Positions 1 through 33,089 of a DNA stretch of 33,089 nt are shown piece by piece. The first letter of the stretch is position 1; the number at the start of each line of letters is the position of its first letter. Location: the IMG/VR virus record IMGVR_UViG_3300032093_014000, positions 1 to 33,089 of that record. The stretch is one strand, 5' to 3'. Position numbers and translations under genes: made by a program. The notes beneath the pieces are model-generated. The model saw only the letters and a program-made list of their open reading frames with translations, searched no databases and was not told where the DNA came from. Source of the DNA: a virus.

Positions 1-25
1 GAGAGTTCGAGTCTCTCCCAAGGTA
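1..25 (+). tRNA. tRNA, 3' end only (truncated by window edge)
   Basis: The first 25 bases form a T-arm (5-bp stem GAGAG/CTCTC around loop TTCGAGT) followed by seven acceptor-strand bases and an A discriminator. No CCA is encoded. The anticodon lies outside the window, so the amino acid cannot be named. It is the first member of the tRNA cluster that follows. Confidence 0.75.
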
Positions 26-87
26 CAATAATGTAAAATAGAATTTACAAATTATTATATTTTTGTAAAAAGTATTTTACATTAAAC

Positions 88-171
88 GCTCAAATGGTGA
101 AATTTGGTAGTACACGCTAGTTTTAGGGACTAGTGCCGTAAGGCGTGAGGGTTCGAGTCCCTCTTTGAGCA
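88..171 (+). tRNA. tRNA-Leu (anticodon UAG)
   Basis: This is a full class II cloverleaf. The acceptor GCTCAAA pairs perfectly with TTTGAGC. The anticodon stem CTAGT/ACTAG (117-121/129-133) encloses loop TTTAGGG, giving anticodon UAG, which reads CUA. There is a long variable arm and a T-arm GAGGG-TTCGAGT-CCCTC. The discriminator is A and no CCA is encoded. The long variable arm fits the leucine type. Confidence 0.92.
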
Positions 172-185
172 CAAATTAACAAAAT

Positions 186-271
186 GCTCCTGTGGCGAAA
201 TTTGGTAGTACGCGATAGACTTAAAATCTATTGGTTTTTAGACCGTGAGGGTTCGAGTCCCTTCAGGAGTA
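186..271 (+). tRNA. tRNA-Leu (anticodon UAA)
   Basis: Class II cloverleaf with acceptor GCTCCTG pairing with CAGGAGT (one G-U at the end), anticodon stem ATAGA/TCTAT and loop CTTAAAA giving anticodon UAA, a long variable arm, and the same T-loop TTCGAGT as its neighbour. Its D-arm is nearly identical to that of the preceding tRNA-Leu, suggesting duplication. It lies only 14 nt downstream of that tRNA. UUA is expected to be a common Leu codon in such AT-rich DNA. Confidence 0.93.
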
Positions 272-299
272 CAAATTTATAAAAAATTAATATTTTTTT

Positions 300-328
300 T
301 TGAATATTGTAATTTTTTTGTAAATTCG
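300..328 (+). promoter_or_regulatory. Putative promoter of the RNA island (Bacteroidetes-like)
   Basis: A TTG at 300-302 is separated by 18 nt from TAAATTCG at 321-328, one mismatch from the Bacteroidetes -7 box TAnnTTTG. The predicted start near 335 lies just before the boxA-like element and the giant RNA. A near-identical 19-nt stretch (AATTTTTTT[G/A]TAAATTCGT, 311-329) recurs at 2438-2456 upstream of the gene at 2488. This is inference only; no transcript data. Confidence 0.4.
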
Positions 329-345
329 TAGTTAGATAAGAAAAC

Positions 346-358
346 GTTCTTTGAATAT
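346..358 (+). promoter_or_regulatory. boxA-like antitermination element, copy 1
   Basis: GTTCTTTGAATAT is repeated exactly at 1382-1394. Both copies sit 8 nt or less before the first helix of a structured noncoding RNA. The core GTTCTTTGA resembles, from memory, the boxA element in Bacteroidetes rRNA leaders, which recruits NusB/S10 to let polymerase pass through long untranslated RNA. The function here is inferred. Confidence 0.45.
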
Positions 359-365
359 ATAAAAA

Positions 366-1268
366 CTAGTCCCCCAAAAACTCCTATCCGTGGATGCCTA
401 AATCACTAGGGTAATTATGATAGTGTATCAGACAATAGAATAAATTACTACATGATAATTGTCTGGTTGTAGTATAAAGATGAACGTAACGGAGTTTTTA
501 AAGGGGGGTTAATATTAAAATTACCCTGCTTGAAGTAAACAAATAGTGTCAAATAGTAAATGATGAATAGTAAATCAGTGCTTCATCTGAAAGATTGCTG
601 ACTAGGAACATTAGAATCCATACCAAGATGGAGTTGTTTGTGGAGAGATGTTATTCTGTCTGTCGTTCTGTAAGATTTCATATCTTATACGAAGCTATGC
701 CAGGGAATACATTCACACACTTGGAGTGACAGGGTATAAAATTTGGATGACATCAAAACCAATGTAAAAAATATGTATATAATTGTTGTTTATGGTCAAA
801 TTTGTGTACAGATGTCATTCAAATTAATTGTGTTGTTCCCTTGAGAAAGGAGTATTTTTGAATGATACCATACTATGCACCTAACACGTGATTAGGTATG
901 GAGTGATAAGGTCAAACGTAGCTTAATGCCTTAATATATAAAGTGTAGAATGAGGTAGATAAAGACAACACATGGGATTTCTCATCCCTATATTAATGCA
1001 CCATTCCTACGTGGATATAAAGACTTCTTGTGGTATTCCCCTGATAATTACCAATACATCATAAGGACGTGATGGCAAGATGTGAAACCACAATGATTGA
1101 ACAGCAAATGTGATTTACCTTGGAGAAAGACCAAGTAAAGTGTCAATGGTGTAGCATCAATCATCTCCCAAGGGTAGGACAGTTGTAATTTTGTAAATAT
1201 ACCTAACGATTCTGAAAAGAACCGAGGACAAAATTCTTAGGTTAGAATTACAACTGAGTGCAGAGGGG
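366..1268 (+). ncRNA. Giant structured noncoding RNA (GOLLD/ROOL-like candidate)
   Basis: About 900 nt without a plausible reading frame but dense with long complementary segments. Helices read directly: 371-384 with 491-507 (AAA bulge); 429-436 with 458-465; 446-452 with 468-474; 408-416 with 519-527; 653-660 with 728-735; 702-709 with 834-841; 740-754 with 811-825 (15 bp, one G-U); 868-871/879-884 with 892-897/898-901; 931-938 with 989-996; 945-952 with 1002-1010; 974-978 with 984-988; 1028-1034 with 1087-1093; 1057-1062 with 1069-1074; 1094-1100 with 1157-1163; 1114-1123 with 1131-1139; 1180-1190 with 1246-1256 (11 bp); 1201-1206 with 1237-1242; and 1210-1213 with 1218-1221 capped by a GAAA tetraloop. 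At least four pairs of these helices cross, implying pseudoknots. Giant phage RNAs of the GOLLD and ROOL classes are known to sit beside tRNAs; membership needs a covariance-model search. Exact ends are uncertain. Confidence 0.7.
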
Positions 1269-1274
1269 TAAAAA

Positions 1275-1374
1275 AGTCAGGTGGCGAAATTGGTAGACGC
1301 TGGAGTAATTACCACACTATAATCTACACATAGTAGGTTGAAATGTGTTATAGGTTCGAATCCTGTCCTGGCTA
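1275..1374 (+). tRNA. tRNA-Leu-like gene with an aberrant anticodon region
   Basis: The acceptor AGTCAGG/CCTGGCT, a leucine-type D-arm (GCG ... TTGGTAGA ... CGC), T-arm ATAGG-TTCGAAT-CCTGT and discriminator A are all good. The total of 100 nt is some 15 nt longer than the neighbouring Leu tRNAs, and the part between D- and T-arms does not fold normally. One fold (1302-1306/1314-1318) gives loop AATTACC, lacking U33, with anticodon position UUA. Another (1317-1321/1329-1333, one A-C mismatch) gives loop ATCTACA with U33 and anticodon CUA. A third has a 7-bp hairpin 1321-1327/1333-1339. It could be a mutated tRNA, a tRNA with an insertion, or a tRNA-like domain attached to the giant RNA. Confidence 0.55.
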
Positions 1375-1381
1375 CAAAATA

Positions 1382-1394
1382 GTTCTTTGAATAT
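1382..1394 (+). promoter_or_regulatory. boxA-like antitermination element, copy 2
   Basis: An exact 13-nt copy of GTTCTTTGAATAT (see 346-358), placed 8 nt after the aberrant tRNA and immediately before the second structured RNA. The same element in the same position relative to two different RNAs argues for a function, probably antitermination or processing. Confidence 0.45.
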
Positions 1395-1395
1395 T

Positions 1396-1620
1396 AAAAC
1401 AATTAACTGGTTAACAGTAAAAAGATGTGAATAAAAATGTAGGTTTTAGGGAAGCCCACCCCACATTCTTATATTTCTAAGGTATAAGTATTTTACGTTA
1501 ACGTATCAAGCGACAGCTTCCATCAATAAAGAGTGGATAAATGGATTTTTATCTGACCACTATGAGGATGGGTTAAGAATATGAAGAGGATATTCTACTT
1601 AGAGGACAGTTAATTGTTTT
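1396..1620 (+). ncRNA. Second structured noncoding RNA (about 225 nt)
   Basis: The ends pair in a perfect 14-bp helix: AAAACAATTAACTG (1396-1409) with 1607-1620. Inside are hairpins at 1468-1474/1482-1488, 1532-1536/1557-1561 (AGTGG/CCACT) and 1576-1582/1590-1596 (7-nt loop GAAGAGG), plus the palindrome TACGTTAACGTA at 1495-1506. There is no plausible ORF. The closing helix runs into T-rich sequence, so the 3' end could also act as a terminator. Family unknown to me; it shares its upstream boxA-like element with the giant RNA. Confidence 0.6.
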
Positions 1621-1631
1621 TAAAATTTTGA

Positions 1632-1702
1632 TTGTTGGATATTACTATGAAAGTTAATGTAGGCATACATTAATGAGGTGGGTTCGAATCCCTTTTAATA
1701 AT
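1632..1702 (+). tRNA. Degenerate tRNA-like cloverleaf (possible pseudo-tRNA)
   Basis: A 71-nt cloverleaf can be drawn: a 7-bp acceptor helix (1632-1638/1695-1701, three G-U pairs), a minimal D-arm ACT-ATGAA-AGT, an anticodon-like stem TAATG/CATTA (1655-1659/1668-1672), a 5-nt variable loop and a T-arm with canonical loop TTCGAAT. The D-arm lacks GG, the anticodon loop has eight bases (TAGGCATA), and the T-stem has a T-T mismatch. No amino acid can be assigned. It may be a decayed tRNA or a tRNA mimic. Confidence 0.35.
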
Positions 1703-1827
1703 CCCTATGATATGGTGGGAGCCAAGTAATAGAGTCAATATCAGGACCCCTCCCAAGGCCTTGTTAAATAATGTATAACTGGGAATAAAAGTGACATATA
1801 ATGGGTTTGTCACCAATAATCAAAACT
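1703..1827 (+). other. Noncoding spacer with weak structure
   Basis: No gene is visible. The stretch can form a 6-bp helix TGGGAG/CTCCCA (1716-1721/1750-1755) and contains a 10-bp palindrome CAAGGCCTTG (1754-1763). It could be part of a primary transcript linking the second RNA to the following tRNA-Leu. Confidence 0.35.
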
Positions 1828-1912
1828 GGTCGGGTGGTGGAACAGGTAGACACGTTGGACTTAAAATCCAATGGGCATTGCGCCCGTGCGGGTTCGATTC
1901 CCGCTCCGACTA
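1828..1912 (+). tRNA. tRNA-Leu (anticodon UAA), second copy
   Basis: Class II cloverleaf: acceptor GGTCGGG with TCCGACT (two G-U), anticodon stem TTGGA/TCCAA around loop CTTAAAA (anticodon UAA), variable arm TGGGC...GCCCG, T-arm GCGGG-TTCGATT-CCCGC, discriminator A. It reads the same codon as the gene at 186-271 but is much more GC-rich and differs throughout, so it probably has a separate origin rather than being a recent duplicate. Confidence 0.93.
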
Positions 1913-1915
1913 CAT

Positions 1916-2052
1916 AGAAAGACCATTCAAGCGTAAAAAAGGTCGTAAGCTAGGAAAAGGCATGGAGCTGAAACCTCTTGGAAACAAGGTAAGGAAACGT
2001 AAGCACGAAAGCCTAGTGTTTTGACCCCATGCAGCCTCTGAATGGTCTTTTT
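1916..2052 (+). ncRNA. Third structured RNA with pseudoknot and T-tract 3' end
   Basis: A perfect 12-bp helix joins 1918-1929 with 2039-2050 (AAAGACCATTCA/TGAATGGTCTTT) and runs into a T-tract, so the 3' end resembles a Rho-independent terminator. Inside, CTAGG (1950-1954) pairs with 2012-2016 and GCATGG (1960-1965) pairs with 2027-2032; these cross, forming a pseudoknot. CTTG-GAAA-CAAG (1977-1988) is a GNRA-capped hairpin. A direct repeat CGTAAGC occurs at 1944-1950 and 1998-2004. It starts right after the tRNA and probably ends the RNA island's transcription. I do not recognise the family. Confidence 0.6.
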
Positions 2053-2415
2053 TTATTTTAAAGTTAATAGATATGTAGTTTTGTTTATTAATACCAAAAT
2101 ATCATCTATTAAACTTACAATATCAAAATTTTTTTCTTCTTCTATTTTTTTTCTGGAAGATTTTACAAAATTTTCTAATCTTTTAAAATAATCATTAACA
2201 TTTTCTTCTGAATAACTTTTGAACGTCATTTTTATTTCTCCAAAATTTATTCTCTCATTTTTTCCTAAATAAGCCTCAAGTAACTCGTCTGTTAAATTAA
2301 GAATTTCGTCATAAAATTCATTTAAAGCCTTATGTTCCGCAAATGATTTTGTTTCTAAATGCCAAAAATGAGCTTGTTGTCTTGCGTGAAATAATGTTAC
2401 TGCTAATTTTTTCAT
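2053..2415 (-). CDS. Ferritin-like helical phage protein (DUF5856-type)
   Basis: A 120-aa all-helical protein. The N-terminal helices carry a cluster of metal-ligand-type residues (His10, His16, His19, Glu21, His28) in a pattern HxxxxxHxxHLxTKSFAEHKAL that I associate with the phage family DUF5856, related in fold to Dps/ferritin-like proteins. Function unknown: iron or DNA binding is possible but unproven. No signal peptide or membrane segment. It converges on the RNA island, with its stop abutting the T-tract at 2052. An ACTATTTAT motif lies 49-57 nt upstream on its coding strand (2464-2472), suggesting its own promoter. Confidence 0.7.
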   Translation of the reverse strand: MKKLAVTLFHARQQAHFWHLETKSFAEHKALNEFYDEILNLTDELLEAYLGKNERINFGEIKMTFKSYSEENVNDYFKRLENFVKSSRKKIEEEKNFDIVSLIDDILVLINKTTYLLTLK

Positions 2416-2463
2416 AATTAATTTATTAATATGTAATAATTTTTTTATAAATTCGTTATAACA

Positions 2464-2472
2464 ATAAATAGT
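2464..2472 (-). promoter_or_regulatory. ACTATTTAT motif upstream of the ferritin-like gene
   Basis: Minus-strand ACTATTTAT 49-57 nt before the start at 2415. It matches the core of the motif before genes 21, 22 and phoH, with G instead of A at the first position of the longer consensus. Confidence 0.35.
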
Positions 2473-2487
2473 CTTAAAAGATATAAT

Positions 2488-2952
2488 ATGGATTTTGAAG
2501 AAAAAAGAATGTACATTTTAAATATTATTGGAAAAGGTGTTCTAGGTCTAATTGAAGATTTGGATAATATAAAAGAAAAATTTATAAAAAAAGAAGAAAT
2601 AATAGAAAAACATATTCAATATGGCAATTCATTTTATTTCATCTCAAAAGAAGATATAGGAGTTTTGTCTGATGAGTTAAATAAAATAAAAGAATCTGAT
2701 TTAGGATATGTTTTATTAGACATAACTGATAATCTTAATCCTTTTGATTTTATGGGTAATATAACAAAAAATCATGAAAATTCTAAAGAATTTGTTGAAA
2801 TGATTAAGGAGTTTACAGAAAAAGTTGAGGAAGTAAAAGTTACAGAAAGAACGCAAGAAGAATTGTTGGCTGAAGCAATTGAAAATGAAGATTACGAAAA
2901 AGCTGCAAAAATTCGTGATGAGATTAATAAAAAAGAATCTATTAATTCGTAA
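2488..2952 (+). CDS. UVR-motif protein of unknown function
   Basis: 154 aa, rich in Lys/Glu and predicted helical. The last 35 residues (about 120-150, ELLAEAIENEDYEKAAKIRD and on) match the UVR motif shared by UvrB, UvrC and McsA, a short helical hairpin used for protein-protein contact. The rest is unrecognised. UVR modules in UvrB/UvrC mediate their mutual binding, so interference with or recruitment of host repair or McsB/Clp machinery is conceivable, but this is speculation. Start chosen at the first ATG; the sequence upstream contains a TAAATTCG element (2448-2455), like that of the RNA island. Confidence 0.7.
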   Translation: MDFEEKRMYILNIIGKGVLGLIEDLDNIKEKFIKKEEIIEKHIQYGNSFYFISKEDIGVLSDELNKIKESDLGYVLLDITDNLNPFDFMGNITKNHENSKEFVEMIKEFTEKVEEVKVTERTQEELLAEAIENEDYEKAAKIRDEINKKESINS

Positions 2953-2992
2953 TATTTTTATAAAAAAAACGTTTTCTTATAAAAAGATAAAT

Positions 2993-3442
2993 ATGAAAAA
3001 AATAATGACACTAATTATTGCCTCTCTTGTTCTTGTATCATGTAGCGAAAAGAAAGAGGAAAAAGTTTTGGAAGTAAAAGTATCAGAAAAAAAAGAAGAA
3101 ATAAAAAAATCTGAATTCTCAAATCCAGCCATTATATACGGAACAGATTTTTTATCTTTTTTTAAGTCTTTAAGAAAATTAGGACAATACGATAAGATGA
3201 TAAGTTTTACTTCTTTAGAAAGTATTGAAAAATTTGGCAAAGAAGAATTAAAGAAAAAATATGAGAATGAATTTGTAAATATGTCAAATTCCAGTCTTAA
3301 AAGTATGGATAAAATTGATGAAAATACTTATGTAATGCATTATTTAAATAGTGAATTCTCAACAAAAAAAGCTTTTGATATAACTGTTAAAGTTGAAAAT
3401 GATTCAACAAAACTAGTTTTCGAAAATAAATATCCATTTTAA
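2993..3442 (+). CDS. Small phage-encoded lipoprotein
   Basis: 149 aa starting at MKKIMTLIIASL. The N-terminus has two lysines, a hydrophobic stretch and a lipobox LVSC, with Cys17 the predicted lipidated residue followed by Ser-Glu. Then come a Lys/Glu-rich linker (about 18-42) and a soluble domain that looks like an NTF2/DUF4878-type small fold, though I cannot confirm that. A longer frame extends 38 codons upstream into the preceding gene, but only this start gives a functional signal peptide. Lipoproteins expressed by phages during infection often alter the host surface or block superinfection; no direct evidence here. Confidence 0.75.
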   Translation: MKKIMTLIIASLVLVSCSEKKEEKVLEVKVSEKKEEIKKSEFSNPAIIYGTDFLSFFKSLRKLGQYDKMISFTSLESIEKFGKEELKKKYENEFVNMSNSSLKSMDKIDENTYVMHYLNSEFSTKKAFDITVKVENDSTKLVFENKYPF

Positions 3443-3464
3443 TTATTAATTTAAATTTATTATC

Positions 3465-3692
3465 ATGTTTAGTAATATTGTTCTAGTATTTTTGTGTATT
3501 TATTTCTTTATTGTCTTTAAGACAAATTTAGAATTAATATATGATTATGGTTTTAAACAAATCTCAGACGATTTGATTATTAAAGGGAAAGAAGGTGATG
3601 AAAGAAAATTTGCAATCTATTTTAATTTGTTTAACATTATTGGTTTAGTTTCTTTTGTATTAATAATTGTTTTATTCAGTACTATTAAATAA
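3465..3692 (+). CDS. Small membrane protein, two predicted helices
   Basis: 75 aa. Two hydrophobic segments (about 4-20 and 53-72) flank a charged central loop with the stretch IKGKEGDERKF. It sits 22 nt after the lipoprotein gene and 3 nt before the next, so the three are likely co-transcribed. No family recognised. Being next to a lipoprotein it could act at the cell envelope (inference). Confidence 0.6.
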   Translation: MFSNIVLVFLCIYFFIVFKTNLELIYDYGFKQISDDLIIKGKEGDERKFAIYFNLFNIIGLVSFVLIIVLFSTIK

Positions 3693-3695
3693 ATT

Positions 3696-3956
3696 ATGGA
3701 AGGTTTTAAAACTTATAGACACGAAAGTAATCCTAAAGAGAAAGAGTTTCATGATAAATTTATTGAACACAATTCTCACAATCATAATGATATGGATTTT
3801 TTAGTGTTTGGCATGGGAGATAGTAATGGAAATTTTCCAGCAAATAGACTTACTGAACATGAAAAAAAGATTGTTATTTCTACAATTCAATGGTTAGGCT
3901 CACCAGTAGGACAAGGTTTTTTACGTGAATGTGGATTTATTAAAAAAGAAAATTAA
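3696..3956 (+). CDS. Hypothetical protein, 86 aa
   Basis: A short, His/Asn-rich acidic N-terminal half (HNSHNHNDMDF at about 25-35) and a helical C-terminal half containing LTEHEKKIVISTIQWLGSP. No known family, signal peptide or membrane segment. Starts 3 nt after the membrane-protein gene in a compact rightward cassette and ends before the capsid operon terminator. Codon and base composition match its neighbours, so I regard it as a real gene. Confidence 0.6.
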   Translation: MEGFKTYRHESNPKEKEFHDKFIEHNSHNHNDMDFLVFGMGDSNGNFPANRLTEHEKKIVISTIQWLGSPVGQGFLRECGFIKKEN

Positions 3957-3960
3957 ATAG

Positions 3961-3990
3961 AAAAAAAAGAGGTCAACTAATGTTGACCTC
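3961..3990 (-). terminator. Terminator of the capsid operon
   Basis: A perfect 9-bp stem GAGGTCAAC/GTTGACCTC (3969-3977/3982-3990) with loop TAAT. On the minus strand it is followed by a run of T (the A-run starting at 3961), the layout of a Rho-independent terminator for the leftward 21-22-23 genes. The plus-strand side has no strong T-run. Confidence 0.85.
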
Positions 3991-4017
3991 AATTTCTATC
4001 TATCAATTTATAACTGA

Positions 4018-5583
4018 TTAGCTATAAACTTGCTGATAAGTATTGATGTTATCGATGATGATAACTCCATAGAATCTGTTGTTAACCATCTTCTTAGCGT
4101 AACGAGTCATGATACCTTTTCTAGGCGTGAAATCGTTAGGGTCATAGATAGTTTGTGTAAGTTGTAACGGAATGTACGGTGCATACACATAACCAGCTTC
4201 TAAGAATGTATCTCCTTTGTGTCCAAGAAGAACGATGTTTGCAGGCATGTAAGGGTCTTTGTAGACTACATATCTGTTTCCAAGGTTACCAATCTTCTCG
4301 ATACCTAAGTTATACTTCTCAGTTTCAGCTTGTGCTGAACCATCTACGTGGAAGTACTCAAGGTCATCAAAGATTGCACCAGCTTCAGCAGAACAGATAA
4401 TCCAGTTAGCACCACCTCTAAGAGTTGCTTTGTGGATTTGAGCTGAAATTTCGTTCACTCTTGTGATAAGAGTTTGGTTCCAGTCCTTCTGAGTTCCGAA
4501 GAAGTTAGCATTGTTTCTTAAACCTGCATAATCCCATCTTGTTTCGAACATAGCACCATTGATAAGGTCTCTGATGATTTCTCTGTCGATTTCAGCAGCA
4601 ACTTCTTCTGAAAGAAGAGCAGTAAGCTCAGCTTCAGCATCAATGCTGTGGTATGCTTCAAGGTCTTGAGCAAGTTCTGGAGTCCAGTGTGCTCTCATTT
4701 TTCTTGTAACAGTGTTTACAGTTACAGAAGAGAATCTGATTGTAAGTTCGCTCATTTCAGATTTAGCTTCAAGGTCATTGAATACTTCATAAGCTGGAAC
4801 AACTGTAAAGTTAGCAACTAAGCTATCATCAAAGTCAGAACCATAAACTCCAGCAGGTCTGATGTCAAGAATAACATTAGCTTGCTGAGAAGCAAATTGG
4901 TCTTCACCCCAAGTCTGCATTTGAGAGTAGAACTTAACGCTATCACCAGCAGTATAAACAACTGTATTGTTATATACAACGTTAGTTACTGCAGAGAATC
5001 TAAGCGAAGAGCTTGATTGCTGCTTGTTAACATCAAAAGTAGCACCTAAAGCAAAAGTATCAGTAACAAGACCAGATACTAATTCAGTAGAACCAGATGT
5101 ATAAGCGATTGGAGTACCATACTTAGTTTCTCCTGTACCAAAAGAAGCATCATAACCTCTGTTATCATAGAATCTTTCGTAAGCAGATGTACTAGCAAAT
5201 GAAGGTCCACCTTGTCCGTTTGCAGTGTTAGCAGGAGCTACTTTGTTAGTAGATACTCTTGCATCCATATAGAACAAAAGTCCTGAAGGAAGAGCAAGTG
5301 GCTGTACTGAAACGATTTCGTTAGCAAGCAATCTTGAGAAGATTCTTCTAACCATAGGGAATGCTACAGTATCAAAACGACCTGCAGAAGAGTCAAGCGT
5401 TACTTCGTTCAACATGTGAGACGCTTGGTTTTCTAATAATTGAGCAATGTTTGATTTTTTAGCTCCGTTAAGACCTTCTAAAAGTCCAGACCTTTCCCAG
5501 TTTCCAACAATCTCTTTTCTTTGTTCTGAAAGAGTTCTTAGAGTTGTCAAACCAACATTACCGCTGTTTAATAATTCACTCAT
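4018..5583 (-). CDS. 23: Major capsid protein, T4 gp23 family
   Basis: 521 aa, matching the T4 gp23 length. N-terminal TLRTLSEQRKEIVGNWERSG, FPMVRRIFSRLLANEIVSVQ and LPSGLLFYMDARV (about 75-110) and the C-terminal GYVYAPYIPL (464-473) are hallmark gp23 signatures. It forms the hexameric shell. Candidate prohead-protease cleavage sites of the (L/I)xE type occur at LLE (49-51) and LNE (58-60), so about 60 residues would be removed on maturation. Codon use is noticeably richer in G/C than in neighbouring genes, fitting high expression. It follows the scaffold gene by 29 nt with no promoter motif between them. Confidence 0.97.
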   Translation of the reverse strand: MSELLNSGNVGLTTLRTLSEQRKEIVGNWERSGLLEGLNGAKKSNIAQLLENQASHMLNEVTLDSSAGRFDTVAFPMVRRIFSRLLANEIVSVQPLALPSGLLFYMDARVSTNKVAPANTANGQGGPSFASTSAYERFYDNRGYDASFGTGETKYGTPIAYTSGSTELVSGLVTDTFALGATFDVNKQQSSSSLRFSAVTNVVYNNTVVYTAGDSVKFYSQMQTWGEDQFASQQANVILDIRPAGVYGSDFDDSLVANFTVVPAYEVFNDLEAKSEMSELTIRFSSVTVNTVTRKMRAHWTPELAQDLEAYHSIDAEAELTALLSEEVAAEIDREIIRDLINGAMFETRWDYAGLRNNANFFGTQKDWNQTLITRVNEISAQIHKATLRGGANWIICSAEAGAIFDDLEYFHVDGSAQAETEKYNLGIEKIGNLGNRYVVYKDPYMPANIVLLGHKGDTFLEAGYVYAPYIPLQLTQTIYDPNDFTPRKGIMTRYAKKMVNNRFYGVIIIDNINTYQQVYS

Positions 5584-5612
5584 TTTTTTTTAATTTTAAA
5601 TTTGTTTGTTTG

Positions 5613-7040
5613 TTAAGATTTCAAGGTTTCTATACCAGCCAATTGTTTCATTCTTGAAATTTCTCTGCTTTCATATAAAGCTTCAGATTTCGTAGAAGGT
5701 GCAACATTTGGATTTGGTGACTTCAACTTGCTTTTTAGTTGTTCAGTTTTACTATTTGAAAAAGTTTTACTTTCGCTTATAATTTTATTGTAAAGTGTTT
5801 TTGCTTCTTCAACAGTGTTCACTTCATCAAAACTTTCAGCGATTTGTACTTTTTCGTCATTAGTTAAACCTCCCTTTGAGAACAACTTGTTAACATAAGC
5901 TAACTTTGCATTAAAAGTTTGAACCTCGTTAATTTGTTTTCTGAGTACTTTGAATGATTCTTTGTACTCTTTTAGGGATTTTCTTAAACTTTCGTTTTCC
6001 TTAATTAGCTCAGCCACTACAGCCTCCTCTTGAGCCTTATTTTCGTTTACATATATAGGTGAATGGTGTCCGTCATCAGCTCTATGTTCTCTGTTGCCAA
6101 AAGCTCTTTGAACACTGTGACTTGCACCTCTCATCTCATCTAATGGTTCATCTTCAAAATCTTCTTCAGAATTTAAAGTATTTAAAATATCATTTATTTC
6201 ATCATCATCTTCTTCAGAATCATCTTCAAAATTTTCTTCAGAATCATCTAATTCAAAAGAAAACTCATTATCATCATCTTCTCCTACTATATCAATTTCT
6301 AATAGATTATTTTCTGTAACAACAGCTTCATCATCAACTATTTCTATTTCACCTTCAGCTGATGGTGCCTCTTCGCCTGCTTCTGTAGCAGCAGCTGGCT
6401 CAGCATTTATATCTTCAGCTGATTCAGCAGGAGCTTCTAATTTTGAAAGAATAGCATCTAATTTTGCAGATAAATCTTCAATAGCTGAAGCTGTAGGAAC
6501 TTCAACTGTCATACCAGTTGCACCCGCTTCTTCTGCTGGCATTTCTTCTGCTGGCATTTCTTCTGCTGGCGCAGCTTCAGTTGCCTCTGGTGCAGCAGGC
6601 AATTCTTCTTCGAAAAGATTTATTTCAAACAATTGTTCTTCTTCACCTTCCATATCTTCATCATTTTCGTCTTCATCATTTTCGTCTTCGTCGTTTTCAA
6701 CTTCGTCATTTTCATCTTCGTTGTTTTCAACTTCATTTTCATCATCTTCGTTTTCATCTTCAGTAGGAGTAATTGTTAAATCCTCTTCATCAGCATCAAC
6801 TTTAATTGATGTAATTCCATCTTCAACATCAAAAGAAACGTCAGCTCCACCAACGTCTATTGACACTCCTTCATTTAAAGAATTTTTCTCCAAATCAGTT
6901 AAAGCACTTTTAACAGTTTCTTCAATTTTAGAAATAATAGATTCTTCTACAATTTTCTTTGCACTGTTAATGGCTGCATTTTCTATTTCTCTAGCCTCTA
7001 ATATTGCTTTCTCTAGAGATGTTTTTTTAGTTTCAGACAT
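5613..7040 (-). CDS. 22: Prohead core scaffold protein, T4 gp22-like
   Basis: 475 aa between protease and capsid genes, the T4 order 21-22-23. The N-terminus is helical; residues 94-135 are almost entirely Asp/Glu/Asn; 159-171 hold AEEMP repeats; 370-460 form a helical domain with NAKLAYVNKLFSKGGLT and an AESFDEVNTVEEAKTLY segment, the conserved part of scaffold homologues as I recall. It is longer than T4 gp22 (about 270 aa) because of the acidic expansion. It ends with RMKQLAGI, a motif shared with two other proteins here. Scaffold is normally digested by the gp21 protease and expelled. AACTATTTAT lies 37-46 nt upstream (7077-7086). Confidence 0.85.
   Translation of the reverse strand: MSETKKTSLEKAILEAREIENAAINSAKKIVEESIISKIEETVKSALTDLEKNSLNEGVSIDVGGADVSFDVEDGITSIKVDADEEDLTITPTEDENEDDENEVENNEDENDEVENDEDENDEDENDEDMEGEEEQLFEINLFEEELPAAPEATEAAPAEEMPAEEMPAEEAGATGMTVEVPTASAIEDLSAKLDAILSKLEAPAESAEDINAEPAAATEAGEEAPSAEGEIEIVDDEAVVTENNLLEIDIVGEDDDNEFSFELDDSEENFEDDSEEDDDEINDILNTLNSEEDFEDEPLDEMRGASHSVQRAFGNREHRADDGHHSPIYVNENKAQEEAVVAELIKENESLRKSLKEYKESFKVLRKQINEVQTFNAKLAYVNKLFSKGGLTNDEKVQIAESFDEVNTVEEAKTLYNKIISESKTFSNSKTEQLKSKLKSPNPNVAPSTKSEALYESREISRMKQLAGIETLKS
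6528..6570. repeat. 15-bp tandem repeat inside the scaffold gene
   Basis: Three consecutive copies of TTCTTCTGCTGGCAT (plus-strand reading; the last is incomplete) encode the AEEMP repeats of the scaffold protein. In-frame repeat units can change copy number without breaking the gene. Confidence 0.85.
6655..6765. repeat. Degenerate repeat encoding the Asp/Glu/Asn tract
   Basis: Imperfect repetition of TTCGTCTTCATCATT-like units on the plus strand encodes the poly-acidic stretch of the scaffold (residues about 94-135). The repeats are too degenerate for an exact unit. Confidence 0.7.
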
Positions 7041-7076
7041 TTTTATTATTTTTACTTTTAATGAAAGGTTTTAACG

Positions 7077-7086
7077 ATAAATAGTT
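7077..7086 (-). promoter_or_regulatory. AACTATTTAT motif upstream of scaffold gene
   Basis: Minus-strand AACTATTTAT 37-46 nt before the start codon of gene 22. The same motif precedes several other genes in the same orientation (see findings); candidate phage-specific promoter element. Confidence 0.45.
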
Positions 7087-7114
7087 AGAAAAAAAATAAA
7101 TTCTATTTTTTATA

Positions 7115-7750
7115 TTATTTTTTCCAAAAACTTTTATCGGATAATTCTTTTAAATTGTTATAATTATTAATTTCGTTTGGCTTTAAAATTTTAGAACTTG
7201 ACTTATCTAATTTAGTTAATCCCCAACTTCTTCCTTCTTTAAATAAATAAGCCCCAGGTGTAGAAGGTGATGAAACAAAGTCAAAAGCTATTAGCTCGAA
7301 ATCTTCTTGAACTACATCAAGACCATTTTTATTTTTTACAGAACCAACACCTCTAGAAGAAATACCTAACATTACTCCACTTTTCAAAAGGCCTTTTAAT
7401 ATTTCACCAGAAGGAGTTTCTAATATTTGAACTTTACCCATAAGAGTATCGCCATCCCACCACATTTCTGTAACCATATGAGAAACATTAGATAAACTTA
7501 CTACAGCAGAATCTGGATGGTCCAATTCGCCAGTGGCTCTTCTTTCTCTTACAGCTTCTTCGTATTTTTTAGCTTCTCTTTTTAATATATCCAAAGGGTA
7601 AACTCTACCATTTCTATTTTCTGTATTAGCCTTTTGAAGAATACCTTTCATGACTATAGGCTGATGCTTTTCTTCAGCTTCTTTTATCAATTTTGAATCA
7701 GCTTGAAAAGCATAAAATTCGGATATTACGTATTTATCTGAATTGCTCAT
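7115..7750 (-). CDS. 21: Prohead maturation protease, T4 gp21 family
   Basis: 211 aa, the usual size for the T4-type prohead protease (herpesvirus-assemblin-like fold, peptidase family U9/S78). Conserved blocks: GRVYPLDIL (48-56), GELDHPD with candidate catalytic His78 (74-80), LGISSRGVGS with candidate nucleophile Ser131 or Ser132 (128-137), and FELIAFDFVSSPSTPGA (151-167). It cleaves scaffold, capsid and internal proteins at (L/I)xE sites inside the prohead. It lies directly upstream of the scaffold gene and has the AACTATTTATA motif 28-38 nt before its start (7778-7788). Confidence 0.95.
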   Translation of the reverse strand: MSNSDKYVISEFYAFQADSKLIKEAEEKHQPIVMKGILQKANTENRNGRVYPLDILKREAKKYEEAVRERRATGELDHPDSAVVSLSNVSHMVTEMWWDGDTLMGKVQILETPSGEILKGLLKSGVMLGISSRGVGSVKNKNGLDVVQEDFELIAFDFVSSPSTPGAYLFKEGRSWGLTKLDKSSSKILKPNEINNYNNLKELSDKSFWKK

Positions 7751-7777
7751 TTTTTTTATTATTAAATATTTAACACC

Positions 7778-7788
7778 TATAAATAGTT
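7778..7788 (-). promoter_or_regulatory. AACTATTTATA motif upstream of protease gene
   Basis: Minus-strand AACTATTTATA 28-38 nt before the protease start. Read on the plus strand it contains TATAAATA, the T4 late promoter core, but no plus-strand gene starts at the right distance; the orientation shared with other copies favours the minus-strand reading. Confidence 0.5.
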
Positions 7789-7825
7789 AGAAAAAAATGA
7801 TGTTTTAATTTTTTAATTAAAAAAC

Positions 7826-7856
7826 TTGTTTTAATTAAAAAAAAATTATATAATTG
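7826..7856 (+). promoter_or_regulatory. Putative host-type promoter for the gene at 7895
   Basis: TTG (7826-7828), 20-nt spacer, TATAATTG (7849-7856), one mismatch from TAnnTTTG. It would start transcription about 30 nt before the gene and run against the head genes. Confidence 0.4.
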
Positions 7857-7894
7857 TAAACATGTAGCGATTAAATGAATATTAATAAAATAAA

Positions 7895-8461
7895 ATGGAT
7901 TTATTTAATGATGACACATTAGAGATAACAAATAAAAGAACAGGAAAAGAAATAAAAATTGATGGTAAATATTTTAATAATTGCAATGCAAACTTTAAAA
8001 TAGGTACTACTTTTAATAAAGAAAAGCCAGAAACTATTTTTATAGAAACGAGCTTTTGGATAGATGTAAAAGATAAAGAAAATTATTATGATAAATATTC
8101 CTTTTTTAATTATGATTATGAATTATCTAAAAAACTATCTTATGGTATAAGAAAAATATATAGAAATGATTTAAAAAATTTTCTGGAAAATAATTTTGTA
8201 TTCCCATTTTATTTAGAAAATATATTTGTTTATGATTTTCCTGAAAACATAAATTATAATGACAAAAGAAGTTTTGTATCTATTGAATTAAATATACACA
8301 CTTTAAATTGTATGGATAATTGTGAAAAAGAATATCCATTAAATGATAAAGAAGATAATATATTATTTAATGAAGCAAAAAAAGTATGTGAAATTATTGC
8401 AAATTCAGATTTATTAAAAGGCAATTTAGATTTTACTATACATAAAAGGAAAAAAGACTAA
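7895..8461 (+). CDS. Hypothetical protein, 188 aa
   Basis: No family recognised. A soluble, aromatic-rich protein (many Tyr, Phe, Asn) with CNANF near 29 and two further Cys (NCMDNCEKEYP, about 138-148). It is transcribed against the head genes, between protease gene 21 and the small head-related gene at 8493, with its own host-type promoter and a bidirectional terminator 3' to it. The insertion of an oppositely oriented gene with early-type promoter into the head module suggests a later acquisition (moron-like). Confidence 0.6.
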   Translation: MDLFNDDTLEITNKRTGKEIKIDGKYFNNCNANFKIGTTFNKEKPETIFIETSFWIDVKDKENYYDKYSFFNYDYELSKKLSYGIRKIYRNDLKNFLENNFVFPFYLENIFVYDFPENINYNDKRSFVSIELNIHTLNCMDNCEKEYPLNDKEDNILFNEAKKVCEIIANSDLLKGNLDFTIHKRKKD

Positions 8462-8464
8462 TAA

Positions 8465-8490
8465 AAAAGGGAACTTTTAAACTCCCTTTT
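8465..8490. terminator. Bidirectional terminator
   Basis: AAAAGGGA (8465-8472) pairs with TCCCTTTT (8483-8490), giving 8 bp with a 10-nt loop and T-runs on both strands. It lies between two convergent genes ending at 8461 and 8493. Confidence 0.8.
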
Positions 8491-8492
8491 AA

Positions 8493-8876
8493 TTATCCTT
8501 TTCCTGGATTAGCAGACTTTTCAGTTGTTTCTATATTTGGAAACGCCTTTTTAACAGCTGATTGAACTTTTTTTACTAAACTTTCCAAATCACCATCATA
8601 CCAATCTGGAACTTTTTTATATTGACTTGCTCTTGCTAGAGCATTTCTAGCTTGGTCTTCATCCCCTAAAGGAAAATGGTCTTTATTGTCTTTTACTTTT
8701 GGATTGTTTGCATCAAAAACTGGATTAGGTTTATTTCTAACTTTGGCTTTTGGGTCACTTTTTTTACCTTCATTAAGACCTAAATTTTCCAAAATATATT
8801 CACTTCTTTTTTTATTTTTGAATACTTCAATTTCCTCAGAAATAATTTGCTTTAATTTTGTTTTGTCCAGTTTCAT
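8493..8876 (-). CDS. Probable internal head protein with N-terminal targeting-like peptide
   Basis: 127 aa. The N-terminus has LKQIISEE at residues 8-15, matching in sequence and position LKQIIREE in the protein at 14779; IxE is the T4-type prohead-protease cleavage motif, so this may be a capsid-targeting peptide removed on maturation. The C-terminal half contains KDHFPLGDEDQARNALARAS and a KVPDWYDGDLESLVKKV segment, a small domain seen repeatedly in phage proteins (I believe a DUF6582-like family). It overlaps no gene and follows the 272-aa gene by one base, so they are co-transcribed upstream of protease, scaffold and capsid genes. Confidence 0.65.
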   Translation of the reverse strand: MKLDKTKLKQIISEEIEVFKNKKRSEYILENLGLNEGKKSDPKAKVRNKPNPVFDANNPKVKDNKDHFPLGDEDQARNALARASQYKKVPDWYDGDLESLVKKVQSAVKKAFPNIETTEKSANPGKG

Positions 8877-8877
8877 T

Positions 8878-9696
8878 TTATTGTAATTTTAAAAGATTTT
8901 CATTTAATTCATGACAATTAATTATAATTTCATCAACATTGTTTTTATCTATATTTTCTATAGAATTTAGTTTGTTTTTAAAATTTTCTAATAAATATCC
9001 AGAATCAGCATCATCATCTAATAAGTTTTGAATCATTTCTAAACTCTCATTCTTTAAATCTTTTGCATAGTTAATTTTTATGCTATCAGAAGAAACTAAG
9101 ATTTTAAACAGTTTTTTGTCTGATTCATTTAAATGCTTATATCTTTTATTGAAATTACTTACAGCATGTTCATTAATATATCTCCAAGACAAAAAGTTAG
9201 GCATATCATTTTTTTCTTCTTCAGTTCTTGCATTTTCATTAATTTCTCTTTGTAAATGAGTAAGAACTTTTTCAAATGATTTGTGAGAATTGTTTATGTC
9301 AGTAAATCCTATTTTACTTCTAGATTCTATTAATGTATGAATTGCTTCATATAAATCTTCAAATTCTTTTGTACCTTGAACAAAGTTTTCATCAAGAATC
9401 TCTTTTCTAACTTTTTTGTTGCACTCTAAAAGTTTATGCCAATTTATTTTTTCAGCTAAAGACAAATTTTCATTTATATATCTTTCTGCTAATCTTTCAT
9501 TTTCAAAATGACCTTTTGTTAAATTTTCAAAAATCATATATTGAACTTTTAATAAAGGTTCTTCTTGAATTTTTTTAATAAATTTCTTTAATGAGTTGTT
9601 TTCTTTTATTTCTTTAGATTCACTCATTAATTCTTTAGCGGAAAGTCTATAAACCGTATCTTTTATTGCGCCAAAATTTAAGCTAACTTGTTTCAT
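8878..9696 (-). CDS. Conserved-looking helical protein of the head module
   Basis: 272 aa, almost wholly helical and charged, without membrane segments. Notable stretch IKDTVYRLSAKELMSESKEI at about 11-30 and a compact LAERYINENLSLAEKINW region at about 69-86. I believe similar proteins occur near head genes of other T4-like phages, but I cannot assign a role. Leftward, directly before the 127-aa gene, and 35 nt after the glycosyltransferase stop. A variant motif ATATTTATT lies about 16-24 nt upstream of its start. Confidence 0.6.
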   Translation of the reverse strand: MKQVSLNFGAIKDTVYRLSAKELMSESKEIKENNSLKKFIKKIQEEPLLKVQYMIFENLTKGHFENERLAERYINENLSLAEKINWHKLLECNKKVRKEILDENFVQGTKEFEDLYEAIHTLIESRSKIGFTDINNSHKSFEKVLTHLQREINENARTEEEKNDMPNFLSWRYINEHAVSNFNKRYKHLNESDKKLFKILVSSDSIKINYAKDLKNESLEMIQNLLDDDADSGYLLENFKNKLNSIENIDKNNVDEIIINCHELNENLLKLQ

Positions 9697-9731
9697 TGTA
9701 AATCTTTTTAGAATAAATATGAAAGAAAATT

Positions 9732-10964
9732 TTAATCCACATCAACTAAACTCTTTTCTTTATATAATTCCTTATAGAACCCTACTCTATTTTCTGTAAC
9801 ATTTTCCAGATTATATTTGTCTTTCACAAAATTATATAGATTATTAGAAATTCTTTCAACTTCTTTAGGGTTTTCAATTAAGTACTTAATGTTTTTATAC
9901 CAATCTTTATGATTTCTAGATTTTTCAACTAAAAATCCTGTTTCTCCATCTTCAATTAATTCTTTGTAAACACCATAATCTTGAGCAATTAAAACTTTTT
10001 TTGTTAAACCAGCCTCTATTATTTTAAGTTCTGATTTTACTTTATTAAAAGTATTTTCAACTAAAGGTGCTAAACATACATCACAATATTGATAATGTTT
10101 CCCATACTGCGTAAGAGGAAGTGTCCATCTTCTTACGTAGTTTAAGTTAGATAAATCATCAGAATATTTTTCATTTTTATAAGAATCTAAAAACTTTTTA
10201 TAATTCTCATCAACTATTTTATAATTTGTAGTAAAAATCTTTTCAAATTTATTCCAGACAGTTTCTTCTGGTCTTATTTTTCTAGTTCTTTGTTCACCAG
10301 TTGCTTGATTTATCTCTGTTATATGACCTCTTGTGTCAAAACCACAAAGCACAATTTGGTATTTCCCTTTTAATTCTTCATTTGAATTTAATTTAGACAT
10401 AGAATTTTCTACAAGCTTTAAATCCTCTAAGTGAGAAGAACCTCCAATCCAAGAAATTCTTAATTTTCCATCAATTTTATTAGAATCGTCTGGTTGCCAC
10501 ATTTTGTGATTTGTATCAATAGCATTAGGAATTACTATGACATTTTTGTTATATTTTAAGATTTCTTTTTTAAAAATTTCTGTAGTAGTAGTTACATAGT
10601 CAGCTTTTTTCATTGTACTAACTATTTTTTCTTCTATTTTTTCTTTTAAAGCAACATAATACATTGGATGTTCTTTTGGTGGAGACCAATAATCATCTAT
10701 ATCCATTATCATGGTTACCCCAGCAGCTTTTAAAGTATCAAAGATTTCATCCAACCTTTCTATTGGTCCAAATTGTCTATGGAAATGAATTATATCATAT
10801 TTTTTTAAAGATTCTAAATCATTAAAATTTGGAGACAAATCAATTTTAATATCAAATTCTTCTTTGTATTTTTTTTGCATTTCTTGAGCAGGCCATATTG
10901 AACGAAAATGACCTACGCCAGCCAAATCTGAAGGGTTAAATAATATTTTAATTTTTTTAGACAT
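9732..10964 (-). CDS. GT-B glycosyltransferase (GT4-like) within the head module
   Basis: 410 aa, Rossmann-type GT-B enzyme. N-terminal domain starts KIKILFNPSDLAGVGHFRS; a MDIDDYWSPP segment lies near 92-101; the linker VIVIPNAIDTNH is typical of GT4 enzymes; the C-terminal nucleotide-sugar domain holds CDVCLAPLVENTFNKVKSEL and KIIEAGLTKKVLIAQDYG, the region of the family's catalytic/donor-binding Glu residues. Cytoplasmic, no membrane anchor. Its place inside the leftward structural operon, far from the large rightward glycan cluster, suggests it may glycosylate a virion protein. Donor and acceptor unknown. Confidence 0.85.
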   Translation of the reverse strand: MSKKIKILFNPSDLAGVGHFRSIWPAQEMQKKYKEEFDIKIDLSPNFNDLESLKKYDIIHFHRQFGPIERLDEIFDTLKAAGVTMIMDIDDYWSPPKEHPMYYVALKEKIEEKIVSTMKKADYVTTTTEIFKKEILKYNKNVIVIPNAIDTNHKMWQPDDSNKIDGKLRISWIGGSSHLEDLKLVENSMSKLNSNEELKGKYQIVLCGFDTRGHITEINQATGEQRTRKIRPEETVWNKFEKIFTTNYKIVDENYKKFLDSYKNEKYSDDLSNLNYVRRWTLPLTQYGKHYQYCDVCLAPLVENTFNKVKSELKIIEAGLTKKVLIAQDYGVYKELIEDGETGFLVEKSRNHKDWYKNIKYLIENPKEVERISNNLYNFVKDKYNLENVTENRVGFYKELYKEKSLVDVD

Positions 10965-10974
10965 ATATTTTATT

Positions 10975-11787
10975 TTATAAAGTTATTGTATTATAATAAT
11001 TTCCATTAATTGTTACAGTTGAATATCTTGAATTTATAGCAGTATTTGTTACAATAGAATTATCTGTTCCATTAACAATGTTTGTTGCTGTATATGTTAA
11101 AGGCACATATGGCACATAAACATACCCAGAATCTAAAGTTGAATTTCCTTTGTGAAAATTTAATTTAAATTTAAATGGTTTTTCAATCATTAAGAATCTT
11201 TCATTTTTATTTTCTTTGACTGATTTTAAATTACTTTTTCTACTAAAAATTAAGCTTTTAATTTCTCCAAACATTTTAACCCAAGATTTATTTTTTGAAG
11301 AATATCTATAATATGATTTTTCTTTTAAATCAATATATAAATTCCCGTCCATTTTAATTAATAGACTAAAAATTTGATTAAATTTATCTGTTTTATTTTC
11401 AAAAGCTTTTTCAGAAAAATTATCATTTTTTAAATCATGAATAAATTCATTTAAATCATTTTCAATGAAAGTCTTATCTTTATCACTCCAAGAAATAACT
11501 AAATTATTTTTTGGAATAATTAAAAAATTACTTTCTTCCTCTTTTAAAATTAAATTATCAGTTATTTTAAAGCAACTAAAATATCCACTAAAAGAAAATG
11601 AACCATAAGTACTATTACTATCGAATAAATCGGTATTACCTATAGTAATATTTGTGTTATCAGATATAATACTGTGTACAGAACTTGTTCCACTATAAAC
11701 AATTAAATTATTAGAATTAACAGTTTGAGTTGCTCCAACAGTAACACCTTCGTTAATTGTATTGTAATTCAATTTTTCTTCTGGCAT
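10975..11787 (-). CDS. Capsid-related protein with a gp23-like C-terminal domain
   Basis: 270 aa. Residues about 195-270 align with the last 87 residues of the capsid protein at 4018: RFLMIEKPF against RYVVYKDPY, HKGNSTLDSGYVYVPYVPL against HKGDTFLEAGYVYAPYIPL, and RYSTVTINGNYYNTITL against RYAKKMVNNRFYGVIII. Residues 1-190 bear no clear likeness to gp23: a Ser/Asn/Thr-rich beta-type start and a helical middle with DLKEKSYYRYSSK. It lacks the capsid's N-terminal signatures. It could be a minor capsid, vertex or decoration protein derived from gp23, or a decayed paralogue. It sits in the structural operon, just upstream of the glycosyltransferase. Confidence 0.75.
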   Translation of the reverse strand: MPEEKLNYNTINEGVTVGATQTVNSNNLIVYSGTSSVHSIISDNTNITIGNTDLFDSNSTYGSFSFSGYFSCFKITDNLILKEEESNFLIIPKNNLVISWSDKDKTFIENDLNEFIHDLKNDNFSEKAFENKTDKFNQIFSLLIKMDGNLYIDLKEKSYYRYSSKNKSWVKMFGEIKSLIFSRKSNLKSVKENKNERFLMIEKPFKFKLNFHKGNSTLDSGYVYVPYVPLTYTATNIVNGTDNSIVTNTAINSRYSTVTINGNYYNTITL

Positions 11788-11794
11788 AACTTAA

Positions 11795-12127
11795 TTAATT
11801 ATCAGAATTATTCATATATTTTTCTGCATTTTCTGCAGCCTTTTCAAAATCAGTTTGTTCTTTTGATTCTAAATTGTTAATCATATGAATTAAATCAGAT
11901 TCTTTATATGCTTTGACAAATTCTAGATTAAATTTAGAATTATCAAAATTTCTGTCTACAGAAATAAAACCTCTTCTTTCTTGTGCATCCATTGAAGCTG
12001 TTAATTGTGCTTCTGAAATACAAAATTCATTAGGTTGTAAAATTATTCCTTTTGAGGCCATAGAAGCTGTTTTGCAAGCAACCTTAACCTCTTGATTTGA
12101 TTTGTTTAAAATTTTCCAAGTATTCAT
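11795..12127 (-). CDS. Small hypothetical structural-module protein, 110 aa
   Basis: The N-terminal half looks like a small beta domain (MNTWKILNKSNQEVKVACKT), with LQPNEFCISEAQLTASMDAQ and ERRGFISVDRNFD following; the C-terminal third is helical and acidic. The N-terminal pattern resembles small virion accessory proteins, but I cannot name a family. It is co-oriented with and 7 nt ahead of the gp23-like gene, so probably expressed with the head genes. Confidence 0.55.
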   Translation of the reverse strand: MNTWKILNKSNQEVKVACKTASMASKGIILQPNEFCISEAQLTASMDAQERRGFISVDRNFDNSKFNLEFVKAYKESDLIHMINNLESKEQTDFEKAAENAEKYMNNSDN

Positions 12128-12202
12128 AATTGTTTTTTAAATATGTTCGAATATACCTTTATTTTTAAATAAAGTAAATAATAAATAAAAAAGAAAAAAA
12201 AA

Positions 12203-12691
12203 TTAAGATTTTGGGTTTAAATTTGACAATTTAATTGAATTCATTATATTGTCAGTAACTTCTGATACAAACATTTTTAGGTCATCAGAAGAGTGTTTTG
12301 AGTTTAAATTAAACCTATTTGTTACACCTCTATAATTAACTGAGGAAACAGTGTTGGAATCATTTGAGAATTGAACAGATAATGTTATTTCAAAATTTTC
12401 ATCTATTTCTTTTTCTCCAATATACCCAGAAATAGATAAACTAATAAAAAGTGAATTTGCATTCATTTTAGTTGAACTTTTCAATAATTTTAAAGTTAAA
12501 GAATTGTCTTTTTCAACAATATTATCTAATTCACTTAATATTTTAGAACCCAAATCAAGAAGATAGTTTTCAGAATACCAACTCAAAGTACCATCATCAC
12601 TTCTACCAGTATTAGCAGAAAGCTTAACTTCCTCTTCAGAAATTAAGCCTGCCAATTTTTTGATTCTATTTTTATAAGATTCTTTAATCAT
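12203..12691 (-). CDS. Putative internal head protein with RIKKLAG motif
   Basis: 162 aa. The N-terminus carries RIKKLAGLISEEE at residues 9-21; the same R(I/M)K-x-LAG block ends the scaffold protein and recurs in the protein at 14779. ISE fits the (L/I)xE cleavage rule of the prohead protease. The remainder is a soluble alternating alpha/beta domain (SLFISLSISGYIGEKEIDE, about 75-93). Its start codon overlaps the stop of the upstream 315-aa gene by one base, so translation is probably coupled. No named family. Confidence 0.6.
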   Translation of the reverse strand: MIKESYKNRIKKLAGLISEEEVKLSANTGRSDDGTLSWYSENYLLDLGSKILSELDNIVEKDNSLTLKLLKSSTKMNANSLFISLSISGYIGEKEIDENFEITLSVQFSNDSNTVSSVNYRGVTNRFNLNSKHSSDDLKMFVSEVTDNIMNSIKLSNLNPKS

Positions 12692-13638
12692 TATTTTTTT
12701 TGTCCTAAAACAATTTGACCACTCAAATAATTTTTAATTATTTCTTTTAATTTAGAATTTAATAATTCTTCAAAACTTTCTTCATCTACATTTTGTACTG
12801 ATGCACCTGTTTCTAAATTTTGATATTCTCCTGTACTATTTTGCACATCAAGCCCCATATCATTAGACATTGGTCTAATCACATCTTTTACTGGCGCTAT
12901 AGAGTCAATCATATTACCATTAGAATTATTTTCAGAACTTTCATAATCATCTGTTGAAGTTGGACCTTCTAATTCTGAATTTTCTTTTTCATTTATAAAA
13001 TTAGAAATCCCTTCAAATGGGTCAAATTCTATTCTGCCTATTTTTTCAAAATTTACAATAAATACTTCAGCATCTCTTTTTCCATCTTTAAGCCACAAGT
13101 CTTTCATGCTTGTTTTGTTTTCTGGGTCTTCAACTAAGTTCATGTAAGTATTTGAAAGTTTTTCTGCACCAACACTTAAATCGTTTTCATTGAAAACAAA
13201 TAATTTTTCACAACCTAGGTTTTCAAGTTTTTCTGGAACTTCTGGCTTATATTGTAATTCTTCTTCTTTGCTTCTAAGTTCTTCTTCTTTTCTTCTAAGT
13301 TCTTCTTCTTTTTCAAGTAAAGCTCTTTCTTTAGCTTCTAATTCTCCTTCTTTTTTATACATCTCTTGAAATTCTTCATTTGATTCAACAGATGTAGTTA
13401 TAGATTCAGGCTTTTCTCCAGGCATATCTTTAGGTACTTCTTGTTTAGAAATATCAACATTTACAATTTCTCCACCACCACTATTTACATTTGTTGGCAA
13501 AGAGTTCTTGACTTCAGTTTTTATTCTTTCTGAAATGTTTTTTAATATTTCATTTGTTATATCGTCTTTAGAAACACCTTTTTCTAAAAACTTATTCTTT
13601 ATCATTTCTTCCAGTTGTGATGTTGTAATTTTTTCCAT
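12691..13638 (-). CDS. Coiled-coil structural-module protein
   Basis: 315 aa. N-terminal helices (about 1-45); a strong coiled coil at about 97-130 built from EEELR(R/S)KEEEL repeats; then a small domain with LGCEKLFVFNENDLSVGAEK and VFIVNFEKIGRIEFDPFEG (about 140-218); a Ser/Asn/Glu-rich linker; and a C-terminal helical tail. The coiled coil is encoded by 21-bp imperfect tandem repeats (13259-13320). Role unknown; position and composition suggest a scaffold or internal virion component. First gene of its leftward block, with an ATATTTATT variant of the promoter-like motif about 17-25 nt upstream of the start. Confidence 0.6.
   Translation of the reverse strand: MEKITTSQLEEMIKNKFLEKGVSKDDITNEILKNISERIKTEVKNSLPTNVNSGGGEIVNVDISKQEVPKDMPGEKPESITTSVESNEEFQEMYKKEGELEAKERALLEKEEELRRKEEELRSKEEELQYKPEVPEKLENLGCEKLFVFNENDLSVGAEKLSNTYMNLVEDPENKTSMKDLWLKDGKRDAEVFIVNFEKIGRIEFDPFEGISNFINEKENSELEGPTSTDDYESSENNSNGNMIDSIAPVKDVIRPMSNDMGLDVQNSTGEYQNLETGASVQNVDEESFEELLNSKLKEIIKNYLSGQIVLGQKK
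13259..13320. repeat. 21-bp imperfect tandem repeat encoding a coiled coil
   Basis: About three units containing CTAAGTTCTTCTTCTTT (plus-strand reading) encode the heptad-like EEELRxK repeats of the coiled-coil protein. Confidence 0.65.
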
Positions 13639-13708
13639 AAAATTCTTTTTCTTAAAAATAAATATAAAGTAAAATTAACTTGACAATAATAAATATTATA
13701 AATTATCA

Positions 13709-13719
13709 AACTATTTATA
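13709..13719 (+). promoter_or_regulatory. AACTATTTATA motif upstream of phoH
   Basis: Plus-strand AACTATTTATA 22-32 nt before the phoH start codon, in the same orientation relative to the gene as the copies before 21, 22 and others. Confidence 0.5.
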
Positions 13720-13740
13720 AACAAAATAAATTTTAACTGT

Positions 13741-14451
13741 ATGACAAACAAAAAAACAATTAAAAAAGGAAAAGGAAACGACACAAAACAATTTTTAAAA
13801 ACAGTAATAGGAGATATTTATTTTAAAGAAAAAAATCAAAAACAAAAAGAATTTTATGACCTGATTGAAAACAAAGAAATAATCATATGTTCAGGTCCAG
13901 CAGGAGTAGGAAAATCTTATCTAACAGCGTTAAAAGCTCTACAATTATTATCATCACCAAATAATGAATTTTATAAAATAGTAATAACAACACCAGCAGT
14001 AGAAGCTGATGAAAAGTTAGGATTTTTGCCTGGTGATATTTTGGAAAAAATGGCGCCATACACTTATTCAACACTATATTTATTTGAAAAAATTATAGGA
14101 AAACAAGCAGTTCATAATTTAATGGAATCTGAAATTATACAAATTATGCCTTTAGCATATATGAGAGGTATAAATGTTGACCATTCAATATTAATAGCAG
14201 AAGAGTTTCAAAACTCTACCAAAAGACAAATGAAAACAATGTTAACAAGAATTGGATGGAAAAGTAAATTTATAATTTCTGGAGATTTGGAACAGTCAGA
14301 CAGGTATAGAGACACATCTGAAACTGGACTTTATGATGCTTTAAAAAGACTTTCAAATATGACAGAAGTTGGAATTTTTAAGTTTGAAGAAACAGATGTG
14401 GTAAGAAATCCAGTAATTGCTAAAATATTAGAATCTTATAAAAATGAATAA
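13741..14451 (+). CDS. phoH: PhoH-family P-loop ATPase
   Basis: 236 aa. Walker A GPAGVGKS at 52-59; VITTPAVEADEKLGFLPGD (81-99) matches the PhoH signature; Walker B-like ILIAEEFQN at 150-158, where family members usually have DEaQN, so Asp is replaced by Glu; the sensor segment FIISGDLEQSD follows. PhoH proteins are common auxiliary ATPases/putative RNA helicases in marine T4-like phages; their job in infection is unsettled. Rightward, diverging from the coiled-coil gene, with its own AACTATTTATA motif. Confidence 0.93.
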   Translation: MTNKKTIKKGKGNDTKQFLKTVIGDIYFKEKNQKQKEFYDLIENKEIIICSGPAGVGKSYLTALKALQLLSSPNNEFYKIVITTPAVEADEKLGFLPGDILEKMAPYTYSTLYLFEKIIGKQAVHNLMESEIIQIMPLAYMRGINVDHSILIAEEFQNSTKRQMKTMLTRIGWKSKFIISGDLEQSDRYRDTSETGLYDALKRLSNMTEVGIFKFEETDVVRNPVIAKILESYKNE

Positions 14452-14455
14452 TTTA

Positions 14456-14466
14456 AACTATTTATA
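14456..14466 (+). promoter_or_regulatory. AACTATTTATA motif upstream of zinc-ribbon gene
   Basis: Plus-strand AACTATTTATA 30-40 nt before the start codon at 14496, in the short gap after phoH. Identical to the phoH and gene 21 copies. Confidence 0.5.
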
Positions 14467-14495
14467 ATTATAATTAATAGTTAAAATTATAAGTT

Positions 14496-14711
14496 ATGTT
14501 AATTCAAAAAATGAAATGTCCACATGGTTGTGATAGTGCAACTTTTTTGGAAAGTGTAAAAACCGTTATAGAAAACGGAAGTAATTTATTGTTAGATTCA
14601 CAAGGCCAACAAATACAACAAACTAAAAATGTAAAAGTATATACATGTAATTGTTGTCATAATTCTTTTGAAATATCAGAAGGTAATATGTCAGGAAAAA
14701 TGGTTTTGTAA
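14496..14711 (+). CDS. Small zinc-ribbon-like protein
   Basis: 71 aa with two Cys pairs: CPHGC (8-12) near the N-terminus and CNCC (50-53) in the second half, spaced as in a zinc ribbon. The region between is a beta-hairpin-like stretch. Such small zinc-binding proteins are frequent in T4-like phages, sometimes as transcription or translation modulators; no specific role can be read here. It has its own AACTATTTATA motif and is followed by a strong bidirectional terminator. Confidence 0.65.
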   Translation: MLIQKMKCPHGCDSATFLESVKTVIENGSNLLLDSQGQQIQQTKNVKVYTCNCCHNSFEISEGNMSGKMVL

Positions 14712-14727
14712 TTTTAATTTTTAAATC

Positions 14728-14765
14728 AAAAAAAACCCTCAACTTAATTGCTGAGGGTTTTTTTT
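14728..14765. terminator. Strong bidirectional terminator
   Basis: CCCTCA/TGAGGG core (14736-14741/14752-14757) extended by A8/T8 on the flanks, loop of 10 nt. T-runs occur on both strands. It lies between the convergent zinc-ribbon gene and the head-related gene at 14779. Confidence 0.9.
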
Positions 14766-14778
14766 GATTATAATTTAA

Positions 14779-15513
14779 TTATTTTGATTTTGCTGTTTTT
14801 AAAGCATCGTCTAATTCTTCTTTAGTAGCTTTTACGCCTTTTTCTTTTTTAGTTTTTATCCATTGAGAAAACCAAAGTAATCCTGGTAAAGAAAGTGTTC
14901 CAAGCATACCGATTAATCCTTTGCCAAAAGTTAATATTTCATCTCCCATCAACTCTTGCATCCAAGTAATTTCTTGTAACATTTTTTCTTCAGATTCAGA
15001 AATTACACCAGCCAATCTTTTCATTCTAGCTTGCTCAGAGATTAAAATAGTTGCTTTTTTAATTTCACCTTCTGAAAGAGTTTCTTCTTTATAAAGTTCA
15101 TTAGTTAAGTCATCTGCATCATTATCATCAGATTCTTCCATATAAGTCTCTTCATATGTACCACACTCTTCAGCAACTTCTTCATTTGAATCTTCTGACA
15201 TAATTTCAGCTAAGATAGCTTCTAAGTTCAAATCTTCTTCATTTTGAACATCTTCATATGCCTCTTCTTCCATTTCAACTTCTTCCATATAAGTTTCAGT
15301 TTCTCCTGGAATACCAAATTCATTATCTAAATGTTCAAATTCTGCTTTATATTTTTTGCCAGCAGATTCTCCAGCATCATAAAGGCTACCAGCTTCGACT
15401 TCATTAAGTTGTGATTCTATTTCTGCAAGTTCACTTTCTAGCTGTAATTTCTTTTTAAATTTATAAGCTTCCTCTCTAATGATTTGCTTTAATTCTTCTT
15501 TAGTAATTTTCAT
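14779..15513 (-). CDS. Acidic, membrane-segment-containing protein with head-targeting-like N-terminus
   Basis: 244 aa. LKQIIREE at residues 8-15 matches the protein at 8493 position for position. A long Glu/Asp-rich region spans about 72-150 (net strongly acidic). RMKRLAGVISESEE at about 163-176 repeats the RxKxLAG block and includes the protease-type site ISE. One hydrophobic segment lies at about 193-219 (Gly/Leu/Trp rich), followed by a basic Lys-rich tail. It may be an internal head or ejected protein: targeting peptide, acidic tract digested, hydrophobic helix retained. This is inference; no family recognised. Confidence 0.6.
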   Translation of the reverse strand: MKITKEELKQIIREEAYKFKKKLQLESELAEIESQLNEVEAGSLYDAGESAGKKYKAEFEHLDNEFGIPGETETYMEEVEMEEEAYEDVQNEEDLNLEAILAEIMSEDSNEEVAEECGTYEETYMEESDDNDADDLTNELYKEETLSEGEIKKATILISEQARMKRLAGVISESEEKMLQEITWMQELMGDEILTFGKGLIGMLGTLSLPGLLWFSQWIKTKKEKGVKATKEELDDALKTAKSK

Positions 15514-15549
15514 CTTTTTTAATTTTTAAATGATTTTATAATTATAGAA

Positions 15550-15951
15550 TCAACCTTTTTTCATTTCTGAAATGAATGCTGAAATTTCTTCTATTTGTTT
15601 TTTCAAGCTTGAATTTTCTTCTTTTAATTTGTCAATTTCATTAAGCTGGTCTTCATTAAGAATAGCCTCTTCTTTGTTTGCTTTTAATGAATCTTGAGCA
15701 TTAAATTCTTTTTCTAACATTGCTATATAAGAAATGTTTGGAGTTTCTTTAAATCCAGAAACACTTTTTTTGTTATCACCAGCAAAACCAAAAGTTCCAA
15801 CAAAATCTCTATTTTCGTAAAGATTTTTTAATTCATCATTTAGTTTAACTATTTTATCATGATATTCTTCTTTTTTAAGAATAAATTCAGCTTCTTCCTT
15901 AATTAGATTAAGAATGTTAGACTTGTTTAGTTTTTTTGCTTCTTTTTTCAT
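15550..15951 (-). CDS. Coiled-coil protein with head-targeting-like N-terminus
   Basis: 133 aa, highly helical. The N-terminus contains NILNLIKEEAEF (12-23) with an IKE site, resembling the LKQII-x-EE peptide of two neighbours. There is a short Gly/Phe-rich insert (FVGTFGFAGDNKK, about 51-63) and a C-terminal coiled coil (about 95-130). Likely an internal or scaffold-associated component. An AACTATTTAT motif lies 34-43 nt upstream (15985-15994). It is the first gene of a leftward pair with the acidic protein. Confidence 0.55.
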   Translation of the reverse strand: MKKEAKKLNKSNILNLIKEEAEFILKKEEYHDKIVKLNDELKNLYENRDFVGTFGFAGDNKKSVSGFKETPNISYIAMLEKEFNAQDSLKANKEEAILNEDQLNEIDKLKEENSSLKKQIEEISAFISEMKKG

Positions 15952-15984
15952 TTCTAAATTATTAGAATTGTTATAATTTTTAAG

Positions 15985-15994
15985 ATAAATAGTT
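15985..15994 (-). promoter_or_regulatory. AACTATTTAT motif upstream of the gene at 15951
   Basis: Minus-strand AACTATTTAT 34-43 nt before the start codon; same orientation and similar distance as the other copies. Confidence 0.45.
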
Positions 15995-16043
15995 TGAAAA
16001 AATCTTTTTTAAATTATCCATTTATTTTTTTAAATAAAAATCG

Positions 16044-16051
16044 TATGTTTG
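16044..16051 (+). promoter_or_regulatory. Putative -7 box for the glycan gene train
   Basis: TATGTTTG is a perfect match to the Bacteroidetes TAnnTTTG element, 17 nt before the first ATG of the glycan cluster. No convincing TTG -33 element is seen, so promoter identity is tentative. Confidence 0.4.
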
Positions 16052-16068
16052 TTAAAACAAAATAAAAA

Positions 16069-16926
16069 ATGAACAATAAAATTAAAGTAATAGTTCCATT
16101 TTATAATCCTGGAAAATTTTTGGACAGATGTGTAAATTCTCTTTTGACTCAAGATTATGAAAATTACGAAATCCTTTTTATTGATGACAGTTCTACAGAT
16201 GGTTCATTTAGCAAAATACCAGCAGTAAAATATAAAGGAGATGATAATGGTGATTTATTAAAAGATGAAAACGGAGAACCTATAGTTGAATATAAACATC
16301 CTCTATTAGAAAAAACGAAATGTCAAAATATTTTAGCTTGGAGGTCAAGCGAAAGAATGAGTGCACTCCCAAATTTGCATAATGGTATAATGAGATTTGC
16401 TATAGACCCAGATGATATTGTTGTAATAGTAGATGGAGATGACTGGTTATTTAAAAAGGATGTATTATCATACATAAACGATTTCTACAATAAAAATCCA
16501 GAATGTTGGATGATGTATGGCAGTTCAAAATGGACTAATGGCATGAAATGTTGTGCGAGAGAATATACAGAAGATGATTTTAAAGATTTAAGAAAATCTC
16601 AATTTAAAGTTTCTCACATAAGAACTTTTAGGGCAGGTCTTTATGCTAAAATTGCAGAGCAGGATGAAAATTATTCATGTATGAAAGATTCTAATGGCAA
16701 TTGGTATCAAATGACATATGATGTTGCAATGTTTATTCCAATGCTTGAAATGGCTGGGAAAGAGCATGTTTTTTATAATGAAACTCCACTTTATGTTTAT
16801 AATAGAGAAAATCCTATTTCTGACGATAAAGTAAATCAGCAACTTCAGTGGAGTATACATTCAGAAATAAACAAAAAGAAGCCTTTTCAAAAAATTGAAA
16901 CTTATAAAACAAATAAAAATGATTAA
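16069..16926 (+). CDS. GT2 glycosyltransferase
   Basis: 285 aa, GT-A fold. KVIVPFYNPGKFLDRCVNSL opens the nucleotide-binding domain; FIDDSSTDGS (DDSSTD, 39-44) is the GT2 donor-base motif; VDGDDW (121-126) is the metal-binding DxD. In the C-terminal part, AREYTEDDFKD and MTYDVAMFIPMLEMAG occupy the usual acceptor-site region. No membrane anchor, so a soluble enzyme using an activated sugar. First gene of the rightward cluster, overlapping the next by 8 nt. Confidence 0.92.
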   Translation: MNNKIKVIVPFYNPGKFLDRCVNSLLTQDYENYEILFIDDSSTDGSFSKIPAVKYKGDDNGDLLKDENGEPIVEYKHPLLEKTKCQNILAWRSSERMSALPNLHNGIMRFAIDPDDIVVIVDGDDWLFKKDVLSYINDFYNKNPECWMMYGSSKWTNGMKCCAREYTEDDFKDLRKSQFKVSHIRTFRAGLYAKIAEQDENYSCMKDSNGNWYQMTYDVAMFIPMLEMAGKEHVFYNETPLYVYNRENPISDDKVNQQLQWSIHSEINKKKPFQKIETYKTNKND

Positions 16927-17719
16927 TGGAATAGTATTTTCAAAAGATAGAGCAGCACAATTAAAACTATTTCTTGATAGTGTTGAAAAAAATGCTAATG
17001 GAGTTTTTTCTTTAAATGTTTTATATACTTATTCAAATGATGAATTTGAAAAAGGGTATAATAAATTGATGGAGCAATTCCCAGAAGTAAAATGGATTAA
17101 AGAAATAGATTTTAGAGAACAAACTTTAGCTATTTTAGAAAATTCAATATATAATTATACATCATTCTTTACTGATGATGACATAATTTATGGAAGAGTT
17201 GATGAAAATGAAATGATTTCAAAATTAGAGACAGATAATGACGCTTTTTGTTTTTCTATGAGATTAGGTTTAAATACAAACAAATGTTACACTATGAGAT
17301 GTGACAATGTTATAATGCCTGATTATGAGGATGATAAATTTATAAAATGGAACTGGTCAGTTCATTATATGGATTTTGGCTATCCACTGTCAGTTGATGG
17401 ACATATTTTTAAAACAAAAGAAATTCATAAACTTTCAAAAAAAGTTATGTTTCAAAATCCAAATACTTTTGAGGCGGCATTACAAATGTTTGGAAACTAT
17501 CCTAAAAAAACAATGTGGTCTTACAAACAAAGTAAATTAGTAAATTCTCCTTCTAATGTTGTTCAAAGTGTATTTCCAAACAGAGAAGGTGAATTTCATG
17601 GGATTTCAGCACAAGAATTGAATGATAATTTTTTGTCTGGGAGAGAGATTAAGTTAAATAAAATAGATTTTTCTAATATTGTTGGATGTCATCAAGAATT
17701 AGAATTACCATTTGAATAA
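16919..17719 (+). CDS. Glycosyltransferase-like protein (GT-A type)
   Basis: 266 aa from the ATG at 16919 (MINGIVFSKDRAAQL); an in-frame start 24 nt further upstream lies deeper in the preceding gene and is less likely. SFFTDDDIIY (TDDD at 85-88) resembles a DxD metal-binding site. DFGYPLSVDGHIFKTKEI and an aromatic-rich centre fit a sugar-processing enzyme, as seen in capsule loci, though the family is less certain than for its neighbours. Start overlaps the previous stop (ATGATTAA), implying coupled translation. Confidence 0.72.
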   Translation: MINGIVFSKDRAAQLKLFLDSVEKNANGVFSLNVLYTYSNDEFEKGYNKLMEQFPEVKWIKEIDFREQTLAILENSIYNYTSFFTDDDIIYGRVDENEMISKLETDNDAFCFSMRLGLNTNKCYTMRCDNVIMPDYEDDKFIKWNWSVHYMDFGYPLSVDGHIFKTKEIHKLSKKVMFQNPNTFEAALQMFGNYPKKTMWSYKQSKLVNSPSNVVQSVFPNREGEFHGISAQELNDNFLSGREIKLNKIDFSNIVGCHQELELPFE

Positions 17720-17723
17720 AGTT

Positions 17724-18038
17724 ATGGCAAAACCAGTAATAGTATTTTATATATACGTTGGAAATTTAGATGAAAGAGATGTAGCCATTTATGTTGAGAC
17801 AGTAAAGGAATCAACAATATATCTTGAAAATGACTATCATAGAATTGTAATTCCAACAAGAGAAGGAGAAACTAAAGTAGAAATGTTATCTCCAAACATT
17901 ATTACATTAAACGACAAAGTAATACAGAAATTAAAACAATCAAGTAAAAAATTAATTTTTGAAACTGAACAGCTTTTAGATAGAATGCCTTTTTTGTCGA
18001 AACAAATATTGTTAATAGAAAAAAATTATAGTATATGA
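17724..18038 (+). CDS. Small conserved-looking protein of the glycan cluster
   Basis: 104 aa from ATG at 17724; a TTG codon 12 nt upstream is in frame but overlaps the previous gene. The N-terminus KPVIVFYIYVGNLDERDVAI begins with a beta strand, and VIPTREGETKVEMLSPNII (about 49-67) is the other distinct part. I have seen similar small proteins in T4-like phages but know no function. Ends in an ATGA overlap with the GT6 gene, so its expression is tied to that enzyme. Confidence 0.65.
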   Translation: MAKPVIVFYIYVGNLDERDVAIYVETVKESTIYLENDYHRIVIPTREGETKVEMLSPNIITLNDKVIQKLKQSSKKLIFETEQLLDRMPFLSKQILLIEKNYSI

Positions 18039-18718
18039 AAATAGGCTTATTAGTCATTGCAACAGGTAAATACACTCAATTTATACCTCCATTATATAAA
18101 TCTGTAAAAAAACATTTTATGAAAAATCATGAAGTTAAAATGTTTGTTTTTACAGATGGTAATGTGCCAGAAAATGATGACATTATTAGAATTGAACAAG
18201 AACATTTGGGATGGCCTTACGCCACATTAAAACGTTATCATGTTTTTGATAAAAATAAAGAATTGCTATCTAACATGGATTATCTTTTTTATTGTGATGC
18301 TGATATGAGATTTGTTGAAGATGTAAACGAAGAAATACTCCCAGATACAGAAACTGAACTTGTTGGCACAGAACACCCAGGATTTTTTGGAGGAAGAAGA
18401 GGAAGTTATGAAACTAACAAAAGTTCAACAGCATATGTTTCAGAAGAAGAAGGTGAATGTTATTATGCTGGTGGATTTAATGGAGGAACTTCAGAAGCTT
18501 TTCTTGAAATGTCAAAAACAATAAAGGAAAGAGTAGATAAGGATTTAGAAAATGGAATTATTGCTGTTTGGCATGATGAAAGTCAAATGAATAGATATTT
18601 TATTGATAATCCACCAAAAAAGCTTAATCCAAGTTATTGTTATCCAGAATCTTGGCAAATACCATTTGAAAAGAAGCTTTTAGCTTTAGACAAAAATCAT
18701 TCAGAAATAAGAGGTTAA
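18035..18718 (+). CDS. Family 6 glycosyltransferase (ABO/alpha-1,3-Gal-transferase type)
   Basis: 227 aa, a catalytic domain without transmembrane anchor. All GT6 landmarks are visible: FYCDADMRF with DxD at 88-90, HPGFF (114-118), YYAGGFNGG (143-151), WHDESQMNRYF (179-189) and NPSYCYPE (198-205). GT6 enzymes add Gal or GalNAc alpha-1,3 to a galactoside; ABO enzymes need a fucosylated acceptor. As I recall, most cellular bacterial GT6 proteins have NxN and are metal-independent, whereas this one keeps DxD, like the vertebrate enzymes and a cyanophage homologue. Stop and next start overlap (TAATG) with a GT10-type gene. Confidence 0.92.
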   Translation: MKIGLLVIATGKYTQFIPPLYKSVKKHFMKNHEVKMFVFTDGNVPENDDIIRIEQEHLGWPYATLKRYHVFDKNKELLSNMDYLFYCDADMRFVEDVNEEILPDTETELVGTEHPGFFGGRRGSYETNKSSTAYVSEEEGECYYAGGFNGGTSEAFLEMSKTIKERVDKDLENGIIAVWHDESQMNRYFIDNPPKKLNPSYCYPESWQIPFEKKLLALDKNHSEIRG

Positions 18719-19548
18719 TGAAAGCAAATGTAAATTCTAATTTTGGCATGTCCTTGAACTATGATTTTGATAGTTCAATGCCAATAGATATTTGGGTTGA
18801 TAATTTTCAAAATTTAGACAATCCAACGATTGAACAGTTTGAAGCTTCAGCAGGAAGAAGGCTTTTAAAAAAATTCTTTGTTCAAATTGAGCCAAACGAA
18901 ATTATGGGTTTGAATAAACGCATTATAGACAATTGGAATCGTTTTGATTATGTGCTTACATATGAACAAGAAGTTTTAGATGCTATACCAAACGGAGTAC
19001 TTTTTGAATATGGAACAAAATGGATTCATTTAGATGAATATGATTTGAATAAGCCAAAAGAGTTTTCTGTATCTACGGTTTGTGGTCACAAGACAATTAC
19101 GGAGAATCATAAAATAAGACAAAAGTTGTGGTATAAACAAAATAAAATAAGCATACCGAAAAAATTCTTTTTAAGTAGATTAGGCGGTGTTGAAAATTTT
19201 GGAAATAACCCTATACTAGGAGAGCGAAAAGAACCTCTATTTGATAGTATGTTTCATATATGTATAGAAAACGTATCAAAGCAGAATTTCTTTACGGAAA
19301 AATTGATAGATTGTTTACTGTGCAAAACCATTCCTATTTATATAGGCTGTCCTAATATAGTAGAATATTTTGATGTAAATGGGATTATTATTGTAAATTC
19401 TTTTAATGAGGCAATTGAAAAGTGCAACGAACTAACTCCTGAGTTTTATGAATCCAAAAAAGATGTCATAGAGATAAATAGAAGATTGGCTATGAATTGG
19501 GTTGATTACAATGAAAGGCTTATTAATAAAATAAAAACTTTAATATGA
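18718..19548 (+). CDS. GT10-type fucosyltransferase
   Basis: 276 aa. The C-terminal segment FHICIENVSKQNFFTEKLID and CLLCKTIPIYIGCPNI (179-214) is the alpha-1,3/4-fucosyltransferase motif (E-N ... TEKL ... P-I-Y-x-G). The N-terminal half includes FFVQIEPNEIMGLNKRII (53-70) and VLTYEQEVL (79-87), as in short bacterial FutA-like enzymes. Length is smaller than Helicobacter enzymes, lacking their C-terminal heptad repeats. Expected donor is GDP-L-fucose, which the gmd and fcl products encoded downstream would supply. Linkage and acceptor cannot be read from sequence. Confidence 0.88.
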   Translation: MKANVNSNFGMSLNYDFDSSMPIDIWVDNFQNLDNPTIEQFEASAGRRLLKKFFVQIEPNEIMGLNKRIIDNWNRFDYVLTYEQEVLDAIPNGVLFEYGTKWIHLDEYDLNKPKEFSVSTVCGHKTITENHKIRQKLWYKQNKISIPKKFFLSRLGGVENFGNNPILGERKEPLFDSMFHICIENVSKQNFFTEKLIDCLLCKTIPIYIGCPNIVEYFDVNGIIIVNSFNEAIEKCNELTPEFYESKKDVIEINRRLAMNWVDYNERLINKIKTLI

Positions 19549-20081
19549 AATTACATTTAGGATGCGGCTTTAAAAAGTTGGATGGTTTTGTAAATGTTGA
19601 TATAAGACCAGAAACAGAATGTGACATTGTTGATAATGTTGCAACATTAAAAAACTTTAAAGATGAATCTGCAGAAATGATATATGCTTGTCATGTTCTT
19701 GAACATTTTAATAGAAAAACATATCTAGATGTTTTAAAAAGGTGGAATGAAATTTTAAAAAGCGGTGGAATATTGAGAATATCAGTTCCTGATTTATATA
19801 AAGTTTCGGAGTTACATTACACAAAAAGATACACTCTTAAACAATTGATGGGATTTTTATATGGAGGTCAAAATTATAATGAAAACTTTCATTATGTTGG
19901 TTTTGATTTTAATATGTTAAAAGAAGATTTAGAAGGTTTAGGATTTATAGACGTTCATATTTGGGATTGGAAAACGGTTGAACATGGTTCTATAGATGAT
20001 TTTAGTCAAGCATATCTTCCACATATGGAAAAAGAAAAAGGAGTTTTAATGAGTTTAAATATTCAAGCTAAAAAAATATGA
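19545..20081 (+). CDS. SAM-dependent methyltransferase (class I)
   Basis: 178 aa. Motif I LHLGCGFKKLDGFVNVD (3-19) and the acidic loop, then ACHVLEHF (post-II, about 48-55) and LKSGGILRISVPDLYK (about 71-86) make a typical type-11-like methyltransferase. Short, with no accessory domain. Probably methylates a sugar or a precursor in the glycan. Overlaps both neighbours by ATGA, a sign of coupled translation. Confidence 0.85.
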   Translation: MKLHLGCGFKKLDGFVNVDIRPETECDIVDNVATLKNFKDESAEMIYACHVLEHFNRKTYLDVLKRWNEILKSGGILRISVPDLYKVSELHYTKRYTLKQLMGFLYGGQNYNENFHYVGFDFNMLKEDLEGLGFIDVHIWDWKTVEHGSIDDFSQAYLPHMEKEKGVLMSLNIQAKKI

Positions 20082-20668
20082 AAATTTATACAATAGGAGA
20101 TTCACATTCTGATTTTTCGTTTAGAAATATTATAGAAGATAGACACAATATTGCGCCTATGACTATGCATAAAGTTAGACGTGATAAAATTAATTTTTAT
20201 GATATTTTTAAAAGTAGAAATGTTGATATATCATATAACTCATTTGTTATTTTTTGTTTTGGAGAAATAGATATTAGGTGTCATATTTTTAATCAAATAC
20301 AATTAAATGATTTAACAGAAGATGAAATAATAAATAGTTTAATAATTGATTATGTTAATCATATTAAAAGTCAAAAAATATTTTTTGAAAAAATTGGAAT
20401 TTTAAGCATAACCCCACCTTCAAAAAAGAATAGAAATATAGAAAATATAAATTTTCCATTTCTTGGTTTAGACGAAGATAGGTCTAGATATACTATTAAG
20501 GCTAATTCTATATTAAAAGAATTATGTAAAGAAAATGATATAAATTTTATAGATATATATCAATATTATGCTGATGAAAATGGAATGTTAATAAATCATA
20601 TGTCTGACGGAAGTGTTCATATTGGAAATACAGTATATGTTAAAAACGAATTAAAAAAACATATTTAA
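20078..20668 (+). CDS. SGNH/GDSL-type hydrolase
   Basis: 196 aa. GDSHS at 7-11 gives the block I nucleophile Ser9; FGEIDIR (61-67) is in the position of block III (GxND in most members, GEID here); DGSVH (177-181) gives the Asp/His pair of block V. Family members act as O-acetylesterases or acetyltransferases on carbohydrates, so removal or transfer of acetyl groups on the glycan is likely. No signal peptide, so cytoplasmic. Confidence 0.78.
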   Translation: MKIYTIGDSHSDFSFRNIIEDRHNIAPMTMHKVRRDKINFYDIFKSRNVDISYNSFVIFCFGEIDIRCHIFNQIQLNDLTEDEIINSLIIDYVNHIKSQKIFFEKIGILSITPPSKKNRNIENINFPFLGLDEDRSRYTIKANSILKELCKENDINFIDIYQYYADENGMLINHMSDGSVHIGNTVYVKNELKKHI

Positions 20669-20670
20669 TC

Positions 20671-22002
20671 ATGGTATCAATATTATTAGCAGTTTATAAT
20701 GGTGAAAAATATTTAAGACGTTCTATAGAATCGGTTTTAAATCAAACATACAAAGATTTTGAGTTATTAATAGGTTTTAATGGAACTATTGACAATAGCA
20801 AAGAAATTGTTAAAGAATTTGACGATGAAAGAATTAGAATTTTTGATTATGGTTTAGATGCTGGGAAGTCTAAAACTTTAAATAAATTATTAAAAGAAGC
20901 TAAAGGAGAATGGTTGGCAATACAAGATGATGATGATGTTTGGTTGCCAAAAAAATTAGAAATACAAATAGAACTTGCGAACACTGGATTATATGATGTA
21001 ATAGGTTCTAGAATATTTTACTGTGATGAATTGGAAAAAATAACAGGTCAGCCTAATCTTTCTTTAGAACATGAAGAAATATTAAGACTTTCAATGTCTG
21101 GTGTAAATCAAGTGGCAAATACTTCAGCAATATTTAAGAAAGAAATAGCAGAAGAGGTTAATGGATGGGATGAGTCTATTGTTGGAATAGAAGATTATGA
21201 TTTTTGGTTGAAACTTATGAAAAAAAGTTGTAAATTTATAAATGACAAAAAACAACTAGTTTTGCATAGAATACATAATAAAAGTAATTTTAATACAAAA
21301 AAATATGATATAAATTTTTTATTAAAAAAACACGACTTGTGTAAATATAAAATTGGTATAGTAATTTTTCATAAAAATGCTAAAAAAATATATAATGACA
21401 GATGGTTATTGAAATTTTTTGATTCAATTGTAAGTCAAACATATAAAGACTATTTTATTTACGAATTAAATTATGGAGATGATAATTATTCTTTTCTTGG
21501 AGATTACCATTTTGAAAATGGTAAATTTTACAAAATTGAAATGGATAATCATGCTCAAGCAATGAATTATATTATAGAAGAAGCATTTAAGGATGGGTGT
21601 GATTTTGTATTTAATACTAATGTAGATGATTATTATCAAGAAAACAGAATAGAAAGACAATTTGAAAAATTAAAAGAAGGTTATGATATAGTTTCATCAA
21701 ACTTTTCTCATATAAAAGAAAATAATTATGAAGATGAAAGTGTTAAGGATTTTTTAATGACAAAAAAAGGAGAAATAATAGAAAATCTAAGAGTTGGTCA
21801 TAATGTTATAGCTCATCCATGTGTTGCGTATAGTAAAAACTTTTGGGATAATAATAAATATAATGAGGAAGATATACCAATGGAAGATTTAAAACTTTGG
21901 CAAGATTCAATTGAAAAAGGTTTTAAATTTTATATTTGTGAAGACATTCTTCTTTATTATAGAATACATGAAAATCAAGTAACTAAACTAATAAAAAATT
22001 AA
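20671..22002 (+). CDS. Two-domain GT2 glycosyltransferase
   Basis: 443 aa with two GT-A domains in tandem. Domain 1 (about 1-215): SILLAVYNGEKYLRRSIESV, FNGTIDNS, QDDDDVW (85-91), and EDYDFWLKLMKK at the acceptor site. Domain 2 (about 225-443): YKIGIVIFHKNA, a degenerate donor loop, NVDDYY as metal motif, and EDLKLWQDSIEKGFKFY. Domain 2 lacks some first-motif residues and may be weak or have other specificity. Such tandem enzymes can add two sugars in succession. No membrane segment. Confidence 0.87.
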   Translation: MVSILLAVYNGEKYLRRSIESVLNQTYKDFELLIGFNGTIDNSKEIVKEFDDERIRIFDYGLDAGKSKTLNKLLKEAKGEWLAIQDDDDVWLPKKLEIQIELANTGLYDVIGSRIFYCDELEKITGQPNLSLEHEEILRLSMSGVNQVANTSAIFKKEIAEEVNGWDESIVGIEDYDFWLKLMKKSCKFINDKKQLVLHRIHNKSNFNTKKYDINFLLKKHDLCKYKIGIVIFHKNAKKIYNDRWLLKFFDSIVSQTYKDYFIYELNYGDDNYSFLGDYHFENGKFYKIEMDNHAQAMNYIIEEAFKDGCDFVFNTNVDDYYQENRIERQFEKLKEGYDIVSSNFSHIKENNYEDESVKDFLMTKKGEIIENLRVGHNVIAHPCVAYSKNFWDNNKYNEEDIPMEDLKLWQDSIEKGFKFYICEDILLYYRIHENQVTKLIKN

Positions 22003-22004
22003 AA

Positions 22005-22637
22005 ATGTTAATTAATTTTAGAGATATAAGAAATAAATATAAAATCAACATTAAAGGAATTTTACATGTTGGTGCACATCACGCAGAAGAAGCTGAATCA
22101 TATAGAACTTGTGGTGTTGATAATGTTATATGGGTAGAAGCAGACCCAGATACATTTAATGAATTGCAAAATAAAATAAGTAACTATAAAAATCATAAAT
22201 CTTACTGTTTTGCAGCATCTGATATAGATGGACAGGAAGTAGATTTTCATGTTGCAAGTAATGGAGAATCTTCTTCTATTCTTGAAATGGATAAACATAA
22301 AATTCATCATCCACACATTTCTGTTGTTAATAAAAAAACTGTTAAAACAAAAAAGATTGACACTTTCTTTAATGATGAGAAATTTAATCCATGTGATTTT
22401 AATTTTTTAAATTTAGATATTCAAGGAGCAGAACTTTTAGCTTTAAAAGGTATGGAGAATTCTTTAAATGATATAGATTATATTTATACAGAAGTTAATA
22501 CTGATTATCTTTATAAGGATTGTGCAAAAATAGAAGAAATTGACTTGTATTTAAGTAAATTTGGTTTTGAAAGGGTAGAAACTAAAATGACTGAATATCA
22601 ATGGGGTGATGCATTTTATATGAAAAAAAATGATTAA
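22005..22637 (+). CDS. FkbM-family methyltransferase, copy 1
   Basis: 210 aa. ILHVGAHHAEEAESY (19-33) is motif I, VIWVEADPD (about 41-49) follows, and FLNLDIQGAELLALKGME (about 134-151) is the FkbM signature. These enzymes O-methylate sugars or polyketides. Differs strongly from the second FkbM gene at 25179, so each probably has its own target position. Overlaps the next gene by 8 nt. Confidence 0.9.
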   Translation: MLINFRDIRNKYKINIKGILHVGAHHAEEAESYRTCGVDNVIWVEADPDTFNELQNKISNYKNHKSYCFAASDIDGQEVDFHVASNGESSSILEMDKHKIHHPHISVVNKKTVKTKKIDTFFNDEKFNPCDFNFLNLDIQGAELLALKGMENSLNDIDYIYTEVNTDYLYKDCAKIEEIDLYLSKFGFERVETKMTEYQWGDAFYMKKND

Positions 22638-23457
22638 TATTTATTTTGAATATAGAAATATGGGTCCAAAAAAAGTTATTGACAACTTTATTAGTGGACT
22701 GGAAATTTTGAAAGAAAATTACACAATTAATTCATCAGAAAATAAAAACGATGAAAAAAATGTTTTTCTTCAAAGTCATAATATGTTAAGTTTAAAAATA
22801 GAAAATTCTATAATAGGCCCAAATATATGCACTTTACCTATAGACAATAAATATGTTATGGAGCAGAAATATAAAAAAATTTTAGTTCCATCAGAATGGG
22901 TAAAAAAATTATATATGAAATGGCTCCCAGAAGAAAAAATAGAGATTTGGCCAGTAGGTATTGATACTGAATTATTTGCCGACAAATCTAATGACAAAAA
23001 AGAATTTGATTGTTTAGTATATTTTAAAAGGAGAAATGAAGAAGATTTAAAATTTGTAGAAAACTTTTTAAAAGAATCAAATCAAACATATAATGTAATA
23101 AAATACGGCCATTATAATGAGTCAAATTTTTTAGATTTAATATCGAAAAGTAAATATGGTTTTATTATAGATAATTGTGAAAGTCAAGGAATAGCAATAC
23201 AAGAAATGATGAGTTGTAATTTGCCACTAATTGTTTGGGACGTAAAATATTGGAACGATAGAGGTGAAGAATATAAGGTAGAAGCAACATCAATACCTTA
23301 TTTTAATTCATTATGTGGAATTTATTTTTATGAAAAAGAAGAAATTTACAGTAAGTGGAATCATTTTATTAGAAATTTGGAATCATATAAACCAAGAAAT
23401 TATATATTAGAAAATTTAAATTTAGAAAAACAGTCAAAACAAATAATAAAATTATAA
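22630..23457 (+). CDS. GT-B glycosyltransferase
   Basis: 275 aa, shorter than the usual GT4 enzyme (350-400). SEWVKKLYMKWLPEEKI and the domain linker WPVGIDTELF (about 112-121) are characteristic of GT-B folds; DNCESQGIAIQEMMSCNLPL (about 178-197) is the donor-binding region with its paired Glu. The N-terminal domain is reduced, starting at IYFEYRNMGPKKVIDNF. Sugar unknown. Gene starts inside the preceding stop region, consistent with translational coupling. Confidence 0.8.
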   Translation: MINIYFEYRNMGPKKVIDNFISGLEILKENYTINSSENKNDEKNVFLQSHNMLSLKIENSIIGPNICTLPIDNKYVMEQKYKKILVPSEWVKKLYMKWLPEEKIEIWPVGIDTELFADKSNDKKEFDCLVYFKRRNEEDLKFVENFLKESNQTYNVIKYGHYNESNFLDLISKSKYGFIIDNCESQGIAIQEMMSCNLPLIVWDVKYWNDRGEEYKVEATSIPYFNSLCGIYFYEKEEIYSKWNHFIRNLESYKPRNYILENLNLEKQSKQIIKL

Positions 23458-23460
23458 AAA

Positions 23461-24393
23461 ATGAAAAATATTTTAATAACAGGAATAAATGGGTTTGTCG
23501 GTTCATCATTGGCAGAAAAAGAGTTAAATAGTGGAAATAATGTTATAGGTATAATTAGAGATAAAAATAAAAAAACTCAAAAAGATATTTTAGATAAATG
23601 TACCATAATATATGGAGACATATTAGATTCGGAATTAGTAGAAAGAATTATTTCTGATTACGAAATTGATTTAATATATCATATAGCAGCGATGTCTATA
23701 GTTAAAATAGCAAATAAAAACCCTGTAAGTTGTTATAAAAGTAATATAATTGGAACAATAAATATTTTAGATGCCATTAGAAAAATTAATCCAAACATAA
23801 AAATAATAGTTGCTTCTTCAGATAAATCATATGGGACTCACGATGTACTACCTTACACTGAAGATATGAAGTTGCAACCAGATGACCCATATTCAACATC
23901 AAAAGCCTGTGCCGACCTAATTTCTCAATCTTACTACAAAACTTATGGAATAAACGTTAATGTCATTAGATGTGCTAACATTTATGGGCCTAGAGATATG
24001 AATATTTCCAGAATAATACCAAATACAATAATACAAATACATAAAAATAACAAACCAAGAATTTACTCTGGGGTTCTAGGCTTTAAAAGAGAGTTTGTTT
24101 TTATTGATGATGTGTGTAATGCTTATAAATTGCTTTCAGAAAATGGAAAGCCTGGGGAAATTTATAACATCGGAGATAATGAATTTCATACAATAGAAGA
24201 AACAGTTTCTACAATCTCTAGTTTAATGAATTACTCTGGAGGAAGTGAAATTGTAAAAAAAGATTTTATAGAAATTCCTTTTCAATATATGTCTGCTGAT
24301 AAATTAAAAAAATTAGGATGGACTAAAAAATATTCTTTTGAGGAAGGTTTAAAAAAAACTATTAATTGGTATATAAACTATTTAGGTAAATAA
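23461..24393 (+). CDS. NAD-dependent sugar-nucleotide epimerase/dehydratase (extended SDR)
   Basis: 310 aa. Cofactor site TGINGFVGSS (7-16), SSDKSYG (119-125) and active-site YSTSK (Tyr144, Lys148), then NIYGPRDMN and GFKREFVFIDDVCNAY. The SSDKSYG block resembles CDP-glucose 4,6-dehydratase (RfbG)-like members more than UDP-glucose epimerases. Likely makes a 4-keto-6-deoxy or epimerised sugar nucleotide distinct from GDP-fucose. Substrate cannot be fixed from sequence. Followed after one base by a second SDR gene. Confidence 0.86.
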   Translation: MKNILITGINGFVGSSLAEKELNSGNNVIGIIRDKNKKTQKDILDKCTIIYGDILDSELVERIISDYEIDLIYHIAAMSIVKIANKNPVSCYKSNIIGTINILDAIRKINPNIKIIVASSDKSYGTHDVLPYTEDMKLQPDDPYSTSKACADLISQSYYKTYGINVNVIRCANIYGPRDMNISRIIPNTIIQIHKNNKPRIYSGVLGFKREFVFIDDVCNAYKLLSENGKPGEIYNIGDNEFHTIEETVSTISSLMNYSGGSEIVKKDFIEIPFQYMSADKLKKLGWTKKYSFEEGLKKTINWYINYLGK

Positions 24394-24394
24394 T

Positions 24395-25192
24395 ATGAAA
24401 AGTTTAATCATAGGTTCAAGCGGCTTTTTAGGAAAAAGGCTTTGCGATTTTCTTAAGAATAAAGGGGATGAAGTTATAGAGTTCGACATAAAAAACAACA
24501 CAAAACAAGATGCTAGATTTGAAAGTTTGCCATTAGAAGGTGTTGATAGAGTTTTCTTTTTAGCTTGGGATGTTGGTGGCGCAAAATATTTATATAAAAA
24601 AGATAGTCAAATATTTCAAATGGAATGGAATAATGCAATAATGAATAATGTTTTTCCACAAATTATAAATTTGCCTTTCATTTTTATTTCAAGTCAATTA
24701 TCAGAAAATGTAGATACAGTTTATGGTTCACAAAAGAGAATTGGAGAAGTTTGGACAAAACTCTCAGAAAAAGGTATAGCAGTTAGACTTTGGAATATAT
24801 ATGGATATAATGAAGAAGTAAGCGAAAGAAGCCATGTAATATCAGACTTTGTTTTTCAAGCAGTAAAAAATGAAAAAATTGAAATTTTAACGGATGGAAG
24901 TGAGGTTAGACAATTTATTCATATAGATGATGTTTGTGAAGCTTTATTGGCTGCATTTAATATAAAAGATAAAAGTAAAACTTATGACATATCTACTGGA
25001 GAATGGGTAGATTTATATAATATAGCAAAAATAATCCAAAAAAACACTAACTGTTCTATTATTAAAGGAAATAAAAAAGGAGAGTCTCTTATTATACAAA
25101 ATAAAGAATATGTTCCAAATTGGAAGCCAAAAATATCTTTAGAAGAAGGTATAAAAAAAATGATTAAAAATTTAAATAATGAGCAAAATTAA
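24395..25192 (+). CDS. NAD-dependent epimerase/reductase (extended SDR)
   Basis: 265 aa. GSSGFLG cofactor motif (7-13), FISSQLSEN (about 97-105), catalytic Tyr110/Lys114 in YGSQK, RLWNIYGYNEE, then GSEVRQFIHIDDVCEALLAA. Shorter than typical dehydratases, and the substrate pocket differs, so a reductase or epimerase acting after the preceding SDR is the likeliest role. Together the two could make one additional deoxysugar nucleotide. Overlaps the next gene by 14 nt. Confidence 0.82.
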   Translation: MKSLIIGSSGFLGKRLCDFLKNKGDEVIEFDIKNNTKQDARFESLPLEGVDRVFFLAWDVGGAKYLYKKDSQIFQMEWNNAIMNNVFPQIINLPFIFISSQLSENVDTVYGSQKRIGEVWTKLSEKGIAVRLWNIYGYNEEVSERSHVISDFVFQAVKNEKIEILTDGSEVRQFIHIDDVCEALLAAFNIKDKSKTYDISTGEWVDLYNIAKIIQKNTNCSIIKGNKKGESLIIQNKEYVPNWKPKISLEEGIKKMIKNLNNEQN

Positions 25193-25823
25193 CAACTATT
25201 TACAAACTTTAAAAAATAAAGGGTTTATTCCAAATAAGATATTAGACATAGGTGCTAATGTTGGTGAGTTTTCTGAATTATGTAAAAACGTTTGGAAAGA
25301 TTCTATTTTATATATGGTTGAAGCTAATAAAAATTGTGAAATTTATTTAAAAAATACTGGAAACTTGTATTTTATTGAAGTTTTATCTGATGTAGACGAT
25401 AAAGAGGTTGACTTTTTCTTAACAAAAGAAAATGATATATGTACTGGCAATTCTTTATATTTAGAAAAAACAAAACATTATTCAATAGAAAATTTAATAA
25501 TTGAAAAAAGAATAACAAAAACAGTTGATTCTTTATTTAAATTAGATGAATTTGATTTAATAAAATTAGATACTCAAGGTTCTGAACTTGATATTTTAAA
25601 AGGTTCAAAAAACATTTTAGAAAAAGCAAAATATGTAATAATAGAAACTTCATTAAAAGAATATAATGAAGGAGCCCCTCTTGAAGATGAGATTATTAAA
25701 AATATGAAAGAAAACAATTTTTTAAATTATGAAGTAATAGAGAATCATGTTTGGCCGCTAGAAGACGGAATTTTTAAAAAAGGAGAAATATTTCAAAGAG
25801 ATTTAATTTTTTATAAAAAATGA
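25179..25823 (+). CDS. FkbM-family methyltransferase, copy 2
   Basis: 214 aa. ILDIGANVGEFSEL (about 20-33) is motif I, MVEANKN follows, and LIKLDTQGSELDILKGSKNI (about 126-145) is the FkbM signature; an ETSLKEYNEGAPLEDEI segment lies after it. Only the motifs are shared with copy 1, so this is not a recent duplicate. Sugar O-methylation is the most probable role. It overlaps its neighbours (14 nt before, ATGA after). Confidence 0.9.
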   Translation: MSKINNYLQTLKNKGFIPNKILDIGANVGEFSELCKNVWKDSILYMVEANKNCEIYLKNTGNLYFIEVLSDVDDKEVDFFLTKENDICTGNSLYLEKTKHYSIENLIIEKRITKTVDSLFKLDEFDLIKLDTQGSELDILKGSKNILEKAKYVIIETSLKEYNEGAPLEDEIIKNMKENNFLNYEVIENHVWPLEDGIFKKGEIFQRDLIFYKK

Positions 25824-26623
25824 AAAAAATAAGTACAATAACACCATGTTATAAAATGGGAAAATATCTTCCTAAATTTTTAGAAGAATTAGAAAATCAA
25901 ACAATTTTCCCAAATTTTGAGTTGGTTTTAGACCACAATGACCCAGAAGATTGGGAAGTTGAATTAGTAAAAGAATACATTAACAAATATCCAGATGGAG
26001 TAATAAAGCATATAATAACAAGGCCAGTAGAACCGATTGGCACATCAATGAATAAGTGCATAAAAGAATCTTCTGGTGAATATTTAACAATATGGAATAT
26101 CGATGATTTGAGAGAACCAAATTCACTTGAAAGTCAAATGAAAATTTTAGAACAAAATGATGATATTGATATTGTAAATTCTAATTATCAGGTTGTTAAT
26201 TCTTTTGGCTTAAAATCTGGCAGACAAATAGACCATACAATACATCCAGATTCAGAATATAAAAGAGGTATGATTTTAGGGCCTTTTTTTATGTTCAGAA
26301 AATCTATTTGTAATAAAGCTGGATATTTTGATGAACAACTAAGGTCTGGTGCTGATTTTGATTTTGCGATAAGATTGGCATACAATGGAAAAATAAAATT
26401 TTCTGAAGGTAATACTGGGTTTTACTTAGATGAAGGAAAGGGTGCAAGTACAAGCGGAAACCTACAAGGAATAGAGAAGACTTTCATCTATAAAAGATAT
26501 GGAATTGAAGATAAGATTGAAAAAGAAGATTGTAATAAATTTTTATGTGATATATTAAATTATGATATAGAAAATATTACAAATTTTGGAGAAAAGATAA
26601 ATTTTAAAAATTTTATAAATTAA
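25820..26623 (+). CDS. GT2 glycosyltransferase
   Basis: 267 aa. STITPCYKMGKYLPKFLEEL opens a GT-A domain; the donor loop is DHNDPEDWE instead of DDGSxD; IWNIDDLREP (about 93-102) carries the DxD-like metal site; GYFDEQLRSGADFDFAIRLA (about 173-192) is the acceptor/catalytic region. The tail is about 60 residues longer than the domain. Soluble. Translationally coupled with FkbM copy 2 via ATGA. Confidence 0.88.
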   Translation: MKKISTITPCYKMGKYLPKFLEELENQTIFPNFELVLDHNDPEDWEVELVKEYINKYPDGVIKHIITRPVEPIGTSMNKCIKESSGEYLTIWNIDDLREPNSLESQMKILEQNDDIDIVNSNYQVVNSFGLKSGRQIDHTIHPDSEYKRGMILGPFFMFRKSICNKAGYFDEQLRSGADFDFAIRLAYNGKIKFSEGNTGFYLDEGKGASTSGNLQGIEKTFIYKRYGIEDKIEKEDCNKFLCDILNYDIENITNFGEKINFKNFIN

Positions 26624-26630
26624 TATTAAT

Positions 26631-27311
26631 ATGATTAGTAACGTTAAATATGGTAATGGTGACAGAAGTGAAATTTTAAACTATTTAAAATCTATAAAAG
26701 AAAATAATAAAAATTTTAAAATTATAGATATTGGAGGAACTTATGACGGATGGTCTTGGCCAGTATTAGATGCAATAGTGGATATAAATAAATGCCAAGA
26801 CAATAGAGTAAAGCAATTTCAATTTAATATATGTGACCATGATTCTTGGTCTGATTTGATTGATTATGTAAAACAAAATGGTAAATTTGATTTTGCAATT
26901 TGCACTCATACATTAGAGGATTTATCAAATCCATTATTAGTTTGTCAACAAATAAGCAAAATAGCAAAATCTGGATATGTTGCTATACCAAGTAAATTTA
27001 TAGAATTATCAAGACTTTCACAAACAGGATTAGAAGTTAATATAAACGGCAAAGGTTTTAGAGGCTATATTCATCATAGATGGATATTTCAAATAGAAAA
27101 TAATAAGTTTATTGCTTATCCAAAATTAAATTTTTTGGATGCTGATGATTTTTTTGATTCAATAGCCAAATTAGATTTAAGCATAAGAGACTTGAATTTT
27201 ATGTGGGAAAATAAATTAGAATTAAATATAATTAATAATGATTTTATGGGGCCAGGTTCTAGTGAAGTCATAAAAATGTTTAGAGATGGACTTTCAAAAA
27301 ATGAAATATGA
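26631..27311 (+). CDS. SAM-dependent methyltransferase-like protein
   Basis: 226 aa. FKIIDIGGTYDGWSWPVLDA (about 29-48) forms motif I, with Asp in VDINK as likely ribose ligand; FAICTHTLEDLSNPLL (about 88-103) matches motif II/III regions. The C-terminal part, with GFRGYIHHRWIFQIENNKFI, is specific to phage-type and capsule-locus methyltransferases of this type. Substrate unknown. Ends with an ATGA overlap. Confidence 0.75.
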   Translation: MISNVKYGNGDRSEILNYLKSIKENNKNFKIIDIGGTYDGWSWPVLDAIVDINKCQDNRVKQFQFNICDHDSWSDLIDYVKQNGKFDFAICTHTLEDLSNPLLVCQQISKIAKSGYVAIPSKFIELSRLSQTGLEVNINGKGFRGYIHHRWIFQIENNKFIAYPKLNFLDADDFFDSIAKLDLSIRDLNFMWENKLELNIINNDFMGPGSSEVIKMFRDGLSKNEI

Positions 27312-27919
27312 ATTTAAAAGAAATAATAGATTACACAGAAAAAAATCAAGAAATCATTTGGAATAATTCTGATTTTATTTATGGTATTGATGAGGAATAT
27401 AAAAAATATCTAACAAATTTTTCTTTTCCTCAAGGAAAAGTTTGTGGATACTTTACATTGATACATAATGTAATTAAAAATTTGCCAGAAGATGCCATTA
27501 TTGTTGAATTGGGAAACAGAGAGGGTATGAGTACTTTGGCAATTTACGATTCATTAAAACCAAAACAAAAATTTTATACAATAGACATTGTTCAAGATTT
27601 AAGGCTTTTACCTAAAAAATTTTTTGAAGATGATAGAGTAAATATAGTATACGATAACTGTACTAATCCTAATGTATTATCTATGTTTTTAAATAATTCT
27701 ATAGATTTTTTATTTTCTGACACAATTCATCATTATCATCAAATAAGTAAAGAATTTGATGTTTATAAAAATAAAATGAAAAACAATTCATTATTATTTG
27801 TTGATGACATAAAAATAAATGATAAAGGCAAATTTTTTGATGAATGGATTGGAGAAAAATATAGTTTGGATTCTTGGGCTCATGAATCTGGATTTGGATG
27901 CTTTAAAATAAAAAATTAA
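27308..27919 (+). CDS. Class I methyltransferase (Methyltransf_24/CmcI-like)
   Basis: 203 aa. IIVELGNREGMSTLAIYDSL (about 64-83) is motif I; FYTIDIVQDLR (about 89-99) and IDFLFSDTIHHYHQI (about 130-144) with a likely metal-binding Asp/His, and SLLFVDDIKIND (about 160-171), complete a Methyltransf_24-like fold. Members methylate sugars or small molecules. Coupled to the preceding gene, 2 nt before the next. Confidence 0.8.
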   Translation: MNLKEIIDYTEKNQEIIWNNSDFIYGIDEEYKKYLTNFSFPQGKVCGYFTLIHNVIKNLPEDAIIVELGNREGMSTLAIYDSLKPKQKFYTIDIVQDLRLLPKKFFEDDRVNIVYDNCTNPNVLSMFLNNSIDFLFSDTIHHYHQISKEFDVYKNKMKNNSLLFVDDIKINDKGKFFDEWIGEKYSLDSWAHESGFGCFKIKN

Positions 27920-27921
27920 TT

Positions 27922-28773
27922 ATGAAAATTATAGGAATAACGCCAATAAAAAATGAATCACCATTTATAGATTCTTTTGCTTCTTCTGTAAGTAAAGTGT
28001 GTGATAAAATAATTGTTTTAGATGATGGTTCTACTGATAATTCTGTAGAATTATTAGAAAAATATAAAAATATAGAAGTTGTAAAATTAGAAAACAATGA
28101 TGGCTGGAGCTCTAAAAGAGGACATCTTTTTAATTTGGCAAGAGATTGTTCAGCAACACATATTGTTAGTTTAGATGCTGATGAATCTTTCACTTCTAAT
28201 GCAATTAAAAATTTTGATTTAATAACATCAAGCATTAAACCAGGAGAAAGATGTACAATGCATTGGCTTCCAATGTGGAGAAGTCTTTATGAATACAGAG
28301 ACGATAATAGTGCTTGGTCTAATAGTTATAAAGATTTTATTATTTGTGATGATGGTAAAATAAATTATTCTGGAAACTGGATACATGAGCCAAGATTGCC
28401 TATAGTTAATCAAACAAAGCAAATACCTTCAAATGTTGGGGCAGTTTTTCATTTTCAATTTTCTTGCTGGGAAGCTTTTCAAATAAAGCAGTCATGGTAT
28501 CGTTGTCTAGAAAGAGTTAAAAACCCCAATAAATCAACAAGTGAAATTAATAGTACATATTCCATAACTTTATATGATGGAAATTGCAAAACAACTAAAG
28601 CACCATCTGAATGGTATGAAAATGTTATATTGCCTAATATTGATGAAATTTACAAAAACAACAATTGGAGAATCAAGGAAATAAACAATTGGTTTGAAAA
28701 ATATGGTGTTGATTATTTTAGAGATTTAAACATTTGGCACGTTGATGAAATTAATAATTTAAAAAATATATAA
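27922..28773 (+). CDS. GT2 glycosyltransferase
   Basis: 283 aa. IGITPIKNESPFIDSFASSV (4-23), IVLDDGSTDNS (DDGSTD 34-39) and SLDADESF (DAD 85-87) are clean GT2 landmarks; HFQFSCWEAFQIKQSWYRCL and KAPSEWYENVI lie in the acceptor part. The sequence resembles the WaaE/KdtX-like GT2 group common in phage and LPS loci. Soluble, no signal peptide. Confidence 0.9.
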   Translation: MKIIGITPIKNESPFIDSFASSVSKVCDKIIVLDDGSTDNSVELLEKYKNIEVVKLENNDGWSSKRGHLFNLARDCSATHIVSLDADESFTSNAIKNFDLITSSIKPGERCTMHWLPMWRSLYEYRDDNSAWSNSYKDFIICDDGKINYSGNWIHEPRLPIVNQTKQIPSNVGAVFHFQFSCWEAFQIKQSWYRCLERVKNPNKSTSEINSTYSITLYDGNCKTTKAPSEWYENVILPNIDEIYKNNNWRIKEINNWFEKYGVDYFRDLNIWHVDEINNLKNI

Positions 28774-28774
28774 T

Positions 28775-29887
28775 ATGATTAAAGTGGCATTTATAAAATT
28801 TGGAGGATTATCAGCAGGAGGAACAGAAAGGTTTTTACACACTATAGCAGCCAATTTACCTAGAGAAGAATTTCAAGTAGATTTTTATTATTGTGATGCA
28901 GCTCCATATTTAGGTTCAACCTGGAAACATCCAGATACTGATATTTTTAGAAAAAAATATTTAGAAGATAAGAAAGTTAATTTAATAAAATTTGAAGTAC
29001 AATATAAAGATGTAAGAACGGCTAATCATGATTGGGTGAATACAAATTTTTGGAACGTTTTTAATGAGGATAATTATGATGTAATTATAACTGGTAGAGC
29101 TGGTCATCCTGAATATCCATTTTATTTAATAAAAAGAACTCCAATAATAAATATATTAACATTAAATGCTGGAGTTGACAATCAAAAAAATGTATTTAAA
29201 AGCATACATATAACAAAAGAAAGCGGTAATATTTGGGTAAATTCTGGTGGAGATTCAGGCAAATTAGACATAATACCAGTTATACAAGAAATGCCAAATC
29301 CTCCTTTTTTTTGTATGAGAGACAATCTTAATATTAGAAATAAATTTGTTTTTGGTTTTCATCAAAGAAATTCCGAAGGATTATTTTCTGAAGTTCCATT
29401 GTCTGCATATAAAAAAATAGAAAATGATAACACTTGTTTTATATTGCTTGGAGGAGAAGAAAAATACGAAAATCAAGCAAAGCAATTACAGTTAAAAAAT
29501 TTCATTAAATTAGAACATACTGGTAATAGTGAAATAATACATTCATTTTTAGAAACTTTAGATGTTTTTTCTCACGGAAGAAGTGATGGCGAAACTTTTG
29601 GTGCAGTTTTTACTGAAGCTATGTTTCACAAAAAACCATGTATAAGTCATAAAGCAAATTCAAATGGGCATGTAGAAGTTATAGGTGATGGAGGAATGGT
29701 TTTTGAAAGAAATGATATAGAAAGTTATTCAAAAGAAATGTTAAAATTAATGAATGACAATGAATATTATATTGAAAAATCTTTAAAAGGTTTTAATCGC
29801 TATTTGTTGAACTATTCACTGGAAAGTCAAATTGATAAATTAACAAAACTATTAAAAGAAGCAAAATTACATGGTAAATATTCTTAA
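28775..29887 (+). CDS. GT4-like glycosyltransferase (GT-B)
   Basis: 370 aa. [20 protein letters not shown] (4-23) is the typical GT4 N-terminal Gly-rich loop. [20 protein letters not shown] opens the C-terminal domain, and [20 protein letters not shown] (about 266-285) is the donor-binding segment with the conserved Glu pair, followed by [20 protein letters not shown]. Full-length and intact. Last enzyme before the gmd-fcl pair, 53 nt upstream of gmd. Confidence 0.92.
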
Positions 29888-29916
29888 TAAAATATTTACT
29901 TTTTTATAATAAAAGT

Positions 29917-29924
29917 TATTTTTG
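29917..29924 (+). promoter_or_regulatory. Putative -7 box upstream of gmd
   Basis: TATTTTTG fits TAnnTTTG exactly, 17 nt before the gmd start in the largest gap of the glycan cluster (53 nt). This is the same distance as the TATGTTTG before the first glycan gene. Could give gmd-fcl separate expression; the sequence is low-complexity, so chance is possible. Confidence 0.35.
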
Positions 29925-29940
29925 GTTTAAAACATTTTAT

Positions 29941-31014
29941 ATGTCAAAAACAAAAATAGCATTCATAACTGGAGTTAACGGTCAAGACGGTTCATATTTG
30001 GCAGAATTACTTCTCGAAAAAGGGTACGATGTACATGGTATGATTAGACGCTCTAGTTCATTCAACACAAAAAGAATAGACCATTTAATAGATAATCATC
30101 CAAAATTTCATTTTCATTATGGTGATGTAACTGACCCTCTTGTTATATCAAATCTTATATCTAAAATACAACCAGATGAGATATATAGCTTGGCTGCGCA
30201 ATCACACGTAAAAGTTTCATTTGAATTACCTTATTATACTGCACAAACAGACGCGTTAGGTACGTTAGCCATTTTAGAAGCAATGAGGAATCATTGTCCT
30301 AATGCTAAATTTTACCAAGCTTCCACATCAGAATTATATGGAGGAATGGCTTATAACATGCCAGAAAATGGTTACAATGAAGAATCTCCTTTTCATCCAA
30401 GAAGTCCGTATGGAGTAGCAAAACTTTATGGTTATTGGATTGTGAAAAATTATAGAGAGGCTTATAATTTATTTGCTTGTAATGGAATTTTGTTTAATCA
30501 TGAATCTGAAAGAAGAGGAGAAACTTTTGTTACAAGAAAAATTACAATAAACCTTGCTGAAGTTGCTTGTAGAAAAAGAGATGTTTTAAAGATAGGAAAT
30601 CTTGACGCAAAAAGAGACTGGGGTCATGCAAGAGATTATGTAGAAGGAATGTGGAAAATGTTACAATTAGACAAGCCAGAAGATTTTGTTTTAGCAACAA
30701 ATGAAACACATTCAGTAAGAGAATTTATAGAAGAAGTTGTTCCTTATCTTGGTTTTGAAATAGTCTGGAAGGGTGAAGGTATTAATGAAAAAGGTTATGA
30801 TAAATTAAGCGGAAAACTTTTAGTTGAGGTTGATGAAAAATATTTTAGACCTTCAGAAGTAGAAGTTTTGCTAGGAGACTATTCAAAAGCTAAACAAAAA
30901 CTTGATTGGCAACCAAAAATAGATTTTAAAGAGCTTGCCGCACTAATGATTAGAAGCGACAAAGAAAAATTAGAAAAAAAGGGATATCAATTTTATGCAA
31001 GTGCAAAACAATAA
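29941..31014 (+). CDS. gmd: GDP-mannose 4,6-dehydratase
   Basis: 357 aa, the usual length. NADP-binding [15 protein letters not shown] (10-24), substrate-loop [16 protein letters not shown] (34-49), catalytic Thr129 and Glu131 in ASTSELYGG, and Tyr157/Lys161 in SPYGVAK are all intact, as are [17 protein letters not shown] and the [10 protein letters not shown]-like block ([12 protein letters not shown]). Converts GDP-D-mannose to GDP-4-keto-6-deoxymannose, the first step to GDP-L-fucose. GDP-mannose must come from the host, as no mannose-activating gene is in the window. Overlaps fcl by 20 nt. Confidence 0.97.
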
Positions 31015-31939
31015 AAAAGTAATAGTAACAGGGGCTAGTGGGTTATTGGGCTCTGCAATAAAAAGACAACTAAATAATGATAATAGTCATGAGTTTTTGT
31101 CAAGTAGAGATTGTAATCTTTTAAATATAAATTCTGTACGGAGGTGTTTTGAAGATGGTATAGAAAATGAATATAACACAATAATACATTGTGCAGCAAA
31201 AGTTGGTGGAGTAAAAGCCAACATGGATAATAATGAATTGTTTTTTAATGAAAATTTAGAAATTAACAATAATTTATTAGAAGTTGCTTACAGAGCAAAA
31301 TATAAAAATTTTGTTTCTATATTGTCTACATGTGTATTTCCAGATAAAATAGATTATCCATTAACTGCAGATAAAATAGACCAAGGACCTCCTCATAATT
31401 CTAATTATGGTTATTCTTATGCTAAAAGATTACTAGGTTATCAAACTAAAATATATGGAAAGATGATTCCAGATTCCAATTGGATTTCAATTATTCCAAC
31501 TAATATTTATGGTCCAAATGATAATTTTAATTTAGAAGATAGTCATTTAGTGCCAGCTTTAATTAGGAAAGGATATGAGGCAAGTTTGTCAGGTAAAGAT
31601 TTTGAAGTTTGGGGAGACGGAACACCTTTAAGACAATTTATATATTCAGAAGATTTAGCAAAAGTTATATTATGGGCAATAGATAATTGGAAAAGTGATA
31701 TGCCTTTTATGGCAGTGAACGAAACTGAACATTCAATCAAAGAAATTGTCGATATTATTGCAAGAAGATTTAATATTTCTGAAGACAGAATAAAATATGA
31801 CATAACAAAACCTAAAGGCCAATTTAGAAAACCAGCAAAAAGCGATATTCCAAAAGAATTTGTTTTTACGCCATTAGAAGATGGTATAAATAAAACTATT
31901 GATTGGTTTATTGAAAATTATAAAACAGCTAGAAAATAA
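30995..31939 (+). CDS. fcl: GDP-L-fucose synthase (epimerase/reductase)
   Basis: 314 aa, the usual length. TGASGLLGS (12-20), [13 protein letters not shown] (65-77), STCVFP with the catalytic Ser111 and Cys113, Tyr140/Lys144 in YSYAK, and His184 in DSHLVPALI match the catalytic set of E. coli GDP-fucose synthase. It epimerises C3/C5 and reduces C4 of the Gmd product to GDP-L-fucose. The start lies within the end of gmd, the only plausible ATG. Its product would be the donor for the GT10-type enzyme at 18718. Confidence 0.97.
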
Positions 31940-31946
31940 ATAAATT

Positions 31947-32546
31947 ATGAAAATTAAAGAATTGTTAGATGTAATAGCTCCATATAAAGCTCCATCAAAT
32001 AAAGAGGAAAATTTAATAAACATATTAAATTCATCAAGTAATTTTGATTTTAATTATAGAGAAAATATAATGAATCATAGTTTGATTAGAACAAATTTGT
32101 CAAAAATTAAAGAATGTGAAGAGTTTGAGGATTGTGAAATTTTTATTGTATCTAGACCTTTACTTGAAGATAAAGAAGGAAGTCCTTTACAGGTTTTAAC
32201 TTTATTTTTACAAGAAGGTTTAAAATTTAAAGATAGATGTTACTTATATTCTATTCAAAATTCTGAACAAGGAGTTATAGTAAGAGGCTTATTCGAATCA
32301 TGGGAAATAAATGGAGAAATTAAAAACAATAATACCTATGATGTTGACATGGACTCTGAACCAAAATATGGAATGGTTTTTTATATGACAAAAGAAGAAG
32401 GAAATGAGGAAGGTTTGTTAAATATGAAAATGAATAGTAAAGCTATACCGATTGATTTACAAGAAGCATATTATGAAAAATTTGGAAAAAACAATTTTAA
32501 TGTAACTGAAGAAATGATTAATGAATTTTTAAAAGAAAATAAATAA
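31947..32546 (+). CDS. Hypothetical protein, 199 aa
   Basis: Mixed alpha/beta, acidic, soluble. FEDCEIFIVSRPLLEDKEGS (about 60-79) and GLKFKDRCYLYSIQNSEQGV suggest a small globular domain; no motif or family recognised. Rightward, 7 nt after fcl and 6 nt before a P-loop protein, so part of the same transcript, but its composition offers no link to glycan synthesis. Confidence 0.6.
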   Translation: MKIKELLDVIAPYKAPSNKEENLINILNSSSNFDFNYRENIMNHSLIRTNLSKIKECEEFEDCEIFIVSRPLLEDKEGSPLQVLTLFLQEGLKFKDRCYLYSIQNSEQGVIVRGLFESWEINGEIKNNNTYDVDMDSEPKYGMVFYMTKEEGNEEGLLNMKMNSKAIPIDLQEAYYEKFGKNNFNVTEEMINEFLKENK

Positions 32547-32552
32547 AATATT

Positions 32553-33041
32553 ATGACAAAAATTATATCAGCATTCCCAGGTACTGGAAAAAGTTTTTAT
32601 CACAAAAAATTTCCAAATGATACACTTGATAGTGATTCAAGTAATTTTAGTTGGATTAAAGATGAAGTTGGCAATAACACAAAAGAAAGAAATCCAGAGT
32701 TCCCTAAAAATTATATAGAACATATAAAATCAAATATTGGAAAATATAAATACATATTTGTTTCATCACACAAAGAGGTTAGAGACGCTTTGCTTGAAAG
32801 TTTTATTTTCTTCTACATAGTTTACCCAGACAAAGGCAGAAAAGAAGAATTCATTAAAAGATACAAAGAAAGAGGTAATCCAGAAGGGTTTATTAAACTT
32901 GTAAGTGATAATTGGGAAAGTTGGATAAACGAATTGAGTTCATTAGATAAAGGATGTGAAAAAATTTGTATGGTATTAGATAATCTGGAAGATGAATTAA
33001 ACCATTTAGAAAGAATTGAATATGGTGAAGTTTTAGATTAA
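32553..33041 (+). CDS. P-loop NTPase, nucleotide-kinase-like
   Basis: 162 aa. SAFPGTGKS (6-14) is a Walker A loop directly after the first strand; LDSDSSNFSW (25-34) provides acidic substrate residues; FIRRYKERGN-like segment (FIKRYKERGN, about 103-112) gives a lid with Arg residues; YIFVSSHKEVRD precedes it. The layout is that of small phage nucleotide kinases, but the substrate is not evident. I have seen similar proteins annotated only as P-loop or adenylate-kinase-like in T4-like phages. Confidence 0.72.
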   Translation: MTKIISAFPGTGKSFYHKKFPNDTLDSDSSNFSWIKDEVGNNTKERNPEFPKNYIEHIKSNIGKYKYIFVSSHKEVRDALLESFIFFYIVYPDKGRKEEFIKRYKERGNPEGFIKLVSDNWESWINELSSLDKGCEKICMVLDNLEDELNHLERIEYGEVLD

Positions 33042-33061
33042 AAAAATCACACATTACACAA

Positions 33062-33089
33062 ATGGATAGTAAAGTAAAAAACATTTTAG
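33062..33089 (+). CDS. Possible start of the next gene (cut by window edge)
   Basis: An ATG followed by nine open codons (MDSKVKNIL) that reach the end of the window, 20 nt after the kinase-like gene and in the same orientation. Too short to judge. Confidence 0.3.

Follow-up and report, generated by a model that had tools for sequence, protein, structure and literature searches.

Which genes and features surround the candidate RNA? The window—the whole 33,089-base stretch analyzed, virus record IMGVR_UViG_3300032093_014000—lacks end repeats, so the record is, judging from its sequence, perhaps a fragment. Its leftmost 2,052 bases contain no ORF of at least 80 aa, and the rest of the record has a single gap that reaches 300 bases, one of 327 bases. 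Three plus-strand tRNA-Leu genes found by both ARAGORN and Rfam lie in these 2,052 bases (tag, 88–172; taa, 186–272; and taa, 1828–1913), together with a fourth, odd tRNA match at 1275–1374. This plus-strand, tRNA-like element, matched by Rfam at 32.8 bits and not called by ARAGORN, has an insert replacing the normal anticodon arm, may be cut by RNase P on its 5′ side, and folds alone with a z of −1.07. It sits directly 3′ of the large RNA candidate. Look-alikes were found in three other phages, with normal D- and T-arm letters and, as here, an insert replacing the normal anticodon arm (L090 5036–5150; L126 10506–10625; L094 7842–7927, minus strand). Positions 1–26 (plus strand) hold the 3′ end of one more tRNA gene, recognized by reading its GTTCGAG T-loop and acceptor end and not called by ARAGORN; because this end is cut by the window edge, the array probably begins upstream of the window.

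Two further noncoding elements lie in the right part of the array. The second noncoding stretch (1398–1825, plus strand) is probably structured, with an 11-bp helix (1398–1408/1608–1618), a conserved core (1648–1729), and a plus-strand fold z of −2.23 over 1395–1825; the minus strand of 1395–1825 folds better than the plus (z −4.29, none of 200 shuffles as good). The core is 82–84% conserved in three other phages (L090 8643–8745, L125 5203–5308, and L126 10949–11050), one of which (record G030, locus L090) has a capsid protein just 43% identical, and it contains a T-arm-like GGTTCGAATCC and a hairpin with A-T replaced by G-C. The last element (1921–2054, plus strand) is closed by a 9-bp stem (1921–1929/2039–2047, pairing checked base by base) and followed by seven T. 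Its sequence makes it the probable terminator of the tRNA array; 1915–2050 folds alone with z −2.92, and the stem surrounds ~110 nt with GGAAAC-type loops. A 21-nt piece of this element had no exact match in IMG/VR. Right of the array lies a T4-like head-gene block, in which the protein of 4018–5583 matches annotated major capsid proteins (the nearest named ones, from Flavobacterium phages, at 35% identity) and other genes presumably encode scaffold, prohead protease, and PhoH. From 16069 to 31939 runs a long series of genes resembling, by eye from their translations, glycosyltransferases, sugar epimerases, and methyltransferases, an amount unusual for a phage.

Related phages carry giant RNAs in such arrays. 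A search of IMG/VR with the capsid protein retrieved at least 80 loci, and Rfam placed GOLLD above its cut-off in 4 of 80 records among the matches listed. Two more GOLLD records were found through the 1648–1729 element, giving seven copies in six records. Record G009 has two tandem copies (L121 1501–1913 and 2479–2926, minus strand), each with its own boxA-type motif; the second is diverged and falls below the cut-off, at 86.5 bits. Phage-encoded tmRNA occurs in the same arrays (L126 5129–5519 and L125 1028–1383), with GTTCTTTAA directly upstream in L126.

Does the interval at 366–1268, between the second tRNA-Leu gene and the tRNA-like element, encode a protein or an RNA? We list it as a candidate large noncoding structured RNA, or several structured RNAs in a row, on the plus strand, on the basis of its stem packing, GC content, base bias, and absence of an ORF. 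The original prediction of no credible ORF was confirmed: none of at least 60 aa touches 273–1374, where the longest start-to-stop frame is 44 aa, and 39 frame fragments compared with 6,484 ORFs of the retrieved loci resembled none of them (best E 0.11). A protein gene was rejected on both counts. A row of decayed tRNAs was likewise rejected, because the tRNA T-arm motif is absent from 366–1268. The GC content of the interval is 0.353, vs. 0.274 inside the window's ORFs and 0.125 in 877 nt of non-ORF DNA elsewhere in the window, the latter figure being biased toward AT-rich DNA by its definition as lying outside any ORF of at least 60 aa. The plus strand has more G than C and more A than T, as in all seven GOLLDs compared. 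A sigma-70 scan of 1–4100 returned 25 promoter-like sites, about equal to the 22.6 in shuffles.

A boxA-type element, GTTCTTTGAATAT (346–358, plus strand), ends 7 nt upstream of 366. The only other exact copy in the window (1382–1394, plus strand) precedes the second noncoding stretch. All seven GOLLD copies of the six related records also have a boxA-type motif upstream, either GTTCTTTGA (four copies) or GTTCTTTAA (three), at 375–460 nt from the Rfam match—about where one would expect an RNA exceeding 800 nt to begin. The retrieved loci, some of them overlapping, total 1.68 Mb; ORFs of at least 100 aa take up 1,485 kb and contain 81 copies of GTTCTTTGA or GTTCTTTAA, and the remaining 193 kb contain 32. 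Many of the 32 were seen by reading to precede tRNAs or GOLLD, and one further copy precedes a tmRNA. Because it also stands upstream of tRNAs and tmRNA, the motif alone does not imply a giant RNA. Nine GOLLD-like GenBank phage records were found, and the motif was looked for in five: it was absent from all three Acinetobacter phages and from one of two records of uncultured huge phages, and lay 512 nt upstream of the match in the other.

Where else does this motif occur? At least 119 stretches of bacterial contigs have GTTCTTTGA 105–135 nt upstream of 16S rRNA, with many Bacteroidota among the matches listed (80) and an AT-rich follow-on resembling that of the phages. In rRNA-type boxA antitermination, the motif acts through NusB and S10. 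We take GTTCTTTGA to be the rRNA boxA antiterminator, and its placement before 16S rRNA fits that role. The phage elements share the GTTCTTTGA core and AT-rich follow-on found upstream of Bacteroidota 16S rRNA; the window's putative boxA differs in preceding phage RNAs and tRNAs. A literature search that took in few subscription titles returned no paper pairing boxA with GTTCTTTGA, or boxA with antitermination and phage tRNA; boxA and GOLLD co-occurred, within the same coverage, in plant papers only, as judged by title. The combination of boxA, antitermination, phage, noncoding RNA, and Bacteroidetes led to work on LoaP.

Is the candidate a member of a known RNA family? The original prediction had called it a GOLLD- or ROOL-like phage RNA. 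What stood is a noncoding, probably structured region of ~0.9 kb beside tRNA genes, in the niche of GOLLD; what did not is a match to either model. Among 4,227 Rfam families at gathering scores, tRNA was the only one matched in the window. Scans at E ≤ 5 and E ≤ 10 added scattered chance matches far below cut-offs and no giant RNA, and on 300–1300 at E ≤ 10 they gave snoRNA-type and thermometer chance matches only. Searched against the window record alone, neither the GOLLD model (RF02032, cut-off 150 bits) nor the ROOL model (RF03087, cut-off 99.1 bits) found anything at E ≤ 10, the ROOL result being weak in that control genomes gave no match either. A profile of the seven phage GOLLDs also found no match in the window with all filters off. 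Membership in GOLLD or ROOL was thus not supported by any of these searches, and GOLLD, ROOL, or another Rfam family was rejected for 366–1268. OLE and other large bacterial RNAs are of the same size class as the candidate and differ from it in this respect: no Rfam family except tRNA scored above its cut-off.

That the candidate is a GOLLD diverged beyond the reach of present models strikes us as very improbable. It occupies the same niche, has the same upstream motif and a similar base bias, and measures ~920 nt from the motif, vs. 764–880 nt in GOLLDs. Furthermore, the hairpin GGGATTTCTCATCCC at 974–988, adjoining helix 829–837/964–972, is similar to the GGAGTATTCTCATCC with which two GOLLDs end, a lead rather than a match. 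However, RF02032 is silent here at E ≤ 10, yet it caught the diverged G009 copy at 86.5 bits, and the seven-sequence profile is equally silent. By eye, the GOLLD 3′ blocks GTGGATAA, AATAAT, and TAATCTCAG are absent from 366–1268, and where GOLLDs have a conserved 3′ domain with a terminal TAATCTCAG-type hairpin, the candidate has only a 9-nt look-alike at 979–987.

How strong is the evidence for structure? Ten helices named in the original prediction were checked base by base, and all are present, 945–952/1002–1010 pairing only with a bulged base. Pairing is complete in 429–436/458–465, 446–452/468–474, 408–416/519–527, 653–660/728–735, 702–709/834–841, and 931–938/989–996. The 5′ domain (367–528, plus strand), as read from one sequence, comprises a bulged 18-bp helix (367–384/491–511), a hairpin (427–436/458–467), and an interleaved helix (407–416/519–528); the predicted 371–384/491–507 belongs to its stacked 9-bp helices 367–375/503–511 and 376–384/491–499, separated by a 3-nt bulge. 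Three other plus-strand features had their pairing checked: the 15-bp helix 740–754/811–825, including one G-U, with an inner helix 774–782/802–810 (together 740–825); the interleaved helices 997–1005/1145–1153 and 1093–1100/1157–1164 (997–1164); and a 3′ hairpin domain (1180–1256), in which the 11 bp of 1180–1190/1246–1256 can be extended to a 14-bp helix (1180–1193/1243–1256).

The original prediction had also held that so much pairing exceeds what random DNA would give. Shuffled controls showed a moderate excess in folding energy: the MFE of 366–1268 has a z of −2.66 (2 of 100 shuffles as good; −3.31 in a smaller run of 20 shuffles) and its minus strand −2.27, while coding controls taken from both strands of six places (12 in all) lie between +0.95 and −2.52 and the seven GOLLD RNAs of related phages, at −3.24 to −6.66, fold more strongly than the candidate. 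The outcome is mixed: stem packing, scored by summing over the 20 best non-overlapping stems, gives z 5.0 (reached by none of 300 shuffles), and MFE lies near the coding-control minimum. In stem packing 366–1268 ranks first among 35 window pieces, the other 34 reaching at most 3.3; its p-value is optimistic, because two other stem statistics had been tried first and the region had been chosen beforehand for its helices. Stem counts are more ambiguous. Allowing G-U, the plus strand has 29 stems vs. 15.3 in shuffles (0 of 200 as good) and the minus strand 15; with Watson–Crick pairs only, there are 17 vs. 10.7 (10 of 200 as good), and an earlier count on a shorter span gave 17 vs. 8.6 (0 of 60). 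Some of the 34 other window pieces match or exceed 366–1268 on stem counts overall, and one equals it on the G-U-allowed count (z 3.7).

The seven GOLLDs score −1.5 to +1.9 on stem counts (−1.1 to 1.9 with G-U allowed) and −0.8 to 2.0 on stem packing. We therefore rejected stem counting as proof of an ornate RNA; the argument from helix number is weak because real GOLLDs show no such excess. The interval is unusually rich in compatible helices, and neither helix number nor stem packing is a hallmark of the known ornate RNAs.

One giant molecule or several small ones? The interval could hold several small structured RNAs side by side, like those at 1398–1825 and 1921–2054, a reading that we regard as unlikely while giving it appreciable weight. 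The tRNA arrays of relatives do hold short unknown noncoding elements between tRNAs, and when sub-regions are folded alone, 366–530 (z −1.84) and 1175–1270 (z −2.21) beat shuffles somewhat, while 535–925 (z −0.97) and 925–1175 (z 0.07) do no better than shuffles. Against separate RNAs, no tRNA or boxA-type motif divides 366–1268, and the long-range helices 617–624/895–902, 692–699/917–924, and 997–1005/1145–1153 would join its middle.

Can homologues of the candidate be found? Among 30 capsid-sharing records, blastn of 280–2060 returned tRNA matches and one match to 1648–1729 (82%, E 7e-16), and within 366–1268 it gave short pieces only, the best of 19 nt in a coding frame; this identity to 607–625 in record G020 (E 0.0017) was rejected, as it lies inside a 410-aa frame. 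GenBank phages and plasmids likewise yielded short pieces only (best E 0.3 and 0.9). Peptide-derived seeds, which detect close relatives only, so that distant homologues may exist, matched 10 and 10 stretches in IMG/VR (12 seeds) and 63 in GTDB contigs (6 seeds), none confirmed as a homologue. An exact-pattern search of IMG/VR with a piece of the large RNA found no homologue, and an 18-nt match in L267 was rejected as lying within a gene. Two one-sequence covariance models run on 63 records gave no homologue and weak matches in ORFs; the R1 matches in G006 and G016 and the R2 match in G059 were rejected on that ground. Among 40 loci with relatives of the neighboring 120-aa gene, the best piece was 36 nt (E 0.21).

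The closest records place the candidate in a changing neighborhood. Record G083 is 99.98% identical to the window over the 6.4 kb compared and stops at window position 2633, and in it neither GOLLD nor tRNA reaches the Rfam thresholds. The nearest relative spanning the site (L129/G084), at 77% DNA identity in structural genes, was rejected as a carrier of a homologue, since its site is occupied by tRNA-Leu plus a short element resembling a tRNA. Because this relative has other elements there, the array is, by sequence comparison, variable between relatives, and the 366–1268 RNA is an orphan here. Such variation among close relatives, the lack of a found homologue, and the weak folding z are what one would expect if the interval were a neutral spacer in the array, or a remnant, with helices arising by chance. 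We nevertheless consider this improbable: none of 300 shuffles reached its stem packing, its GC content is almost three times that of other non-ORF DNA, and a boxA-type motif lies immediately upstream. Phages also rarely retain 0.9 kb without function.

Overall, 366–1268 is likely to be a real noncoding RNA region, led by boxA and placed where related phages have GOLLD. Going further, we lean, with little better than even confidence, toward reading 366–1268 as a single large, untranslated, structured RNA that is led by boxA and occupies the niche of GOLLD without being GOLLD; it may represent a new RNA family. The observations beneath this reading are the absence of an ORF, the RNA-like composition, the stem packing, the tRNA neighbors, the boxA-type motif, and the motif-led GOLLDs of relatives. 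Like GOLLD, the candidate is noncoding, of ~0.8–0.9 kb, and located in a phage tRNA array, a GOLLD trait; GOLLD itself is present in related T4-like records and has the same base bias. A boxA-type motif near the 5′ end is a further likeness, a trait seen here and not part of the published definition of GOLLD. The candidate differs from GOLLD in having no covariance-model or profile match, no 3′ blocks, and no found homologue. ROOL resembles the candidate in being large, pseudoknotted, and located near tRNA islands in phages, according to PMC12286853, and differs in that RF03087 (574 model positions) has no match in the window.

How might such an RNA be made? We infer its transcription, boxA function, processing, fold, unity as one molecule, and role. 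An untranslated RNA of ~0.9 kb would be contained in a noncoding transcript that runs rightward through the tRNA array (1–2054) and ends at the probable terminator element 1921–2054. Host NusB and S10 would bind the boxA at 346–358 and, as happens in ribosomal RNA operons, keep Rho from acting on the transcript. tRNA-processing enzymes could then cut after tRNA-Leu (272) and before the tRNA-like element (1275), freeing an RNA of ~1.0 kb that would fold into domains linked by pseudoknots. PMC12286853 describes GOLLD and ROOL as large phage RNAs of unknown function that form RNA-only cages, reports that in at least one strain ROOL matched 16S rRNA in abundance and that GOLLD rises during lysis, and leaves open whether cages are common among large RNAs. 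By analogy, the role of the candidate would most likely be that of an abundant structural RNA during infection, perhaps self-assembling. A bolder extension, which we offer tentatively and hold to be possible rather than probable, is that the candidate represents a third class of giant ornate phage RNAs, unrelated to the other two, which takes the place of GOLLD in a sister lineage. Antitermination at boxA by the host would then be the route by which these phages generally express long untranslated structural RNAs, and the new class might form cages as GOLLD and ROOL do.

What would this mean for phage biology? If a nonhomologous RNA does occupy the GOLLD site, it would suggest that what phages require next to their tRNAs is a large structural RNA and no particular sequence. 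The boxA-type motif before all seven related GOLLDs provides a direct test of how such RNAs escape Rho, and it is also a handle for finding further large phage RNAs.

Follow-up and report, generated by a model that had tools for sequence, protein, structure and literature searches.

The major capsid protein (MCP) of phage T4, gp23, and its vertex paralogue gp24 (PF07068) share the HK97 fold, in which the last strand is part of the P-domain sheet. Encapsulin cargo targeting peptides are C-terminal and bind an HK97-fold shell protein; they are short and do not originate from the shell protein itself. The accessory protein Ccm of SaPIbov5 does derive from a capsid protein and is a whole, satellite-encoded HK97-fold protein with a delta domain (PMC8569155). 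T4 capsid targeting sequences are N-terminal, comprise about ten residues, do not derive from the MCP tail and may let T4-like phages carry varied proteins into their heads (PMC9026906). In phage D3, the P-domain associated region of the scaffold contributes an extra strand to the MCP's P-domain sheet and belongs to the MCP's own scaffold domain, with no separate chimera (PMC12749128).

Here, we focus on a gene in a 33-kb virus record from a T4-like phage (33,089 nucleotides; hereafter the window), in which the MCP, a scaffold-like protein and the prohead protease are all encoded on the minus strand (Table 1). The gene product, which we call the chimera, carries a tail that shares ancestry with residues 433-510 of the MCP encoded in the window and hence with the C-terminal segment of the gp23/gp24 family. 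Unlike gp23 and gp24, it holds about 78 of about 520 MCP residues, and the remainder of its 270 residues is unrelated. Like Ccm it is an accessory protein of capsid-protein origin, whereas it is phage-encoded and retains the tail only (PMC8569155). The logic proposed below resembles that of the T4 internal proteins, where rapidly changing accessory proteins enter the head by means of a small module (PMC9026906), and the proposed mechanism resembles the strand that D3 joins to the P-domain sheet, homology to the D3 region not being shown (PMC12749128). Compared by description, the encapsulin peptides share with the proposed tail the position of a C-terminal binder.

Table 1. Features of the window that bear on the chimera (coordinates in the window).
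Feature	Position	Strand	Basis
MCP, gp23 type, source family of the tail	4018-5583	-	Pfam Gp23, E 2.4e-75; model matches T4 gp23, Z 13.9
MCP segment equivalent to the chimera tail, MCP residues 433-510	4054-4287	-	BLASTP
Predicted propeptide of the MCP (residues 1-60), with an (L/I)-N-E site at its end	5404-5583	-	E60 invariant
Acidic scaffold-like protein between protease and MCP	5613-7040	-	Position and conservation; no family match
Prohead protease, gp21 type	7115-7750	-	Peptidase_S77, E 1.1e-32
Glycosyltransferase, downstream neighbour bordering the slot	9732-10964	-	Pfam Glycos_transf_1; synteny
Chimeric gene, 270 aa, ATG start	10975-11787	-	ORF; accessory gene in a variable slot
Profile core of the tail, residues 212-270	10978-11154	-	79-MCP profile
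MCP-derived C-terminal tail, residues 193-270	10978-11211	-	BLASTP, 79-MCP profile, shuffles
N-terminal domain, residues 1-192, fast-evolving, without known family	11212-11787	-	Negative hhalign, Pfam, PHROGs and PDB searches
Upstream neighbour bordering the slot, 110 aa, conserved	11795-12127	-	Homologues in 8 relatives

The homology of the tail was observed with several sequence comparisons. BLASTP aligns it with the window's own MCP at an E-value of 1e-9 (81 columns); the identity is 32-36%, the lower value being that over the BLASTP columns. A profile built from 79 MCPs matches the core of the tail with an E-value of 3.4e-10 among 6705 ORFs, and the score of 38.6 bits compares with 10.8 bits for the top of 20,000 shuffles. 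The Pfam model Gp23 (PF07068) matches residues 213-260 only (E 1.4e-4) and at 21.9 bits stays below its curated cut-off of 24.4 bits. A preliminary description made from the sequence had equated the last 76 residues with the last 87 of gp23 and proposed an HMM comparison; the profile match bears out the homology, while the extent needs correction, as the match stops at MCP residue 510 and the final 11 MCP residues are missing from the chimera. The same description regarded the other 190 or so residues as non-capsid, in agreement with hhalign, which finds no similarity between residues 1-192 and the MCP profile (probability 0.1%). Among profiles of separate MCP segments, the C-terminal one is the sole match; the N-arm, E-loop, spine helix and A-domain of the HK97 fold were not detected at the sequence level with these profiles or with hhalign of residues 1-192. 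Hence, the chimera is neither a full-length MCP paralogue of the gp24 type nor a whole HK97 fold with a delta domain as in Ccm, since the tail alone matches in the MCP and segment profiles. A second weak match, of chimera residues 13-66 to MCP residues 175-230, was not significant (0.077) and was dropped. For the N-terminal domain, which is 30-34% identical to its homologues, searches of Pfam, PHROGs and the PDB gave no credible family. An AF2 model of the chimera from an 11-row alignment reached a pLDDT of 36.7 and was left unused for fold searches.

The chimera gene starts 7 bases past the stop of the 110-aa gene and ends 10 bases ahead of the glycosyltransferase gene. Its placement within the head operon, as given in the preliminary description, holds in part: the gene belongs to a minus-strand run of seven genes (8493-13638) that adjoins the head genes, with a gene on the opposite strand (7895-8461) parting this run from the protease, scaffold and MCP genes. 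Beyond the run, the window encodes a PhoH-like ATPase (13741-14451, plus strand), whose counterparts in named phages are annotated PhoH, and a long series of glycosyltransferase, methyltransferase and sugar-nucleotide genes (16069-31939, plus strand); on a reading of the sequence, the genes at 29941-31014 and 30995-31939 resemble GDP-mannose dehydratase and GDP-fucose synthase.

A search for homologues in related phages, likewise proposed at the outset, found them in the same slot in contigs L090 (31% identical) and L102/L103 (33% identical; near-identical to each other). Each member of this slot family matches the MCP tail profile independently, with E-values of 5.6e-10 for the window, 5e-4 for L090 and 8.7e-10 for L102/L103. 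The same gene order with homologues in these separate contigs rules out an assembly artefact. The chimera is the least conserved gene common to these phages, as their other shared genes are 41-89% identical. In L091/L092, the MCP is 89% and the glycosyltransferase 77% identical to that of the window; there, the chimera gene is missing from the slot and the bordering genes lie 3 bases apart, and it was found nowhere else in the 232-kb contig of L091. In distant relatives, the slot is empty or holds an unrelated small ORF. Thus, the chimeric architecture is kept in one slot in three diverged phages and is absent from a close relative, and because that relative does without the gene, an essential vertex role of the chimera is unlikely; decoration and size control, likewise suggested in the preliminary description, stay candidate roles. 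The homologues in IMG/VR were reached by using the neighbouring genes as bait, whereas a scan with the chimera alone found a single near-identical contig; tblastn with the chimera, its tail and the L090 homologue gave no match in 50,697 phage records.

We also sought further MCP pieces with the MCP profile through the records of relatives. L122 and L128 encode proteins of 117 and 116 aa, 64% identical to each other, which lie immediately downstream of the portal gene and end in an MCP tail. Together with a 209-aa ORF of L120, they have a common domain with the motifs LFEKCRK and GLKYWYDKNGK, followed by the tail; the L120 ORF additionally contains an MCP spine-helix stretch, so that the foreign domain sits between the spine-helix and C-tail pieces. 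In LR756511.1 (595 kb), a 100-aa ORF combines paired Cys motifs with an MCP tail. The opposite end of the MCP occurs in a 72-aa protein encoded directly after a glycosyltransferase gene (L118:11591-11806, plus strand; also L121:3208-3423), which corresponds to the MCP propeptide (60 residues, 45% identical), aligns an LTE with the (L/I)-N-E at MCP position 60 and closes with a 12-residue Cys-rich end. Another region is seen in the 372-kb contig of L015, where a dCMP deaminase is fused in frame to an A-domain piece (about MCP residues 347-457) far from the full MCP (L119:5950-6825, minus strand). A 170-aa ORF of LR756508.1 has about 45 residues matching the MCP. No short MCP-piece proteins were found in 29 records, many of them fragments, of a group with 42-50% identical MCPs, and the L122/L120 alignment had no match when scanned against bacterial genome contigs. 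On sequence grounds, a true MCP tail on an unrelated domain is a recurring phenomenon in this phage group. The early claim that part of the HK97-like MCP is reused in a small protein encoded next to the head genes thus comes out stronger than first stated, because the reuse recurs in relatives.

As a control, Pfam models were applied alike to the same 23 records. Partial Gp23 proteins occur in seven of these, five above the curated cut-off (two of which are the same phage) and two below. Portal_T4 gave no partial protein above the cut-off in 13 records and one weak 86-aa match in LR756511.1, and Terminase_6N gave one possible second copy, a 307-aa frame of LR756508.1, in 12 records. This suggests that fragment copies are specific to the MCP, with small numbers and models of unequal sensitivity. 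Large in-frame insertions, possibly inteins, were observed in portal and glycosyltransferase frames (L120:6449-10981, minus strand; L130:18223-20142, minus strand; L108:11372-13780, plus strand), including a 1511-aa portal frame and a glycosyltransferase split around residue 311. In L018 (9989-11648, plus strand), the MCP extends over two frames (230 and 348 aa), reflecting a frameshift or an assembly error.

A maximum-likelihood tree of 67 tail columns groups the LR756511.1 tail with its own MCP (support 100/97) and places the window family and the L120/L122/L128 family near the MCPs of the window's clade, in two weakly supported groups. Given the strongly supported branches, MCP tails were captured at least twice, on different partner domains. 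The window and L120/L122/L128 families share S-R-(Y/F) and Y-Y-type changes relative to T-R-Y-A-K-K and F-Y-G in the MCPs, which hints at a single origin of these two families. Capture of the window's tail was not recent, as it is only about 36% identical to its own MCP; a recent duplication is ruled out by this value, the MCPs of close relatives being 69-89% identical. At about 30% overall identity, the homologues keep open frames and the residues G-Y-x-(Y/F)-x-P-x-(V/I)-P and (S/T)-R-(Y/F), which speaks for function. For L122/L128, the one pair close enough for dN/dS, the N-terminal domain gives 0.39 and the tail 0.90 (NG86) or 0.30 (YN00). Within the window family (L090, L102 and the window), tail and N-terminal domain diverge about equally.

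Our preferred reading, held tentatively, is that the chimera may be an accessory head-associated protein in which a portable docking tail, acquired long ago from an MCP of the gp23 type, was joined to a fast-evolving N-terminal domain. The tail would dock on MCP subunits or assembly intermediates, for example as an extra strand for the P-domain sheet, so that the N-terminal domain would be carried along to the capsid or into it. The model of the window's MCP, which matches T4 gp23 (7vrt) and HK97 (1ohg, Z 8.9), has its last predicted strand at residues 505-511, within the segment equivalent to the chimera tail, residues 461-499 being modelled without confidence. Docking is favoured by the same tail on other partners (L120, L122, L128 and LR756511.1), by the position of the genes next to head genes (the gp21-22-23 cluster in the window, the portal in L122/L128) and by the propeptide, the MCP's other end, standing alone in L118. 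Against it, a docking tail leaves the A-domain and spine-helix pieces of other relatives unexplained, the dN/dS of the tail depends on the method and the tail shows no stronger conservation than the N-terminal domain. E60 is identical in 79 of 79 MCPs, and cleavage of the MCP after its propeptide is presumed from knowledge of T4 gp21. In T4-type internal head proteins, module and cargo are parted by an (L/I)-x-E prohead protease site. The prohead protease might, on weak indications, also cut the chimera between domain and tail: MIE-202, LLE-178 and LLE-202 stand just ahead of the tail in the three homologues of the slot family, (L/M)-x-E triplets being common in these proteins. A wider proposal, which we regard as doubtful, is that T4-like phages have several times, in independent events, put ends of their own MCP (the C-tail and, once, the propeptide) to new use as portable modules that target unrelated, fast-evolving proteins to the capsid.

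The same observations can be read as by-products of illegitimate recombination, with MCP fragments repeatedly copied into other genes and kept as poorly constrained tails of little function. The variety of MCP regions in relatives, namely the N-end and C-end, the spine helix and the A-domain piece joined to a dCMP deaminase, the NG86 value of the one tail pair and the coming and going of the chimera gene between relatives fit this explanation, yet intact frames and key tail residues persist among the diverged homologues, the C-tail at protein C-termini is far commoner than other MCP pieces, and portal and terminase are almost without such fragments; we consider it unlikely. Descent from a full second MCP like gp24, by replacement of the A-domain and loss of the N-terminal parts to leave a mini P-domain, would account for the L120 protein with its spine-helix and C-tail pieces around a foreign domain. 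With no MCP trace in the window's N-terminal domain and with the LR756511.1 tail clearly coming from its own MCP onto a Cys-motif domain, such a strongly reduced paralogue is decidedly improbable.

Two further explanations concern conflict or partners other than the shell. By analogy with SaPIbov5 Ccm, a capsid-protein homologue that redirects helper capsids (PMC8569155), the tail could join capsomers as a defective subunit piece and alter capsid size or poison the assembly of competing related phages. Patchy occurrence and fast change would suit such a role, but Ccm has the complete HK97 fold, unlike the chimera, and the gene resides in the phage's own genome adjoining its own head genes; a modifier of capsid assembly is quite improbable. 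The retained residues are the most conserved of the MCP tail, as would be expected if the chimera mimicked the MCP towards a folding chaperone or an MCP-sensing host defence protein. T4 gp23 requires a dedicated co-chaperonin and some defences sense the MCP, but no link of the chimera to a chaperone or to defence was found, and we hold mimicry to be very unlikely.

Whole capsid-protein paralogues such as gp24 and Ccm are known, whereas the literature searched for capsid-protein fragments, the coverage of which was partial, yielded no short tail-only proteins that recur with different partner domains. If these proteins merely reflect the shedding of fragments, the MCP gene would be unusually apt to scatter pieces through these genomes. 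Should the tail bind the shell, phages would have a simple route to gain head proteins, and the tail could serve as a natural tag with which capsids are loaded or decorated.
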